Source: a virus
Direction: 5' to 3' (one strand)
Virus record (IMG/VR): IMGVR_UViG_3300035182_000466
Span: 1 to 64,000 of that record
DNA length: 64,000 nt
In this document: in pieces, positions 1 through 64,000 of the stretch
Numbering within the stretch: the first letter of the stretch is position 1
How the letters are laid out: the number at the start of each line of letters is the position of its first letter
Made by a program: the position numbers and the translations under genes
Notes under the pieces: model-generated
What the model saw: the letters and a program-made list of their open reading frames with translations, nothing else
Databases searched by the model: none
What the model was told of the DNA's origin: nothing

Positions 1-2127
1 TCCTCCTCCTATTATACCTAGAGCTTTACCTGTTGAAGTCATTCCTGACATTGCACCATGACTACTAGCTCCACCACCAGACTTAGTAATAGCTGCTCCC
101 ATAGCTACAGGTGCTAATCTACCATCAGGACCTTGTAACATCTTTATATACTTTTCATCCTGCAATAATGCAAAACCTAAAGCGGCTGCTCTAAATAAAT
201 CATCTGTTAATCCCCCACCTTTAGTTACTGTGTGTCCCGTATCCTGAACAGTTACACATTGTAAAAAGAAATGAGCTACTGGAGCTTGAGCGAAACACTT
301 AGGATAATCTGCATAATTAAAATTTATAACCTCATCCATTGTTTTCCACTCACAACGAGGAAAAATTACTTCTTTGTCTATTATGTAGTCTTTAAACAAG
401 GTCATATCTGAATACTTTACTGAATACTGTTTTGTCTCAATATTATAGTCCTGTTCAATATCAGATAATAACTTTAAGTTTTGCCATCTATCTGTTGCAA
501 CCAATTTTACATTCTGCTTTTCTATAATAGGTTTAATAACGTGTTTATAGATCAAGCTATAGTTTAATGGAACTCCAGGTTTAGGTTGTATCTCTATAAA
601 GGTTCTATAAGATACGAATTTAGTTGTCTTGTCTATAGAAGATACAACGCAAGCAAAACTGTTATTACTAAAACCTGCATCCAATGTAAGTATTGTAGGA
701 TTTATTATCTCTCGTAGTATAACAGATCCATATCTGCTAGGTTCATCTTTCTTATTTTTATGCTGCTTATACTTAAATTGCTCAAGTTTATTTCCTACAT
801 TTACAGAACATTGTTCTACATACTCTATGTTGTTTATCAAAGGACTATTAGCAAGAGGAGGATTAGCACCATAGTCACGTTCTGCTGCTACTGGATCCTT
901 CTTATATTCATCCTCTAAGTCTTCTTTAGTTACGTTAGGATTCATTTCCCAAGTAGGCCGATGAAATGCAAATATCTTTTTACTTATCTTTGCCTTATTA
1001 ACCAACTCCATTACTTTATCACGAGCATGTGAAGGAGAACTAACATTGGCAAAAAATGCTGTTGGTATGTTATCATAACCTTGTTTTAGCAAGCGGTTAG
1101 CAGCAGCACGAACGGTAAGTAAGGAACGCTCCATTGCAATATAAATTTCATTTGCATCATCTTTTACTTTATTCTTTTGAGCATCATTATCAAACCAACC
1201 AATCTCGTCTATTGCCCCAAAGAAACGAGTACGACCACGCAAGGTTTTCTTGTTAGGACCAGAAGGATACAGGATTAAGTTACGGTGTCTATAGAGAATA
1301 AACGTATCCTTCAACTTAAATATTTCTTCACCATACTTTTCATTATAGGTTGAGAGTAACTGGTGATACCCAGAGAACCAAGGACTGTTTGAAAGATACT
1401 CCATGAAAGGATCCCACAGAGTATCTTTAGCCTGTGCATACGTTAAAGCAACGAAAGTTCCATGTAAGATAGTAGCAGGAATTAAACCCATTAGCTGAAC
1501 AGGATTTTGTAGTTTAAGATACCTGTGAACTATATACGCTGCTATCATTGCTACTAATGCTGACTTAGCAGAACGTTGTCCAGCACACCCAGCCAATTCC
1601 TGATATGAATTAAGTTCTCCATTTTTTATTAGTTCAGATTTACCAATTCCGCATTTAGGACATACACCAAATTCTAATAACGTTACTTTTCTTATAAACT
1701 TTCTATAAGATGCATTTACAGGAACATTGTTAAACCAATTCATATCAGTGCAACGAGGACAAAATTCTGAAAATAGTTTTGTCCCAATTTCATTTTGTCT
1801 TGCAAAGCCTTTTACATTCAAAAAGTCCGGGCTATTCAAAAAAGTAACAAAGTTGGGAGCGGTAGGCATCGAGGAGTCATCAATTTTGACATCCAACGGA
1901 ACACCTAACTCACTCCCAAGGATTTTCTTAACTAGTTTATTTATATTGAAGTTATCTTCAAGACTGGTTATGTTTTTACTCAAAGATAAAGACGCTGTGG
2001 TTGTTTCCTTATCTTCAAATTGTCCTAAAGAACCAGAAGAAAAATCCATTGATAAATCAACTTTTGTTATTTCTGAGGTTACTATCTTATTACTCTTTTT
2101 TACTTTTTTCTTTTTTAATGATTGCAT
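1..2127 (-). CDS. Terminase large subunit (partial, C-terminus beyond window)
   Basis: The motor that pumps DNA into the prohead and cuts the concatemer. I translated it by hand: 709 codons are open from an ATG at 2127 with a TTAAGGA ribosome site, and the frame leaves the left edge. A Cys pair pattern (C123, C126, C156, C159) may bind zinc. A Walker A-like loop CAGQRSAKSA lies at 181-190, and the Walker B strand FFGAIDEI with catalytic Glu at 302-309. An RNase H-fold nuclease follows, with acidic residues in TLDAG (D483), ATDRW (D546) and TDDLF (D642/D643). The end of the visible part is Gly/Ser-rich. It is the last visible gene of the minus-strand block, just downstream of a ParB-like gene. 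The family call is firm; the packaging type (cos or headful) cannot be told. Confidence 0.93.
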   Translation of the reverse strand, partial: MQSLKKKKVKKSNKIVTSEITKVDLSMDFSSGSLGQFEDKETTTASLSLSKNITSLEDNFNINKLVKKILGSELGVPLDVKIDDSSMPTAPNFVTFLNSPDFLNVKGFARQNEIGTKLFSEFCPRCTDMNWFNNVPVNASYRKFIRKVTLLEFGVCPKCGIGKSELIKNGELNSYQELAGCAGQRSAKSALVAMIAAYIVHRYLKLQNPVQLMGLIPATILHGTFVALTYAQAKDTLWDPFMEYLSNSPWFSGYHQLLSTYNEKYGEEIFKLKDTFILYRHRNLILYPSGPNKKTLRGRTRFFGAIDEIGWFDNDAQKNKVKDDANEIYIAMERSLLTVRAAANRLLKQGYDNIPTAFFANVSSPSHARDKVMELVNKAKISKKIFAFHRPTWEMNPNVTKEDLEDEYKKDPVAAERDYGANPPLANSPLINNIEYVEQCSVNVGNKLEQFKYKQHKNKKDEPSRYGSVILREIINPTILTLDAGFSNNSFACVVSSIDKTTKFVSYRTFIEIQPKPGVPLNYSLIYKHVIKPIIEKQNVKLVATDRWQNLKLLSDIEQDYNIETKQYSVKYSDMTLFKDYIIDKEVIFPRCEWKTMDEVINFNYADYPKCFAQAPVAHFFLQCVTVQDTGHTVTKGGGLTDDLFRAAALGFALLQDEKYIKMLQGPDGRLAPVAMGAAITKSGGGASSHGAMSGMTSTGKALGIIGGG

Positions 2128-2136
2128 AAATTTTCC

Positions 2137-2865
2137 TTAATTTACTCTACGCATTAACCTTGTTCCTTTTGGTGCTATACTTTGATTATTATAAACATGC
2201 ATTTCTTGAGGTTTAATCAAAGTGAGTTCTTGAATGTCGTCTTCATTATTTTTAACATCTTTAAGCTCACATGGACTTGAAGGACGTAGCATATCTGAAG
2301 ACCATCTAACTGCCAGAGCTGAATGCTTATCTATTGGTTTACTTTCATAAACATCTAAGTTCAAGTGTTTGCTATTCTTATCTATATACTGTGGATTAAA
2401 TTGTATCTTCTCTCCACCTTTTTCTGGTACAAAAGGAAGATATAAGTTATCAGAATTTAAACTTCTATTACGAAGACCATAAGGAAATATATGTACTGGT
2501 ACTAATACTTTATCACCATATATCTCCTTTATAGCTATACACCTATTTCTACCTTCATGTTCTTCTACTTTCCAATAGGAACCATCTACGTCTTCTCTTA
2601 ACTTAACAGACAAAAAAGGATATCCCAAAGGTATATTCTGCTCAATTAGACCTTTGTAAAAATCAGGTTTAAGATTTGTACTAGTTGCAGCTAAAGATAA
2701 AAATTGAGAGGGCCTCATGTATATAGTAAATCCAAAGTATTGGATATCCATACTATTAGGCACAGTATTACAACCAGTTTTAGCATCAAATAAATTATCT
2801 AAAGTTCTCAAACCGTTTATAGTAAAACTAGAAGCTTTAACTATTTTAATTTTGTTTATCTTCAT
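2137..2865 (-). CDS. ParB/sulfiredoxin-like domain protein
   Basis: 242 residues. The middle (about residues 83-131) has an expected strand-helix pattern with EEHEGRNRCIAIKEI followed by VPVHIFPYG. This resembles the G-H-x-G-R-H/N-R box of ParB/sulfiredoxin-fold domains in phage and plasmid proteins, which bind nucleotide or DNA and sometimes act as nucleases. The first residues MKINKIKIVKAS match the short basic-hydrophobic leader seen on many neighbours. It lies 9 bases upstream of terminase and 16 bases downstream of the next gene, so the genes are surely co-transcribed. Function is unknown; a partition role is unlikely in this structural block, while a packaging or injected-effector role would fit. 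The fold call rests on one motif read by eye. Confidence 0.5.
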   Translation of the reverse strand: MKINKIKIVKASSFTINGLRTLDNLFDAKTGCNTVPNSMDIQYFGFTIYMRPSQFLSLAATSTNLKPDFYKGLIEQNIPLGYPFLSVKLREDVDGSYWKVEEHEGRNRCIAIKEIYGDKVLVPVHIFPYGLRNRSLNSDNLYLPFVPEKGGEKIQFNPQYIDKNSKHLNLDVYESKPIDKHSALAVRWSSDMLRPSSPCELKDVKNNEDDIQELTLIKPQEMHVYNNQSIAPKGTRLMRRVN

Positions 2866-2881
2866 TAGATTCTCCTAGTAG

Positions 2882-3271
2882 TTATGCAGGTACTTGCTTC
2901 CAGAATCCCATTGAGTCTCTAGCCCACTTTGTGGTTCCAGCCTGCGGCTTCTTAGCAGGCTTACTCATAGGTCTATATTTATCTGAAGGATTTTCACTAA
3001 CAGCTCCATTATAATATAAGAAATCCATTAGAACTGAAGGATAGATTTTAAATTCATTTATTAGCACATTATTAGGAAGTTTTTTATCAATGTCTAATTT
3101 ATCACTCGTTAGATGTATGTACGATGCGTATTTTTTATATTTAATAGACTCTAAGTCTTCTAATTTTATCTTTTTTCCTAAGGCTCTATGAAGAGCTTTT
3201 AATACATCGTACTCTTGTTGAATATCCAAAGATTGTTCTTTTTTTCTGAAGGTTATTTTTATTTTTTTCAT
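2882..3271 (-). CDS. Small basic hypothetical protein
   Basis: 129 residues, not recognised. It starts MKKIKITFRKKEQ, the leader type common in this block. The rest is charged and mixed helix/strand, with a Lys/Pro-rich tail (PAKKPQAG) and a last segment WARDSMGFWKQVPA containing two Trp residues. Its start codon overlaps the stop of the upstream gene by four bases (ATGA type), indicating translational coupling. Nothing suggests an enzyme. A virion or internal head protein is the best guess from position alone. Confidence 0.6.
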   Translation of the reverse strand: MKKIKITFRKKEQSLDIQQEYDVLKALHRALGKKIKLEDLESIKYKKYASYIHLTSDKLDIDKKLPNNVLINEFKIYPSVLMDFLYYNGAVSENPSDKYRPMSKPAKKPQAGTTKWARDSMGFWKQVPA

Positions 3272-3510
3272 TCGTTTACTCCGTCATAATATAAGTTTAT
3301 ACTATAGGTTAAATCAGTATCTACTGCTTTAAGATATTCCTCAGTAACATCTAACATTTCATCTCTGAAAAGAGATAATGCTACACAACGTTTAATACAA
3401 CTAGGATAATTCCTGTTAGGACATATTGTCTTATTAACTATATCTATACATGGACTAGATAAATTTGCTTGTTTGGAATAAAGGCTAGTAGAATTTGAAG
3501 GCGTTGCCAT
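3268..3510 (-). CDS. Small cysteine-containing hypothetical protein
   Basis: 80 residues from the ATG at 3510, which has GGAG six bases upstream. The longer frame from a TTG at 3522 would use that ribosome site as codons and is less likely. Four cysteines are spaced C-x8-C and C-x3-C (CIDIVNKTIC, CIKRC), which could form a small metal site, but no family is recognised. It overlaps the downstream gene by four bases. Function unknown. Confidence 0.55.
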   Translation of the reverse strand: MATPSNSTSLYSKQANLSSPCIDIVNKTICPNRNYPSCIKRCVALSLFRDEMLDVTEEYLKAVDTDLTYSINLYYDGVNE

Positions 3511-3524
3511 TAGGATCTCCAAGT

Positions 3525-5183
3525 TTAGCTTAAAGTTAAAGTTTCCTTTCCATTTACTAAAGGATGATAATTTTTTATTATCTTATATACAAAATAACAG
3601 CGTTTAGCAAGACGTTCAAAATCTTTTACTCTAGGATAGAATCTATCTTGTAGTTCCTTAGATGGAATGTAGAAAGTATTTATATCTCTTAAGCGCATTT
3701 CACGGATAAAAATAGACATTATCCATTCAGGAAGCCATTTAAGTGAATCTTCAAAATAAGTAATTTTATCATCAACAACAATGTCATCTAACCATAGCTC
3801 TTGCTTATAGTTAATATAACGAATGTATCCAAGAATGTACTGATTAGGTAAATAAGGTTTTTCTTTATTACCTAATTTTTTTGACATAGTTATTAGTTGA
3901 TCTTTATCAAAAGATAAGTTCAATAATTTTATAGCATCTACATAAATAACGAAATAAACTGAGTCTTGTTCAAAAATATTAGAATTTTTATTAGTATCTT
4001 CAAGTCTAGCAATTCTGTAGTTTTTTAAGATAAATCTTTTTATATCTGATTTTTCTGATTTATCTTTGAACTCAATTACTTGATCTAAAGTTATTGAAGG
4101 ACCTTTTACAGAATCGAGTATTTTCTTTATTCTTAGATCTACCCATTTCTCACCCTTCAACTCTGTTTTATAAATATCTTTTTTGCGAAGAACCTGAAAG
4201 AATCGGTACAACTTTAACTGTGACAAAGATAAGCCCTCTGGTATACGCATTCTCTTGTCAGATTTTTCTTTAAACTTTAATTCATTTAAATAGTCTTCAA
4301 GCACATCTTGATCTATATTTGATACATCATCAAAAATATTTGGATTCTTACTGATAGCTCTTAATGCTACTTTCTGAACCAATTTAGTTGGATTTTTTAT
4401 GTATTTAAAAGTAGTTATATTTGTTTTTACAGCATCCAATTGGATTTCTTCAGTAGGATCTTTTATAAAAGGAAGTAGCTGACGATTTTTTCTGTAAGCT
4501 GCCTCACCAGCTTTAGGTGTAGGATTATCAATATATCTATATGCATATCCTTTATCACTATTATCTATAGCTAAAAGTTGTAAATTTTCGTCTGGATTTT
4601 TTACATATTCTATCGTTATACCTTCAGAGGTTATAGCTTGTATACAAGTTTTACGAGTAGGGTATTTTATAAAAGCTAAAGAAGCAGGATTTTCTGTAAC
4701 AGCTATTAATTGTAATTCTTCAGTAGGATCATCTAAAAGTTGTATTACAAGTCCATTTTGATGCAAAGCTAACTTTTTATATTCTTCTTTAAGTTTACCA
4801 TCTGCTAGTAAATGCTTTATACAAAAAGGATCATTTAAGATAGCAGTCTTAATCTGCTCATCAGTTGGATCTTTAACATATTGTATAGCCATTCCATTCT
4901 GCTTTAAGGCTTCTAAGATAACTTTATTAGTTGGTGTCTTAATCTTGGATAAATATAGTCCATTAGATCTAACCGCATTGATACAATCAACTTCTGTTAC
5001 ATTATGTAAGTTCTCTATTAAAGATGGAAGCTCAGTTAAAGCTTCTTTCTTCATTTCTTCTGTAGGATCTTTTATAGATAGAATTAAAGAAGGATTTTCT
5101 TTAAGTTTGTCTAAAATAGACACTTCTTCTACATTCTCATTTGCGGCTTTTACTATATCATACTTTATGACATTTATCTTCAT
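3525..5183 (-). CDS. IKDPTEE-type repeat protein
   Basis: 552 residues. The first 300 hold about ten repeats of roughly 24 residues built on the pattern I-x-Y-I-K-(D/N)-P-T-E-E-x-Q-x-x-A-V-x-x-N, for example FIKDPTEEIQLDAVKTN and YIKNPTKLVQKVALRA. Such tandem helical repeats form solenoids and resemble DUF4116-like repeats known from bacteria and large phages. They usually serve as binding scaffolds. The C-terminal 220 residues are non-repetitive, with strand-rich text around GYIRYINYKQELWLDDIVV that faintly recalls an acetyltransferase core; I do not claim it. The N-terminus MKINVIKYDIVKAA follows the block's leader pattern. The start ATG at 5183 sits in the same operon as the HNH gene upstream. 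Confidence 0.65.
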   Translation of the reverse strand: MKINVIKYDIVKAANENVEEVSILDKLKENPSLILSIKDPTEEMKKEALTELPSLIENLHNVTEVDCINAVRSNGLYLSKIKTPTNKVILEALKQNGMAIQYVKDPTDEQIKTAILNDPFCIKHLLADGKLKEEYKKLALHQNGLVIQLLDDPTEELQLIAVTENPASLAFIKYPTRKTCIQAITSEGITIEYVKNPDENLQLLAIDNSDKGYAYRYIDNPTPKAGEAAYRKNRQLLPFIKDPTEEIQLDAVKTNITTFKYIKNPTKLVQKVALRAISKNPNIFDDVSNIDQDVLEDYLNELKFKEKSDKRMRIPEGLSLSQLKLYRFFQVLRKKDIYKTELKGEKWVDLRIKKILDSVKGPSITLDQVIEFKDKSEKSDIKRFILKNYRIARLEDTNKNSNIFEQDSVYFVIYVDAIKLLNLSFDKDQLITMSKKLGNKEKPYLPNQYILGYIRYINYKQELWLDDIVVDDKITYFEDSLKWLPEWIMSIFIREMRLRDINTFYIPSKELQDRFYPRVKDFERLAKRCYFVYKIIKNYHPLVNGKETLTLS

Positions 5184-5194
5184 AAATTTACCAC

Positions 5195-5479
5195 CTACTC
5201 TACTCTAGATCTTAAGTGTCTATGTTTCTTTTTATGACAAACATCACAGAGTGCCATTAGGTTTGACTGTGCGTTAGATCCACCTTTAGATCTAGGAATA
5301 ATATGGTGAGCTCTATTAGCTCTTCCACCACAACTGGCACAAATTCTATTTGCTAAACGTAAACAAGTTTCAGAAATTTCAGACCAATTATCTCCATAAT
5401 CCAAAGTTCTTACTTGTTTACTAGTTAGTTTATTAGATGTTTTTTTATTAAAGCATTTTACAAAACGGTATTCACTCAT
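5195..5479 (-). CDS. HNH endonuclease (copy 1)
   Basis: 94 residues, complete small HNH nuclease. CASCGG and CDVCHKKKH supply the two zinc-binding CxxC knuckles. The HNH core is AHHIIPRSKGGSNAQSNL with the catalytic His pair and the downstream Asn. The protein has no extra DNA-binding domain and ends in HLRSRVE. Small free-standing HNH proteins next to terminase genes are often needed for cohesive-end cutting in cos phages, but they can also be homing enzymes. A close paralogue lies at 16630. The two share the segment GDxWxEIS-T-CLxLAN ahead of the first Cys pair, so they come from one duplication or repeated invasion. Confidence 0.85.
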   Translation of the reverse strand: MSEYRFVKCFNKKTSNKLTSKQVRTLDYGDNWSEISETCLRLANRICASCGGRANRAHHIIPRSKGGSNAQSNLMALCDVCHKKKHRHLRSRVE

Positions 5480-5494
5480 AAATTTCTTTCACTA

Positions 5495-6322
5495 TTACTT
5501 TGATTTATCTCTTAAGGTAATACCCCACTGTCTAACCCAATTACCTCTATCTCTAGTTACATTGCGAAACATAAAAACTTCTACAAGAGTATTGGGTCTT
5601 AAAAGATCATCTAAGCTTTTCATGAATCTGACTCCACTCTTATCCCATTTCTCTCTAATTAGTTCTTCCGCATAACTATGTAAGCCAGAACGATTTCCTA
5701 AACCTGCCCAAACAGTTTTACCGTTTATTTTAATTTTATCTCCATCCATAGCTGCATTTTTTAGTCTAGTAGCTGTATCTGAGTATTCTTTTGTTCCAGG
5801 AACAGATGGTTTAACCTTAGTTTTATTTACTAGTTCTTTAGTTTCTTTCCTTAGTTTTTTCTCTGCCTCTTTTTCAGCTTTTCTTTTAGAAAGATCTTGA
5901 TTATACTTTTCGTCAGCCTCAGCGAATGGGTCAAAACCAGCCTTCATTCTCATCAGATCACGATTTAAGTCTCTCAGGTCATCAGAGGTCTGCTTCTTAC
6001 TCAAAGGTGTTCTCGCCCTATTTAATTTATTTTCTACATCTTTAATATCTTTAGTTATCTGCTCAATAGCTCTTTTTTTATCAGAGCTAGATTTAAACTT
6101 AATATCTATACCACTCACACTTTTTGGTATCTCAGTTACCTTTTTAGGTGCATCAGGCCCTGTAAGTGCTTTCTTTGCATTATCTATACTCTTCTTTGCA
6201 TTCTTAGCGTACTTACTTTTAGGATGATCTTTTATATATTTCTTTTGAAATTCTTTTGTTTGTGATGACCACCACTTATCGTCTGTACTAACAGTAGTAA
6301 ATCTTATTTTAATTGTCTTCAT
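5495..6322 (-). CDS. Virion-type protein with WW/HPKSK N-terminal domain
   Basis: 275 residues. Residues about 14-42 read TDDKWWSSQTKEFQKKYIKD then HPKSKYAKN, a segment shared with the proteins at 6335 and 9873 but followed here by unrelated sequence. The middle is a long Lys/Glu-rich helical stretch, likely coiled coil (about 75-160). The last 90 residues form a compact mixed domain (KINGKTVWAGLGNRSGLHSY through NWVRQWGITLRDK) that I do not recognise. The shared N-terminus on otherwise different proteins argues for a targeting or docking role, probably to the head. It is 12 bases downstream of the 6335 gene. Confidence 0.65.
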   Translation of the reverse strand: MKTIKIRFTTVSTDDKWWSSQTKEFQKKYIKDHPKSKYAKNAKKSIDNAKKALTGPDAPKKVTEIPKSVSGIDIKFKSSSDKKRAIEQITKDIKDVENKLNRARTPLSKKQTSDDLRDLNRDLMRMKAGFDPFAEADEKYNQDLSKRKAEKEAEKKLRKETKELVNKTKVKPSVPGTKEYSDTATRLKNAAMDGDKIKINGKTVWAGLGNRSGLHSYAEELIREKWDKSGVRFMKSLDDLLRPNTLVEVFMFRNVTRDRGNWVRQWGITLRDKSK

Positions 6323-6334
6323 AAACTGCCCCTT

Positions 6335-7204
6335 TTATTTATTCTTAGTAATATCTTCATGCTTCTTAAGATCAGCTATTGCTTTCTCCCAAGCTTCTTT
6401 TGGGATATTTCCAGATTCTATGAACTTTATTAAACTATCAGTTAGATGAGATAAAACCTCATCATTAGATATGTCTCTTAGTTTGTTTGTATCGGAGGAA
6501 GCCAAAGAATGTAAAACATCTATGCCTAAGATTCCACCTGTTACTCCAGTACTAGCTCCCATTGCATAAGCAGTAGAACGTATTGTTGTCTTTAATACAA
6601 CATCTTTCAATACGTCAAAAGCAGTATGCTTAATCGCAGCAGCGAGTCCATGTGCAAAGCCACCTGTTATAGCAACAGAAGCTGCGGTAATAGCTGCATC
6701 TATAACAAGGGTCTTAACAGCTTTTTTCTCATGGTCAGAAATTTGTTTACCGGTTGCAATTTTCTTTATAGCTTTACAGCCATCTTTCCATTCATGAACT
6801 TGATGTTTAAGGCCATCCATTAAATCAGTCTTACTTGTTCTTAAATGTTTCGCTAAAGATTTTCTTTCATCACTATTTGGTTTATCTTGCTTATTCTTAA
6901 AGAAATCTTGATAGTTTTTACTTAGCTTAGAAATTGGTTCCTTAAATACTGAAAACATGCTAGGTAACTTTTGTTGTTTATCTTTAGTATCTTTATCTTT
7001 ATCTTTATCTTTATCTTTATTATTAGATGAGTCTTTAGGTTTAGCTACTCTACCACTATATTTTTGTTTCGCAAATTTACTATTAGGATGTTTATCTATA
7101 TAATCATCTTGCTGATCTTTGGTCATATTATAGAACCAGTCATCATTAGATAATGTTATCCTTTTCCTGTGAATAGGTTTTATGTACACAGTTAAAGTTC
7201 TCAT
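6335..7204 (-). CDS. WW/HPNSK-domain protein with Gly/Ala-rich hydrophobic core
   Basis: 289 residues. It carries the same N-terminal module as its neighbour (SNDDWFYNMTKDQQDDYIDK then HPNSKFAKQ, about 19-47). A low-complexity DKDKDKDKD stretch encoded by a hexanucleotide repeat comes next. Residues about 165-235 are Gly/Ala-rich and hydrophobic (AAITAASVAITGGFAHGLAA, AYAMGASTGVTGGILGIDVL) and could insert into a membrane. A protein that is both head-targeted and membrane-active would fit an ejected channel component, by analogy with internal virion proteins of other phages; this is inference. The start codon overlaps the upstream gene's stop by four bases. Confidence 0.65.
   Translation of the reverse strand: MRTLTVYIKPIHRKRITLSNDDWFYNMTKDQQDDYIDKHPNSKFAKQKYSGRVAKPKDSSNNKDKDKDKDKDTKDKQQKLPSMFSVFKEPISKLSKNYQDFFKNKQDKPNSDERKSLAKHLRTSKTDLMDGLKHQVHEWKDGCKAIKKIATGKQISDHEKKAVKTLVIDAAITAASVAITGGFAHGLAAAIKHTAFDVLKDVVLKTTIRSTAYAMGASTGVTGGILGIDVLHSLASSDTNKLRDISNDEVLSHLTDSLIKFIESGNIPKEAWEKAIADLKKHEDITKNK
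6991..7020 (+). repeat. Hexanucleotide CTTTAT repeat, five units
   Basis: Five perfect copies of CTTTAT inside the 6335-7204 gene, coding on the minus strand for alternating Asp-Lys. The unit length keeps the frame, so slippage would only change the length of a charged linker between the N-terminal module and the rest of the protein. Confidence 0.9.
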
Positions 7205-7866
7205 TGTTTATCACCTACAAGTAATATTTTTATATCTTCAACTACTTTAGTATATTGCGCTTGAAATTGTTTTCCAGCCTCTATAGTAATATCATCTATA
7301 TCTTCAAAAGTTCTTTTTACTTTATTCTCAATTAGACGATCTTTTATTTTAAGTTTAACTGTGTACATGCTATCTGCATAGCTTTGCACAATAGTAGTGA
7401 ACAAAGGACGAACCACTCTCTCGACTATCCTATCCACATGATCAGATAAATCGGTTAGACTACGCAAGTCTGCAATAGTTTCTCGTAGTTGGGTATATAA
7501 GGTAGCTAGTTGGTATGCACCTTGACCATTTTTTGATCTAAGACAAGATCTTTCAGTTTTTCTTATGATACGTCTTAGTTGTCTATACATATCAAGATAA
7601 ACAGCCCGATGATCATTTTCATCTATAGAAGAAGACTTAATATCAGACTTCATTTTATCTATAAGTTCTTGTGCCGCAGTTTCTTCAATTTTAGCAATGT
7701 TCTTTGCTTTATTTAACTTCTTTATCTTCTTCTCTGTAGTTCTTGGTTTTAACTTTTTTGATGAAGATGAGGATGAAGATTTAACAGAGCTAGAATCAAC
7801 TTTAACTAGCTTCTTTTTCTTTTTAGTTGATAACGTAAGTTCTGTCTTATTAGTATTAGATTTCAT
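7201..7866 (-). CDS. Lys/Ser-rich helical hypothetical protein
   Basis: 221 residues from the ATG at 7866, which has GAGG five bases upstream; a TTG at 7884 would add six residues but lacks its own site. The first 60 residues are very rich in Lys and Ser (runs KKKKK, SSSSSSSKK), then long helices follow with a probable coiled coil (about 60-220). The composition resembles DNA-binding or condensed internal head proteins, but no family is recognised. It begins MKSNTNKTELTLS, a loose version of the block's leader. Confidence 0.6.
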   Translation of the reverse strand: MKSNTNKTELTLSTKKKKKLVKVDSSSVKSSSSSSSKKLKPRTTEKKIKKLNKAKNIAKIEETAAQELIDKMKSDIKSSSIDENDHRAVYLDMYRQLRRIIRKTERSCLRSKNGQGAYQLATLYTQLRETIADLRSLTDLSDHVDRIVERVVRPLFTTIVQSYADSMYTVKLKIKDRLIENKVKRTFEDIDDITIEAGKQFQAQYTKVVEDIKILLVGDKQ

Positions 7867-7876
7867 AACAGCCTCA

Positions 7877-8209
7877 TTATTCAAATATCAGACCTTCTTC
7901 TTTTCCTAAGGCATGTATAGCGGTTATAAGCTCATCATATGTTTTTATCTTACCATCATCATAGAGCTCGGCTATTAGCTCAAATAAAGTATCCTTATCT
8001 TCTCGCTCTAATATATCTCCATAGTTGTCATCTACATATCTATTAAAGTCTCTTTTAAGGTCAAAACTCTTTTTTCCTCTTTTCCTTTTAAGAGTAGCAG
8101 GGTCTTCTAGCTTAGTATCATCCAAGCCTTTCATTATTCTATTTCTTTTAAAGTTAATTGAAGTTTGGGCTTCAGTTTTATCTATATATACTAAACTTTT
8201 TATTTTCAT
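7877..8209 (-). CDS. Small hypothetical protein
   Basis: 110 residues from the second ATG (8209), which has GGAG upstream; the first ATG at 8221 lacks a site. It starts MKIKSLVYIDKTEAQTS, again the leader type. The body is basic then acidic (KRKRGKKSFDLKRDF, then DGKIKTYDELITAIHALG) and predicted helical. Not recognised. It is the first gene downstream of a terminator on this strand, so it needs its own promoter or read-through from 9228. Confidence 0.55.
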   Translation of the reverse strand: MKIKSLVYIDKTEAQTSINFKRNRIMKGLDDTKLEDPATLKRKRGKKSFDLKRDFNRYVDDNYGDILEREDKDTLFELIAELYDDGKIKTYDELITAIHALGKEEGLIFE

Positions 8210-8236
8210 TGGTAACTCCATCGTTTATATAATAAA

Positions 8237-8263
8237 CTGAGAGGGGACTTAAGCCCCTCTCAG
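8237..8263 (-). terminator. Rho-independent-type terminator
   Basis: A perfect 10-bp GC-rich stem (CTGAGAGGGG with CCCCTCTCAG, 7-base loop). Read on the minus strand it is followed by TTTATTATAT, making it a plausible terminator for the gene at 8362-9228. Confidence 0.7.
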
Positions 8264-8268
8264 CTATA

Positions 8269-8349
8269 GCCCGTTGCAAGCTGCGGTCACATCTGGCCTG
8301 ATGTAGTCTTAGCTACCATAAGTGAGAATGTCGTTATCTTGCGGTGGGC
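8269..8349. ncRNA. Small structured element between two genes (unidentified)
   Basis: An 81-base element with long-range pairing. GCCCGTTGCAAG (8269-8280) pairs with CTTGCGGTGGGC (8338-8349). On the plus strand the three central positions become G-U pairs, giving a continuous 12-bp helix; on the minus strand they are mismatches. Inside are the hairpins ACATC/GATGT (8289-8304) and CTTA/TAAG (8308-8322), so the whole folds as a multibranch structure. It does not fit a tRNA cloverleaf or a ribozyme core that I know. It sits between the 8362 gene and its terminator, so it could be part of that 3' UTR. Confidence 0.45.
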
Positions 8350-8361
8350 CTTAATTATCTA

Positions 8362-9228
8362 TTAGCAAAAAGCATGTTTCTTTAAACGATCAATAAGCAT
8401 ATTTGCATATTGTGGGTTATATTGGAACCAACGCTTGTAATAGCTTATAATAGCGTTAATATCAATTGCAGAAGAAGAGGTTTCAACCATTTCATCTTCT
8501 TCTGGAAGTTTAACCTTATCTTCATCAATAGTAGCTGTATCTTGAATGTCAAAAGCATCAATTACTTCTGGATCATCTTCACCTTCAGCAATTACCATTA
8601 ACTTTTGATTCTCAGTGTCTGTAGCAATAACAAAACCACAGCAAATTTCACCTTTAGTTAAATAGCTAATGAAGTCACCAGCATTTGCTAAAATAGTATT
8701 AAATCCACTTGACTTTCTTTGTCTAACATTTGAAGATGAGCATTCTTTCAAGAAGTTGTTAAGTTCTTCAGAAGTCTCAATATCTGATTTCTTATATAGG
8801 AAGTCACCAGTCTTATGCCAAATGCAGTCTTGATCGTCCATGAACATATTTGAAGCAACAGCCTTCATCTTAGTACCTTCTTCGGAAGAAGCTTCAATAA
8901 TTTCTACATTAGGTACAACGAATCCCTGTAGCTCAAAACGTACATTATTTACATCGGAACTGGAAGACTCAACAAGTTTAAAAGATCTAGCTACAGCTCT
9001 TAATTTACCTTTAAATTGAGCGTTAATAGCTTTAAAAACATCTTGTTTAGAAGTGTTCTCAGAAGCTACCACAGCTACCTTTACTTTGCCTTTATCACCG
9101 CAAGACTCAAAATCAAGTACGGATACAGAAAGGCGATCCATTGTGCTTGCTAATTCTGCAATTATACTTCTTCCGATTTCTTTCATTCTAGTTCTCCTTT
9201 GTCCTTGTGTTTGTAATCTCCGTGTCAT
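8362..9228 (-). CDS. Acidic structural-type protein of unknown function
   Basis: 288 residues, not recognised. The N-terminus is basic (MTRRLQTQGQRRTRM) and the rest increasingly acidic, with EDDPEVIDAFD and LPEEDEMVE near residues 215-250. A last helical stretch is YYKRWFQYNPQYANMLIDRL. Two starts are possible. The ATG at 9228 has AGGAG nine bases upstream. An internal ATG at 9186 has AAAGGAG seven bases upstream and gives MKEIGRSIIAELA, more like the leader of neighbours. A basic head with an acidic tail is seen in prohead core or scaffold proteins, but that is only suggestive. It is flanked by a promoter motif (9270) and a terminator (8237), so it may be a single-gene transcription unit and perhaps highly expressed. 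Confidence 0.65.
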   Translation of the reverse strand: MTRRLQTQGQRRTRMKEIGRSIIAELASTMDRLSVSVLDFESCGDKGKVKVAVVASENTSKQDVFKAINAQFKGKLRAVARSFKLVESSSSDVNNVRFELQGFVVPNVEIIEASSEEGTKMKAVASNMFMDDQDCIWHKTGDFLYKKSDIETSEELNNFLKECSSSNVRQRKSSGFNTILANAGDFISYLTKGEICCGFVIATDTENQKLMVIAEGEDDPEVIDAFDIQDTATIDEDKVKLPEEDEMVETSSSAIDINAIISYYKRWFQYNPQYANMLIDRLKKHAFC

Positions 9229-9269
9229 ATCACGGTCTCCTAGATAGTTATAATAAAATTAACCTATTT

Positions 9270-9290
9270 CTATACTTAAATTACATAATT
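9270..9290 (-). promoter_or_regulatory. Promoter-like motif TTATGTAATTTAAG
   Basis: On the minus strand reads AATTATGTAATTTAAGTATAG, about 40 bases before the start of the 8362-9228 gene. It belongs to a motif TTAYRTAATTTA found in intergenic gaps of this window in the sense of the downstream gene. Promoter activity is inferred from placement only. Confidence 0.45.
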
Positions 9291-9557
9291 ATTTAAGATG
9301 ATATTCAGAAATAGCCTGTATAGTATATCTATCCTCTATAAAAGTTATATTATAGTATCTGTCCATTGCTTCTACATCAACCTCAGCTTTATCTCCAACA
9401 TAGGCCAACATCTTAGCATGCTCTCGTCTTTATATACCAAAGTCACTTACATCAAATTCTTTTACATTTGGTAGTAAAATTACTTTTTATCCTTACTTGA
9501 ATATCTCCTGAAGATATCTAAATCTTTAAAAACTTCATATAGTTTCTTTTTTACCAA
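9289..9557 (-). pseudogene. Decayed small gene (frameshift plus stop)
   Basis: A gap between two genes that still reads as protein on the minus strand. One frame gives LVKKKLYEVFKDLDIF then RRYSSKDKK and stops. Adding one A to the A5 run (plus-strand T5 at 9484-9488) continues it as VILLPNVKEFDVSDFGI, then an in-frame TAA at 9432-9430. After that come RREHAKMLAYVGDKAEVDVE and a further 30 codons, to a stop at 9291. The composite would be about 88 residues. It could be a real decayed gene or an assembly error in the homopolymer combined with a second fault. Product unknown. Confidence 0.55.
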
Positions 9558-9871
9558 TAAATTAAATATTCATGCTTTTCTTTAACAAAACCTTCAGAAC
9601 CCTGTGACTCTACAGAAATATAAGGTAAACGCTTCTGTCCATCAGATATATACCAAAAGTGTTGCATAGATTTACCCATGTTATCATAACCTAAACGTTT
9701 TAGCTGTTCATAAGCTATATCCATTTTTGTTGACATAATTTGAGGAGTAGTTACAATGGATAATACTTCTTGATCTTCTACTTGTTTAGGTTTAGCCCCG
9801 AGTTGTTGAAAAATAGCATTTAGTCGTTCATCAAAGTTATTGTTTGCAATGATTATCTTTTTTATCTTCAT
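9551..9871 (-). CDS. Small hypothetical protein
   Basis: 106 residues from the ATG at 9871, chosen because GGGAGAT precedes it. A start further upstream would run into the end of the topoisomerase gene. It begins MKIKKIIIANNNFDERL, the common leader type, and has a mixed alpha/beta body with LGYDNMGKSMQHFWYISDGQ near residue 70. Not recognised. It follows the topoisomerase gene by one base, implying coupled translation. Confidence 0.55.
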   Translation of the reverse strand: MKIKKIIIANNNFDERLNAIFQQLGAKPKQVEDQEVLSIVTTPQIMSTKMDIAYEQLKRLGYDNMGKSMQHFWYISDGQKRLPYISVESQGSEGFVKEKHEYLIYW

Positions 9872-9872
9872 G

Positions 9873-11339
9873 TTATCTCCCTTTACTTCTTTTAAAGTCA
9901 TTTAAAATTTTTCTAGCCACATCTAAGTTCTTTATTTTCTTTGGATATGTTTTCACCAAATACTTAAGAATATCCTCTTCATCTACTGCACCAATCCATA
10001 AACTGGTTATAGACTTCAATATCTCTTGATCGTTTAAAAAAGAGGATGCAACAATTTTATTCTTAACAGAATGTTTATAAGTTGCTAGAGCCAACTCTAA
10101 TATTTTCAATGATTTTATATATTCTTCTTTAGACTTAAGGCTATTAACTACTTTATACTTCTTTGCAATCTTCTGGAATAAGATGTAAGCTTGTGCTCTT
10201 TCTTTTGAACCATTTTTAAGTTTCTGTACCTTTTTATATTGAATAATAAGTTCAGAAGGTAATTGATACATGTTATCTTCTATAAATTCCTGCATCAATT
10301 CATCCAAAGATTTTTCTTTCGTTGAACTTTGTTCCTTCTTAACTTTAGGTTTAGGCTTTCTCTTAAAAGGTTTGGTCATATCAATATCCGATTCCCATGC
10401 TTTAAAGACCGTAGGATCTATATAATTCTCTCGAGACATCTTTGGTGTATTACCAAGTTTTTTAGCCACTATCTCGCATACTTCATCTACAAGATCCTCA
10501 TACTCCTGACGATCCTTTGGTTGTTTTCTTTTACTACATTCTAGTACCGCAGTAGAAGTTCCAACATAAGTTCTAAAATCATGTTGTTTAAAATTAGAAT
10601 CAGATAAAGTTTTTACATATTTCAATACTTTAGAATCATCTGTATCAAATAATCGGCCTTTTTTATCCTTTAAAAGATTAGCTAATTTCTTATCTTTTAT
10701 GACATGCTGTTGCCTAATTCCTTCTTTGCCTATAAAATCAAAATGACATTCATCACCTTTTACTTTAACATGTTCATCTAATAATGTCGCTGCACCATAA
10801 GCTTTTACTTTGGATTTACCATCTCCTTCTCCACCAGCTCTAAATCCAGATAGGAGCATTAAATAACAAACTTGAGCTTCTGGTTTCGAATCAAAATCTT
10901 GATCTATTTTCTTCTTTAACTCAGGTAGTTCTCTAGTAAAATTAGAGATTCTGTTGAACTTAATTACTGATTGCATTTGTGAAAACTTAGCAGTATAAAT
11001 ATATACTTTTCGCCCAGTTGTACTTGAGATACCTTTTGCTTGACAGTCACCGTCAGGATCAGGATTAACCCATATATCTCTCCAGCCAGGAGGGATTCTG
11101 TATCCTCTCTTCTTTAAGGTTTCTACTTTCTGTCTATCATGCTCAGGCATATCCTCATAAGGATTTTTCTTCAGCTTCTCTATCTTCTTTTTAACCATTT
11201 CTTTTTTATCTTGTCTATTCTTGGCATATTTACTATTTGGATGTTCTTCTATATATTTGTCTTTTTGCTCTTTAGTTAAAGATTCCCACCATTCATCATT
11301 TGATGCTAATGAAATATATTTAACTTGAATTATCTTCAT
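9873..11339 (-). CDS. Type IB DNA topoisomerase with N-terminal WW/HPNSK module
   Basis: 488 residues. Residues 80-320 match the poxvirus/bacterial type IB topoisomerase family, which nicks and reseals one DNA strand through a 3'-phosphotyrosine. RIPPGW (81-86) is the family entry motif. FRAGGEG (166-172) holds the first catalytic Arg, FIGKEG (202-207) the Lys, HDFRTYVGT (253-261) the second Arg, and LGNTPKMSRENYIDP ends with the nucleophile Tyr306. The first 41 residues (NDEWWESLTKEQKDKYIEE then HPNSKYAKN) are not part of that family but are shared with the proteins at 5495 and 6335. The last 150 residues are Lys-rich helices of unknown role. All catalytic residues look present. Its location in the virion block and its shared N-terminus suggest packaging into the head. 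Confidence 0.9.
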   Translation of the reverse strand: MKIIQVKYISLASNDEWWESLTKEQKDKYIEEHPNSKYAKNRQDKKEMVKKKIEKLKKNPYEDMPEHDRQKVETLKKRGYRIPPGWRDIWVNPDPDGDCQAKGISSTTGRKVYIYTAKFSQMQSVIKFNRISNFTRELPELKKKIDQDFDSKPEAQVCYLMLLSGFRAGGEGDGKSKVKAYGAATLLDEHVKVKGDECHFDFIGKEGIRQQHVIKDKKLANLLKDKKGRLFDTDDSKVLKYVKTLSDSNFKQHDFRTYVGTSTAVLECSKRKQPKDRQEYEDLVDEVCEIVAKKLGNTPKMSRENYIDPTVFKAWESDIDMTKPFKRKPKPKVKKEQSSTKEKSLDELMQEFIEDNMYQLPSELIIQYKKVQKLKNGSKERAQAYILFQKIAKKYKVVNSLKSKEEYIKSLKILELALATYKHSVKNKIVASSFLNDQEILKSITSLWIGAVDEEDILKYLVKTYPKKIKNLDVARKILNDFKRSKGR

Positions 11340-11346
11340 AATACAC

Positions 11347-11601
11347 CTATTTATCGTTCTTAAGAGTAGATATATCTTGAATCAAGAAAAACCGTGTACC
11401 TTCATAAATAAGTTCAATGCACTTTTTTCTTAACTTTAAACTAGCGCTTCTATCTTTTACAGAAGGCATTTGTTTCATCTCTTTATAGATATTTGGAAAC
11501 AAATCAAAGTTATCTGCAGCGTTTGTAACATCTGATTTTGAAGTAACAGTATTGTTACTACTTCTTCTTTTTTCTCCCAAGGTTACTTTTATCTTTTTCA
11601 T
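11347..11601 (-). CDS. Small hypothetical protein
   Basis: 84 residues, basic, unrecognised. It starts MKKIKVTLGEKRRSSNN (leader type), then a Ser/Thr/Asn-rich linker and a helical part ending in TRFFLIQDISTLKNDK. It lies seven bases upstream of the topoisomerase gene and probably shares its transcript. Confidence 0.5.
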   Translation of the reverse strand: MKKIKVTLGEKRRSSNNTVTSKSDVTNAADNFDLFPNIYKEMKQMPSVKDRSASLKLRKKCIELIYEGTRFFLIQDISTLKNDK

Positions 11602-11619
11602 TTTAACCCTTTCTGTATC

Positions 11620-12822
11620 TTAATTTAAAATCCCTATATTTGAACCTGGATATCCACCAAGTCTAGATCTTGTTATTGTAGTGTTACTTAACATGGTTAT
11701 ACCCATCTGACTCATGTTTGCTAATTTGTCACCTACTGAACCGTCACCGGATATAACACCTTTCTTAGACAGCAAGGTTTTTAATGGTCTAACTAAGCTA
11801 TCAATAAGTGATTCATAATGTCCTACAGCAGACTCAACCACAGAAGTTCTGTCTACGTTTAAACTTACATTCTGTCCAGAGAAATCAAAGGCAAACCATC
11901 CTTCTGCTTGTAACTGAGCACGTAATACTCTAATTGAAGAACAAATGAGCCAGCCTTCTCTTATTGAACCACGCATATCAATACCAGTAAAACTGGTTAA
12001 ACTTGGTGGTACGTCATTAAAGTAGTCCAAACCTCTTGTGAGTCCTTCTAAGAGATCTGACTCTCTGAAACGCAATCCACGAATGGTTTCTGCTTGGTTT
12101 GCTTTATTTATAGACATTTCTAAAGACTGCATAGCACTAAGTATACTAGGATTTATGACCCTAAGTAAAGTAAACACTTGCCTAGTAGCGTTTGGAAATG
12201 ATATATTCATTATAAGGTTATAAGGACGTAATCTTGCGCTAATCAGAGTAGGATCTATAGGTAAAGATAAAACTGTACTAGAACCTTGGATAGTAGATGC
12301 AACAGCTATACTAGAGAAAACTAGGTTATTCTCATCATAGATGCTGTATGCTACTCTGTCTCCTCCAAGTACATTAACCAAATATGGAACTCTTGCTTTT
12401 ATTTCAGTTACTGGTGCTAAAACAATTATGGCTGTTTCATCATCTTCAGTTAATACTTCTTTTGGAAGTACAGTTAAGAGTATACTAGTCTTCTGACTAG
12501 AATCTAAAGTTTTTATTATCCACTGTAAGGTAATAATTTTATCTGGTTTACCTTCAAAGTCAAAACCATTTGGTATGGTTATGTCTGCAAACCAATTTCC
12601 ATCAGGTTGTTGTGTCTTAAAGTAAGCAACAGAAGATGTTATTAATTCATCTCCATCCAATAATTGAACTAAAGGAAATCCAGATAAAGGTCTTAAAACT
12701 TCACCAGCATCTCCAAAAAACTGTTCTGTAGTAGTTATTGGATTTCCCTCAATAACTTGAAGGTTTACAACTGAGTTATTATTTATAGATGGATCTGAAC
12801 CGTATTCATAGATTTTAATCAT
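11620..12822 (-). CDS. Virion structural protein, beta-rich
   Basis: 400 residues. It lacks the basic leader of its neighbours (starts MIKIYEYGSDPSIN). The first 215 residues look like two beta-sandwich domains (GNWFADITIPNGFDFEGKP, then VPYLVNVLGGDRVAYSIYDE). These are followed by a helical region and a C-terminal part with LQAEGWFAFDFSGQNVSLNV. The text resembles neck, tail-completion or baseplate-type structural proteins, but no exact family is recognised. No enzyme motif is seen. Its size and fold style set it apart from the small cargo-like genes around it. Confidence 0.6.
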   Translation of the reverse strand: MIKIYEYGSDPSINNNSVVNLQVIEGNPITTTEQFFGDAGEVLRPLSGFPLVQLLDGDELITSSVAYFKTQQPDGNWFADITIPNGFDFEGKPDKIITLQWIIKTLDSSQKTSILLTVLPKEVLTEDDETAIIVLAPVTEIKARVPYLVNVLGGDRVAYSIYDENNLVFSSIAVASTIQGSSTVLSLPIDPTLISARLRPYNLIMNISFPNATRQVFTLLRVINPSILSAMQSLEMSINKANQAETIRGLRFRESDLLEGLTRGLDYFNDVPPSLTSFTGIDMRGSIREGWLICSSIRVLRAQLQAEGWFAFDFSGQNVSLNVDRTSVVESAVGHYESLIDSLVRPLKTLLSKKGVISGDGSVGDKLANMSQMGITMLSNTTITRSRLGGYPGSNIGILN

Positions 12823-12835
12823 AATGTACTCTTAT

Positions 12836-13090
12836 CTATATAGTATTTAATTCCGAGACTAAGGCTTTAAAAGCTTGATCTTCTGTCTTATACCTGTTTC
12901 CATTCCATGCATTCTTAGGAAGAATAATTCGGAAATGATCAAAAGGGTAAACAACATAATAACCATTTTCGTCTTTGTATAGATCAGCTGAAAGGTTATA
13001 GTTAGCAGCTTTAAATTTCTTAATTGGTTTTCTTGCTTTAAGTTTCTCTTCTATCGCAGATATATTGGATGATAATACTGTTTTTCTCAT
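12836..13090 (-). CDS. Small leader-bearing hypothetical protein
   Basis: 84 residues. It starts MRKTVLSSNISAIEEKL, one of the clearest examples of the M-R-K-T leader also seen at 13161, 14508 and 17038. The body has a strand pair around YYVVYPFDHFRIILPK and a final helix. The same order (strand pair with aromatic and Pro residues, then EELxxxFDEF-like helix) can be read in the 73-residue protein at 17038, so the two may be distant paralogues. It follows a promoter-like motif at 13111. Confidence 0.5.
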   Translation of the reverse strand: MRKTVLSSNISAIEEKLKARKPIKKFKAANYNLSADLYKDENGYYVVYPFDHFRIILPKNAWNGNRYKTEDQAFKALVSELNTI

Positions 13091-13110
13091 AATAAGCCTT
13101 TCTTATTATA

Positions 13111-13131
13111 TAATAAAATTACATATTATAT
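13111..13131 (-). promoter_or_regulatory. Promoter-like motif ATGTAATTTTATTATA
   Basis: Minus-strand copy of the TAATTTA motif in the 70-base gap before the 12836-13090 gene. A weak 6-bp hairpin (CUACAA/UUGUGG, 13146-13159) ends the preceding unit, so this gap may separate two transcripts. Confidence 0.4.
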
Positions 13132-13160
13132 TTATTTAGATCTTCCACAACTTGTTGTAG

Positions 13161-13454
13161 TTATCTCTTAAGGTTAGATAAACGTCTGTAATGGGCAATA
13201 GCTTCTTTACTATATTCTATACGCTTCTTATGGTTATCTATATACTGTGCTATCTTTCTTTTTCTTTCTGGATCCATTGTATCTTTTTGATTCTTAGTTA
13301 AAATCTTTATTCTTTCCTGTCTCTTCTTTATTTGATCAGAATGACTTTGAATCCTTTTCTGTAATGTTTCTTTCTGCATTCTAGTAAATTTCTGGTCTTT
13401 ATTAAAAGATAATTCTTCATTCTTTGTTTCTTTAGCTAAGACTACTTTTCTCAT
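13161..13454 (-). CDS. Small basic coiled-coil protein
   Basis: 97 residues. After the leader MRKVVLAKETKNEELSF the protein is almost entirely charged helix (LQKRIQSHSDQIKKRQERIK, then IEYSKEAIAHYRRLSNLKR). It has a heptad-like pattern and strong positive charge. This suggests DNA or acidic-protein binding, but no family is recognised. Internal head proteins of T4-like phages are similarly small and basic. Confidence 0.5.
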   Translation of the reverse strand: MRKVVLAKETKNEELSFNKDQKFTRMQKETLQKRIQSHSDQIKKRQERIKILTKNQKDTMDPERKRKIAQYIDNHKKRIEYSKEAIAHYRRLSNLKR

Positions 13455-13472
13455 ATAAATTTTCCTCTCTCT

Positions 13473-13877
13473 CTAAAAAGTATTTTTACTTACAGACATT
13501 GTAACTTTTTCTGCATTAGCCAGCTTCTTAAATTCAGATATAAAAGATGTGAAATTACTCATAGGTAGTCTAACAGTATTTTTAATAGACAAATATACTC
13601 TTGAACTCCAACGTCCATTTGCCATCTTATCCAAAGCTATGGTAATAACTCCGAGATACTTTCCGTTAAACTTGTAGTCGATGTAAAACTCAACTTCAGT
13701 ATCAGATATAACATCATGGTCTTTCAGGGTTGCATACTTATACTTTTTACACAGATGATTTAAAAGAGATACCATGTCCTTTACTACTTCTGGTTCAGAG
13801 GATAAAGAATATTCATTAATAGCCTTATCAAATTCAGCTAGTGCTACTTTACATTTTTTATTGGTCTTTTTTGACAT
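13473..13877 (-). CDS. Small hypothetical protein
   Basis: 134 residues from the ATG at 13877 (AGGA nine bases upstream); a TTG three codons earlier is less likely. It begins MSKKTNKKCKVALAEFDKAI. The body is a mixed alpha/beta domain with strands TEVEFYIDYKFNGKYLGVIT and RVYLSIKNTVRLP. It overlaps the end of the upstream gene by 20 bases. Not recognised. Confidence 0.5.
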   Translation of the reverse strand: MSKKTNKKCKVALAEFDKAINEYSLSSEPEVVKDMVSLLNHLCKKYKYATLKDHDVISDTEVEFYIDYKFNGKYLGVITIALDKMANGRWSSRVYLSIKNTVRLPMSNFTSFISEFKKLANAEKVTMSVSKNTF

Positions 13878-14511
13878 TTTTATCAATCCTTTCTAACTCA
13901 AGTTTTATCTTTGAATGATATTTAATAAGGTCTTTTATCTTAAGTAATTGAGAAAGAAAATTCTTTATATCTGTTGTTATTCTTGTAACCTTATCATAAC
14001 TATAATTCTCTGATCCTGGAGTAAATAGCTGAAATTGTATCTTATCTTCTTTAGTATTAATCCTTAATATGTAGATATACTTCTTACCTTTAATCGTACA
14101 ACACTTAACTTTCTGTTTTTCTTTTCCTGAAGACATTTTAGGTGTCTTGAATCCGATTATACCAAGTCGTTTAAAAATAGGATAACATTTAGCTAATGTA
14201 TTTACCAGATTTTTATCTTCAGATGATAACGCAGTGCAACGTTTATATAGATTAGTATAATCTCTGTAAAATGAAACTGAAGATTGCTCCTTACGATCAC
14301 AGAGCCATTTATCTGGTGCAGTTAAAAATTGAGGATCTTCACCAGTTAATAAAGATAATCCTAAAATTAAACCATTAGCTAATCCGTGCATGTATGGATC
14401 ATAGTTCCAATTTCCATCAGAGGATTGGATTTTTATCAAGTCTTCAAAAGAAGTGATATAATTAGATAAATAAGGATTAACTAATTTTATCCTTGAAGGT
14501 AAAATTTTCAT
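13858..14511 (-). CDS. Hypothetical protein
   Basis: 217 residues, unrecognised. A helical first half contains MHGLANGLILGLSLLTGEDP and a charged segment around FYRDYTNLYKRCTALSSEDK, then a strand-rich part (KQKVKCCTIKGKKYIYILRI). The last residues are strongly basic. Its start overlaps the stop of the upstream gene by four bases, so the genes at 13473, 13858 and 14508 form a coupled trio. Confidence 0.5.
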   Translation of the reverse strand: MKILPSRIKLVNPYLSNYITSFEDLIKIQSSDGNWNYDPYMHGLANGLILGLSLLTGEDPQFLTAPDKWLCDRKEQSSVSFYRDYTNLYKRCTALSSEDKNLVNTLAKCYPIFKRLGIIGFKTPKMSSGKEKQKVKCCTIKGKKYIYILRINTKEDKIQFQLFTPGSENYSYDKVTRITTDIKNFLSQLLKIKDLIKYHSKIKLELERIDKNVKKDQ

Positions 14512-14822
14512 AGTTTTTCTTCCGCTTCTATATAAAGATAAATCTTACTATTTTCAGAGCCAATACTAAAAAAGTAATTAAAAGGATACTTCATAGTATT
14601 TCTCTCTATCAATTGAATTATCCTATTTTCTGAAGTTAAAGTTGGTGTAGAAGAACAGGTATAGATTGCATTTGTACTTTTAGATGTTATAGTTGCAGAT
14701 TCTAACACAGGATTTGCTTTGGGCATTACTTGTAAGATTGATCTTATGATTTCATTCTCTATCATTTTAAATGCTTTACTTTGCAAGGTTCTACCTGAAG
14801 TTGATGCAATTGTCTTTCTCAT
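14508..14822 (-). CDS. Small leader-bearing hypothetical protein
   Basis: 104 residues. It starts MRKTIASTSGRTLQSKAF, again the M-R-K-T leader followed by Ser/Thr. A helix (KMIENEIIRSILQVM) precedes a strand-rich half ending YFFSIGSENSKIYLYIEAEE. Not recognised. Confidence 0.5.
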   Translation of the reverse strand: MRKTIASTSGRTLQSKAFKMIENEIIRSILQVMPKANPVLESATITSKSTNAIYTCSSTPTLTSENRIIQLIERNTMKYPFNYFFSIGSENSKIYLYIEAEEKL

Positions 14823-14846
14823 AAAAATTACCTTTCGTCATCATTA

Positions 14847-15308
14847 TTAAGAAGGGTCTGAAACTACACTATAAGGTCTATTGTTGTAAGTAAAATATAA
14901 CTTTTGATTGTCTACTTTAAGTTTATCTATACCTTTAATCTTCTTAAGGCTTAAAAGTAATTCAGATAACTCATTATTTATTCTTCTACTCTTTACTGAT
15001 ACTTTGGGTACATCTATAGAACCTATCTTTTGTTTATCAATAGGTCCACCTATAACTGGTTCAGCACGTTTTAGTATATAGTCTACTTGTTCTTTTGTAG
15101 GACTCATTACTAATGATAGATTATCTTTAAAAACCATTCTTGTAGATTTTCCATCAGTACTAGGTCTCAATCCTATAACATCGCCAGGTCTTAAATCACG
15201 ACTCTTACCTCTTAGCTCTAGTCCTAACATTTTCTTTACAACTTTATACCAAACGTACGATGTTGCTTCTTTTATTGCAGATATTTCTATTTGTACTTTA
15301 CATGACAT
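14847..15308 (-). CDS. Hypothetical protein
   Basis: 153 residues. It starts MSCKVQIEISAIKEATSYVW. A short region RDLRPGDVIGLRPSTDGKST looks like a small beta-barrel loop, followed by a helix and a C-terminal strand pair KLKVDNQKLYFTYNNRPYSV. No family recognised. It sits ten bases downstream of the possible ADP-ribosyltransferase gene and is likely expressed with it. Confidence 0.5.
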   Translation of the reverse strand: MSCKVQIEISAIKEATSYVWYKVVKKMLGLELRGKSRDLRPGDVIGLRPSTDGKSTRMVFKDNLSLVMSPTKEQVDYILKRAEPVIGGPIDKQKIGSIDVPKVSVKSRRINNELSELLLSLKKIKGIDKLKVDNQKLYFTYNNRPYSVVSDPS

Positions 15309-15318
15309 ATAGACCTCA

Positions 15319-16614
15319 CTATTTAGTATCTAGTTTTAAAAGATTTGCAGCTTCGTCTAAAGACTTTACTGTAACGAACTTAGAATTTGCAATAGGTGAA
15401 ACAAGTCCTTCTTGAGGTGCATTTCTATCCAGTGCAACCTTTATACCAACAATGTCGGCTTTATTTACTTCTAACATATCATCAAAAACAAAAATCTCCT
15501 GCTCTTTATTAACCATTGTTAAGGTATCTAATTCAAAGAAATTATATTCTAAGTCATCATTTAAATCATCTTCATCTATAAGATAACCTTTATCTAATAA
15601 GTACTTAATATAAGCAGTTACAGAAAAGCCTTTTGAGTACTCTTGTTTTTGGATTAATACCAGAGTCTCTCCAGGTTTTACTGAGGATTTAAATACTGTC
15701 CAATACTTCTTAAATACCGAATCTTTAACTGGGTTTGTTTCTGTAAAAGATAAGAACTCAAAGCTCTTAACTATAAAGCTTCCTTTTCTTTTCAAATCAA
15801 ATATGGCTTTCTTAGCATACACTCCAGAAAACAGCCATATTCTGTATGCTTTGCCTCTCATTTTAAGTTCTCTAGGAATCTTACTCCAAGATGCATTTAT
15901 TAAATTTGATAGTTTAAGTTTATTCTCCTTATCTGGTGTTTGAATATATTTATCAATGCTATTATATATTTTTAACAATAAATCATTTTTATCATCTAAT
16001 AAATATTTATCTTCATATAGACCTTTATTTAAGGCGACACTTTGCTCTTTATACTTTTTAATAAGTCTGTACTTATTCCAAACTTCTTTAAGTTTAAATG
16101 AAGCTGTAGCATTAAGAGGAACTTTATATTTAATGAGCAGCTTCTCTATCCAAGACTTTTGTTTGGCTGTTAATTTCTTATTAGCGGATAACAACAAGCC
16201 TATATTCTTTACAAAAGATCTTTCCCAATCTGAGAATTTACTATTATTATTCTTCCATAAATATCTGCAACGTAGATATAAGTCTGTAACCTCAGGATTG
16301 TTAGTAGTAACCGCAGCTTTCTTGTTATAGCTAAGGCGTTTAACAGTTTCGTATTTTCTATCTTTTTCTTTGGTTAAACCTGCACGATAAGCGTTTACGT
16401 TATAAGAACCTGGAATAGGTATTTCCTCTGTTATCCAAGATAAAAGTTTGAGTTTTAAAGCATCTTTATATACATTGTATAATCCTATATCTTTTCTTTT
16501 TAGTCTCAACTCCCATTGTTCTATGGTGTCATTACCTCTAACTAAAGAATTACTTATTATATCCTTCAGTTCACTATTTGGTTCTGATGCTGTAGATATG
16601 ACTGTTTTTATCAT
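15319..16614 (-). CDS. Possible ADP-ribosyltransferase-like protein
   Basis: 431 residues. The first 230 are helical and unrecognised, with leader MIKTVISTASEPNSEL. The last 190 contain an ordered set that recalls arginine-type (R-S-E) ADP-ribosyltransferases. It consists of KAYRIWLFSG, then FEFLSFTET in the place of the S-T-S strand, then KEQEIFVFDD as an E-x-E motif. T4 Alt is such an enzyme and is packaged in the head and injected. The motif spacing is plausible, but the match is by eye and the Arg and Ser strands are not canonical. A non-enzymatic virion protein remains possible. Confidence 0.4.
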   Translation of the reverse strand: MIKTVISTASEPNSELKDIISNSLVRGNDTIEQWELRLKRKDIGLYNVYKDALKLKLLSWITEEIPIPGSYNVNAYRAGLTKEKDRKYETVKRLSYNKKAAVTTNNPEVTDLYLRCRYLWKNNNSKFSDWERSFVKNIGLLLSANKKLTAKQKSWIEKLLIKYKVPLNATASFKLKEVWNKYRLIKKYKEQSVALNKGLYEDKYLLDDKNDLLLKIYNSIDKYIQTPDKENKLKLSNLINASWSKIPRELKMRGKAYRIWLFSGVYAKKAIFDLKRKGSFIVKSFEFLSFTETNPVKDSVFKKYWTVFKSSVKPGETLVLIQKQEYSKGFSVTAYIKYLLDKGYLIDEDDLNDDLEYNFFELDTLTMVNKEQEIFVFDDMLEVNKADIVGIKVALDRNAPQEGLVSPIANSKFVTVKSLDEAANLLKLDTK

Positions 16615-16629
16615 AGATTAAACCTCAGG

Positions 16630-16956
16630 TTAGAATAAAGACTTCTTTTCTTTCTTTGAAGCTTTATATTTCTTAGATCTTAAATGCGGATGATACTTAG
16701 CATGACAGGAATGACATACAGCCTTTAAATTGAGTTGCTCATTTGTTCCACCTTTTCTTAAAGGTATTATATGATGAGCATGATTCGCAGTTTTACCACA
16801 GTCTTTACATTTATGATTGGCTAGAATTAAACAAGTGTTGGAGATTTCATCCCAGTCCTCTCCATAATCTTCATAACGTTTTTTGAGAGATTTGCATTTA
16901 TGTTTTGTTTTTAATTCTACTTCACCGAACAATCCGGTTATTTTTTTATCAGGCAT
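16630..16956 (-). CDS. HNH endonuclease (copy 2)
   Basis: 108 residues. CKDCGK and CHSCHAKYH are the zinc knuckles, and AHHIIPLRKGGTNEQLNL is the catalytic HNH core. The segment GEDWDEISNTCLILANHKC matches the copy at 5195 closely. This copy has a longer N-terminus (MPDKKITGLFGEVELKTKHK) and a Lys-rich tail. The 80-base gap upstream contains, on the minus strand, TTTATAAATAAAC. This includes the T4 late-promoter octamer TATAAATA, though a single copy means little. Confidence 0.85.
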   Translation of the reverse strand: MPDKKITGLFGEVELKTKHKCKSLKKRYEDYGEDWDEISNTCLILANHKCKDCGKTANHAHHIIPLRKGGTNEQLNLKAVCHSCHAKYHPHLRSKKYKASKKEKKSLF

Positions 16957-17037
16957 ATTTACTCGTCTAATTTTATTTATGTAAGTTTATTTATAAATTT
17001 CTGAACTGTGATTAATATCCTTACTAATAATTAGTAT

Positions 17038-17259
17038 TTAAGAAACCTCATCTAAATACCTTTTAGATTTACAAAACTCATCAAAGCGTTTAATTAATTC
17101 TTGTTCACTACGATTAAAAAGTAATGGATACTTTCCTTTGGGTGTTCTTATAAAATACTTGTAACCTTGTTTTACTAATTGTACTGTCTTTGGGTCTTTT
17201 CCAAATTCCTTTATAATTTCTACACGTTTAAGTGAAGAACATAAAGCTGTTTTTCTCAT
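17038..17259 (-). CDS. Small leader-bearing hypothetical protein
   Basis: 73 residues from the ATG at 17259 (MRKTALCSSLKRVEI). A GTG four codons earlier overlaps the ribosome site AAGGAG and is rejected. The body QGYKYFIRTPKGKYPLLF followed by a helix EQELIKRFDEFCKSKR resembles the small protein at 12836. Function unknown. Confidence 0.5.
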   Translation of the reverse strand: MRKTALCSSLKRVEIIKEFGKDPKTVQLVKQGYKYFIRTPKGKYPLLFNRSEQELIKRFDEFCKSKRYLDEVS

Positions 17260-17291
17260 AGTGTTAGGCACTCCTTACCTTACGTTAAAGA

Positions 17292-18443
17292 TTATCTACT
17301 ACCAGTAAACCAAACATGCTTACTTTGCTCGCCTAATATCACAGCAGCTTTACGGAATGTACTTAATCTGTTAATAATTGCATCCTTAGCTAAAGACGGC
17401 ATCTGGCACAAGAATTGAATGTCATTATGTATAAATAAGTCTTCTTGAAGTTTTTGGCTTATTTGTGAAATCCACTCATACAGGTTTGATAATCTTGCTC
17501 TAGGTTTCCACTCACGATAGCCAGGAGTGTTCATCATATGGAAGATACAATAGATAGCAGCAGGATAGATATGGGAAATTAATTGATCCTGCTCTTCTGA
17601 ATAATCGGTTTCTCCAACCTGATTCGAAATAAGCATTTGTTGTGAACGTAGGTAATACTTGTAAAGTTCATTTAATAGGTGACCACATCCAGCGATATTA
17701 ACTATGTACTTAGCGGTCATTTGTTTTGTAGATAGGAAAAGGGCATAATATAAAGCCGAATATGGGTGTATCTGACTAGCTGGAATAACTTCAGGTGCAG
17801 ATTCCCAAATTTCTTTATTATATACCCATTCTACATACGGAATTGTATAGAATAATGTAGCTAAATCTAAGTTGTAGATGTAACTATAGTTCTTAGCAAT
17901 TATACCTTTATTTTTAGGCATTGAATGTTGTGCAGCTTCTTTGAAATTAGCAAAGTTCTTTGCTACTGATCCACATACTAAATATAAGTATTCAAAGTCT
18001 TTTATAGATAAGCCTTCCTCAATTATGTCCGCAATATCAATTGCGATTGTAACGAACTCATTCGAATGTTGGTATCCCCAAAAGGTTATTTCTCTATTTA
18101 CCTTTTTTATATTAGCAGGAACAGAATTGTAGAGTAAATCACTGTCTGCACGTAAAGCAAAGGTAAAAGCAATAGTTGAATCGAAACGTAAGACGTTTAC
18201 AGGTTCTTGGCTATAGCCAAAAGAGATGGCAGATAACAAAGAAGTTACGTTACACAATGTAAAGTTTAAAGGAGATGCTAAAATTGCAGATTGACTAAAA
18301 ATAATTTTCTTTAGTCTGTCTATAATTCTATATGTCTTAAGATGACCGTGGTTTCTCCCAACAATTATATTGAAATAACCTTTAGTATTAGGGTTGACTC
18401 TGTCCTTAAAATGATAATCACAAGATTTGTAAGTAAAACGCAT
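17292..18443 (-). CDS. Hypothetical structural-block protein
   Basis: 383 residues, mostly helical, unrecognised. It has a good ribosome site (AAAGGAG before ATG at 18443). Aromatic-rich helices occur throughout (LVCGSVAKNFANFKEAAQHS, IHPYSALYYALFLSTKQM) and a Trp/Tyr-containing segment MMNTPGYREWKPRARLSNLY lies near residue 310. It has neither the basic leader nor an enzyme motif. A capsid-vertex or tail-associated role cannot be excluded. Confidence 0.55.
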   Translation of the reverse strand: MRFTYKSCDYHFKDRVNPNTKGYFNIIVGRNHGHLKTYRIIDRLKKIIFSQSAILASPLNFTLCNVTSLLSAISFGYSQEPVNVLRFDSTIAFTFALRADSDLLYNSVPANIKKVNREITFWGYQHSNEFVTIAIDIADIIEEGLSIKDFEYLYLVCGSVAKNFANFKEAAQHSMPKNKGIIAKNYSYIYNLDLATLFYTIPYVEWVYNKEIWESAPEVIPASQIHPYSALYYALFLSTKQMTAKYIVNIAGCGHLLNELYKYYLRSQQMLISNQVGETDYSEEQDQLISHIYPAAIYCIFHMMNTPGYREWKPRARLSNLYEWISQISQKLQEDLFIHNDIQFLCQMPSLAKDAIINRLSTFRKAAVILGEQSKHVWFTGSR

Positions 18444-18493
18444 TAGCTATCTCCTTTAGTTAGCATCTTAATCACTATTTTCATAGCGAAATG

Positions 18494-19042
18494 TTACCAG
18501 TCTTTTTTTACAAAACGTTTTTTCTCACCTTTACTATTTAAGTAGTAAGCTCGCATTAATTGGTTTAAATCAAATTCATAACAAGGTATTTCAGTAATAC
18601 CTGCCAAGAAAGCTGCAATCAATCTATGATTACCATCAATAAAATATGACCTACCAGTCTTCTTATCCTTAGCAAATAATACCGGTGGAATACTTCCAGG
18701 ATCTTTCTTTAGAAAATCAGCATATTTTCTTACCTTAGCTTTATCTATTCCAGTCATTGGTTTAGTTTCAAATTCCGAAGGATCAGTAATTTTGAATGTT
18801 GCCTTTACCCATTTTGCTGGATTTTTACTTGTTAGCTTTACTTTAAATACTCCTTTTTTAGCTAACCTGAATATGTCTTTACACTTGAATACATAAGCAC
18901 CATGCATAGAAGTAGCGAAATTTGGCATTGAGCGTTTATCTATCTCTGAAGGTGGAACTACATTCTTAACTTTTACTTTTGGACGTGGTTTCTTTTTTAA
19001 AAGAGTACCTGTAGCTATCTGAACTAATATTCTATTATTCAT
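18494..19042 (-). CDS. ParB/sulfiredoxin-like domain protein (second)
   Basis: 182 residues. The second half is a clear ParB/sulfiredoxin-like fold: KVRKYADFLKKDPGSIPPVL followed by FIDGNHRLIAAFLAGITEIP. The D-G-N-H-R box is at about residue 140, typical of the nucleotide-binding site. The N-terminal half is basic (LLKKKPRPKVKVKNVVPPSE). Such domains appear in the multi-domain proteins that phages and conjugative elements deliver into cells. No partition partner (ParA) is visible in the window, so a role in chromosome segregation is not supported. Confidence 0.65.
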   Translation of the reverse strand: MNNRILVQIATGTLLKKKPRPKVKVKNVVPPSEIDKRSMPNFATSMHGAYVFKCKDIFRLAKKGVFKVKLTSKNPAKWVKATFKITDPSEFETKPMTGIDKAKVRKYADFLKKDPGSIPPVLFAKDKKTGRSYFIDGNHRLIAAFLAGITEIPCYEFDLNQLMRAYYLNSKGEKKRFVKKDW

Positions 19043-19058
19043 CTCTATAACCTCTGGT

Positions 19059-20603
19059 TTACAAATCTATATCAATATCTTCTTCTTTTACTTTGTTATT
19101 TTTACGTGAAGTATTCTTTTTTAACAAGTCCGCTACTCTTTTACGCTTTGCTTCTGGTGACAATGACTTTTTAACTTTAGCGTCCTTTACAATTTCTTTA
19201 GTCTTCTCTGTCAGAGACTTTTGCTGTGGTTGTTTTGGTTCTACTGTCACTCGACTAGCTGGACGTAAATGAGTTGTAACATCATCCTTATCTGAGATAT
19301 TTAGTTCTTGTGGTGCAATCTTACGATATTGACGGTACAGGAAGGCCCTATAACTATCTTCTAATTTCTTCTGAGCTTCTTTATCAAGTTTCATCTTAAT
19401 AGCAAACTCTTCTAATAAAGATCTATCATTATTGAATTTCTTGGCAATGTTGCCGCCTGCTGAATCATAGCTTCCAGGTGTATTAAGAACAAAATTTAAT
19501 GTCCATATTCTGCCTTCTGGAACAGGTCTATAACTCAGGCTTCCATTCTTTCCTATTTTAAACATTCTTTTTACATCAGCAAAAATACGAGCACCTATTT
19601 CATAGGCCTTTTCTTTAGTTTCTATCTTAGGCATTAGTTCTAACTTTAGAATGTTTCCATCAATATAAATTTTCTTTACATCTGGTGACTTAAGACCAGA
19701 TTTTTTAAGATCTTGTTCTGAGAAAGGTAAAGACTGAGGACGCAATAGATTTAAAGAATGAATGTCAGTTAGTTTAGTTATTACTTTATTAACCACACCC
19801 TTTACATTATCCTGCCAGTCACCATCAGTTAGATCAAGTTCTGGTGGCAAGTTATGAGAATCACTAGTATGAATTTGATACTTAAAACCAGAGTCTTTTA
19901 AAGCTATGGCCACAATTACAATATCAAAAACTTTCTTTACCCAGTCTTCATCATCTTTAAGTTCTGTCATTTGAATATAACAGAAGTATGCTAATACATG
20001 TTTATCTTTAAACTTAACAACCTTGGGATATACCATTATGTCACAACGTTCATAACGTCCCACAAGTTTAGTTTCCAGCTCTTCTTTAACCTTATTAATT
20101 ATAAACTTAATGTCTCTTGGTATAAGTTTATTACCTGTAGCTCTAAGTTCATTTAATAATGCTGCCTTAGTTTTCCTGCATTGATCCAATATTTTATTTA
20201 CATTCTTCATCTGTTCGGATAAGCCTGGAATTGATTTATACATAGACACATGTCGTGGCAATATACTACTTTCAAATGTAGATATTACATCATCCAGTTC
20301 TACAAGATCATCCCACGTTTTTGCTATCTTCTTTATATCTGCAGGCTTAGTTTGTATAACAATTTCTGGTACTACCTTAGACTTTTTGGTAGTCATTGTT
20401 CTTTCAGATGGTGATGTAGCAGCTAAGGCTTGAGATGTAAGTTTAATCATTATCTTTGACTTACTTATCTCAGATAATATGTTATCTAAAACCTCTGTCT
20501 TCTGCTTTAAATATTTCAATACATCTTCAACTACTTTTTTACTTTCATTTGGATTTCTAGCTTGATTATACTGAAATAGAAATCCTTCAGATATTCTTGA
20601 CAT
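19059..20603 (-). CDS. Hypothetical structural-block protein
   Basis: 514 residues, not recognised. A helical N-terminal third contains an internal MIKLTSQALAATSPSERT, which is curiously like the leader of other genes in the block. A central alpha/beta region (YERCDIMVYPKVVKFKDKHV, then VFDIVIVAIALKDSGFKYQI) leads to a second domain around EGRIWTLNFVLNTPGSYDSA. A Lys-rich low-complexity tail ends EEDIDIDL. The pattern looks like a virion-associated protein with a disordered end. Confidence 0.55.
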   Translation of the reverse strand: MSRISEGFLFQYNQARNPNESKKVVEDVLKYLKQKTEVLDNILSEISKSKIMIKLTSQALAATSPSERTMTTKKSKVVPEIVIQTKPADIKKIAKTWDDLVELDDVISTFESSILPRHVSMYKSIPGLSEQMKNVNKILDQCRKTKAALLNELRATGNKLIPRDIKFIINKVKEELETKLVGRYERCDIMVYPKVVKFKDKHVLAYFCYIQMTELKDDEDWVKKVFDIVIVAIALKDSGFKYQIHTSDSHNLPPELDLTDGDWQDNVKGVVNKVITKLTDIHSLNLLRPQSLPFSEQDLKKSGLKSPDVKKIYIDGNILKLELMPKIETKEKAYEIGARIFADVKRMFKIGKNGSLSYRPVPEGRIWTLNFVLNTPGSYDSAGGNIAKKFNNDRSLLEEFAIKMKLDKEAQKKLEDSYRAFLYRQYRKIAPQELNISDKDDVTTHLRPASRVTVEPKQPQQKSLTEKTKEIVKDAKVKKSLSPEAKRKRVADLLKKNTSRKNNKVKEEDIDIDL

Positions 20604-20616
20604 GTTAGCCCCCGTA

Positions 20617-21255
20617 CTACCTTTCTAAAGGTTTAACTTTTAAAATATTATATTTATCATTTTCTGTTTCTGTTGTATTGGTATCTATTACTTCAGTTGA
20701 GGTTGCATATACTCCATTTATAGAAAATATATCTTTAGCCCATTTACTACAAGATGGACACAATAACATGTTAGGATAGGCATCACTACGAAGAAAAGAC
20801 TCTCCACAATTACTACAAAATCTTACTGTAGGTTTTATATGTTCAAGTGGTGAATCGTATATTGGATCATCAATATCTTCAGGTTCTACAACCTTGTTTC
20901 GCTTAACTTGAGTCCTTACAGGTTTATTTGCCACAGGTTCATTTATTTCTATCTCAATATCTTCATCATCCAGCTCTTTTTTATTATTTTTATATGTCAT
21001 ATTTGGTTTTATCTTTGGGGTTACAGGACTTTTCTTACTGGTTAGAAACTTTTCTTTTATCTCCTTTGGAATCCGTTTAGCCCAAGTATAATTAAATAGC
21101 TCCTCTAGTTTAGGCGTCCACTTTTTACCAGAAGACTTTATAAAAAGTTTTGCTTTAACTTTAACAGCTAATTCAGACAAGTTCTTAACCTTACCTTTCA
21201 TTATCAACAAAACAAACTTATTTATTAGTCTTTCATTTTCTGTTAGGCGAGCCAC
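20617..21255 (-). CDS. Zinc-ribbon hypothetical protein
   Basis: 212 residues. A basic N-terminal domain (LSELAVKVKAKLFIKSSGKK) is followed by a long acidic/basic linker. A zinc ribbon at about residues 148-170 has knuckles CSNC and CPSC about 18 residues apart. Such ribbons occur in phage transcription factors and packaging proteins, but nothing more specific can be said. Confidence 0.55.
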   Translation of the reverse strand: MARLTENERLINKFVLLIMKGKVKNLSELAVKVKAKLFIKSSGKKWTPKLEELFNYTWAKRIPKEIKEKFLTSKKSPVTPKIKPNMTYKNNKKELDDEDIEIEINEPVANKPVRTQVKRNKVVEPEDIDDPIYDSPLEHIKPTVRFCSNCGESFLRSDAYPNMLLCPSCSKWAKDIFSINGVYATSTEVIDTNTTETENDKYNILKVKPLER

Positions 21256-21265
21256 AATCTATCAC

Positions 21266-22372
21266 CTACCTTTCTAATAGTTTCAATTTTTTTAGTATTG
21301 TCTGAGTTTCTATATTTTGTATTAATCGACCTTGTACTGATGTCTTTATTAAGACGTCTTGAAAAGGTCCTTCATAAAAAGGTTGTATATCAAATACCAT
21401 CCACATCCTTTCCCAGGATGGGACATATACAATATCATTAACCTGAGGATTACTTATAACTGGCGGTAATTCAATGGTTATTGATTGAAGATTAAAAAAG
21501 CTAGTATAGTCTTTACTTATAGAAAACTGAGGAAAGTTAGCATGTATATCTATACCGAAGTCAAACTCTAAAAAGACATGAGTAAAAACGTCTTCTCGTA
21601 CTTGAATTTCTAAGGTAGTTCCTTTAGAAATATTAATCCATTCTTGAGTAAGTCTTTCTCCATGAATGTATAGATATGCATCTAATGGTGTAACATTATT
21701 ATAAATCCTATATCTCATTTTAGAGAAAAACTTAGGAACCTTTATATCAAAAGCAACATAGCTATTATCTATCTTCTTTTCAAATGAATTAGGAAAGCTA
21801 GTTTGATTTATCATGTATCCTTCATAAGAAGAAACTGTATGAGTAGTCAAGCTATAAAACTGTGATCCTATTGGTTGTAATAATGGTGTAAAGCCTGTTC
21901 TAAAACATATACCACAATCAACACCCTTATGAAATAAATTAGGAAATAAAGGATTTGGTGAAGCAGAGGATTCAGTAGTTTCATCCGAATCATCTAGTAA
22001 ATAATCCTCTTCATGCATCACCGAGTTTAATGGTTCTGTTGGCATTGTTCCAAACAATGGACTTTTTAACAAAGTTGAAAATGTAACTTCTGTAGGGCTA
22101 GCCTTTGGACTTACGTCAGAGTATTCTTTAAGATCAGGAGAAACTTCATAATTCAAAGAAGGTTGTTCTTCAGGTTTATTCATAGCATGGCAGGTACAAG
22201 TATACCCATTCTTTATCTGCTGATAGTAAAGAATAGGAGGACTATCTACTAGAAAAGAATTTTGCTGAAAATTTTGCCTAGCTTTCTGCAACTCATCCCT
22301 TCTTTGATCTGCGTATTTACCAATAAAGTTTTTAGCCATTATTGGATTTTTAGCGGACAGTCTTTGTACCAT
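21266..22372 (-). CDS. Cys-rich neck or tail-associated structural protein
   Basis: 368 residues, first gene of the minus-strand block. Early on it has CTCHAMNKPEE, and at about residue 153 DCGICFRTGFTPL; together these give a possible metal site. The C-terminal 200 residues are beta-rich (TSFPNSFEKKIDNSYVAFDI, VREDVFTHVFLEFDFGIDIH, DIVYVPSWERMWMVFDIQPF). The overall style resembles connector or baseplate proteins of large myoviruses that carry CxxC-GTG-like boxes. Its start at 22372 faces the divergent promoter region. Confidence 0.5.
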   Translation of the reverse strand: MVQRLSAKNPIMAKNFIGKYADQRRDELQKARQNFQQNSFLVDSPPILYYQQIKNGYTCTCHAMNKPEEQPSLNYEVSPDLKEYSDVSPKASPTEVTFSTLLKSPLFGTMPTEPLNSVMHEEDYLLDDSDETTESSASPNPLFPNLFHKGVDCGICFRTGFTPLLQPIGSQFYSLTTHTVSSYEGYMINQTSFPNSFEKKIDNSYVAFDIKVPKFFSKMRYRIYNNVTPLDAYLYIHGERLTQEWINISKGTTLEIQVREDVFTHVFLEFDFGIDIHANFPQFSISKDYTSFFNLQSITIELPPVISNPQVNDIVYVPSWERMWMVFDIQPFYEGPFQDVLIKTSVQGRLIQNIETQTILKKLKLLER

Positions 22373-22410
22373 ATTAATTTCCTCATAATACTTATGTGAT
22401 AATTTAAATA

Positions 22411-22430
22411 TCTTATTTTAAATTACATAG
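22411..22430 (-). promoter_or_regulatory. Promoter-like motif TATGTAATTTAAAATA (leftward)
   Basis: Minus-strand copy of the TTAYRTAATTTA motif about 40 bases before the 21266-22372 gene. It lies in the 174-base divergent gap where transcription direction switches for the whole window. Confidence 0.5.
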
Positions 22431-22480
22431 ATTTTAACTTCATAACCACAAAATACCTCATTTTCATATAATTTATATTA

Positions 22481-22500
22481 TTATATAATTTAAATATATG
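22481..22500 (+). promoter_or_regulatory. Promoter-like motif TTATATAATTTAAATATA (rightward)
   Basis: Plus-strand copy of the motif about 50 bases before the RuvC-like gene, back to back with the leftward copy at 22411. A second, weaker version (CATATAATTTATATT) is at 22465-22479. Confidence 0.5.
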
Positions 22501-22546
22501 ATAAGTAGTAACTGTAAATAATAATAGAGGAATAATAGAGGTAGTT

Positions 22547-23221
22547 ATGCTCATATTGTCAGATGATCCAGCAACACGGAATTATGGAAGATCCTTGATT
22601 GAAGTAGATGATAATATAAAAAATGATAAGTTGCGCTTTAAAATAAAGAAAGCGTGGCTAGTAAAGAGTACTATACTTAATACAGATGTCAAAGGTGACA
22701 TCTCAAAGATTTTAGCTAAGTTTTCAAAAAATGCAAGAAAAACATATAGAAAATATGGATTTAATTATTATGCGGCTGAGAGATTCATGCCTAGAGGTGG
22801 GGCTGGAACTGTTCAAGGCTGTGAAGTCATAGCTATGATGCTATGTCTGAATGTAAGAGCATTTAAAACCGCTGAAAGTAGGCTTTTACCTGCGGTTGTA
22901 TGGAAAACACAGATAAAAAGGTATTATGACTTAAAAGATTTATATAAACAGATAAAACCATGTCCTGATCACTTATTAGATGCAACTTTAATAGGATTAT
23001 ACACGGTATATTCACGGTTAAAAATAAAGCCATTTTCGACTTTAGATAAGAAGGATATAAAGTACATAATAACTAGGCTAAAGTCAATAGGTACAAGGAT
23101 AAAGGTAAAAGAAGATGAAAGTAAAAGACTTGAAAGGGAAGCTAGAAAAGAAGAAAAGAAAAAGACTTCTACTCCTAGAACAGTTAAGAACAAGAAAAAT
23201 AGAATCAAGCGAAGGTCTTGA
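22547..23221 (+). CDS. RuvC-like Holliday junction resolvase
   Basis: 224 residues. The start MLILSDDPATRNYGRSLIEV matches the first catalytic strand of RuvC-type RNase H-fold nucleases (D-P-A-x-x-N-x-G). AERFMPRGGAGTVQGCEVIA supplies the catalytic Glu and the following helix. PCPDHLLDATLIGLY supplies the final Asp pair. These enzymes cut four-way junctions; in phages they resolve recombination and branched DNA before packaging. The C-terminal 45 residues are highly charged (KRLEREARKEEKKK, KNKKNRIKRRS). The gene starts the rightward transcript after the divergent promoter gap, and its last 107 bases overlap the next gene in another frame. Confidence 0.75.
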   Translation: MLILSDDPATRNYGRSLIEVDDNIKNDKLRFKIKKAWLVKSTILNTDVKGDISKILAKFSKNARKTYRKYGFNYYAAERFMPRGGAGTVQGCEVIAMMLCLNVRAFKTAESRLLPAVVWKTQIKRYYDLKDLYKQIKPCPDHLLDATLIGLYTVYSRLKIKPFSTLDKKDIKYIITRLKSIGTRIKVKEDESKRLEREARKEEKKKTSTPRTVKNKKNRIKRRS

Positions 23222-23810
23222 TAAGTTAAAGACCTTAGAAAGTGAAATACTCAGTTTAATCAAGAAAATAGAGGAAAAACCATTCGATGAATACGAAGTT
23301 ACAGATAAATCTATATCAGAAGAACGTGAGATATTACTTCAGGATTTTATGGAAAGTGTAGAAGCTAAAATTATGGTAATACGTCAATTATATGGTGTAG
23401 ATGAACCAGAGGCTTCAAAAAGAGAACTTACGGAACTGTTAGGCTTAATCAATGAGAACATAAAAATTCAAGGAGATGAGATTAATAGATTATCTAAAGT
23501 ACACAAAGATTATAATGATCATAAAGATATATCTGTTGGTAAATCGTTATTAAAATCTACATCTTCATCTACATCAAAAAAGATATATGTAAAAAGAAGA
23601 AGTAAGGAAAAATCTGAAATAGATAAATGGAATGATAAACTAGATAAACTAATATTATTAGAAAGTAAAAAAGAAAAAAGAGCGTTAGAACAAAAAGAAA
23701 AAATGGAAGCAAAGAGAATTTTTCGTAGGAAAAAGGAAAATTTTCAAAAAATATCAGGTAGTTATGTTAAGAAAAAAAATAATAAAAAATCCATAGAAAT
23801 GCCGTTTTGA
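23115..23810 (+). CDS. Charged coiled-coil protein overlapping the resolvase gene
   Basis: 231 residues, nearly all Lys/Glu-rich helix with coiled-coil character (KIESSEGLDKLKTLESEILS, then INENIKIQGDEINRLSKVH). The ATG at 23115 has AAGG upstream and makes a 107-base overlap with the resolvase. A later ATG at 23349 would avoid the overlap but lose 78 residues, including good coiled coil. The base composition suits Lys codons in both frames, so the overlap itself is weak evidence. A frame slip producing a resolvase/coiled-coil fusion is possible but unproven. No family recognised. Confidence 0.55.
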   Translation: MKVKDLKGKLEKKKRKRLLLLEQLRTRKIESSEGLDKLKTLESEILSLIKKIEEKPFDEYEVTDKSISEEREILLQDFMESVEAKIMVIRQLYGVDEPEASKRELTELLGLINENIKIQGDEINRLSKVHKDYNDHKDISVGKSLLKSTSSSTSKKIYVKRRSKEKSEIDKWNDKLDKLILLESKKEKRALEQKEKMEAKRIFRRKKENFQKISGSYVKKKNNKKSIEMPF

Positions 23811-23820
23811 CAAGAAAATC

Positions 23821-23840
23821 TTTGTAATTTAAATATACAT
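23821..23840 (+). promoter_or_regulatory. Promoter-like motif TTTGTAATTTAAATATACAT
   Basis: Copy of the TAATTTA motif just after the coiled-coil gene and about 90 bases before the first clear fold of the large non-coding region. Because no gene follows for 1.9 kb, this is the natural promoter for a long non-coding RNA. Confidence 0.5.
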
Positions 23841-23914
23841 AAATGTAAATATATATGTGTGGTTATAATTTTTATAGTACAAACAATAATCCTATTGTTT
23901 TTAGTATAAAGATT

Positions 23915-25210
23915 ATAACCCGGCACTGCGTTTCCACAAAGTGTACTTACACGGGAAACAACCATCACAAGAGATGGCGTCACCAGTGCACGTCGAGCCG
24001 ATAAAATGGTGGGCTGCGTTATTTGATTCAACAGGTGTGATTCTACCTGGAATAACGTAACGGGGAATCGAATCAAAAGATGAAGTCATAGAGTTGCTCC
24101 TGTTAAGACCATAGTCTCTTGCTGAAGATGAAGGCCATAGCAATGAATAGACCGTGAGGTCTTCCGAATAGATGGTTACTATTCGGCTATCACGATACAT
24201 TGTTCTTGAGCTCACAGGATGGGCCTCGACATGATATGGCGCAAGATGTAACCACTATGCTCTAATGCTGATAGTCCATGATAAGGATATGAAGGTTGGT
24301 AATCGAGGTTACTAAACAGGCAGAATTGTAATCATGGATATCGTACTACATGGCATGTATAACAGGATTGATGTAAGGTCGCATGTACCTATTATGGATA
24401 ACTATACTAACTTTGGCACTAGTTATATCTAGGACATGGACAAGATAAGTTTATATATTTCGAGAGAGTATATAGACAAAGTTATAGTCAGAACTACCAA
24501 AGTAGAGGGAGATACTCGCCACTAGGTAAACAGGATTTCTCGTCATATAAGACAATCAATCATTGCAATGACAAATAGAAATCTAAGCGTTTTAAGTGGG
24601 AACTGATAGGAATAGTATATCAGCAGGCTCCTGAAAATGGCCTATAACACCTACATCAGATATAATGACCTCTGCCTGTGGAGAGCTTACAGGTTCTGGA
24701 ATATGAAAGCAGAGTGACATCTGTGAAAGCGGACCAGACCGCAAGTCTACGTGAATGTTATTATCAAAGATCGCCGTTATATACGTTATGCCTGACAACT
24801 TAATGTATATAAATGTTGATATTCTTCTAGTCAAAGAGTATTAAAGGATCTGAGGTAATGTTAATCAGCGGACGTAGCCAACGTTTTGTTAAACGTTGAA
24901 CCTTTAAGAAGAGTCTCTTAAAGGCCGTAGTCAGGGATGGTAGCCCTGCCAATAATTTATACCATTTCCAGAAAGAAAGACCACCCGTCCTAGACCTAGG
25001 GAATTATCAATATTATCGTATGCAACTCCGATTTGATGCCTCGGGAGAGGTATCGGGTATTTGAAGGAGCGTTTTTATGCGAGTTCAAGTACTTGGCTGT
25101 AACGCTAGACCTGGAGGCCATAAGTTGATAATTCGAGGTAAAAACTCGATAAATTCCCTCAACCGAGGGGATTGTTCCGACCGGCTCTATCGGTATTATA
25201 ATCCCATAGG
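23915..25210 (+). ncRNA. Giant structured non-coding RNA candidate (about 1.3 kb core)
   Basis: No reading frame here resembles a gene, and the base mix is visibly richer in G and C than the neighbours. Perfect or near-perfect helices are dense. GCACTG (23923) pairs with CAGTGC (23984) around the two hairpins GTTTCC/GGAAAC and CCATC/GATGG, a clean three-way junction. AGACC-GTGA-GGTCT (24149-24162) has a GNRA loop and sits beside CCGAATAG/CTATTCGG (24164-24186), both inside ATAGC/GCTAT. Others are ATAACTA/TAGTTAT (24398-24426), CAACGTTT/AAACGTTG (24879-24898) and CCTTTAAGA/TCTTAAAGG (24901-24924). CCTC-GGGA-GAGG lies inside CCGAT/ATCGG (25028-25056). The loop of CAGGG/CCCTG (ATGGTA, 24937) can pair with TACCAT (24960), a pseudoknot. 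Giant phage RNAs such as GOLLD and ROOL are the obvious comparison. Confidence 0.75.
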
Positions 25211-25593
25211 CTTTCAAAACTTCCATAAAACTCCAAAATTCAAAAAAAGATTAGATAGCGTTGCGAAGCAACGCAAAGCTAAACGAAGTTTAGATTTAAT
25301 TAAAACGTACACAACATTAGGTAAGATACAATAGATGTTGGTTTATATCGTATCGGCTTTATATAGTATCGGCTTTAGATCTTTTCAGGTTTTAAGCACC
25401 TCCTCAGCTTATCCGTACCGGCTAATCTCATCCAATCTTTACCAAACCCAAAGATCCTACCAAAACGAAGTAATTCCTATCTATGTTATTCTATATCTGA
25501 CCTCAATAGTTTTAAAATTCTTATTCTTGTTGTCTAAAGCCAACAAGGGCTTGAGCTTACGCTCCAGCATCTGCTCTTTAAGAGCATTAAAGT
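25211..25593 (+). other. 3' part of the non-coding region with simple hairpins and a direct repeat
   Basis: This stretch holds no convincing gene. Two adjacent hairpins with GAA loops occur: GCGTTGC/GCAACGC (25258-25274) and CTAAAC/GTTTAG (25279-25293). A short direct repeat TATCGGCTTTA occurs at 25351 and 25367. Further on are TTGTTG/CAACAA, GAGC-TTAC-GCTC and TGCTCT-TTA-AGAGCA, the last at about 25572-25586. It probably forms the tail of the large transcript. An open frame here (25335-25682) has no ribosome site and runs through these hairpins. Confidence 0.55.
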
Positions 25594-25665
25594 CAAAACC
25601 TTGCACTCGTTGGCGCAGCGCAGCGCAGCGCAGCTCGGCGCCACTTCAAGAGTTTTGCATTTTTT
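25594..25665 (+). terminator. Strong compound terminator of the non-coding transcript
   Basis: CAAAAC-CTTG pairs with CAAG-AG-TTTTG around an inner TGGCGC/GCGCCA stem, followed directly by six T residues (25660-25665). This is the only hairpin in the plus-strand half with a clear U-tract, and it separates the non-coding RNA from the fibre operon. Confidence 0.75.
25613..25634 (+). repeat. GCGCA tandem repeat, four units
   Basis: Four perfect GCGCA units plus GC form the apical part of the terminator stem. It is a small GC island in an otherwise AT-rich genome, and the self-complementary unit lets it fold in several registers. Confidence 0.9.
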
Positions 25666-25686
25666 ATACGTCATCTAGATAACGAA

Positions 25687-25705
25687 TTATATAATTTATA
25701 ATATA
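25687..25705 (+). promoter_or_regulatory. Promoter-like motif TTATATAATTTATAATATA
   Basis: Motif copy immediately after the terminator and about 40 bases before the first fibre-block gene (25743). It is well placed to drive the rightward structural operon. Confidence 0.5.
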
Positions 25706-25742
25706 ATAATGTTATTGTTTATAATGTAATGGAGGTAAATAT

Positions 25743-25994
25743 ATGGCAATAGTTCAGCCCGTTAAACTTGTATATGATGAACATGGAGAAGTTATAGCTA
25801 TCTCTGAAATGGTTCCTGGTGATATGATTCAAAAATCATACTTAACTCAAGGTATGGACGTAGACGGAGGATCTATGACTGATAACTTTAGATCCCTTGA
25901 TGAAAATGTGGATGGTGGAGTATTTTCAGATGCATATGCGTCAGATGACGTAGTCTTTGATTCAGGGCCATTAAATAATGGACTTCAGCAATAA
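25743..25994 (+). CDS. Small acidic virion-type protein
   Basis: 83 residues with a strong ribosome site (GGAGG). The second half has DGGSMTD and NVDGGVFSDAYASDD, versions of the D-G-G-x-F tail motif found at the C-termini of several fibre proteins here. It is very acidic and Gly/Ser-rich, with no hydrophobic segment. It opens the fibre operon and may be a small structural or assembly protein; no closer family is recognised. Confidence 0.6.
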   Translation: MAIVQPVKLVYDEHGEVIAISEMVPGDMIQKSYLTQGMDVDGGSMTDNFRSLDENVDGGVFSDAYASDDVVFDSGPLNNGLQQ

Positions 25995-26024
25995 TCTCAA
26001 TAAATAAAGATATGGAGGTGCGAT

Positions 26025-26621
26025 TTGAGTAATAAGATACAGATTCGTCGTGGTACAGATGCAGAAAGAATGCGGACTATCTTGGCAAATGGGGAACCGG
26101 CCTGGACTACAGATACAAATAAACTGTATATAGGTGACGGTGTTACTTTGGGCGGAAGGCTAGTAAACGATGGGAATATTCCTTATGGTAGAAATGCCTA
26201 TAGTGCTCGGTTTAATTCACAGGTTAATGTAGCATCAGTGGTGGACGCCTTGGACTTTATCTTTGACTTTGTAGACAACATGGCAGTATCTTATTTCGCT
26301 GGCGAATCATTATCAAATGAACCTATTGTAAATGATATTGATTTCGCTAAGTCTTTATCTATGTCAGCTTTACCATCAGGACAGAAAACTGTTGATGTAA
26401 TTCACTTTAGTAATTCAACTTATAGAGTATTCATGTATCCTATGGCCTTTGGTCCTATCCTAGATATACAGGATCCAGGATTTAATTTTGTCTCAATCCG
26501 TAATGCGTATGAACCAATTCCTAGACAAGTTACTTATCAGGGAACTGTATTTTATGTTTATTTTACTCAAGATCCAGCATTAAGTTTAAGTGGTAAAACT
26601 ATTAGGTACGTATTAGCCTAA
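26025..26621 (+). CDS. Tail-fibre-type protein with common anchor domain
   Basis: 198 residues, starting at a TTG (26025) with GGAGG six bases upstream; no ATG is better placed. Residues 1-45 (KIQIRRGTDAERM, then LANGEPAWTTDTNKLYIGDG) form the anchor domain shared by seven proteins of this block. This domain is well known at the N-terminus of phage tail fibres and receptor-binding proteins. The rest is a beta-rich domain ending SLSGKTIRYVLA. It is the smallest anchor protein and may be an adaptor or short fibre. Confidence 0.75.
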   Translation: MSNKIQIRRGTDAERMRTILANGEPAWTTDTNKLYIGDGVTLGGRLVNDGNIPYGRNAYSARFNSQVNVASVVDALDFIFDFVDNMAVSYFAGESLSNEPIVNDIDFAKSLSMSALPSGQKTVDVIHFSNSTYRVFMYPMAFGPILDIQDPGFNFVSIRNAYEPIPRQVTYQGTVFYVYFTQDPALSLSGKTIRYVLA

Positions 26622-26647
26622 AATAATAAAAAAGAGAAGGAGAGTGT

Positions 26648-29600
26648 ATGCTAGGAAATCCTATTTCTAGTCAGCTTTATGTAGACTTGCTGCACAAAAG
26701 TCTCGACTCTCGATTAAGCGTAGATACAATAGCGCAACGAGACGCAATTGATGCAGCGTATCGCTACAAAGGAATGGTTGTTTATGTTAAGGAAGTTGAT
26801 AAGCACTATGAATTTAGAATCATAGGATCTGAAACAACTTCTGCGTATGCTTCAAACGCTAACTGGTTTGAAGTATCTTTCCATTTACACGAAAATAAAA
26901 ACGCCATTGATTTTATTAATGTAGATGGAAATGGTAATCCTACATGGAACAATTCTGCATGGCCAGGATCTAATAGTGGAATTCCTGGGCCACAAGGTCC
27001 ACAAGGTTTTATAGGAATGACTGGACCACAAGGCGCTACTGGATCACAAGGTCCAGCTGGCGTTAATGGTGTTAATGGTTCAATTGGACCTCAAGGTCCA
27101 CAAGGTGCTCAAGGGCCACAGGGCCAAAAAGGTGATGCAGGTGCTGATTTAGTTTTTTCTGGAGCTTGGGATGCAACATACACCTATAACGTTAATAGCT
27201 TAGTAACGTATCAAGGTAGTTCTTATGTTACCATTAAACCTGCTACTGGTATAGTTCCAACAGATTCAGTATATTGGACTAAAATGACAGAAGCTGGTAC
27301 TGATGGAGCTCAAGGTCCACAAGGTTCTCGAGGTCCACAAGGAGAAACTGGATATCAAGGACCACAAGGTTATACTGGTGCAGATTCTACAGTAGCAGGT
27401 CCACAGGGACCTCAAGGTCCGCAAGGGAATCAAGGGCTTATGGGACCTCAAGGTTTAACCGGAGCTGATTCAAATGTTCCAGGACCTCAAGGCCAAATGG
27501 GTAATCAAGGTCCACAAGGTCCACAAGGTAATCAGGGTATTCAGGGTACACAAGGTAATCAGGGTACTCAGGGTCTTAAAGGTGACAAAGGAGATAAAGG
27601 AGATAAAGGAGATACTGGAGCTAACTCCACAGTACCTGGTCCACAAGGCTTAACTGGACCACAAGGAACTCAAGGTCCACAAGGTGTAGCTGGACCACAA
27701 GGATACCAAGGAGCTCTTGGATTAACAGGTGCTACTGGTCCACAAGGATCACAAGGTAATCAAGGAACACAAGGTCCACAGGGTAATCAAGGACAACAAG
27801 GTCAACAAGGTCCACAAGGATCACAAGGTACTACTGGAGAAACTGGTGATCAAGGACCACAAGGTCCACAAGGTGATACTGGTCCACAAGGCTATACCGG
27901 GTCACAGGGGCCACAAGGTCCAAAAGGCGATACCGGATTACGAGGTTATCAAGGTGCTCAAGGCTTACAAGGTTCAGTAGGACCTCAAGGTGCACGTGGT
28001 TATCAAGGTCCTGTTGGTAGTATTGGTATGCAAGGCCCACAAGGTTACACTGGTGTTACTGGTCCAATAGGACCACAAGGACCACAAGGTGTTGGTGTTG
28101 ATGGTTCAGTAGGTCCACAAGGGCCACAAGGATCTGCCGGACGAATCGGTCCACAAGGACCACAAGGATATCAAGGTGTACAAGGTACACAAGGCCATCA
28201 AGGATATCAAGGTGAACCATCTACAGTCCAAGGTCCACAAGGAACACAAGGGTATCAAGGATACCAAGGACCACAAGGATATCAAGGTGTACAAGGTGCT
28301 CAATCATCTGTTCAGGGTCCACAAGGTACACAAGGTCCACAAGGTACACAGGGTGTTACTGGTAGCACTGGAACACAAGGTGTTCAAGGTCCACAAGGTA
28401 CACAAGGATATCAAGGCTATACTGGTATAGCCGGTCCTGTCGGCTCGCAAGGTCCACAAGGTCCACAAGGTCCACAAGGTCCACAAGGACAACAAGGTCC
28501 ACAAGGTCCACAAGGTCCACAAGGACAACAAGGTCCACAAGGCTCACAAGGATCACAAGGACAACAAGGGTATCAAGGATACCAAGGATACCAAGGCACA
28601 CAAGGAACTTCAGGTAAAGGATTTACTTTATCTAAAGTTTATACCTCTGTAGCGGAACTTAACTCTGATAGTTCACCTACTGGTATAAACGTAGGAGAGT
28701 TTGCTATTATTAATACCGGAAACATAGATGATGTAGATAACGGAAAGTTATATCTATGGAATGGTTCTAGTTATCAATACCTAGTAGATTTATCAGGAGT
28801 TCAAGGAATACAAGGACCTCAGGGCTTAACTGGTTTAACTGGAGCACAAGGTGAAGCTTCTACAGTTCCTGGGCCTCAAGGATTAACCGGTCCACAAGGA
28901 CCACAAGGTACACAAGGTTCACAAGGAAACCCATCTACTGTTCCTGGACCACAAGGTCCACAAGGATTAACCGGTCCACAAGGACCACAAGGTGATAAGG
29001 GTGATAAAGGTGATACTGGCTCTCAAGGACCTCAAGGTCTAATCGGCCCTCAAGGTCCACAAGGTTTAACTGGAGCTGACTCAACTGTTCAAGGTCCACA
29101 AGGACCACAAGGTTATCTTGGATTAACCGGTCCACAGGGACAACAGGGACCACAGGGAGCACCATCTACTGTTCAAGGTCCACAAGGACCACAAGGTGAT
29201 CTTGGATTAACCGGTCCACAGGGACCACAGGGAGCACCATCTACTGTTCAAGGTCCACAAGGACCACAAGGTGATCTTGGATTAACCGGTCCACAGGGAC
29301 CACAGGGAGCACCATCTACTGTTCAAGGTCCACAAGGTGATGTAGGTCCACAGGGACCACAGGGAGCACAGGGAGCACCATCTACTGTTCAAGGACCACA
29401 AGGTAATCTTGGATTAACCGGTCCACAGGGACCTCAAGGTTCACAAGGAAACCCATCTACTGTTCCTGGACCACAAGGTCCACAAGGATTAACCGGTCCA
29501 CAAGGACCACAGGGACCACAAGGTGCTCAAGGTGCTCAAGGTCCACAAGGAGACCCATCTACTGTTCCTGGACCACAAGGTAAAGATGGAGTTGATGGCG

Positions 29601-30331
29601 TTCAAGGTCCACAAGGTAATCAAGGCTCACAAGGCATGACAGGGGCACAAGGTATTCAAGGTTCACCATTCTTAATTGCTAAGACATATCCTTCAGTTGA
29701 TGCTTTAACTGCGGATACAGCACCTACTAACATTAATCAGTATAACTATGCAGTTATAGATACTGGAAATGTTAATGATCCTGACAATGGTAAACTCTAT
29801 ATCTGGTCAGGGACTAAGTATATCTATATCACAGATATGTCAGGTGCACAAGGTGCACAAGGTATGTCAGGTGCACAAGGTAATCAAGGATTAACTGGAC
29901 CACAAGGTCCACAAGGATCACAAGGTATACCTGGAGATTCAGGCCCTGTGGTTATACGTTATGAGTTTGGTACTGGTACAGGTAAGTCTTATGTTACTGC
30001 AACTGGTACTGGTGTAACCTTAACAAAGTCTACTAACAGTGCAGAAATTTCTGCACCTGATGGTGTAGAAGTATTGAGTTGTAGTATACACTTTGATTCC
30101 TCTGAAATTACTTCAAGTTCTGTAACCATTAACTATGGACAAAATAAAGGTATGGGAGATAACACAACTTACGATGTACTGTATTGTCCACAGTTCCAAG
30201 TATTCCAAGATATTTCTGGTAACAGAGCATTTAAGTCAGCTGTTGCAGGCAATTTAAACACAGCATCAGGAACTTTAACCTTGACAAACTTAACATCAGG
30301 ACAAGCAATTTGGATCAATATGTCATTCTAA
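26648..30331 (+). CDS. Collagen-like tail fibre protein
   Basis: 1227 residues. An N-terminal beta domain (about 110 residues) is followed by hundreds of Gly-x-y triplets dominated by GPQ, a collagen-type triple helix expected to form a long trimeric shaft. The shaft is interrupted by one CBM5/12-like repeat (about 175-225) and by two copies of the module [20 protein letters not shown]...[17 protein letters not shown] (about 660 and 1010). The C-terminal 130 residues ([20 protein letters not shown] to [10 protein letters not shown]) are a tip domain, repeated in the gene at 52611. Many exact DNA repeats make it prone to length change. It is probably a host-attachment fibre. Confidence 0.9.
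29156..29340 (+). repeat. 75-bp tandem repeat in the collagen-like gene
   Basis: Two perfect 75-bp units (29156-29230 and 29231-29305) followed by a partial third, each encoding [17 protein letters not shown] and eight further residues. The identity at DNA level indicates recent expansion. Confidence 0.85.
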
Positions 30332-30352
30332 CAAAAAGAAAGGAGAAATTAG

Positions 30353-30919
30353 ATGCTAGATTTTACCGCAAGGTTTGATCTACTATCCTATGAGTCTCTA
30401 GCTGAACCTGACACGTTCAGCTTTGAGGCTCAAATAGTAGACAACTCTGGAGTTTTTTCTGCTAAGGATGCACAAGTAGGTTCAGTCATTTATAATGATT
30501 GTACTATAACCATGTTAGGCGTAGTACGTTTTGTCCTTACTGAAATAGACCCTGCTACTGATTTTTCAACATTAAAGGGTACTATGAAATTAGATATGGG
30601 AGGTGAAAAGTTAAAAGGTGACTATCCAGTAGCATATCAAGAAGGTTTAATTGGTTCTGCTGGTGAGTTAGGTACATTGGCTGTAGCTTCAATGGCATTA
30701 CAAACATTAGATGAATCATTTATTGCAGCTGTTAGAAATAACGAGAACCGAAGACTTGCAAAAATGCTTCTTTTATCTAATCCTTCTTTGAAAACTAATA
30801 CTCCTGTTGCATTACAACCATTGCTACCGGTACCTACTTCTGATGATCAGATATTATTAGGCGATCCAGATGGAACTGATAAGTGGGTTTCAAACGTTGA
30901 CTTAGGCGAATTTAACTAG
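30353..30919 (+). CDS. Tail-fibre accessory/tip protein (copy 1)
   Basis: 188 residues, beta-rich. Residues 1-110 (FTARFDLLSYESLAEPDTFS, DNSGVFSAKDAQVGSVIYND) align with the N-terminal domain of the gene at 53265 (FNGRLNIQSYELIDIGKFNL, DNFGIFYATDATIGNIIYID). It ends in NVDLGEFN, a form of the D-G-G-x-F tail. It is 21 bases after the collagen-like gene, whose tip domain is likewise repeated just before 53265, so the pair moved or duplicated together. Probably assembles at the tip or base of the fibre. Confidence 0.65.
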   Translation: MLDFTARFDLLSYESLAEPDTFSFEAQIVDNSGVFSAKDAQVGSVIYNDCTITMLGVVRFVLTEIDPATDFSTLKGTMKLDMGGEKLKGDYPVAYQEGLIGSAGELGTLAVASMALQTLDESFIAAVRNNENRRLAKMLLLSNPSLKTNTPVALQPLLPVPTSDDQILLGDPDGTDKWVSNVDLGEFN

Positions 30920-30935
30920 TACTCATAATGAGTAC
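30919..30935 (+). other. Intercistronic hairpin
   Basis: GTACTCA-TAA-TGAGTAC, a perfect 7-bp stem starting at the stop codon of the previous gene and lacking a U-tract. It may stabilise or process the polycistronic mRNA. Confidence 0.5.
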
Positions 30936-30960
30936 ATAACAACAAAAGGAGAAAATAAAT

Positions 30961-32994
30961 ATGATTACTTTACAGTTGAAGCGTGGTCTTAAAGCTAATC
31001 TTCCCGCATCTGCTCCCGCAGGTGCACCATTACTCACATTAGATACTAATGAATTATTTGTGGGTACTGGTTCCGGTATCAAAAAAGTAGTAGATACTTT
31101 AGTTTCAGCTACAGCACCGTCAAATCCTATTAGTAATCAAATTTGGTTAGATACTACCACTAATCAGATTAAGCGTTATGATGGTTCAGTGTGGGTACCA
31201 GCTTCTGGTTTAGGAGCAACTTGGGGTAATCTTATCGGTAACATTGATGATCAAGCTGATCTTAAAGCAAAGTTTGATGCTTTGACCGCAGCTAATACAA
31301 CCTTAACTACAAACTTAGCTGCTGAGACCACAGCACGGATTGCAGCAGATACAAATTTACAAAATGCTATTAACGCAGAAGCCTCTACAAGAGCCGCAGC
31401 TATTGCAGCTATTACTTCCACAAGTGGTGATAGTGTAGCTGCAGAGACATCGGCTCGTCAAGCTGCTGATACTACTCTTCAAGCTAACATCAATGCAGAG
31501 ACTACTGCTCGTACTTCAGCAGACACTACCCTACAGGCTAATATTAATGCAGAGGCTACTGCAAGAGCAGCTGCTGATGCAGTTCTTCAGGCTGCTTTAG
31601 ACGCAGAGACTACCGCACGTATTGCTGCTGATGCTGCTTCACAAACCTCAGTAACAAATGAGACCTCAGCTAGGGTTGCTGCTGACGCTGCATTACAAGC
31701 AGCAATTAATGCAGAGGCTACTGCAAGAGCAGCAGCTGATGCTGCCTTACAAAGCTCTAAAGCAGAATTAGCTGGTAGCCAAACGCAAGTATTTGCAGTA
31801 GCTACTCCAACACAAGACTATCATGCTGCAACAAAGAAATATGTTGATGGAATGTCACAAAGCTTAGATATTAAGCGTTCAGTAAAAATTGCTAGTACTG
31901 CTAATGTTAGTTTATCAGCTCCAGGTGCAAGTATTGACGGTTATACCTTAGTAGCTGGTGACAGAATTTTGTTACGCAAGCAAACTAATTTAACTGAAAA
32001 TGGTATCTATGTATTTAATACTGCTTCTACTCCTTTAGTCCGTTCAACTGATGCGGATAACGCTGATGGCGAAGCTGATTTCACTTGTGGATTATTCACC
32101 TTCGTTGAGAGTGGTACTTATGCTGGTGTTGGCTTCACTTGTACTACTCCAGACAGTACACAAATTGGTGGTGTTGCAGCTATTAACTTAGGTAAAGATG
32201 CAATTAATTTCACACAATTCTCTGCAGCTGGATCTTACAGCGCAGGTACTGGACTTGAAATCAATGGTCAAGAAATCTCCATAGCTGCTACTGGTGTAGC
32301 TACTGGAACCTATACTCAAGTAACTGTGAACAAGCAAGGTCAAGTAACTGCTGCTAGTAGCCCAACTACATTAGCTGCTTATGGTATTACTGATGCAGCC
32401 TCTCAGTCTGCTTTAGATGCAGAGACCTCAGCTCGTACTGCTGCTGATACTGCAATCCAAACTACCGTGACTAATGAAGTAACGGCTAGAGCAGCTGCCG
32501 ATGCAACATTACAAGCTGCAATTAATGCAGAGGCTACTGCTCGTACTTCAGCAGACACTACCCTACAGGCTAATATTAATGCAGAAGCATCTACACGTGC
32601 TGCTGCTGATGCAACTTTAACTACTAACTTAGCTGCAGAGACATCAGCTCGTCAAGCTGCTGATACCACTCTTCAAGCTAATATTGATGCTGAAGTTACA
32701 GCACGTATTGCAGCCATTTCAGCAATCACCAATACAACTGGCTCAAACCTGACTGCAGAGACATCAGCTCGTCAAGCTGCTGATACCACTCTTCAAGCTA
32801 ATATTGATGCTGAAGTTACAGCACGTCAAGCTGCTGATGCTGCCTTACAAAGTTCTAAGGCAGCATTAGCTGGTAGTCCTACTCAAGTTTTTTCTGTTGC
32901 TAATCCAGTTTCAGGAACAAATGCACTTAACTTAGATTTTGCAGATGCACGTTATGTCAACGTTGATGAAGTTGTAGACTTAGGTACATTCTAA
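30961..32994 (+). CDS. Coiled-coil tail fibre with anchor domain
   Basis: 677 residues. The anchor domain is at the N-terminus (ITLQLKRGLKANLP, LLTLDTNELFVGTGSG). A first stretch of 18-residue repeats of the type AETxARxAADTTLQANIN (about 110-270) is typical of trimeric coiled-coil shafts. A globular insert (DYHAATKKYVDGMSQSLDIK to DAINFTQFSAAG) is a module common in myovirus fibres and also present in the 49210 gene. A second repeat stretch follows and the end is VDEVVDLGTF. Exact DNA duplications lie within the repeats. Confidence 0.85.
   Translation: MITLQLKRGLKANLPASAPAGAPLLTLDTNELFVGTGSGIKKVVDTLVSATAPSNPISNQIWLDTTTNQIKRYDGSVWVPASGLGATWGNLIGNIDDQADLKAKFDALTAANTTLTTNLAAETTARIAADTNLQNAINAEASTRAAAIAAITSTSGDSVAAETSARQAADTTLQANINAETTARTSADTTLQANINAEATARAAADAVLQAALDAETTARIAADAASQTSVTNETSARVAADAALQAAINAEATARAAADAALQSSKAELAGSQTQVFAVATPTQDYHAATKKYVDGMSQSLDIKRSVKIASTANVSLSAPGASIDGYTLVAGDRILLRKQTNLTENGIYVFNTASTPLVRSTDADNADGEADFTCGLFTFVESGTYAGVGFTCTTPDSTQIGGVAAINLGKDAINFTQFSAAGSYSAGTGLEINGQEISIAATGVATGTYTQVTVNKQGQVTAASSPTTLAAYGITDAASQSALDAETSARTAADTAIQTTVTNEVTARAAADATLQAAINAEATARTSADTTLQANINAEASTRAAADATLTTNLAAETSARQAADTTLQANIDAEVTARIAAISAITNTTGSNLTAETSARQAADTTLQANIDAEVTARQAADAALQSSKAALAGSPTQVFSVANPVSGTNALNLDFADARYVNVDEVVDLGTF
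32633..32826 (+). repeat. 74-bp exact direct repeat in the coiled-coil fibre gene
   Basis: Identical 74-base copies at 32633-32706 and 32753-32826, 120 bases apart. Recombination between them would remove or add 40 residues in frame. Confidence 0.85.
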
Positions 32995-33016
32995 TAAAAT
33001 AATTAAAGTTATACCA

Positions 33017-33047
33017 TAGGAGTGTGGATAATAAATCCACACTCCTA
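33017..33047 (+). terminator. 13-bp intergenic hairpin, possible terminator
   Basis: TAGGAGTGTGGAT pairs perfectly with ATCCACACTCCTA around AATAA. It is followed by CCTTATATT rather than a clean U-tract, so termination would be partial. A promoter-like motif comes 30 bases later. Confidence 0.6.
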
Positions 33048-33076
33048 CCTTATATTAAAAATAAAGACTTTGTTCT

Positions 33077-33096
33077 ATTACATAATTTAATAATAT
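33077..33096 (+). promoter_or_regulatory. Promoter-like motif TTACATAATTTAATAATATA
   Basis: Copy of the shared motif between the hairpin at 33017 and the giant fibre gene at 33132. Together they suggest that the 13-kb gene has its own transcript. Confidence 0.5.
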
Positions 33097-33131
33097 AAAA
33101 GGTTATTCATATCTCATAAAGGAGAATCTAT

Positions 33132-36100
33132 ATGAAGCTTTTGATAAAACGAGGGCTAGATACAACTCGCCAATTAATAACGTTTGATGAAGGTGAGTTA
33201 ATTCTGGCTACCGACACTGGGCAATTATTTATAGGTGATGGTAAAACCGCAGGTGGTATTAAAATCAGTCCAAGTCTAAAAGGCTTATGGTCTGAAAAAA
33301 CGTTTGCAGTTAACGATATTGTAAGTAACAATGGAAGTTCATACTTCTGTAAAGTTGCACATACTGGTACTTCATTAACTGAACCTGGACTAGGAGCAAA
33401 TTGGGATCAATATTGGCAATTAATGTCAGAAAAAGGTGAAATTGGAATACAGGTTAAAGGTGATTGGGATGCAACTCAATCCTACAGTGTTGGTGATTTT
33501 GTATCTTACTTAGGATCTGCATGGGTCTGCAAAACTCCATGTGTAAATGTTGTTCCAGAAAATGGCACATATTGGATTTTAGCTTCAGAAAAAGGTGATC
33601 GTGGATTATATCCTGAAGGCATTTGGAGCAACGCTACCAATTATAAAAAAGATAGCATTGTAGTTTATAATGGTGAAGTATTCAGAAGTCTGGTAGACAA
33701 TAATAAAAATTCAGTACCTGATAAAAATGCCCAAAATTGGGAGAAGTTTGTAAGTAAAGGTTATACACATAAAGGCGAATACCAAGTAGCAACATCTTAT
33801 ACTAATGATGATATTGTTTTTTATAGTGGTAGCACTTGGAGATGTATTTCTGAAACTACAGAGGCTCCAGATACAACTAGTTCCAGTTGGGAACTAGTCG
33901 CAGGAGGTATAGTAGTAAGAGGTAAATGGAGTAACGCTTCTAATTATCAGAAAAATGATATAGTAGAACATGCAGGATCAACTTGGAGATCAAACTCTGT
34001 AAACGTAACTAGTGAGCCATCTTTGAATAATACTGACTGGGAATTAGTTTCCGGCGGTATAGTAGCTAAAGGGGAATGGCAAGATTCCATAGAGTATGAC
34101 ATAAATGATATTGTAGCTTATTCAAGCTCCACTTGGAGAGCAAAAGTAAAAACTACAAGTAAACCATCTAAGAGTAATGTAGACTGGGAGCTATTATCAG
34201 GTGGTTTAAGTATTAAAGGTGATTGGGATAAAAACATTAGTTATAAACTTAACGATTTAGTTTACCATAAAGGTTCATCTTACTTAAATAATCAGGATGT
34301 AAACTTAGGTAATGAACCATCAATTACAGACTCGACTTGGAGTGTTTTAGGAAAGCGTGGTCTATACCATAGAGGAGCATGGTCTAATGCTACACAGTAT
34401 TATGCAGGTGATGCAGTTTCTTATCATGGTGAATCTTGGTATGCCTTAAGTGATAGTTTAAATATTACTCCTGCAGAAGGACTGACATGGACTTTATTAA
34501 GTTCTAAAGGTACTATTTTTAAAGGTCAATGGGTATTAACTTCTGAGTATAAAGTAGATGATTTAGTTACTCATAATGGTAGCATGTGGATTTCATTAGT
34601 TGATTCTACTAATAGTGAACCTAGTTTAACAAATACTGATTGGTTACTTGTAGCATCTAAAGGTGATAAGGGTATACAACCAATTGGTCAATGGTCTAAT
34701 TCAACTAATTATGTTGTTGGTGATTTTGTAAACTACCTTGGTTCTGGTTATATATCTAAAGGAAATACACCTTCTGGTACACTACCTACAGAAGAATCAT
34801 TTTGGGCAAAAGTTGTAGATAAAGGTGACAAAGGAGTTTATCCTCAAGGTCAATGGTCTAAATCAAAGACCTACAAAATGGATGATATAGTTGTTTATAA
34901 CGGTCAAGTATTTAGAAGTCTAATTGACAATAATCTAAATATTATTCCTGTTGGTGATAGCACTTGGGAACTATTCTTATACAAAGGTTATACTAATAAA
35001 GGTGTATGGAATAATAGCTCTGTTTATCAGGTAGATGATTTAGTTGTATATGCTAGTTCTTTATGGAGAGCGATAACTTCAGGCTCTAATAACAATCCAG
35101 CTATAACTAAAGATACTAACTGGGAACTAGTCGCAGGAGGTATTACACTTCGTAACGCTTGGGATTCTAATACTGCGTATAAGATAAATGATATAGTAAC
35201 ATACTCAAATTCTACATGGCTATCTAAAACTGAAAACACAAATTCTGAACCAACCACTTCAAGTAGTGATTGGGAAGTGATGACTTCAGGTGTATCGTTT
35301 GCAGGTACGTGGGCTTCTACTAGTAAGTTTAATAAGAATGATATAGTTCTTTATAAAGGTAATTCTTATATAAGCCTTATTTCAAATAACTTGAATAATG
35401 AGCCTTCAGATTTATCATCATACTGGAGTTTAGTAGCTAAGAAAGGTATTGTTGCACGTGGTGCATGGTCTAATATTACACAATACTATGCAGGAGATGT
35501 TGTCCATTATTTAGGTAACTCATGGTATGCTTTAAATGATAGTTTAAATGTTATTCCCGTAGAAGGAATTACTTGGACTTTATTAGCCTCTAAAGGTATG
35601 TCAGTTAAAGGTCAATGGCTATCAGGTACTTCCTATCTTAAAGATGATGTGGTCTTTGAAGATGGCAGCTCATGGTTAGCATTAGCAGATAATACTAATT
35701 CAAGACCAGTGACTGGTAACTCAAACTGGACATTGATTACACAAAAGGGTGATAAAGGTATTCAAGTAAAAGGTGATTGGAATGAAACAGTCACTTATGA
35801 GTTAGGCGATTTAGTTTACTATAATGGAAGTGGCTACGTGGCTAAAGGATCTGTAGCTGCAAATGTTGTTCCTACTGATTCAGAGAATTGGTCAAAGATA
35901 GTATCTAAAGGTGATAAAGGTGACCCAGGTAAAAACTTTACAATAGCTAAAGTTTATGCTTCTTCTTTAGATCTACACTCGGATGTAACACCTAGTAATA
36001 TTGAACCTGGAGAGTTTGCAATAATAAATACTGGTAACGTGGAAGCAGATGAAGATGCACGTTTATACTTATGGAATGGTTCTAGTTATCAGTACATAAC

Positions 36101-39100
36101 AGATATGTCAGGACTACAAGGTATTCAAGGCCCACGTGGTATGAACCATAAGGGTGATTATAATGTAAGTTATGAGTATGCTAAAGATGATGCTGTAATT
36201 TATGGTGGATCTTATTATGTATCTTTGCAAGATTCAAACCTTTCAAATTTACCAATAACTCACCCTGCTTACTGGGCCATGGTTGCATCAAAAGGTGATT
36301 ACGGGATAAAGATGAGAGGAGAATGGAATCTAAGTGATATTTACACCGTTCATGATTCTGTATCTTTTAACGGATCACATTGGATATGTATTCAAGATCA
36401 TAGTGGAATAGCTCCAGAAGAAAATGCTTACTGGACATTGTTAGTTCATAAAGGTGATGCTGGGGTACCTGGTCCTCAAGGTGCTCCAGGATTTAATTCA
36501 CTAGAAGTTCAATATGCTGGTTCACAGATTGGAAATTCCGTATCTAAAGTTGACTTTGTGGGTGGTGGTTCAAATATAAGCTACGATGCTGCAAATGCTA
36601 AAATAGTTATTGACATAGAAGGTAATACCGCAGGATCTATGTCTTGGAGTAATGGTGCGGACTTTGTACAAGGAACTAAAACAGAAAAGATAAAGATAGT
36701 TGGTGATAGCATAACTTTAGGATATGAAAATGGAGAGTATATTGAAGACTGCTATAGTTTAGTAAATGCAAATCTATCAAAAACAACTATTGTATCAGTA
36801 GGAGGCGAATTAGTATCAGGGAAAAATGGATCAAATTATTTGACGTCTTCTACATTCACTTCAGTTAATGTTCTTTCTGGAAAGTTAAATACTTTAGTTG
36901 AGTCTTTTAGTTATGTAACTACTTCTATACCAGATAGATGTGAAGCCAAACTACAATTCTCACAAGACGGAATATCTTGGGTATCTGCAAGTGGTGTAGT
37001 AAATGAGTACACAGAACTTTTAGTTGGATCTAATACATTGGATCTAACAGCATTAAATTACGTTACACCTAATTTTTATTATAAACTGACTTACTTATCA
37101 GATGGAACTGCAACACCTTCTGTTTCTGATATACGGATATCCTATAGTCCTAAAGTTTATGCTTCAACTAATCAGACATGGACTTCTAATGTCATCACAA
37201 GTAGAGACTATCGTTCAATTAAACTGACTGCCTTTAAGGCAGCTTGGAGTGTAACTGCACAAAATGTAAAACCAAGATTTAGAATAGCTGCATCTGATGT
37301 TGAAGATTTTAGTTCTGGTGTAACGTATTTTCCTTCAGCTTATTTATATTATCAAAATGGTTCTACTGCACATATAGAAAATGGAGTATGGTTAGATCTT
37401 TCAGCGGTAATTACTTCTAGTAAAAAGTATTGGAAGATAATAGCTGTATTAAACTCCGGAACAGATACTAATAATGCTCCAGTAATATCACAGTTAGACG
37501 TATCGTATTTAATTGATCCTGTTGTACCAGTAATGGGTAAAACCTTTACGTCCAAAGGTACTTGGAATATAAATACACCTTATGTAGAAAATGATTTAGT
37601 CGAATACAATGGGTCACTGTGGTATTCTGAAACTAAGAACTTAGGATCAACCCCAAGTGTTATAAGTTCTGATTGGGGACTGTTTGCTTCAAAGGGAGAT
37701 AAAGGAGATAAAGGTGATCGTGGTGACATTGGTATTCAAGGACCTCAAGGTATTGCTGGATTAATAGCTAAAGGTGAATGGTCATCAGGAACAACATATG
37801 GACCATTTGATGTAGTGCAATATGCTAACGGGATATGGAAGTCTAAGCAGACAAACAACTCTAACAACATTCCTTCACAATCGCCAGATAATTGGGAGCT
37901 TTTAGTACAAGGAATGAATGTTAAGTCTGATTGGTCTAGTGCAACATCTTATGCTAAAAATGACTTAGTTACTTATGCTAACGCAGTTTATTGTTCCTTG
38001 ATAGACCTAAATGTTAATAACGTTCCTGTTGATGGTAGTAAATGGAAACTTTTAACTCAAGGTCTTTCTGCTAAAGGTTCTTGGTCTTCTTCAACTAATT
38101 ATTATTATAATGATTTAGTTACGTACAAAGGTACTACTTACAGAAGCATTACTAATAATAACTTAAATAATACTCCACCAATAAATGCCTCCGATTCTAA
38201 TTGGGATATTTTATCAAAACGTGGATTAGCTCTTCGTGGTGTTTGGAGCTCTTTAACACAGTATTATGAAGGTGATGTTGTATCATACAATGGACAATCT
38301 TTTGCTTCTATACAAAATTCTTTAAACGTTATACCTGTTGAAGAGGAATATTGGACTCTAATCGCTAGTTCAGGATTAGCTGACAGAGGTGCTTGGGCTT
38401 CTGGATTAACTTATGAGCCTAATGATCTTGTTTTCTATGATGGTTCTACTTGGAGATGTCTAGCTCAAAATATTAACGTAGAACCTGTACAAGGTACAGA
38501 ATGGACTATATTTGCACGTCAGGGTCAAATAGGACCTCAAGGTAATATTGGACCAATTGGACCTAAAGGAGACCCTGGAACTAACATAGTACCTATGGGT
38601 ATTTGGAATGAATGGACTACCTATCCAATTGATGCATGTGTAACATATGAAGGAAGTGCTTGGAGAAGCTTAGGTACAACTACTGGTGATACTCCACAAT
38701 TAGGATCAAGTGCATGGGAAATCTTCTTAGAAGGATCAAGTGCACCAGAAAGATTATCTTCTACTCAAAATATTTGGGATAAAAGTTTAGCGTTTAATAA
38801 TCAAAATGCTATCTTTACTGATGGACTCCAGAAGCCAAGTGTTGATAATGTTATTAGATTAGCTCAAACTGGTGGAACTTTCTATGATGCCTATAGTAAC
38901 TTTAATAATATTAACGCCGCACAAAGTTCTAACTATGCGTATGATGTATTTAAAGCTGGAATAGGTATCAAAAAAGAAATAGATTATGGTACTGGAGCTG
39001 ATGGTAACATAACTATTAGTGCTAATAGCAACATAAATGTCATGATGACTAATGGACGTACTCAACCAGATGGTATCTCTTTTAACGTTACATCTTTGAC

Positions 39101-42100
39101 CTCCAATACAGCCGTCCTTAGCTCTGTACCTAACGTAGGGGCTCTTAATGTAAATGATGAAGTAATTCTTATCAACTTAATGGGTACCCCAACTAATTAC
39201 TCTAACGTAGGTAACTATGAGTTCCTTAGAGTTAAGTCTGTAAGTGGGAGTATAATTACATTTCAGACAAATAAGACAAAATTTTATGGTCAAAACTCTT
39301 TAGAAGATACAAATATTGGAATTACTCCAGGAACAAATCAAATAGTGGTTATTCAAAGAGTTCCTAACTATAATAATGTTACAATTAATAGTGGAGTAAG
39401 CTTAACCTGTAATAACTGGAATGAATTATTAGGAGGAATCATTGCTTTTAGAGTATCTGGTTCCTTATCAAACTTTGGGGTCATCACGGCAGAAGGTAAA
39501 GGGTATCTAGGAGGTGCTTTCCCAGGTAATTCTACAGGAGAAGGTCCTGGATACAAAAACTTTGGCTCAACTGGCATAACTTACAGTGCTATTGGTGGTG
39601 GTTCAGATACTAATTCATATGTTAATTTTTCATATGTTAATTCTAGAGGTGGCGGCGGCGGATATAGAACTCAAGGTATATGTTGTGCCAATTTTAATAT
39701 TAACCCAACTTCCATAGATCCTTATGGAACAACTTATGGTGATGATTATCTGATTAAGCTGTATTTTGGCTCTGGCGGCGGCATCGCTTATAATGGTTCA
39801 GCCACAGTTAATGGAGGTAATGGTGGAGGAATAGTATTTATAGGAGCAAACTCTATATCACTACTTGGATCAATACTTAGTCCAGGTACTTCAGGAAGTA
39901 CAACTTTAACAGGATACTGTGACCCCGGTGCAGGTGCAGGTGGCTCAATTCTTATTAAGACTATAAGTTTAATTACAGGTACTAATATCCTAAATACTAA
40001 AGGTGCTGCTCAACTCGATTCTGCAAACATTTGGAATGACAGTATTTTTGGTGGTTCTGGAATAGCTGCTGTTTATTATAAAAATAAATCTGGAGCAATT
40101 ACTTCTTCTGGTACTACTAAAGAGTATCCTATTTTAGAATATTCTACATCTTCAGTAGTTAGCTCAATAAATTTACTAGCCTCACCTACAACAGTAACTA
40201 ACATTAAGAAGTATAACTATACTATGTCACAATTACCAAATGGAACAACAGCTAAGATTCAATTTAGTAAGGATGGTACTTCTTGGTACAATTCTTCTGG
40301 TATTCAGAATCAATCAAATCTTATGAACACAGGCTCACGCTCTATTGATCTTACAAACTTAGGGTGGACAGGAAAGAACCTGTATACTAAGATTACTTTA
40401 ACCTCAGATGGAACTGGAACACCTATAATTCAAAATTATACTATTGAATTTGATCCAATTATCTATACTTCATCTGAGCAATCTTGGACATCAAATACTA
40501 TCAATGCTCCATTGAATCAAGAACATAGACTTAAGTATATGTCTATTATTTGGAACTATGCTGAGAATGATTTTGCAGTTAATCCTAAGTTCCAATTATT
40601 AGCATCAAATACTGGAGCATTTAGTGGAGAAGAAACTATTTTCCCTGCCGGTATTGGAACGTATTTCCAAGAAGGTGGTACCTACGATTTCCATCCAGGA
40701 GAAGAAGTAGATTTAACGCAACTAACACAAACCGGATTTAAATATTATCGTGTAAAAGCCTACCTGGTTGCTGGTGGTGATTATTCAGATACTCCTGAAA
40801 TCACTTCAATAGAAATTGGCTTAATGGGCCAACCTACTTTAAATTTAGTAAATAGAGGAAGCTGGAATAATGCAGTTAATTATAGTGTAGGAGATATTGT
40901 TACTGACAATGGTATTCTTTGGAGATGCTTAGTCAATAATACTAATAGTCAACCAACAGCTACTAATTCAAACTGGCAGTTGTATTTAACAAAAGGCCTT
41001 AGCTATAAAGGAACATACTCTGCTGCGGTTAGTTATATTCTAGATGATATTGTTGAGTATCATGGACAACTTTACAAAGCTCTAAAAACTACAACAGGTA
41101 ATACACCTGTTGAAGGATCTAATTGGACTATTTTATTAGATTCATTAAAATATGTAGGTGCTTGGAACTCTAGTACTTTGTATGCAGGTTCTGATGTTGT
41201 TACTTATCATGGACAACTCTGGAAAGCATTAGCTACATCAACAAATGTTATTCCAGTTGAAGGCGCAAATTGGACATTATTAAATAACGGTCTAAATATT
41301 ACTGGAACTTGGAACTCTGCTACTGCTTATGCTGCTAATGATATTGTTGTCTATGCAAACTCTATTTGGAAGTGTAATTCAAATAATACAAACAGTATAC
41401 CATCAGTTGACAACGTTTCTAATTGGACACTGTATGCCGGAGGATTGGCTGCTAAGAGTGAGTGGTCTTCTGTTGCTAATTATCAGATTAATGACTTAGT
41501 TACTTACTCAGGAACAACTTGGCGTTGCACTCAAGCAAATACAAATCAAACTCCTTCTGTTGGAGCTTACTGGGAAATCTTTGCGGCAAAAGGTGAGAAA
41601 GGCGATGCTTCTACTATACCTGGACCGCAAGGCATTCAAGGCATACCTGGGTTATCAGGTTCTGGATTAACCTTTAAAGGTCCTTGGGACTTTTCTGTAG
41701 AGTACTCACAGGATGATTGTGTAGAGTACCTAGGTTCTGCTTGGAGAAGTGTAGCTAATTCAAATAGTAATAACTATCCAGATTCTAGCTCCTCTTGGGA
41801 ATTATTTGTACAGGGTGCTAACAGCCCAACTCGGGTGAGTACAAATACCAAAGTTTGGAATGGAAGTTTAGCTTTCAATGCTAAAGGTACTATTTTTAGT
41901 ACTGGAATTGAAAGTCCTTCTATTGATGGAAAGTTAAAGCTTGAATATGAGTCTGGATTATTTAAAGAAAAATTTGAAAATTACTTTAAATTAGATTCAG
42001 CTATTACTTCTAACATTATTATTCGTAGTGGTCGTGTAGAAATTAAGCCAAATATTGATTATGGTACTGGATTAGATGGAAATATTATAATAAGTTCCAA

Positions 42101-45100
42101 CAGCAATATAAACACAATGATGACTAATGGTAGAACTGTTGCTGACGGCATTGCTTATAATGTTACATCTTTAACGGCTACTCAGGCTACTTGCTCTGCA
42201 ACTGTATTAGGTATTGCTGAAGGAGATGAAGTACTACTCATTAACTTACAAGGACCAAATGGTGGTTCTTATGTAAACGTAGGTAACTATGAAACCTTAA
42301 GAATTAAGTCAATAGTTAATAATATTGTTACCTTTGCCACTAATAAACAGAAGTATTATGGTAACGGAGTATCTGATGATACTAATATTGGAACTGCAAC
42401 AAGTAATCAAAGAGTTATTTTACAACGTATTCCTAACTACAATAATGTTACAATTAATTCCGGTGTTACCTTAACCTGTAATGGTTGGGATGGGCAAAAA
42501 GGCGGAATAGTAGTATTTAAATCTGCTGGAACATTAACTAATAATGGAACTATTGATGTTAGTGGTAAGGGCTATAGTGGTGGAAATGCTACTATCGGTG
42601 AAGGATTAAACGGTATTGGTGGACTTGGTGGTGGAGGATATTATACTTATGGTTATAGTAGTGGCACTTTTTCTGGTGGAGCAGGCGGTAACGTTATTGC
42701 AGGTGCAGGTGGCTACGGTGCTACTCCTGGAGGTTCATCTTATAATACCTCGCTAAATAATGAAAAATTATATTTTGGCGCAGGTGGTGGCTCTAGTAAA
42801 GGATCCTCTTATGGAAATACTGGAGTAGGTGGTTCTGGCGGAGGTATTGTACTAATATCCTCCTATGCTATTGGGGCCAGCTCTTTAATAACTGCTAAAG
42901 GTGCTGCAGGTACTGTGGGTGTATATTCAGGAATGTTTGCTCAAGGTGGTGGAGGTGCAGGTGGTACAATTCTTATTAATACACTAACTCTTACCTTAGG
43001 TACAAATAGTAGTGATGCATCTGGCTCACCTACTTATTCACAAGGTTCATATGGTAGGATCGTCTACAATTATAGTACTAAATCAGGTACTATATCTGCA
43101 GCTTCCTTATTGAAAGAAAACGTTGTAACTTTATATCCATTATCTGCTACACTTAAATCAGTAAACGTATTATCTTCTTATGCTAGTGTTACTGATATCC
43201 AGTCATTTAAGTATTATTTACCACAGCTTCCGGCTAATACTAGTGCAACAATTCAATTTAGCCAGAATGAAACTTCATGGTACTCTTCAACTGGTGTTAT
43301 TAATACAACCGACACTTTACTTAGTGGTAATAATACTATTGATTTGTCTAGTTTACTCTGGACGGGATCTAATTTATACTATAAGATAGTCTTTACTTCA
43401 GATGGGAAAGATACCCCATCTTTAGATACTATTTTAGTTAATTTTGCTCCAGTATATTATTACTCCTCTGAGCAGTATTGGGAGTCTGATAAGTTTATTG
43501 CACCTACAAACTCTGAGCATTCCTTAGCTTCATTAAAGGTAACTATTCAGAAAGCCACAAATGATGTAGCAATTACTCCCCGCTTCCAGATATTAGGTTC
43601 ACAAACTGGGGTATTCCTAGGTGAAGAAACAGTTCTTCCTTCTATTTCTACTTATTTAGAAGAAAGTTCTGCAATATCAACAAGCCCTGATTATGAATGG
43701 GACTTAACTTCAATATCTAATAAGTTTAAGTATTGGAAGGTGCGTTCTTACTTAGCTTCAGGTGGTGATTTATTAGATAGTCCTACTATTAGTAATATTC
43801 AACTTAAGCTAGTAGGAACACCTACTGTTAACTTAGTATCTAGAGGTACTTGGAATAATACAGATCAGTATTATGCTGATGATATTGTTATCTATAAGAA
43901 TAGTCTTTGGAGAGCAAAAGTAGATAACCTTAATCAGACTCCAGTTGAGGGTAGTACCTGGACATTATACTTACAAGGTATGAATAACACCGGAGTCTGG
44001 AACTCAGGTACTATTTATGATAAGAATGATATTGTTACTTTCCATGGACAAACTTGGAGAGCATTACAATTAAATTCTAATCAAGAGCCAGCAGAAAATA
44101 CTTACTGGACAATGTACGCAGGTGGACAAAACTTTGTAGGGACTTGGATAGATTCTGTAAACTACAAGGTTGCAGATATTGTAACTTATAGAGGTAATAC
44201 TTGGCGCTGTATAAGTAATCATACTTCTGTAGCAGGTACTCCTCCTATTGAAGGCGCAAACTGGACTATTTATTCAAGCGGTATAAATAATATGGGTCAG
44301 TGGAGTTCTACTACTCAGTACACCTTGAATGATGTTGTTCAATACGCAAATGGTTACTGGCGTTGTAAGACATTGCATACAAATCAAATTCCTGCTGATG
44401 GTACTTACTGGGAAAGTATCGCAAGAGGTATCTACAATCAAAAAGGAACTTGGAGTGCAGCAACTCAGTATGCAGTAGATGATGTTGTTTCTTATTCAAG
44501 TGGAGTTTGGCACTGTTTGGTAGCTAATATAAATAGTGCACCTACAAATACCAATAGTAATTGGGAGTCTATTGCTCAAGGATATACTGATAAAGGAGTA
44601 TGGAGCTCTGCATCTGCTTACTTATTTAATGATGTAGTAACTTATGGCGGGTCCAAGTATAGGTGTATCCTTGCCAATACTAACCAAGTTCCTTCTAGTG
44701 CTGATACTTACTGGCAAGTGTATATTCAAGGTCAGGACTTTAAAGGTGCATGGAGTGCAGCAACGGCATATAAGAAACAAGACATGGTTCAGTTTGGTGG
44801 ACAAGTATATATTGCATTACAAGATGGTACTAATCAGAAACCTTCAACTGCTAATACCTATTGGTCAATTTACAATAAAGGTGTAGAGTTTAAAGGTACT
44901 TGGAACAATGCAACAACCTATGAACCAGGTCAAGTAATTGTAAATGGTGGAACCGCTTGGTACTGTTTAACGACCAATGTTAATAGTGCTCCTGTCGAAG
45001 GTGCTAACTGGACATTGTATGGTCGTGGTGTAGTAGCAAAAGGTTCTTGGTCAAATTCTGCTGTTTATGCAGTAGATGATTTAGTTTCGTATGAAGGCCA

Positions 45101-46157
45101 AGTATGGCAATGTAAACTTTCTAATACTAACCAGGCTCCACAAGAAAATACTTATTGGACATTATTTGTTGCAAAAGGTGGAGGATTGTTTGCACGTGGT
45201 CCATGGGATATTTCTACTGAGTATAATCTAGACGACATTGTTACTTATGAAGGATCTACTTGGAGATCATTATTATTACATTCTGGAATTGCTCCAAATA
45301 GTAGTCCTACTACTTGGGAGAAATTAGCTGCTAAGGGCGACCCAGGTTTATACGGAAAAGGTGAGTATTCTGCTTCAACTACCTACAACTCCGGAGATCT
45401 TGTTAGTTACATGTATTCATCTTATGCCTGTAACTTTGACAACACTACTGGTTTTGTGCCTACAGATACAAGTAAATGGACGCTTGTTGCAGAGCAAGGA
45501 TTAGAAGGATGCTATTGGAAAGGTCAATGGAATTCAAATAATACATATATTATGGATGATGTTGTATTTGATTCTGGTGGAAGTTGGATTGCTTTACAGA
45601 CTAATGTTAATAAGCGTCCTAGTCTTGATGGTGGTTTAAATTGGGATAAATTTACTGAACCTGGGCAATCAACTGTTTCTGCATATTTAGATGGTGGCAC
45701 AATTGCTGAAGGTGATGGAGGTATCATTGGTGTATCAATTGATGACACTCAATTATCTGGTAGCTACTTAACTACTTGGAGTAGTGCTAAGATTTGGGAA
45801 ATGACGCAGAAGCCTAAGCTGTTTAATTACTCAGAAAAATTTATTGACTTAGGTAACTCAGGAGCAAATTGCGTACTTAATTTAGCAAACGCCAATGTAT
45901 TCAAAGTTCTATTAACAGCTAATTGTACTTTTTCTTTTACTGGAGCACAAATAGGTTCATTAACAAGTTTCTCTTTAATCATTCAAAATGACGCTACTCC
46001 CAATCGCACAATTAGTTGGCCCTTAAGTACTAAGTGGGAGTCTGCTATTATTCCCTATAGAACTACCGGTGCAAATGCTATTGATATTTGGACTTTCTTC
46101 TCATATGATGGAGGGAATACTTGGATTGGTAGTCTAACTATGGTAGATATAAGATAG
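33132..46157 (+). CDS. Giant multi-CBM adhesin/tail fibre, 4341 residues
   Basis: One uninterrupted frame of 13 kb. The anchor domain is at the N-terminus (LLIKRGLDTTRQL, LATDTGQLFIGDG). I count about 44 repeats of some 50 residues with the CBM5/12 (chitin-binding-like) pattern K-G-x-W-x6-Y-x3-D-x-V-x-Y-x-G-x-x-W. They occur in blocks at about 33270-35930, 36140-36470, 37540-38745, 40840-41815 and 43835-45665. Between them lie one [17 protein letters not shown] module (35935-36120), a beta region (36490-37530) and two paralogous large inserts (38750-40820 and 41820-43820). Each insert starts IDYGTGxDGNI and has a Gly-rich part. The C-terminus (RTISWPLSTKWESAIIPYRT, YDGGNTWIG) is a known fibre tip type. 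Likely a very long polysaccharide-binding fibre. Confidence 0.9.
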   Translation: MKLLIKRGLDTTRQLITFDEGELILATDTGQLFIGDGKTAGGIKISPSLKGLWSEKTFAVNDIVSNNGSSYFCKVAHTGTSLTEPGLGANWDQYWQLMSEKGEIGIQVKGDWDATQSYSVGDFVSYLGSAWVCKTPCVNVVPENGTYWILASEKGDRGLYPEGIWSNATNYKKDSIVVYNGEVFRSLVDNNKNSVPDKNAQNWEKFVSKGYTHKGEYQVATSYTNDDIVFYSGSTWRCISETTEAPDTTSSSWELVAGGIVVRGKWSNASNYQKNDIVEHAGSTWRSNSVNVTSEPSLNNTDWELVSGGIVAKGEWQDSIEYDINDIVAYSSSTWRAKVKTTSKPSKSNVDWELLSGGLSIKGDWDKNISYKLNDLVYHKGSSYLNNQDVNLGNEPSITDSTWSVLGKRGLYHRGAWSNATQYYAGDAVSYHGESWYALSDSLNITPAEGLTWTLLSSKGTIFKGQWVLTSEYKVDDLVTHNGSMWISLVDSTNSEPSLTNTDWLLVASKGDKGIQPIGQWSNSTNYVVGDFVNYLGSGYISKGNTPSGTLPTEESFWAKVVDKGDKGVYPQGQWSKSKTYKMDDIVVYNGQVFRSLIDNNLNIIPVGDSTWELFLYKGYTNKGVWNNSSVYQVDDLVVYASSLWRAITSGSNNNPAITKDTNWELVAGGITLRNAWDSNTAYKINDIVTYSNSTWLSKTENTNSEPTTSSSDWEVMTSGVSFAGTWASTSKFNKNDIVLYKGNSYISLISNNLNNEPSDLSSYWSLVAKKGIVARGAWSNITQYYAGDVVHYLGNSWYALNDSLNVIPVEGITWTLLASKGMSVKGQWLSGTSYLKDDVVFEDGSSWLALADNTNSRPVTGNSNWTLITQKGDKGIQVKGDWNETVTYELGDLVYYNGSGYVAKGSVAANVVPTDSENWSKIVSKGDKGDPGKNFTIAKVYASSLDLHSDVTPSNIEPGEFAIINTGNVEADEDARLYLWNGSSYQYITDMSGLQGIQGPRGMNHKGDYNVSYEYAKDDAVIYGGSYYVSLQDSNLSNLPITHPAYWAMVASKGDYGIKMRGEWNLSDIYTVHDSVSFNGSHWICIQDHSGIAPEENAYWTLLVHKGDAGVPGPQGAPGFNSLEVQYAGSQIGNSVSKVDFVGGGSNISYDAANAKIVIDIEGNTAGSMSWSNGADFVQGTKTEKIKIVGDSITLGYENGEYIEDCYSLVNANLSKTTIVSVGGELVSGKNGSNYLTSSTFTSVNVLSGKLNTLVESFSYVTTSIPDRCEAKLQFSQDGISWVSASGVVNEYTELLVGSNTLDLTALNYVTPNFYYKLTYLSDGTATPSVSDIRISYSPKVYASTNQTWTSNVITSRDYRSIKLTAFKAAWSVTAQNVKPRFRIAASDVEDFSSGVTYFPSAYLYYQNGSTAHIENGVWLDLSAVITSSKKYWKIIAVLNSGTDTNNAPVISQLDVSYLIDPVVPVMGKTFTSKGTWNINTPYVENDLVEYNGSLWYSETKNLGSTPSVISSDWGLFASKGDKGDKGDRGDIGIQGPQGIAGLIAKGEWSSGTTYGPFDVVQYANGIWKSKQTNNSNNIPSQSPDNWELLVQGMNVKSDWSSATSYAKNDLVTYANAVYCSLIDLNVNNVPVDGSKWKLLTQGLSAKGSWSSSTNYYYNDLVTYKGTTYRSITNNNLNNTPPINASDSNWDILSKRGLALRGVWSSLTQYYEGDVVSYNGQSFASIQNSLNVIPVEEEYWTLIASSGLADRGAWASGLTYEPNDLVFYDGSTWRCLAQNINVEPVQGTEWTIFARQGQIGPQGNIGPIGPKGDPGTNIVPMGIWNEWTTYPIDACVTYEGSAWRSLGTTTGDTPQLGSSAWEIFLEGSSAPERLSSTQNIWDKSLAFNNQNAIFTDGLQKPSVDNVIRLAQTGGTFYDAYSNFNNINAAQSSNYAYDVFKAGIGIKKEIDYGTGADGNITISANSNINVMMTNGRTQPDGISFNVTSLTSNTAVLSSVPNVGALNVNDEVILINLMGTPTNYSNVGNYEFLRVKSVSGSIITFQTNKTKFYGQNSLEDTNIGITPGTNQIVVIQRVPNYNNVTINSGVSLTCNNWNELLGGIIAFRVSGSLSNFGVITAEGKGYLGGAFPGNSTGEGPGYKNFGSTGITYSAIGGGSDTNSYVNFSYVNSRGGGGGYRTQGICCANFNINPTSIDPYGTTYGDDYLIKLYFGSGGGIAYNGSATVNGGNGGGIVFIGANSISLLGSILSPGTSGSTTLTGYCDPGAGAGGSILIKTISLITGTNILNTKGAAQLDSANIWNDSIFGGSGIAAVYYKNKSGAITSSGTTKEYPILEYSTSSVVSSINLLASPTTVTNIKKYNYTMSQLPNGTTAKIQFSKDGTSWYNSSGIQNQSNLMNTGSRSIDLTNLGWTGKNLYTKITLTSDGTGTPIIQNYTIEFDPIIYTSSEQSWTSNTINAPLNQEHRLKYMSIIWNYAENDFAVNPKFQLLASNTGAFSGEETIFPAGIGTYFQEGGTYDFHPGEEVDLTQLTQTGFKYYRVKAYLVAGGDYSDTPEITSIEIGLMGQPTLNLVNRGSWNNAVNYSVGDIVTDNGILWRCLVNNTNSQPTATNSNWQLYLTKGLSYKGTYSAAVSYILDDIVEYHGQLYKALKTTTGNTPVEGSNWTILLDSLKYVGAWNSSTLYAGSDVVTYHGQLWKALATSTNVIPVEGANWTLLNNGLNITGTWNSATAYAANDIVVYANSIWKCNSNNTNSIPSVDNVSNWTLYAGGLAAKSEWSSVANYQINDLVTYSGTTWRCTQANTNQTPSVGAYWEIFAAKGEKGDASTIPGPQGIQGIPGLSGSGLTFKGPWDFSVEYSQDDCVEYLGSAWRSVANSNSNNYPDSSSSWELFVQGANSPTRVSTNTKVWNGSLAFNAKGTIFSTGIESPSIDGKLKLEYESGLFKEKFENYFKLDSAITSNIIIRSGRVEIKPNIDYGTGLDGNIIISSNSNINTMMTNGRTVADGIAYNVTSLTATQATCSATVLGIAEGDEVLLINLQGPNGGSYVNVGNYETLRIKSIVNNIVTFATNKQKYYGNGVSDDTNIGTATSNQRVILQRIPNYNNVTINSGVTLTCNGWDGQKGGIVVFKSAGTLTNNGTIDVSGKGYSGGNATIGEGLNGIGGLGGGGYYTYGYSSGTFSGGAGGNVIAGAGGYGATPGGSSYNTSLNNEKLYFGAGGGSSKGSSYGNTGVGGSGGGIVLISSYAIGASSLITAKGAAGTVGVYSGMFAQGGGGAGGTILINTLTLTLGTNSSDASGSPTYSQGSYGRIVYNYSTKSGTISAASLLKENVVTLYPLSATLKSVNVLSSYASVTDIQSFKYYLPQLPANTSATIQFSQNETSWYSSTGVINTTDTLLSGNNTIDLSSLLWTGSNLYYKIVFTSDGKDTPSLDTILVNFAPVYYYSSEQYWESDKFIAPTNSEHSLASLKVTIQKATNDVAITPRFQILGSQTGVFLGEETVLPSISTYLEESSAISTSPDYEWDLTSISNKFKYWKVRSYLASGGDLLDSPTISNIQLKLVGTPTVNLVSRGTWNNTDQYYADDIVIYKNSLWRAKVDNLNQTPVEGSTWTLYLQGMNNTGVWNSGTIYDKNDIVTFHGQTWRALQLNSNQEPAENTYWTMYAGGQNFVGTWIDSVNYKVADIVTYRGNTWRCISNHTSVAGTPPIEGANWTIYSSGINNMGQWSSTTQYTLNDVVQYANGYWRCKTLHTNQIPADGTYWESIARGIYNQKGTWSAATQYAVDDVVSYSSGVWHCLVANINSAPTNTNSNWESIAQGYTDKGVWSSASAYLFNDVVTYGGSKYRCILANTNQVPSSADTYWQVYIQGQDFKGAWSAATAYKKQDMVQFGGQVYIALQDGTNQKPSTANTYWSIYNKGVEFKGTWNNATTYEPGQVIVNGGTAWYCLTTNVNSAPVEGANWTLYGRGVVAKGSWSNSAVYAVDDLVSYEGQVWQCKLSNTNQAPQENTYWTLFVAKGGGLFARGPWDISTEYNLDDIVTYEGSTWRSLLLHSGIAPNSSPTTWEKLAAKGDPGLYGKGEYSASTTYNSGDLVSYMYSSYACNFDNTTGFVPTDTSKWTLVAEQGLEGCYWKGQWNSNNTYIMDDVVFDSGGSWIALQTNVNKRPSLDGGLNWDKFTEPGQSTVSAYLDGGTIAEGDGGIIGVSIDDTQLSGSYLTTWSSAKIWEMTQKPKLFNYSEKFIDLGNSGANCVLNLANANVFKVLLTANCTFSFTGAQIGSLTSFSLIIQNDATPNRTISWPLSTKWESAIIPYRTTGANAIDIWTFFSYDGGNTWIGSLTMVDIR

Positions 46158-46174
46158 AAGTTATAGATAAATTG

Positions 46175-46203
46175 GAGGAGAGCACTAAATCTGTGTTCTC
46201 CTC
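46175..46203 (+). other. Intercistronic hairpin
   Basis: GAGGAGAGCAC pairs with GTGTTCTCCTC (11 bp including one G-U, 7-base loop) between the giant gene and the propeller gene. It has no U-tract, and the next ribosome site lies 8 bases beyond it. Confidence 0.55.
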
Positions 46204-46219
46204 TACTAAAGGAGTTAGT

Positions 46220-47248
46220 ATGCTATCTGCACTAAAATTTGCTTTAAAACTACAACAACCTAGTATTTCAAATAGAGTATCCTCTGTAAATGGTCTATTT
46301 AATAGTAATCAATATAACTTAAATACTTCTCAGGTATCTGTTCCGTCTCCATGGTCGATTGCTACTGATTTTCCTGTTGAACTTGGAAATAGCTATGGTG
46401 ATGGATTGGTTGCTGGTAATAAAGCTTATATTGTTGCAGGCTACCAATCCAGTGTTTATTCAGCAACAATATTAGATAATGGTACTTTATCAAGTTGGTC
46501 TAATGTTAGTACATATCCTATTGCTGACATCAGAGGTGGAGCATGTTTTATAGCGTATAATAGGTTATTCTATTTAGGGGGCGTTAATTCTTCTAATAAT
46601 GGATATTCTTTATGTTATAATAATTTATTAAATCCAGATTATACTTTGTCATCTTGGACGCAACTAGCTAGCTTGCCAGTAGGTCTTTACTATAGTAGTT
46701 ATATCTTGACAAGAAAAGGAATATATATTTTAGGTGGGAAGCAAAATCCATATGTTAGTAATAGAAATATTTATTTCTCTAAGATTTTAAAAACTGGAAT
46801 AATAAGTAGTTGGGAGACTGTAGGAACTACCTCCTTTGATGTAATGAAAGTATTGGCAGTTATTGGTAATAAAGTATATATAACTGATAATAGTGACACA
46901 CTTAAAATATATAAAGTTACTATATCTAATGATGGCTCTTTATCCTCGTTCTCTTTTTATGCTAATTGCCCGATACCTTCATACAATATATTTCAAAATA
47001 GAATTTTAGTTACTAGAACAAAACTATATGTATTTGGTCCATATCAGCAAATATATCAATCACCTATTGATGGATCTGGTAATATAGGTGATTTTACTAT
47101 TGCTGGATATCTGCCAGATGCTATATCAAGAGGACCTAGTATAATCACAACCGCTACTAAAATTTATTTAATGGGTATATTTTGGAATCATACAAACTAC
47201 TATTATGCTCCTTTTTCTGGTGGGTTAAATGAATATCCAACTTATTAA
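46220..47248 (+). CDS. Kelch-like beta-propeller protein
   Basis: 342 residues from the ATG at 46220, chosen for AAAGGAG eight bases upstream. A TTG at 46172 would place the hairpin inside the gene. After a short N-terminal helix the protein has six or so kelch-like blades. These show the pattern NKAYIVAGYQSSVYSATILD, NRLFYLGGVNSSNNGYS, KGIYILGGKQNPY, NKVYITDNSDTL and TKLYVFGPYQQIYQSPID, with Ser-Ser-Trp between blades. Propellers of this type bind sugars or proteins; in a fibre operon a receptor-binding or fibre-capping role is likely. No signal peptide and no anchor domain are seen. Confidence 0.75.
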   Translation: MLSALKFALKLQQPSISNRVSSVNGLFNSNQYNLNTSQVSVPSPWSIATDFPVELGNSYGDGLVAGNKAYIVAGYQSSVYSATILDNGTLSSWSNVSTYPIADIRGGACFIAYNRLFYLGGVNSSNNGYSLCYNNLLNPDYTLSSWTQLASLPVGLYYSSYILTRKGIYILGGKQNPYVSNRNIYFSKILKTGIISSWETVGTTSFDVMKVLAVIGNKVYITDNSDTLKIYKVTISNDGSLSSFSFYANCPIPSYNIFQNRILVTRTKLYVFGPYQQIYQSPIDGSGNIGDFTIAGYLPDAISRGPSIITTATKIYLMGIFWNHTNYYYAPFSGGLNEYPTY

Positions 47249-47283
47249 TAATTTATGTATATATAAAATAATGTGAGGTTCAC

Positions 47284-49194
47284 ATGGCAAAATTAAAAAT
47301 TAAACGTGGAACAGACGCAGAAAGACTTCCAGTAGTCTTTGAGGTAGGAGAGCCAGTATGGACCACAGATACAAAGAAATTATATGTTGGTGATGGTCAA
47401 ACACCTGGAGGTATACAGGCAGGACTATTAACTACATTAATTTCGTGGAAAGGTGACTGGGATTCTAGTTTTCAGTACACCGAACATTCAGCCGTTTATT
47501 ACAATGGTGGTTCTTGGTTGGCTTTAATTCCTAGTTTAAACGTACAACCTGTAGAAGGAGAATATTGGACGCAAATTGCACGTAGAGGTGATCAAGGTAT
47601 TCAAGGACCAAAAGGAGATGCTGGACTTGGTTTTGCTATTAAAAAGACTTATACTACTGTAGCTTCGTTACTAGCTGATACTAATCCTACTGGTATAGTA
47701 AATGGAGAGTTTGCAATAGTCAATACTATTGATCCAAATGATGAAGAGAACTCAAGATTATACCTTTGGAATAATGGCTGGACTTATGTATCAGACTTAT
47801 CTGGTGCTCAAGGTATTAAAGGTGACAAAGGTGATAAAGGTCTACAGTATCAAGGTGCTTGGCTAAATACTACCAGTTATGTTGTAGATGACGTAGTTGT
47901 TTATAATGGTTCATCTTTTATTTGTATCCAAGCAAATACTAATCAGACTCCACAATCTGGAAACTATTGGAGTTTGGTTGCATCAAAAGGTGATAAAGGT
48001 AATGTTGGTGCACAATTCAGAGGTGTATATTCATCTAACACTACTTATGTAGTAAATGATATAGTAACCTATAACGGTTCTTCTTATATCGCTCTTAAAG
48101 AAACCTTAAATGTTGAGCCTGCAGAAAACTCTGATTGGTCTGTTCTAGCAAAACAAGGTAATGCAGGACTATCGCATAAAGGACAATGGGTTCCTGCAAC
48201 AACCTATGTAACTGGAGATTCAGTTACATTTAATGGAAGTTCATATATTTGTATACAAGATAATACTTCTGCTACTATTGATAGTACAACATCTATACCA
48301 GCTATGACTTCTAATACTACTCCATCTGGTACTGTAGATGCTTCAAGCTCTTATGATAGTAATCATTTACCATTTTATGCTGTAGATAATTCAAACACAA
48401 CTTTCTGGAACTCTACCCTTTCAAGTCCTCCACATTCTTGGCAATATACTTTTACTTCTGTAAAAGTTATAGCTCGTTATTCTATTGATGTACAAACTCA
48501 TACAAGTCAAGGTCCTAAGTCATGGTTATTTCAAGGGCTTTCTGGTGCAAACTGGGTCACTATTGAAACTCGAACAAACGTAACCAACTGGGCTTCTAAT
48601 CCTAAACAAACATTTGATATAGCAAGTCCACAAGGTTATACCTCATTTAGATTTTTGTTTAATGATTCAAACTCTTCCAATGGAGATATTGCAATCCATA
48701 ATATTGAGATGTTTAATATGCCTGGAGCAAATGTTCCTACTAATCCAGCTGTTTGGAGTTTGCTAGCCTCAAAAGGAGATACTGGATTAGGCTTTTCTAT
48801 TAAGAAGATTTACTTGTCTGTTGCCTCTTTACTAGCAGATACTAATCCTTCTAACATTGGAATTGATGAACATGCAATAATTCAAAGTAACACAGAAGAT
48901 CCTGATAATGCTAAATTGTATAGATGGTCAGGAACAAATTGGATTTATCTAGCTGATTTATCTGGAGTTTCTACTCATAGTGAACTATCTAACTTACAGG
49001 GAGGTCAGGCAGGAGAACGTTATCATCTAACTCAAGTTCAACATGATTCTTTAGTATCTGGTGAATCTACCAGTATTCACTTTCACGATTTAGACAGAGA
49101 CAGAGCTAATCACACTGGTACACAGTTATCTACTACAATTTCAGATTTTACAGAGGCAGTTCAATCTATTCCGACCGACGGCGGATATTTCTAA
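47284..49194 (+). CDS. CBM5/12-repeat fibre with nested F5/8-type C domain
   Basis: 636 residues. Anchor domain (KLKIKRGTDAERLP, WTTDTKKLYVGDG), then four CBM5/12-like repeats starting at about residue 55, interleaved with two copies of the FAIKKTYTTVASLLADTNPT module. The fourth repeat is split. After NGSSYICIQDN a discoidin (F5/8 type C, CBM32-like) domain of about 150 residues is inserted (VDASSSYDSNHLPFYAVDNS to FNDSNSSNGDIAIHNIEMF). The repeat then resumes with VPTNPAVWSLLASKG. The end is PTDGGYF. Both added domains bind carbohydrate in other proteins, so this fibre likely recognises glycans. Confidence 0.85.
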   Translation: MAKLKIKRGTDAERLPVVFEVGEPVWTTDTKKLYVGDGQTPGGIQAGLLTTLISWKGDWDSSFQYTEHSAVYYNGGSWLALIPSLNVQPVEGEYWTQIARRGDQGIQGPKGDAGLGFAIKKTYTTVASLLADTNPTGIVNGEFAIVNTIDPNDEENSRLYLWNNGWTYVSDLSGAQGIKGDKGDKGLQYQGAWLNTTSYVVDDVVVYNGSSFICIQANTNQTPQSGNYWSLVASKGDKGNVGAQFRGVYSSNTTYVVNDIVTYNGSSYIALKETLNVEPAENSDWSVLAKQGNAGLSHKGQWVPATTYVTGDSVTFNGSSYICIQDNTSATIDSTTSIPAMTSNTTPSGTVDASSSYDSNHLPFYAVDNSNTTFWNSTLSSPPHSWQYTFTSVKVIARYSIDVQTHTSQGPKSWLFQGLSGANWVTIETRTNVTNWASNPKQTFDIASPQGYTSFRFLFNDSNSSNGDIAIHNIEMFNMPGANVPTNPAVWSLLASKGDTGLGFSIKKIYLSVASLLADTNPSNIGIDEHAIIQSNTEDPDNAKLYRWSGTNWIYLADLSGVSTHSELSNLQGGQAGERYHLTQVQHDSLVSGESTSIHFHDLDRDRANHTGTQLSTTISDFTEAVQSIPTDGGYF

Positions 49195-49209
49195 CAAAGG
49201 AGAAACAAA

Positions 49210-50511
49210 ATGAGTTTAATCAAAATTAAGCGTAGTACAACGACCTTAGTTCCATCATCATTAGCAGAAGGCGAATTAGCTTATTCAGAACTTAGTGATA
49301 AGTTATTTATTGGTAAATCTGGTAATAACATGGCTGTAATTGGTGGTTCTGGTGAATTTGCAAAAGTAATTGGACAAACTTTTATTGATCCAGAAGCAAA
49401 CACTCCTTCTACTTCAGACAATAGTAATAAACTTGCTACTACTCAGTATGTAAAAGCTCAAGGGTATATAACTAGCAATGCTGCTATTACTGTATCAGGT
49501 GACGCTACTGGTACTGGTACTACTTCAATAGCATTGACATTAGCAGATACTGGCGTAGTAGCTGGTGATTACTATAAGGTAAATGTAGATTCAAAAGGCC
49601 GTGTACTAAGTGGATATAATGCATTAGTTCCTAATGATATTCCAGTTTTAACTTCTGCAAAAATTTCTGACTTTAATACTCAAGTACGTATCAATAGGCT
49701 TGATCAGTTGGCTATGCCACAAGCTACAGTAGACATGAATAATCAACGTCTTACTGGCTTACCTGTACCTACTCAAAACTCTGATGCTGCTACTAAGCAA
49801 TATGTTGATTATGTAGCTCAAGGACTGGATGTAAAGCAGTCAGTTCTCGTAGCAACTACTGAAAATATTAGTCTTAATGACGTTCAGACAATTGATAACG
49901 TAACGTTAACTGCTGGTGAAAGAGTACTAGTAAAAAATCAGACCAATGCTGTTGAGAATGGTATTTATGTAGTTGTGGCTGGTGGAGCATGGGTACGTTC
50001 TAATGATTGTAACAACTCTGGTGTAGCTTCTGTAACTTCTGGTGTATATGTTTTCGTTGAAACTGGTGATATTGGTATTGGTACTGGTTGGGTTATTACT
50101 ACACCAAATAGTGCTACTTATTCTATAAATAATGTACCTGCTATTGAACTTGGAGTACAAGCTATTCATTGGACACAGTTTAACGGCGCTGGTGGTGTTA
50201 CAAGTGCAGCAGGTCCTGGCTTGTGGATAAATTCAGGTGAACTATCTGTAGGTGCTGGCCCTGGAATTGAAGTAACTGCAAATGCTGTTCAAATTTCTGC
50301 CACCTACGCTGGTCAAACCAGTATTAATACTATTGGAACTGTAACAACTGGTACTTGGAAAGGAACAGCTATTGACGTAGCTTATGGTGGTACTGGTAAC
50401 TCAAGTCTTTCAGGTATCCTTAAAGGTAATGGAACCTCCGCAATACAATCTGCTGTTGCAGGGGTAGATTTCTTAGCTCCTGAGTCAGAGATAGACGGCG
50501 GAACATTCTAA
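49210..50511 (+). CDS. Tail fibre protein with anchor and common myovirus fibre module
   Basis: 433 residues. A diverged anchor domain (LIKIKRSTTTLVPSSLAEGE, KLFIGKSG) is followed by a T4-like shaft segment (LATTQYVKAQGYITSNAAIT). Next comes the module DAATKQYVDYVAQGLDVKQS to AIHWTQFNGAGG, shared with the 30961 protein. The C-terminal part (NTIGTVTTGTWKGTAIDVAY) is typical of fibre endings, and the last residues are EIDGGTF. It is 15 bases after the previous gene. Confidence 0.8.
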   Translation: MSLIKIKRSTTTLVPSSLAEGELAYSELSDKLFIGKSGNNMAVIGGSGEFAKVIGQTFIDPEANTPSTSDNSNKLATTQYVKAQGYITSNAAITVSGDATGTGTTSIALTLADTGVVAGDYYKVNVDSKGRVLSGYNALVPNDIPVLTSAKISDFNTQVRINRLDQLAMPQATVDMNNQRLTGLPVPTQNSDAATKQYVDYVAQGLDVKQSVLVATTENISLNDVQTIDNVTLTAGERVLVKNQTNAVENGIYVVVAGGAWVRSNDCNNSGVASVTSGVYVFVETGDIGIGTGWVITTPNSATYSINNVPAIELGVQAIHWTQFNGAGGVTSAAGPGLWINSGELSVGAGPGIEVTANAVQISATYAGQTSINTIGTVTTGTWKGTAIDVAYGGTGNSSLSGILKGNGTSAIQSAVAGVDFLAPESEIDGGTF

Positions 50512-50523
50512 GTATAAATTAAA

Positions 50524-50556
50524 AGTAGGTAGGGAGATTTTATTTCCCTACCTACT
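50524..50556 (+). terminator. 12-bp intergenic hairpin, possible terminator
   Basis: AGTAGGTAGGGA pairs perfectly with TCCCTACCTACT just after the 49210 gene. The following bases are GTAGTAAAG, with no U-tract. It opens a 302-base gap that contains a decayed reading frame (50642-50742) and no intact gene. Confidence 0.55.
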
Positions 50557-50641
50557 GTAGTAAAGTTAGTATAACCAATTAGAGTATATAGCTGTTTATT
50601 AATCTTCTAGGTACTATCTATAGCAGAATAGAGGAACCTAC

Positions 50642-50742
50642 ATGATTACAAAACACATAATACTTGTATTGGTATAACTTCTAATTATCCCGTATATCTT
50701 CCTCCTGTAGATGATGATGCTAATAAGATAATTATATGGTAG
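50642..50742 (+). pseudogene. Remnant of a small fibre-type gene
   Basis: An ATG preceded by GAGGAA opens MITKHIILVLV and stops. Shifting frame near 50655 gives NTCIGITSNYPVYLPPVDD and DANKIIIW before a TAG. The stretch looks like the broken start of a beta-rich structural gene. No parent copy was identified in the window. Confidence 0.4.
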
Positions 50743-50813
50743 TAGAAAACATCTAAAATAAAATGTCTTAGTATATACTAAGAAGCATAACTAAGAAGAA
50801 AAGGAGAATCCAC

Positions 50814-52550
50814 ATGGCTGTAGTAAAATTAAAGAGGTCTTCAGTTCCTAATAAAGCACCATTAACAACAGATCTAGAATTAGGTGAATTAGCTATTAAC
50901 ACGTATGATGGTAGAGTATATGTAAAAAAGAATAATGGAGCCGAGTCTATTATAGAACTTGGAACCGATGCAACAAGACTAATACAAGATTCTAGTCATA
51001 GACTTGTTACAGATTTGCAGATAGCAGCGTGGGAAGAAAAGCAAGATGGATTAAATTCTACTGTAGATATTGCATTTAAAGACGCGGTAGTATATGGAAC
51101 AATAATTCCGGATCAATCTAATGCAAGAAATATAGGTAGCGAAACTAACAGGTTTAAAGAAGCTTGGATTGATACCTTACATATCGCTAGTAATACATTA
51201 TACTTAGGAGAAACATCTGTTTTAGGGACTGATACTCTAGGCATAAATCTTCAAGGTAATTTAGATCAAAATGTAATTGTTAAAGCTAACGGTTCAGGTA
51301 TAGCAAAATTACTTTCTTCAGCTGGTTCTGAAGTTATTGCTACTGGTTCAAACGCAGATGCAAAACTTCAAGCAACAGGAACTGGCGGTCGAGTTGTTTT
51401 AGGTTCAAATACTGAGATACAATTAACTGCACCAGATATTACTATTAATGGTAATATCGGATTAATAGGTAATCAACAAGTACAGAATTTAACTGTTACT
51501 GGAATATTTACTGTTTCTGGAACAACTACTTCAGTAAACTCTACTAATATGGACATAAAGGACAACATAGTCCTTTTAAACTCAGGTGAAGCAAACTCAG
51601 GTGTAAGTCTTGGAACTGCAGGATTAAGAATAGATAGAGGACAGCTTGTTGATGAGTTGCTAGTTTTTGATGAGTCTTCTCAAAAATGGAAAACAGGTCC
51701 ATATGGTGGAACCTTAAATAATATAGCTACTGAGAGTTATGTAGACTCAGGACTGTCTAAAATAGTTCAAGCTCCTGTTATAAAAGATGAAAACGTAGCA
51801 TTAACTCATAGATCAAATTTAAATTTTACTGGTTCTAGTGTTACAGTTGTTGATGATGAAGCATCAGATACTTTAAATGTAAGTATTTCCGGTGGAAATG
51901 TATCTATTAATTTAGATTATGAATCTCAATTTTCTCAGTTTGTAGTTCCTACTTCATCTATCACTACAGTGTATACTGCTTCAACTGCTAAGAAACAACT
52001 TAAAGATATAATGATTTGCAATCAGTCCTCAACTACTTCATCTTTTATCGATCTTGCTTTAGTTTTGAATGGTGAGACTTTAAGTGCTAAAAACTATATT
52101 CTAAAGTCTTATGAAGTTAAACCTAATGAAACTCTACATATATCTTGTAAGACAATACTTCCAATTAATAGTACCATTCAGATGTTATCCACGCAGTCTA
52201 CTTCTTGTTGTATAAATGGTAACGTGGGTAGTAACTTAGAAAATACTACATTTTTAGCTCAAGATAATTTAACTACTTCAATGGCTTCTATTTTTACCGC
52301 AAGTCAAAAAACTTTAGCTAAAGAGATTATTCTTTGTAATAATACAGCTAATGCTGTAACAGTAGATATAGCTGTAGTTCAATCTGGTGATTCCTTAGGA
52401 ACGAAGAACTATATCTTCAAGTCACTTGAAGTACTTGCTAACGATACTAAGTATATTAGTACATCATTAATGATTGGAATAAACGGTAGTATTTATATGA
52501 GTGCATCTTCAGCCAATTCAATTAGTACAACTATCTCTGGCATTATATAA
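50814..52550 (+). CDS. Tail fibre protein with anchor and tandem C-terminal domains
   Basis: 578 residues. Anchor domain (VVKLKRSSVPNKAP, LAINTYDGRVYVKK), then a segment like gp34/gp12-type fibres with ARNIGSETNRFKEAWIDTLH and FTVSGTTTSVNSTNMDIKDN, a pattern common in myovirus fibres. The C-terminal 200 residues contain the same domain twice. KQLKDIMICNQSSTTSSFID with KNYILKSYEVKPNETLHIS corresponds to KTLAKEIILCNNTANAVTVD with KNYIFKSLEVLANDTKYIS. This internal duplication probably doubles a binding or trimerisation unit. No D-G-G-x-F end is present. Confidence 0.8.
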   Translation: MAVVKLKRSSVPNKAPLTTDLELGELAINTYDGRVYVKKNNGAESIIELGTDATRLIQDSSHRLVTDLQIAAWEEKQDGLNSTVDIAFKDAVVYGTIIPDQSNARNIGSETNRFKEAWIDTLHIASNTLYLGETSVLGTDTLGINLQGNLDQNVIVKANGSGIAKLLSSAGSEVIATGSNADAKLQATGTGGRVVLGSNTEIQLTAPDITINGNIGLIGNQQVQNLTVTGIFTVSGTTTSVNSTNMDIKDNIVLLNSGEANSGVSLGTAGLRIDRGQLVDELLVFDESSQKWKTGPYGGTLNNIATESYVDSGLSKIVQAPVIKDENVALTHRSNLNFTGSSVTVVDDEASDTLNVSISGGNVSINLDYESQFSQFVVPTSSITTVYTASTAKKQLKDIMICNQSSTTSSFIDLALVLNGETLSAKNYILKSYEVKPNETLHISCKTILPINSTIQMLSTQSTSCCINGNVGSNLENTTFLAQDNLTTSMASIFTASQKTLAKEIILCNNTANAVTVDIAVVQSGDSLGTKNYIFKSLEVLANDTKYISTSLMIGINGSIYMSASSANSISTTISGII

Positions 52551-52562
52551 TTTTTATTATTG
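52541..52562 (+). promoter_or_regulatory. Promoter-like motif TTATATAATTTTTATTATTG
   Basis: A variant of the shared motif overlapping the stop of the 50814 gene, about 50 bases before the 52611 gene. Confidence 0.35.
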
Positions 52563-52610
52563 TTATGAGATGACTACACATGAAGTATATTACGTGTTAA
52601 AGGAGAAAAC

Positions 52611-53243
52611 ATGAGACTTAAATTTCGTAGAGGTAATTCTGCAAATCTTCCACAAGCAGCTGATTCTGGAGAACTGTTACTAGCTTTAGACACAAAGGAC
52701 ATATATCTTGGTAATGGAGATGGTTTTCCTTTATCTAAGATGACTGGTAAACCTCATGCAGATAGACACATTACTGGTGATGACGTAATACCAGTAGCTA
52801 CTACGTCTGAAGCAGGGCTTATGAGTTCAGCAGATAAGTCTAAACTAGATGGTATTGATGGGTCTGCTACTGTTTATGAGTTCGGGACAGGGACAACTAA
52901 GTCTTATGTAATAGCTACAGGTCAAGGAGTAACTTTAACTAAATCAACTAACTCAGCTGTTTTAAACGCTCCTGCCGGTGTAAGAATACTTGGAACTAGT
53001 ATTCACTTTGAGTCATCTGAAATCTCTGCCACTTCTATTACGATAGACTATACAAATTGTGGACTTGCACCTAACTCAAGCTATTCAAACATCTATGTAC
53101 CTCAGTTTCAAGTATGGCAAGATATATCTGGTAATAGAGCTTTTAAAACAGCTGTTGCAGGTCATTTAAATGCTGGAGCAGGTATATTAACCTTGACAAA
53201 CTTGACTGCAAGTCAAGCTATATGGATCAATATGTCATTCTAG
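52611..53243 (+). CDS. Short fibre with anchor and duplicated tip domain
   Basis: 210 residues. Anchor domain (LKFRRGNSANLPQAADSGEL, ALDTKDIYLGNGDG), a short linker, then a tip domain from YEFGTGTTKSYVIATGQGVT to [11 protein letters not shown]. That tip domain closely matches the end of the collagen-like protein at 26648. In effect this is the collagen-like fibre without its shaft. It is followed after 21 bases by a gene whose start matches 30353, repeating the order seen at 26648-30353. Confidence 0.8.
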   Translation: MRLKFRRGNSANLPQAADSGELLLALDTKDIYLGNGDGFPLSKMTGKPHADRHITGDDVIPVATTSEAGLMSSADKSKLDGIDGSATVYEFGTGTTKSYVIATGQGVTLTKSTNSAVLNAPAGVRILGTSIHFESSEISATSITIDYTNCGLAPNSSYSNIYVPQFQVWQDISGNRAFKTAVAGHLNAGAGILTLTNLTASQAIWINMSF

Positions 53244-53264
53244 AGAAAATAAAGGTACACTTAT

Positions 53265-54674
53265 ATGGCCATGTTTAATGGACGATTAAATATTCAAAGC
53301 TACGAATTAATAGACATAGGTAAATTTAATTTAGTAGCTAATTTATCCGATAATTTTGGTATTTTTTATGCTACAGATGCTACTATCGGAAATATAATCT
53401 ATATTGATGCTTCCGGTTTTGGTTTAGGTATATTAAGATACAAAGTAATTGATATTGATTCAGTTAAAACCGATTTTGGCCTTTTATATTGCACTATACA
53501 ATGGGATCTTAGTACTGAGCCAGTCAAGCCAATTTCTGGAACAGATTGCTTTATAGGCTATAATGGACCTGGAGGAACAACTATACCTAGTTATGCAGCT
53601 CAAAGTTTTACAGAAGGTTTTATTTCACTAGTAATAAATATGGAAGCAGATATAATTGCTCGTCAAGAGGCAGCTCTTAAAGCTTCGGCTAGTCGTGATA
53701 TAGACGCAGAATCTACTGCACGCCAAGCTGCCGATGCTGTATTACAATCAAATATTGATGCTGAAACCATCGCACGTCAAACTGCCGATACTACACTTAC
53801 CTCAGGCTTAGCTGCTGAAGTAACTGCTCGTACTTCAGCAATAGTTAGTGTACAAGCTGCTATTAACGCTGAAGTTACAGCTCGTCAAACTGCTATTACA
53901 AACTTAATAAATGGAGCACCTAAAGCTCTCGATACACTTAAAGAAATTGCAGATATGATAGAAGCAGGTTCTACAGAAGCAACTGTTATCATTGCTTCTG
54001 TAACTGCCGAAACTACGAACCGTCAAGCTGCCGATGCTGTATTACAATCAAATATTGACGCAGAAGTAACAGCACGTAAAGCGGCTATTGATACTGAAGT
54101 TACTACAAGAGCTGCTGCCGATTCTGCTTTACAGACTGCTTTAGACGCAGAAGTAACTGCCAGACAAGATGCAATTATAGCACTTCAAGCTACTGCAAGA
54201 GCTGCTGCTGATGCATTATTACAAGCTGCCATTAACGCTGAAGCTACAGCTCGTACTTCTGCCGATGCTGTATTACAATCAAATATTGACGCAGAAGTAA
54301 TAGCACGTAAAGTTGCTGATGCTGCCTTCACAGGATCTTTAGGTGTTGAGCGTACTAGTAATGATTTCCATATTAAATTAGCTGCAAATTCTAAGCTTAC
54401 TACTACCGTTGATGGTTTAGCCATAGATAGTAGTGTAATGGCAATAGATCGTATGAAGTTCCGTGAGCCTGCAAATGGCAATTGTGATGGTATTAATACT
54501 ATCTTTACTTTAGGCTCTACACCAGTAGAAGATACTGAGCATGTATTCGTCAACGGTATTTTAAACGAGCCCGGTGTCGATAATGATTATACTATCTCTG
54601 GTGCTACTATTACTTTTAACACTGCTCCTTCATCAACTTCTCGTGTACGTGTTAGCTATGTATCCGTAGTATAA
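53265..54674 (+). CDS. Coiled-coil fibre protein with tip-accessory N-terminal domain (copy 2)
   Basis: 469 residues. Residues 1-105 are the domain shared with the 30353 protein. Residues about 125-350 are 18-residue coiled-coil repeats (AADAVLQSNIDAETIARQ type) like those in 30961. A C-terminal domain follows (DRMKFREPANGNCDGINTIF, EHVFVNGILNEPG, APSSTSRVRVSYVSVV), a common fibre ending. It looks like a fusion of modules that are separate proteins further upstream. Repeated codons such as those for LQSNIDAE are near identical at DNA level. Confidence 0.8.
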   Translation: MAMFNGRLNIQSYELIDIGKFNLVANLSDNFGIFYATDATIGNIIYIDASGFGLGILRYKVIDIDSVKTDFGLLYCTIQWDLSTEPVKPISGTDCFIGYNGPGGTTIPSYAAQSFTEGFISLVINMEADIIARQEAALKASASRDIDAESTARQAADAVLQSNIDAETIARQTADTTLTSGLAAEVTARTSAIVSVQAAINAEVTARQTAITNLINGAPKALDTLKEIADMIEAGSTEATVIIASVTAETTNRQAADAVLQSNIDAEVTARKAAIDTEVTTRAAADSALQTALDAEVTARQDAIIALQATARAAADALLQAAINAEATARTSADAVLQSNIDAEVIARKVADAAFTGSLGVERTSNDFHIKLAANSKLTTTVDGLAIDSSVMAIDRMKFREPANGNCDGINTIFTLGSTPVEDTEHVFVNGILNEPGVDNDYTISGATITFNTAPSSTSRVRVSYVSVV

Positions 54675-54737
54675 TAATAGATTTATAAGTAAGGGAGATG
54701 CCTTAACATGGCTCCATTATTTATAAAAGGAGAAAAA

Positions 54738-56267
54738 ATGAGAGAAGCGAGTAAGGCAATGAGTCGCCGAAGTGAGAGTGGGGAGTATACTGAGTATTTT
54801 AAAGGTAACGGAATTGATATTGGGTGTGGCAATGATAATATCATACAACACTCTAATAAATTTCCTAATATGCTATCCTGTATTGGATATGATCTACACC
54901 AAGGTGATGCTGAATTTTGTAGGAATATTATAGATCAATCATTTGATTTTTTACATGCTTCACATTGTTTAGAGCATTTAAAGAATCCAGAACGAGGCTT
55001 AAAGAACTGGATACGGATAGTTAAAACTGGTGGGTACTTAATAATAACTGTTCCTGATGAACAACTGTATGAAAAAGGTCACTGGCCGTCTATCTTCAAT
55101 TCACAACATCTATGGTCATTTAGATTTGGTAGATACAATGAACGAGTGTCTTCTATTGATGCTCTTACTTGGTTTGACAACTTTTTAGACGTTAAAGTAG
55201 TTTCTATAAAAAGAATAACAGATAATTATTATGATACTGAAGATGATCTAACCAAAAGGGAAGACATAAGTGTTGAGTGTGCTATAGAGATAGTATTGCA
55301 AAAAGTTGGTCATACTTATAAGCCTATTGCTAACTGGAGCCTAAATGGATTTTGCTTTATGTTAAATAGCCTGGCAATGGGGGATGTTATTGCAGCAGCA
55401 CCTGTTGTTAAATATATGATAGACACTTATTATACAGAACCTGACTCTTATTTAGTAGTAGCTAAAGAAATGTTTAGATCTATCTTTTGGTTTGTACCAG
55501 ATTCAAACTATCACAACTTTGAAGATAAAGCTAATGATTGGGGTATTCCAAAAGGCTGGGCAATAGGTGTGTTAAACCAGAAGAAAGAGCAAGGCACAGG
55601 TATAACTCGTAACACTCCAAAAGCTATACACTTATCACAATTTGCAGCAATGAAGATTTGTGATAAACTTTTAGATTTTGATAAACTTAATTATGTACCT
55701 TTACCTGAAGTAGATATAAGTCATTTTAATACTGATTTCAGTAATGCTGTTATTATAGTGTCAAGTTATCGGGATGAAACAAGGATGTGGAAGTCCGAAT
55801 ACATTTTAGAGGTAGCTGAATGGTTGAAGGAAAGAGGGTATCTTCCAGTATTCATTGGTAAAACTGATATGAATATGGATACACATTTAATTCCAAAAAC
55901 TTCATTGCCTTTAGATGTATCTGAATACGGACTGGATTTAAGAAATAAAACTTCTATACCTGAGCTAGCTTCTATAATGGCAAAAAGTAAAGCTGTAATT
56001 GGTTTAGACAGTGGTCCTATTCATCTAGCAGGTACAACTTGTACACCTATTGTTTGCGGATATACTTCTGTAGACCCTAAGTATAGAATACCTATTAGAT
56101 CAAAAGGAAATACATATACAGTATCATCCGATGTTCCCTGTAATTACTGTGAGTCTAATTGGGCTTCAAGTTTCTGGAATTATGAAAACTGCTATTTAGG
56201 AACTAATGAATGCTGTAATAAAATGACCGCAAATAGATTCATTGAAAAATTAGATATATTCTTATAA
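54738..56267 (+). CDS. SAM methyltransferase fused to GT9 (heptosyltransferase-like) glycosyltransferase
   Basis: 509 residues from the ATG at 54738, which has AAAGGAG; an ATG at 54708 is less well placed. Residues 20-190 are a class I SAM-dependent methyltransferase: GIDIGCG (25-31) binds SAM, with SHCLEHL (75-81) and VKTGGYLIITVPDE (95-108). From about residue 205 the protein resembles ADP-heptose LPS heptosyltransferases. LNSLAMGDVIAAAPVVKYM is the N-terminal Rossmann start and AVIGLDSGPIHLAGTTCTP carries the D-S-G-x-x-H-L-A signature. Together it could add and methylate a sugar. Targets might be fibre proteins or host surface glycans. The cytoplasmic, signal-less form favours modification during virion assembly. 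Confidence 0.8.
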   Translation: MREASKAMSRRSESGEYTEYFKGNGIDIGCGNDNIIQHSNKFPNMLSCIGYDLHQGDAEFCRNIIDQSFDFLHASHCLEHLKNPERGLKNWIRIVKTGGYLIITVPDEQLYEKGHWPSIFNSQHLWSFRFGRYNERVSSIDALTWFDNFLDVKVVSIKRITDNYYDTEDDLTKREDISVECAIEIVLQKVGHTYKPIANWSLNGFCFMLNSLAMGDVIAAAPVVKYMIDTYYTEPDSYLVVAKEMFRSIFWFVPDSNYHNFEDKANDWGIPKGWAIGVLNQKKEQGTGITRNTPKAIHLSQFAAMKICDKLLDFDKLNYVPLPEVDISHFNTDFSNAVIIVSSYRDETRMWKSEYILEVAEWLKERGYLPVFIGKTDMNMDTHLIPKTSLPLDVSEYGLDLRNKTSIPELASIMAKSKAVIGLDSGPIHLAGTTCTPIVCGYTSVDPKYRIPIRSKGNTYTVSSDVPCNYCESNWASSFWNYENCYLGTNECCNKMTANRFIEKLDIFL

Positions 56268-56312
56268 TAATAAGAAAGGATACTAGGTATTATATAGTAA
56301 AGTAAATGGCTT

Positions 56313-56355
56313 CTTCAGTCACTCTGAATATCCTAAGTACTCAGAGTGACTGAAG
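56313..56355 (+). terminator. 15-bp intergenic hairpin, possible terminator
   Basis: CTTCAGTCACTCTGA pairs perfectly with TCAGAGTGACTGAAG around a 13-base loop, the longest perfect stem in the fibre region. The following bases are TGCGCTCC, so it lacks a U-tract and may instead stabilise transcript ends. Confidence 0.55.
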
Positions 56356-56409
56356 TGCGCTCCTATTTATCTCTATCTATAAAAATATCTTAGAACTGGA
56401 GTCTATTCT

Positions 56410-56925
56410 ATGCAGAATTTAATTCTTAAACCTTTTGATATTGTAGCTGTAGATGGACAAAAGTATGTTCCTTACCATTGGCTAATTCAATGGAGAGGAT
56501 TAGATAAAGTAGTTCATTGTTTTCCTATTACTAAGGTACATGAAGATCCATTATTAACTGAAATTTGTGATATAGAATGCTCTGGATTAAAAAACTCTAA
56601 GCTATCTGAGTATATTGGAAGAAACATAAAAATATATAGATACAAATATGAACTTGATTATGAAAAATTATATAAATGGTTATACAGAACACAAACTACT
56701 AGCAAAGGTTATGACTTTATACAACAATATTTATTAGGTTTCATTCTTGGAATAGTAAATAAAAAATATGTGGATGATGATACTAGATGGACCTGTAGTG
56801 AATTATGTTATTGGCTATTTCAAGATAACCAGTATATACTTACTTCAAAAGAAGAAGTATTACCTATGCCAAGGCTCTTTGTTTACAGTAATGAATTTGT
56901 GAAAGTATACGAAGGCACACTATAA
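56410..56925 (+). CDS. Permuted NlpC/P60-like (papain-fold) protein
   Basis: 171 residues. PYHWLIQWRGLDKVVHCFPI holds a His early in the chain. GYDFIQQYLLGFILG followed by RWTCSELCYWLFQ holds the probable catalytic Cys in a W-x-C-S-E motif. This order (His before Cys) is that of circularly permuted NlpC/P60 enzymes such as the YiiX type. Members cut peptides or amide/ester bonds in cell walls or lipids. Positioned among fibre genes, it may act on the host surface or process a virion protein. There is no signal peptide. The catalytic assignment rests on motif order only. Confidence 0.6.
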   Translation: MQNLILKPFDIVAVDGQKYVPYHWLIQWRGLDKVVHCFPITKVHEDPLLTEICDIECSGLKNSKLSEYIGRNIKIYRYKYELDYEKLYKWLYRTQTTSKGYDFIQQYLLGFILGIVNKKYVDDDTRWTCSELCYWLFQDNQYILTSKEEVLPMPRLFVYSNEFVKVYEGTL

Positions 56926-56948
56926 TTACATAATTTATTTATATTATT
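56923..56948 (+). promoter_or_regulatory. Promoter-like motif TTACATAATTTATTTATATT
   Basis: Motif copy directly after the stop of the 56410 gene and about 50 bases before the 56984 gene. Confidence 0.45.
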
Positions 56949-56983
56949 ATTATGATGATGGATATGAGTTACATGAGGTCAAA

Positions 56984-57349
56984 ATGAAAACCTATATACA
57001 TGGTAGTCAAATTTTAGATAAAACTATAGCAAAGGCATACATTGATACTATTACTCCAGGTAGTGCTTTAATAACTAAAGTGTTGCCAGGAGTAGGTGGT
57101 GTTACGCTTGAATCCTCAGGTATTGACGAAGGTACTGGAGATGTAACTATAAGTATCTCAGGATATGTTCATAATCAAATGTCTCCTTCCATTACTTGGA
57201 ATATATTTCATAACTTAGGTAAATTTCCTAGTGTATCTGTGGTAGATAGTGCAGGAACAATTGTATATGGTGATATAACTTATATAGATATAAATAATAT
57301 AAGCTTATCGTTTTCAGCCCCGTTTGCAGGTAAAGCGTACTTAAACTAA
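56984..57349 (+). CDS. Short tail-fibre module protein
   Basis: 121 residues. The C-terminal 60 residues (WNIFHNLGKFPSVSVVDSAG to FSAPFAGKAYLN) are a common fibre-tip module found at the ends of many phage fibres; here it stands almost alone after a short beta segment. It has no anchor domain. It probably assembles onto another fibre or represents a small tip subunit. The next gene starts 12 bases later. Confidence 0.75.
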   Translation: MKTYIHGSQILDKTIAKAYIDTITPGSALITKVLPGVGGVTLESSGIDEGTGDVTISISGYVHNQMSPSITWNIFHNLGKFPSVSVVDSAGTIVYGDITYIDINNISLSFSAPFAGKAYLN

Positions 57350-57361
57350 AGGAGAATTACA

Positions 57362-58780
57362 ATGCCAAAATTTTTAGCACCAGTAGATCTTAGTAGAAAT
57401 GAATTAAGAAACGCTGTAATTCAGAATCTAGCTTCTGCACCTAGTAGTCCAGTCGAGGGCCTAATTTATTTTGATACTGCTCAAAATAAGTTAGGCATTT
57501 ATTTAAGTGCAGCATGGCAGTATTTCGCTACTCTTTCAGAACTTTCGGAAAAAGCAAATTCTTCAGATGTATATACTAAGTCACAAATTGATACCTTTAT
57601 TTCCGGAGTTACTGGTGGAATGAATTATCAAGGTACTTGGAATGCAAACACTAACACTCCTACATTAGTTAGTGGTACCGGTACAAAAGGCTATTACTAT
57701 AAAGTGAGTTCTGCAGGCAATACAACTATTGATGGAAATAATAATTGGACAGCCGGAGATTTAATTGCGTATAATGGTACTACTTGGGATAAGATTGAAG
57801 GAGGAGCACCTGATGTTATTTCAGTAGCCGGTCGTATAGGTGCAGTTGTTTTAACTACTGCTGATGTTGCAGCTAGTCCTGATAAAAATTATGTTACAGA
57901 TGCACAAGCAACAGTAATTGGCAATACTTCTGGTACTAATACTGGTGATGAAACTACCGCTACTATCAAAACAAAATTGGGTATTACTACTCTTAGTGGT
58001 AGCAACACAGGTGATCAAACCATTACTCTTACAGGTGATGTTACCGGTACTGGTACAGGTTCATTTGCTACTACTATTGCAGCAGGTGCCGTAACCTTAG
58101 CTAAAATGGCAGATCTTGCCGCTAATTCTTTTATCGGTAACAATACTGGTTCTGCCACTACTCCTATTGCAATGACCGTTGCACAGGCAAAAACGTTGTT
58201 AGCAATAACAACATCTGATGTATCTGGTATCAATACAGTAGCAAAAGGTGGTACTGGTGTTGACACGTTGACTGGTTATGTAAAAGGTAATGGAACTAGT
58301 AACATGACTGCTAGTACAACAATTCCTATATCAGACTTAACTGGTACTCTTCCTGTAGCTAATGGTGGTACTGGTGCTACTACACTTACAGGATATTTAA
58401 AAGGCAATGGAACCTCAGCTGTAACCGCAGGAACTACAATTCCAGGTACAGATATTAGCGGGAATATCAGTGGTAATTCTGCAAACGTAACTGGAACAGT
58501 AGCTATAGCTAATGGTGGTACTGGAGCCACTACAGCAACAGCCGCACGTACTGCTTTAGGAGCTGTTGGTAAATATGCAGTGTCTATTGGTAACGGATCA
58601 TTAACTTCTTTTACCTTAGCACATTCATTAAATACTTTAGACGTAGCTGTAAGTATTTATGAAATATCTAGTGGTGCAAAAGTAGAAGTAGATATTAATC
58701 TAGTTGATGCTAACAACGTAACCGTAGCCTTTACTGTGGCTCCTACAACTAATCAGTATCGTGTAGTTATAGTAGGTTAA
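57362..58780 (+). CDS. Tail fibre protein
   Basis: 472 residues. The N-terminus (LAPVDLSRNELRNAVIQNLA, EGLIYFDTAQNKLGIY) is a base-attachment domain typical of myovirus fibres, different from the seven-member anchor. A module TDAQATVIGNTSGTNTGDET then Thr/Gly-rich shaft repeats with VAKGGTGVDTLTGYVKGNGT-type units (three or four copies) follow. The end, LTSFTLAHSLNTLDVAVSIY to VAPTTNQYRVVIVG, is a known fibre C-terminal domain. It forms a second kind of fibre in the operon. Confidence 0.8.
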   Translation: MPKFLAPVDLSRNELRNAVIQNLASAPSSPVEGLIYFDTAQNKLGIYLSAAWQYFATLSELSEKANSSDVYTKSQIDTFISGVTGGMNYQGTWNANTNTPTLVSGTGTKGYYYKVSSAGNTTIDGNNNWTAGDLIAYNGTTWDKIEGGAPDVISVAGRIGAVVLTTADVAASPDKNYVTDAQATVIGNTSGTNTGDETTATIKTKLGITTLSGSNTGDQTITLTGDVTGTGTGSFATTIAAGAVTLAKMADLAANSFIGNNTGSATTPIAMTVAQAKTLLAITTSDVSGINTVAKGGTGVDTLTGYVKGNGTSNMTASTTIPISDLTGTLPVANGGTGATTLTGYLKGNGTSAVTAGTTIPGTDISGNISGNSANVTGTVAIANGGTGATTATAARTALGAVGKYAVSIGNGSLTSFTLAHSLNTLDVAVSIYEISSGAKVEVDINLVDANNVTVAFTVAPTTNQYRVVIVG

Positions 58781-58791
58781 AACTTTAAATG

Positions 58792-58826
58792 AGGAAGAGT
58801 ATCAGGGAGAAAGAGGTACTCTTCCT
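58792..58826 (+). other. Intercistronic hairpin
   Basis: AGGAAGAGTA pairs with TACTCTTCCT around a 15-base loop between two fibre genes. It is followed by AATTAAGG, without a U-tract. Confidence 0.5.
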
Positions 58827-58841
58827 AATTAAGGATATAAA

Positions 58842-59318
58842 ATGGACGATAAACGGCAACGTACACTTAATGGTACACCTTATTCTATATCTGGTCATAA
58901 ACATGTTGTTTCAGATATAATTGATACAATAGCTCTTAGGGTTAAAAAGACAGCTAATCAAAGTATTAATGCAGCCACTAATACAAAAGTTATTTTCCCT
59001 GCGAAAGATTATGATATGGGTTCCTGTTGGGATACAACTTTAAGTAGATTTACTCCTCCTGCAAATCAGACTGTAGGTGTATATAGAGTAAGTTGTAGCT
59101 TAAAATTTGACTCAACAAAAGTAGCTAGGCTAATGATCTACATAAATGGATCTGAATATCAAAGACTTTGGGATAGTACGGTGTCTAATATCTGGATAGC
59201 AGGAACAACTGATATACAATTAAATACCAAAGACTATTTGGAAATATATGTATATACTTCTACTTCTGCTACAATATATGTAGCTAACTCAATATTAACT
59301 ATTTCTAGTATATTCTAA
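58842..59318 (+). CDS. Small beta-rich fibre-associated protein
   Basis: 158 residues. It starts MDDKRQRTLNGTPYSISGHK. The rest is a beta-sandwich-like domain (GVYRVSCSLKFDSTKVARLM, LNTKDYLEIYVYTSTSATIY), similar in style to C1q/TNF-like or trimeric tip domains on phage fibres. The H-x-H near GHKHVVSDI may bind metal, as in T4-like fibre tips (HxH motif). A decayed copy follows directly at 59347. Confidence 0.65.
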   Translation: MDDKRQRTLNGTPYSISGHKHVVSDIIDTIALRVKKTANQSINAATNTKVIFPAKDYDMGSCWDTTLSRFTPPANQTVGVYRVSCSLKFDSTKVARLMIYINGSEYQRLWDSTVSNIWIAGTTDIQLNTKDYLEIYVYTSTSATIYVANSILTISSIF

Positions 59319-59346
59319 TAAAATGTACTAATAGATGGTAGAAAGA

Positions 59347-59570
59347 ATGGATGATAAAAACAGTAAACACTTAATGGTGTACCTTATTTTACAAATAATT
59401 CATCAACATGGATATATAACAAATTCTGAAATTTATCTCCTTTCATGAATGACAACACTGATGTACAGTTAGACGCTAGTGATTATTTAGAGATTTAGAT
59501 CTACTGTAGTACTTCTTCTACAATATCAAATAGTAGAGATATAAACTTCTGTATATCTAGACTATATTAG
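59347..59570 (+). pseudogene. Decayed tandem copy of the 58842 gene
   Basis: The start ATGGATGATAAAAACAG corresponds to ATGGACGATAAACGGC of the parent, and TLNGVPYFTN to TLNGTPYSIS after a frameshift. The 3' part reads TDVQLDASDYLEI, an in-frame TAG, then STSSTIS, against TDIQLNTKDYLEI and TSTSATIY in the parent. About half of the parent (its middle) is deleted. The region has no other gene. Confidence 0.8.
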
Positions 59571-59581
59571 GGAGACATTAT

Positions 59582-60343
59582 ATGTCTATTGATTACTTAT
59601 CTTGTGCTAAAATTCTTTATCCAGGCTTAACTGATACTGACTTAGTATTATCTAGTTTAGATGGAGAAACAATAACAATAACTTATTGGAATACTTCTTT
59701 TGGACCAGCTCCAACTTTATCTTATTTAGAAACTGCATATTTATCTGTAGTTAAAAATAGTAAGTTAAAAGAGTTTTCTGACTTAGTAGACTTAGAACTT
59801 AAAGAAGGCTCATTTGGATATACTACTCAAGGACTATCTTCTAATTTTAAAATGAATAGCTCTAGAGGAGACTTAGACAACCTAAAGAATCTTAATGATT
59901 ATCTTTGTTCAGCCATTCTTAACGTAATAAATAGCTCTGAGTGTCCTCCTCCCGGTACTATGGTTCGTGATTCTAGCACTGGTGCAGCAGGAACAATAGA
60001 AGCTATGATTCAACTTGGTGGAGACTTAGAACAGGGAACAGGAATATGCAATCTTTATTTATCAAAATGTTATGGCGTTTTTGATACAGGTAGTTTACTC
60101 ATACATACTACAGATATTCAGTTTTGTGAAGTAAACTCTGTTGTTAAAGAGAATGAAGCTAGTACTAAGGTACGTGATTTTAACAACCAGTTTCATGTAG
60201 TATCTCTAGCTGAACTTAATGCTATTATCCTGGAGCTTCGTGCTTATGGATTATGGCTGTTTAAACAAAAATGGGCTAAAGAAGTAGAGATAAATATGGC
60301 TACGAGTGTAGAACAAGTAGAAGCTATAAACTTTTGGACCTAA
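59582..60343 (+). CDS. DUF4376-like tail fibre assembly protein
   Basis: 253 residues. The first 190 are mixed and unrecognised. The last 55 (VVSLAELNAIILELRAYGLW, ATSVEQVEAINFW) match the helical ending of DUF4376-type proteins, which sit next to fibre genes in many phages and are thought to help fibre assembly or attachment. The position at the end of the fibre operon supports this. The next gene starts three bases after its stop. Confidence 0.55.
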   Translation: MSIDYLSCAKILYPGLTDTDLVLSSLDGETITITYWNTSFGPAPTLSYLETAYLSVVKNSKLKEFSDLVDLELKEGSFGYTTQGLSSNFKMNSSRGDLDNLKNLNDYLCSAILNVINSSECPPPGTMVRDSSTGAAGTIEAMIQLGGDLEQGTGICNLYLSKCYGVFDTGSLLIHTTDIQFCEVNSVVKENEASTKVRDFNNQFHVVSLAELNAIILELRAYGLWLFKQKWAKEVEINMATSVEQVEAINFWT

Positions 60344-60346
60344 CCT

Positions 60347-61384
60347 ATGAAATATTTAATATTAGTATTATCAGTACTATTAGTTCCAACTTTTTGCTTT
60401 TCTGACTCTACTGTTAATCCTAAGCAACCTTATAAGGTTGCTACTATTATTTCATACACTTTAGAAAAATATTTAGATGAGAAGGAGTCCAGAGATAAAA
60501 CTCCTTTCATTAGGAATACTTTAAACAGTAAAGGAAATCTTAAATTTTGGTTTTTAAATTATTCTTTACTATTATCACAAGAAGAAATTAATCGTAGGAT
60601 AGACTTGTTGGATAAACAAGTAGAAAAATTTAATCCTGATATTATATTAGTTTATGGTGTAGTAGCTTTTGAACATTATTTAAGCTCTAAACTATATCCA
60701 AGAGGCTACACAAATACAATCTTTTATTGTATCCCTGATTATTATTATAGGGAATTAGCTTTAAAGTATCCTTATACCAAGTATAAAAAATTAATGAATG
60801 GTACTATCATAGATTATAACTTTAAGTTTATAAAAACCTTTTTAGCAGAGCGAGATGTTGTATATAAAAATATTTATGTTTTTAGAAATTCAAGATCTCC
60901 AGATAAAAATGTTATTTCAGATATAAAAGAGTATTTTCCTTCTGTAGAAGAGGTTATAGTTGATACAGATGAAGAATTAAAGTCCAAATTAGAATCTCTT
61001 CAAGATAAAGATGTTTCAATTTTAATATTTGTAGGAGCTTATCTTAAGTCAGTAAGTAATAACCGGTATATGATAGATTCTGAAATTGCAGATTTAATAA
61101 AACATTATAATAAGAAACATATAGAAATTTCTTTGTTGCGGAACTTAGCTAAATATGGAGTTTTATCATCCTATATTATTTTAAACACTAAAGATTTTTT
61201 ATTAGACCCTGAAGAAACTTGCAACAAGATATTTTATAGAAAGTATCATAAATTAGATATTCCTTTATCTGATCAAATAGGACATTTACAACCTTCATTA
61301 TTCTTAAATAATAACAGAGCTAAGGAATTAAAGCTAGATTTTATTTTAAATAAACCAGAGGGTATAGCAGATGTCTATTATTGA
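60347..61384 (+). CDS. Secreted ABC_sub_bind-like periplasmic protein
   Basis: 345 residues. A clean signal peptide (MKYLILVLSVLLVPTFCFS, cut before DSTVN) sends it to the periplasm. The rest has the two-lobe pattern of type 1 periplasmic binding proteins, closest in feel to the ABC_sub_bind/TrpX group. FNPDIILVYGVVAFEHYLSS is followed by TIFYCIP, then YKNIYVFRNSRSPDKN and KDVSILIFVGAYLKSVSNN. In bacteria such proteins can act as sensors for partner histidine kinases or diguanylate cyclases rather than for transport, and no transporter genes are seen here. The C-terminus overlaps the next gene by 14 bases. A PAS-GGDEF gene lies in the same run, so a sensory role is proposed. Confidence 0.6.
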   Translation: MKYLILVLSVLLVPTFCFSDSTVNPKQPYKVATIISYTLEKYLDEKESRDKTPFIRNTLNSKGNLKFWFLNYSLLLSQEEINRRIDLLDKQVEKFNPDIILVYGVVAFEHYLSSKLYPRGYTNTIFYCIPDYYYRELALKYPYTKYKKLMNGTIIDYNFKFIKTFLAERDVVYKNIYVFRNSRSPDKNVISDIKEYFPSVEEVIVDTDEELKSKLESLQDKDVSILIFVGAYLKSVSNNRYMIDSEIADLIKHYNKKHIEISLLRNLAKYGVLSSYIILNTKDFLLDPEETCNKIFYRKYHKLDIPLSDQIGHLQPSLFLNNNRAKELKLDFILNKPEGIADVYY

Positions 61385-61664
61385 TAAGATAAAATCCTTG
61401 GACAGAGTTTATATTATTTTAATAATAATGTCTTTATTATTAGCAGCATCTATTTTTTCTAACATAGAAAAATCTTTCTTTGTACCAAAAGAAGTAGACT
61501 CTGCTGTTTCTGAAAATCTTGGCAGTTATAAACTAGGAAAAGTGTGTTATGATAAACAAGGCTTAACTGTTTGCGAAGATATCGACTTAAAAGTATATAA
61601 AATTACCATGTATTCAGAAGGAGATAATTCTAATCTTCCTATTTTATATATAAAACTTAAGTAG
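61371..61664 (+). CDS. Small single-pass membrane protein
   Basis: 97 residues. A transmembrane helix at about residues 12-30 (VYIILIIMSLLLAASIFS) is followed by a mostly beta outer part containing two Cys (GKVCYDKQGLTVCED), which could form a disulfide in the periplasm. It overlaps the periplasmic-protein gene by 14 bases, suggesting coupled production. Not recognised; it could be a membrane partner of the binding protein or a lysis-type protein. Confidence 0.55.
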   Translation: MSIIDKIKSLDRVYIILIIMSLLLAASIFSNIEKSFFVPKEVDSAVSENLGSYKLGKVCYDKQGLTVCEDIDLKVYKITMYSEGDNSNLPILYIKLK

Positions 61665-61673
61665 GAGTAATTT

Positions 61674-62345
61674 ATGGATGAACTTTTAAAAGTACTCCAA
61701 AGACTAGTTGGATCTGATACTGCTATTCTTGCAGTCTCTATAATAGGTATTTTATGGTATAAAGATCAGATAAAACCTAGTCTTGAAAAGAAAAATGAAT
61801 ATGAAACTACCTTAATGGAGAAAACTAAGATATTACTTACAAAAGACGATTTAATTTCGCTTAAAATAGGTAATACTGAAGAGATTGTAGAAAAAATAGC
61901 TGACAAGATTAAAGACTTACTTGAAGACTATCAACAAGATATAAAAGAAGCTAAAATAAAATCTGAAGAGATAAAAGCTATTTTAAAGGGTCCTTTAAAA
62001 GATGATATTCAAAAGATAAAATCAATCTTAGAATCAATGCAACTAAATATCTCTGAACATGATGTAAGAGTAGATTTTTCAGAAAGAATAATAGAAGATG
62101 TAAAAGAAACCTTATCTATTATTTATAGTCTTGTTGATAAGATTTTATCTCAGTTAGAGACTAAAGGTTTAGTAGATAAAATAGATAGAGTAGACTTTAA
62201 CAAATCTAACATCTCATCAAAAGATATAATGAATATATTGGATATGATGGGTAGAATAGCTCCTAGAGAACGAAAAAGAGATTCTAAATTAAGTAGATTA
62301 ACTAGAAGTAGTAGAGACTTTTCAGGAGAAGAAGACTATGAATAG
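61674..62345 (+). CDS. Membrane-anchored coiled-coil protein
   Basis: 223 residues. A short N-terminal membrane segment (SDTAILAVSIIGILWY, about 14-29) is followed by a long cytoplasmic-type coiled coil (KIADKIKDLLEDYQQDIKEA and on to about residue 165) and a basic tail (RERKRDSKLSRLTRSSRD). This layout suits a signal-relay or scaffold protein at the inner membrane. A holin-like role is less likely given the length. The end overlaps the next gene by eight bases. Confidence 0.55.
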   Translation: MDELLKVLQRLVGSDTAILAVSIIGILWYKDQIKPSLEKKNEYETTLMEKTKILLTKDDLISLKIGNTEEIVEKIADKIKDLLEDYQQDIKEAKIKSEEIKAILKGPLKDDIQKIKSILESMQLNISEHDVRVDFSERIIEDVKETLSIIYSLVDKILSQLETKGLVDKIDRVDFNKSNISSKDIMNILDMMGRIAPRERKRDSKLSRLTRSSRDFSGEEDYE

Positions 62346-63225
62346 ATTTAGTTTAGAGTTAGCTCGATTAATCTTAGATCTAGAAATGCAGGCAGATAAA
62401 CTTGTAAATGAATCTGTGGTAAATAAGATGTTATGTTGTTGTAGATCTAGACTGCTTAATAACTATATATCTACTTGTCAACTTATGGCTATAAAATTTG
62501 TAGGAAAAATTATAAAATTTAAAGAAGACTTTGATGTACAAAAGACAACAGTAAAAGATTTACGTCATTGGTTTTATTTAGAGAACTATTCTAAGATGTA
62601 CATTAAAAATGCTGTTTCAAATAAAATGATTCTTTTGTTACACCTCTTACAGTCTAAATCAGATAATAGATTTTTTGACCGATTTGAAGTTATGTTTGAT
62701 GAAATAGTACATAGTTTCCAAGGAGAAGAAGAAGATTATTTTAAAAATAGTATATCAAAGATTTTTGATGAATTACAAGACTGGATGGATGACCATATAC
62801 TAGGATTATTAAGTTTAAAGATAAATTGCATGGCTATTGATAATAAGATTCTTGAAGATTATAAAGAGCTTCTAGGATTTAACTCAGAAACAGATGAACA
62901 TAATCTGTATCAAAATTTAGAAGGAATGTGTGGATCAAAACATCTATATGACACTGGAGAAATATTGCACTTGTATTTAACAGAAGAAAATATACTAGAC
63001 GCTATGCCTTGTGAATATACTACTTTAATAACTAAGTATCATGAAAATCCAAATAAAATAGAGCTTATACTTGATTTCCAGTTGTTAGAAAAACCTATAA
63101 TATGCGATGGAACTCATTTATCAGTACTCGAGAGAAATTTGAATAAATTTGGTTCAGTTAAAATAGTAAATCATGAACTTATTACTTTTACTAAGGATTT
63201 TAAACATAAATACTTATTAGCATAG
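62338..63225 (+). CDS. Helical hypothetical protein in the signalling cluster
   Basis: 295 residues, largely helical, unrecognised. Three adjacent Cys occur near the start (MLCCCRSRLL). An acidic helix (FQGEEEDYFKNSISKIFDEL) lies near residue 135, and the last third is mixed alpha/beta (EHNLYQNLEGMCGSKHLYDT, NPNKIELILDFQLLEKPIIC). It overlaps the upstream gene by eight bases and precedes the PAS-GGDEF gene by eleven bases, so it belongs to the same operon. Confidence 0.5.
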   Translation: MNRFSLELARLILDLEMQADKLVNESVVNKMLCCCRSRLLNNYISTCQLMAIKFVGKIIKFKEDFDVQKTTVKDLRHWFYLENYSKMYIKNAVSNKMILLLHLLQSKSDNRFFDRFEVMFDEIVHSFQGEEEDYFKNSISKIFDELQDWMDDHILGLLSLKINCMAIDNKILEDYKELLGFNSETDEHNLYQNLEGMCGSKHLYDTGEILHLYLTEENILDAMPCEYTTLITKYHENPNKIELILDFQLLEKPIICDGTHLSVLERNLNKFGSVKIVNHELITFTKDFKHKYLLA

Positions 63226-63236
63226 AAGGTACATAG

Positions 63237-64000
63237 ATGATATTAACTAACAAAAAAGTAGAACCAGAGGAGTATGAGATAAACACTCCGTGTAAATATT
63301 TTGGGGTAAAAATAATCTTAATATTTAGCATGACTTCAATCCTTTGGATATTTAGTATGCAAGCTCTAGGCTTGGTTAATACTTATACTTTTTTAATCTA
63401 CATTTTAGTTTATACAGTACTTTTGTACCTATTAATTTATCAGGACATTAATTACGTAGTTCAAGCTAAAGAAAAACTATCTGTAATTACTACAAATCTA
63501 ATAGATTCAAAACGCGCTTTTTATCTTGTATTTAATAATAGCCTAGTAGGTGTATGCTTAATAGAAAATAAAAAGATAATCAAGGCTAATGAAAAATTCT
63601 TAACTTTATTTAAGATAAAAGAAGAAGAAATATCCCAATTTTCTTGTTACAACATTTTTAGTTCAAATAAAGAATATAAAGATTTATGTTTTATTTGTTC
63701 TAATCTTCCTGTTGATACTACGAAGACTTTAGTTAGAGAAATAAAATTATTAAGTTCTGATGGATCATATTTTTGGGCTAAAGTTAGTTCTAAAGCACTA
63801 ACTAAAGATCCAATGTTGAAAATTGCTTTAATTATACAAGACATAACGGAGTTTAAAGAGTCTGAAGATAAACTTAATAGGATTGCATTTAAAGACCCTT
63901 TAACCAATTTAAACAATAGAGTAAGTTTTAACTTAAAAATTCAAAAGCTTATAACTGAAGAAGAAGTAGATAAGTTTGGTGTGTTATTCTTGGATCTTGA
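63237..64000 (+). CDS. Membrane PAS-GGDEF protein, probable diguanylate cyclase (partial)
   Basis: 254 residues are visible before the window ends. Two transmembrane helices lie at about 22-70 (IILIFSMTSILWIFSMQALG, TFLIYILVYTVLLYLLIY). A PAS domain follows at about 90-215 (YLVFNNSLVGVCLIENKKII, LLSSDGSYFWAKVSSKA, ending IQDITEFKESEDKL). Then the GGDEF domain begins with FKDPLTNLNNRVSFNLKIQ and VLFLDLD, its first metal-binding strand. GGDEF domains make cyclic di-GMP from two GTP. Whether the GGDEF motif itself is intact, or an EAL domain follows, lies beyond the edge. Such genes are rare in lytic phages. The ATG at 63237 has AGAAGG upstream. Confidence 0.85.
   Translation, partial: MILTNKKVEPEEYEINTPCKYFGVKIILIFSMTSILWIFSMQALGLVNTYTFLIYILVYTVLLYLLIYQDINYVVQAKEKLSVITTNLIDSKRAFYLVFNNSLVGVCLIENKKIIKANEKFLTLFKIKEEEISQFSCYNIFSSNKEYKDLCFICSNLPVDTTKTLVREIKLLSSDGSYFWAKVSSKALTKDPMLKIALIIQDITEFKESEDKLNRIAFKDPLTNLNNRVSFNLKIQKLITEEEVDKFGVLFLDL

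Follow-up and report, generated by a model that had tools for sequence, protein, structure and literature searches.

A probable EGFOA-like structured RNA core, with a possible kilobase-scale 5′ extension, in a gene-free stretch of a jumbo phage

What does a phage encode in a long stretch of its genome that has no recognizable gene? The DNA analyzed here (the window, 64,000 nt of a 170-kb viral record) contains such an interval between two + strand ORFs, and it had been predicted to encode a giant structured non-coding RNA of a new class. No other gene-free stretch in the window is nearly as long; at a 90-codon threshold it extends over 1080 nt, compared with 332 nt for the next longest. The prediction that it contains no believable gene is borne out. 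The longest open frame has 115 codons, near the expectation from shuffled sequences (87 ± 20, with 32 of 300 shuffles reaching 115), and the ORFs tested within the stretch gave no Pfam match above the curated cut-off. There is no tRNA gene in the window. The GC content of the stretch is 0.40–0.44. It is thus higher than that of the window as a whole (0.344) and of the genes on its left-hand side (0.31), but not higher than that of the genes on its right (0.44), so that the elevated GC content originally noted holds on one side only. The proposed transcription signals fare less well. A sigma-70 scan gave no site at the start of the stretch, where a promoter-like motif had been placed, and the first + strand site lies inside it at 24368. 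A scan for consensus terminators in the stretch found none; what remains of the strong terminator is a stable hairpin followed by a T run, which is a possible end of the transcript. The coordinates of all the features discussed here are collected in Table 1.

Table 1. Features of the gene-free stretch, in window coordinates.
Feature	Position	Strand	Remarks
Gene-free interval	23811..25742	+	Between ORF 23115-23810 and ORF 25743-25994
AT-rich hairpin, 28 bp, 89% complementary	23861..23920	+	Directly after upstream gene; folding z -5.7
Possible 5′ RNA domain	23921..24860	+	Without detectable homologue; folding not above genes
Predicted stem around two hairpins (three-way junction)	24759..24860	+	
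Hairpin CCUUUAAGA/UCUUAAAGG	24901..24924	+	L076 counterpart UCUUAGG/CCUAAGA
Hairpin CAGGG-AUGGUAG-CCCUG	24932..24948	+	Loop 24937-24942 forms PKB with 24960-24965
PKB 3′ strand UACCAU	24960..24965	+	Directly 5′ of P1
P1 5′ strand UCCAG	24967..24971	+	Pairs with 25111-25115 (CUGGA) inside P4 loop
Conserved CCGUCCUAG	24985..24993	+	CUAG 24990-24993 is the PK2 5′ strand
P5 5′ strand GAAUUAUCAAU	25001..25011	+	Pairs with 25124-25134; outer stem of Rfam EGFOA model
GNRA-capped hairpin GAUGCCUC-GGGA-GAGGUAUC	25035..25054	+	In insert peculiar to the window phage
P4 hairpin UGGCU-GUAACGCUAGACCUGGA-GGCCA	25094..25120	+	17-nt loop holds the PK2 (25105-25108) and P1 (25111-25115) partners
P5 3′ strand GUUGAUAAUUC	25124..25134	+	Partner of 25001-25011
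3′ hairpins AAUUCCCUC/GAGGGGAUU and CCGA-CCGGCUCUA-UCGG	25152..25193	+	
Two C-GAA-G triloop palindromes	25258..25293	+	L076 and L012 have similar ones after the core
Terminator-like hairpin, -24 kcal/mol	25593..25666	+	Hairpin 25593-25656, then T run CATTTTTTAT

The whole stretch gave no Rfam match at curated cut-offs. In a lenient Rfam search of 23700-25760, RF02955 (EGFOA), which Rfam annotates as 'Gene; sRNA', matches 24962-25132 with 29.4 bits and E = 0.007. This lies below the curated gathering cut-off of 37.7 bits, and in whole-genome mode the score is 22.1 bits. The elements behind the match are CCGUCCUAG and GUAACGCUAGACCUGG, together with an outer stem of 8 bp and one hairpin, and the EGFOA sequence blocks CCGUnCnnG and GUAAnGCnnGACCUG are present in the window core. 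We found no mention of the EGFOA RNA family in the literature searched.

A second site lies in a contig of 294,944 bases from another jumbo phage (L076). The genes around the RNA are arranged as in the window, with an upstream resolvase, the RNA region, and then homologues of ORFs 25743, 26025 and 26648; the product of ORF 26025 and its homologue share 53% identity. The gene-free interval in the same place is ~2.3 kb long. The L076 core matches RF02955 with 30.1 bits (E = 0.0057 at the site, and E = 1.7e-4 in its 295-kb genome), again below the 37.7 cut-off. Taken together, two sub-threshold hits at one syntenic position in diverged phages are far stronger evidence than either by itself. Window positions 24860-25140 align with L076 with z = 6.4 against shuffles. 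Searches with the neighboring proteins found no syntenic relative beyond L076, and eight named phages that are related or matching have no EGFOA (AD1, PaBG, Lu11, Y3, HRDY3, NCTB, Yen9-02 and Afa-NA1). Phage PaBG has a 1.5-kb unannotated gap near the syntenic region (7787-9263 of L059), with no EGFOA and no other Rfam match.

The genes on the right-hand side have features of their own. The 1227-residue product of the gene at 26648-30331 of the window has long collagen-like repeats (GPQGPQ), and a homologous gene follows the RNA in L076. The gene at 33132-46157 encodes a tail-fiber-like protein of 4341 residues, which contains 15 family 5/12 carbohydrate-binding modules. An N-terminal Major tropism determinant domain is found in all three of the structural proteins encoded at 26025-26621, 30961-32994 and 33132-46157, with two of the three matches below the Pfam cut-off.

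Further members of the family were sought with patterns made from the EGFOA blocks, which yielded above-cut-off members in IMG/VR contigs and in Ornithinibacillus halophilus. The Rfam model found others in genomes from the order and phylum of that bacterium, and a looser pattern added further viral members, bringing the final set to 21 including the window and L076. The window and L076 share the signature CCGUnCnnG...GUAAnGCnnGACCUGG with the 19 other members, which come from phages and Bacillota genomes. When IMG/VR loop-motif matches were put to a joint test of CCGT, PK2 and P4, L076 was the only one of 39 to pass. Searching phage and plasmid collections by blastn with the extended RNAs of two members gave no match. 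In Ornithinibacillus halophilus there are two copies of EGFOA, which face opposite ways and are separated by 2.3 kb (6436-6587 on the - strand and 8739-8886 on the + strand of L045), in an island beside an rlmH-like gene; by eye there is a RuvC-like ORF between the copies.

The proposed fold is centered on the hairpin P4, the 17-nt loop of which (GUAAnGCnnGACCUGGa) would pair back twice, with CCAG to form P1 and with the CnnG of CCGUnCnnG to form PK2. The loop of an upstream hairpin would make a third tertiary helix (PKB) beside P1, and the long stem P5 would close the domain. Across the 21 members the 17-nt P4 loop GUAAnGCnnGACCUGGn carries CnnG, complementary to CCGUnCnnG in PK2, and CUGGn, complementary to the upstream nCCAG in P1. 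P5 occurs with other sequences in most members. Three helices covary strongly in the 21-member alignment, and among them P1 and PK2 are pseudoknots that are unpaired in the Rfam model. In this alignment (A2) 96.6% of the pair cells are formed, compared with 72.0% when shuffled, and there are 72 compensatory cells compared with 23.7 in the shuffles, none of 500 of which reaches 72. Ten of the 14 pairs have changes on both sides, and the covariation is 0.672 against 0.172 (0 of 500). If the partners are slid by one column, pairing falls to 48% or less. In unrelated phages and bacteria the two sides of the core's base pairs have changed together.

PK2 is paired in all 21 members (100%), a pooled count that is inflated because some viral members were selected partly by PK2 complementarity. 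The clean test is provided by the nine Bacillota members, which score above the cut-off with the Rfam model without PK2. All nine are PK2-complementary, with six different sequences, although one of them (L045a) originally came to light in a pattern search in which the 3′ side was set to CTAG. The pseudoknots offer predictions that can be tested by compensatory mutation.

PKB had been proposed from the window alone as a candidate pseudoknot, and it is upheld. The pairing of 24937-24942 with 24960-24965 has an empirical p of 0.003 in the window, and the arrangement recurs with other bases in three further members, L076 (p = 0.007), L065 (p = 0.003) and L073 (0 of 300). The sequences are AUGGUA/UACCAU in the window, UGGCACUC/GGGUGCUG in L076 and UGGCGUC/GGCGCUA in L065. 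In the remaining members pairing at the PKB position is weak or not significant. On the 3′ side of the core, a GGCUC motif within 25152-25193 resembles by eye the GGYGGCUCC downstream of other members. The two palindromes that follow are the only GAA-triloop hairpins in the window with stems of 6 bp or more. As single-stranded DNA, hairpins of the form GCGAAGC have very high stability, and they resemble the promoters of the N4 virion RNA polymerase.

How closely is the window core related to EGFOA? The two share the invariant blocks CCAG, CCGUCCUAG and GUAAnGCUAGACCUGG, the hairpin P4 with its 17-nt loop (UGGCU/GGCCA, with five of five pairs) and the outer stem P5, which is 11 bp in the window. 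They differ in that the P2 hairpin, which follows CCGUCCUAG in the Rfam model, is deleted in both jumbo phages (by eye it is also not evident in L012). A further difference, which is a feature of the window, is a 105-nt insert between the blocks, and the insert holds a GNRA-capped stem, of which two had been predicted in the stretch. In addition, 1.1 kb of gene-free sequence precedes the core in the window. For its part, the 108-position Rfam model, according to its structure line, lacks P1 and PK2, as well as PKB and the upstream hairpin that takes part in it. When 17 members were used to train a model and the jumbo pair was left out, it found L076 at E = 2e-4. The same model gave the window 14.6 bits and E = 0.11 in 433 kb, barely above the loop-motif decoys; the score is low because the 105-nt insert is costly. 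The case for the window is the conjunction of the signature, the covarying helices and the synteny, rather than any single score. Since the score is below the RF02955 cut-off and P2 is missing, we call this a divergent EGFOA-like RNA, and do not file it as an EGFOA member. We consider it probable that ~24930-25134, perhaps extending to ~25200, is the core of a + strand structured non-coding RNA that is homologous to EGFOA. Because the core is related to an existing family, the suggestion of a new class is not supported.

The original prediction of a structured non-coding RNA therefore stands for the 3′ part, which has homologues and strong covariation, but not for the 5′ kilobase, which has no comparable homologue. 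Local folding z over 23850-25210 averages -0.70, compared with -0.76 and -1.03 in the flanking genes. Dense perfect helices had been claimed for the entire stretch, but this average is gene-like, and the local exceptions are confined to 23800-23960 and 24840-25240. For the 5′ part (960 nt) the folding z is -2.4, and five gene segments lie between -1.2 and -5.5. A blastn search of 50,697 phage records found no homologue of the 5′ kilobase, and the same was true of the 5′ part of L076. Pairwise alignment of 23921-24860 with L076 gave z = 0.3 against shuffles, with no detectable similarity. The 5′ part was also subjected to structure-profile alignment, by a method that missed even the proven core.

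It is a serious possibility, a little short of an even chance, that the functional RNA is limited to the 300-450-nt 3′ part, and that the kilobase before it is unrelated DNA such as a leader, a spacer or decayed genes. The dissimilar 5′ parts of the window and L076 and the gene-like folding are in accord with this, as is the compact nature of the conserved element elsewhere, which spans ~280-300 nt in L065 and L073 and ~480 nt in L012. On the other hand, both jumbo phages keep gene-free DNA before the core (1.0 kb in the window and ~1.4 kb in L076), whereas no other gap in the window exceeds 332 nt, and GC content is raised over the whole stretch (0.40). Moreover, helices in like order are predicted just upstream of the core in both phages. 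The element at 24759-24860 has a like-ordered counterpart in L076 (1714-1807 of the reverse complement) without sequence similarity, a likeness that is suggestive only. The gene-free interval of L076 also opens with a long hairpin (16 bp, at 507-549 of the reverse complement), as does that of the window.

The larger RNA is a more tentative proposal. Here ~23900-25200 would be one RNA of ~1.3 kb (~1.6 kb in L076), in which a multi-pseudoknot EGFOA-like 3′ core is joined to a fast-evolving 5′ domain, and which would serve as a scaffold or RNA-only assembly in infection, parallel but unrelated to GOLLD and ROOL. The long 5′ sequence would be in the same transcript as the core, and the constant 3′ core and variable 5′ region would then have a GOLLD-like layout. 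A kilobase 5′ extension of the RNA is possible, and the description of the RNA as giant is plausible but unproven, since the 5′ kilobase is without a comparable homologue and folds no more strongly than genes.

The surroundings of the core bear on how it might act. Neighboring genes differ among members, comprising terminase and portal, DNA polymerase III and endolysin, endolysin, a head protein, or ParA. In Bacillota the neighborhoods are by eye mobile regions with recombinase-, restriction-modification- and insertion-sequence-like genes. In L012 a perfect extended -10 sigma-70 promoter (TTGACA-17-TATAAT) lies ~230 nt before the core, so that the RNA there probably has its own transcript. As there is no constant neighboring gene, and given the promoter in L012, the EGFOA-like RNA probably acts in trans. 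We infer that the core is made as RNA. It would form a rigid scaffold to which a partner, or further copies of the core, would bind in the late program of the phage, and by analogy with GOLLD and ROOL the RNA might fulfil this role alone or together with protein.

Action in cis is improbable. The core might be a 5′ leader of the downstream gene at 25743, resembling a riboswitch or attenuator, and core and downstream gene are indeed on the same strand in the window, L076, L012 and L002. However, the downstream genes differ completely between members, and in the window and L076 ~600 nt separate the core from that gene. There is still less reason to think that the RNA is the partner of the adjacent RuvC-like nuclease, as omega RNA is to IscB or IsrB (HEARO). 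Both the window and L076 have a gene for a Holliday junction resolvase upstream, and the RuvC-like ORF seen by eye between the two Ornithinibacillus copies could be read in the same way. But the resolvase and its divergent neighbor form a pair that is conserved in jumbo phages without EGFOA, a search of six other EGFOA records with phrog_18317 (the Ornithinibacillus genome included) gave no match, and the other members adjoin the terminase, DNA polymerase, endolysin, head protein and ParA genes listed above. We reject a nuclease partner because the same synteny is common to jumbo phages without the RNA. Least probable of all is an undetected protein-coding gene on either strand, or the remnant of one, for although the 115-codon frame slightly exceeds the shuffled mean and several members have short antisense ORFs across the core, none of the ORFs tested matches a family above the curated cut-off, substitutions track base pairing, and frame is lost between the conserved blocks, the spacings of which (36-105 nt, with all three remainders) are not a multiple of three across members and so rule out an antisense protein in the core.

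The profile of the stretch had been likened to that of the giant phage RNAs, with no sequence that could be matched to them. The Rfam models for GOLLD, ROOL, OLE and HEARO gave no match to 23700-25760 at gathering score, nor even at E ≤ 10, and the RNA is none of these. HEARO, the omega RNA of IsrB and IscB, resembles it in having a gene for a RuvC-fold nuclease nearby, but the nuclease of the window is a syntenic jumbo-phage resolvase that is uncoupled from the RNA. GOLLD is often found near tRNA islands; unlike GOLLD, the window RNA has no tRNA gene in its vicinity across the window. GOLLD and ROOL are large phage RNAs, and GOLLD often exceeds 800 nt (PMC12286853). In common with GOLLD, the window RNA is phage-borne and would have a constant 3′ part and a less conserved 5′ part (PMC12286853), but it has no match to the GOLLD covariance model. 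ROOL is likewise phage-borne and pseudoknot-rich, with no known protein partner (PMC12286853), and differs in that its covariance model has no match in the stretch. EGFOA, present in Rfam as a 108-position RNA, would here become the core of a larger pseudoknotted RNA. The EGFOA core is found in unrelated phages, jumbo phages included, and in mobile regions of Bacillota chromosomes, and hence it can be studied in cultivable bacteria. If the 5′ extension is real, phages contain another type of large RNA beside GOLLD and ROOL, and at ~1.3 kb it would rank with the largest structured RNAs that phages are known to have.
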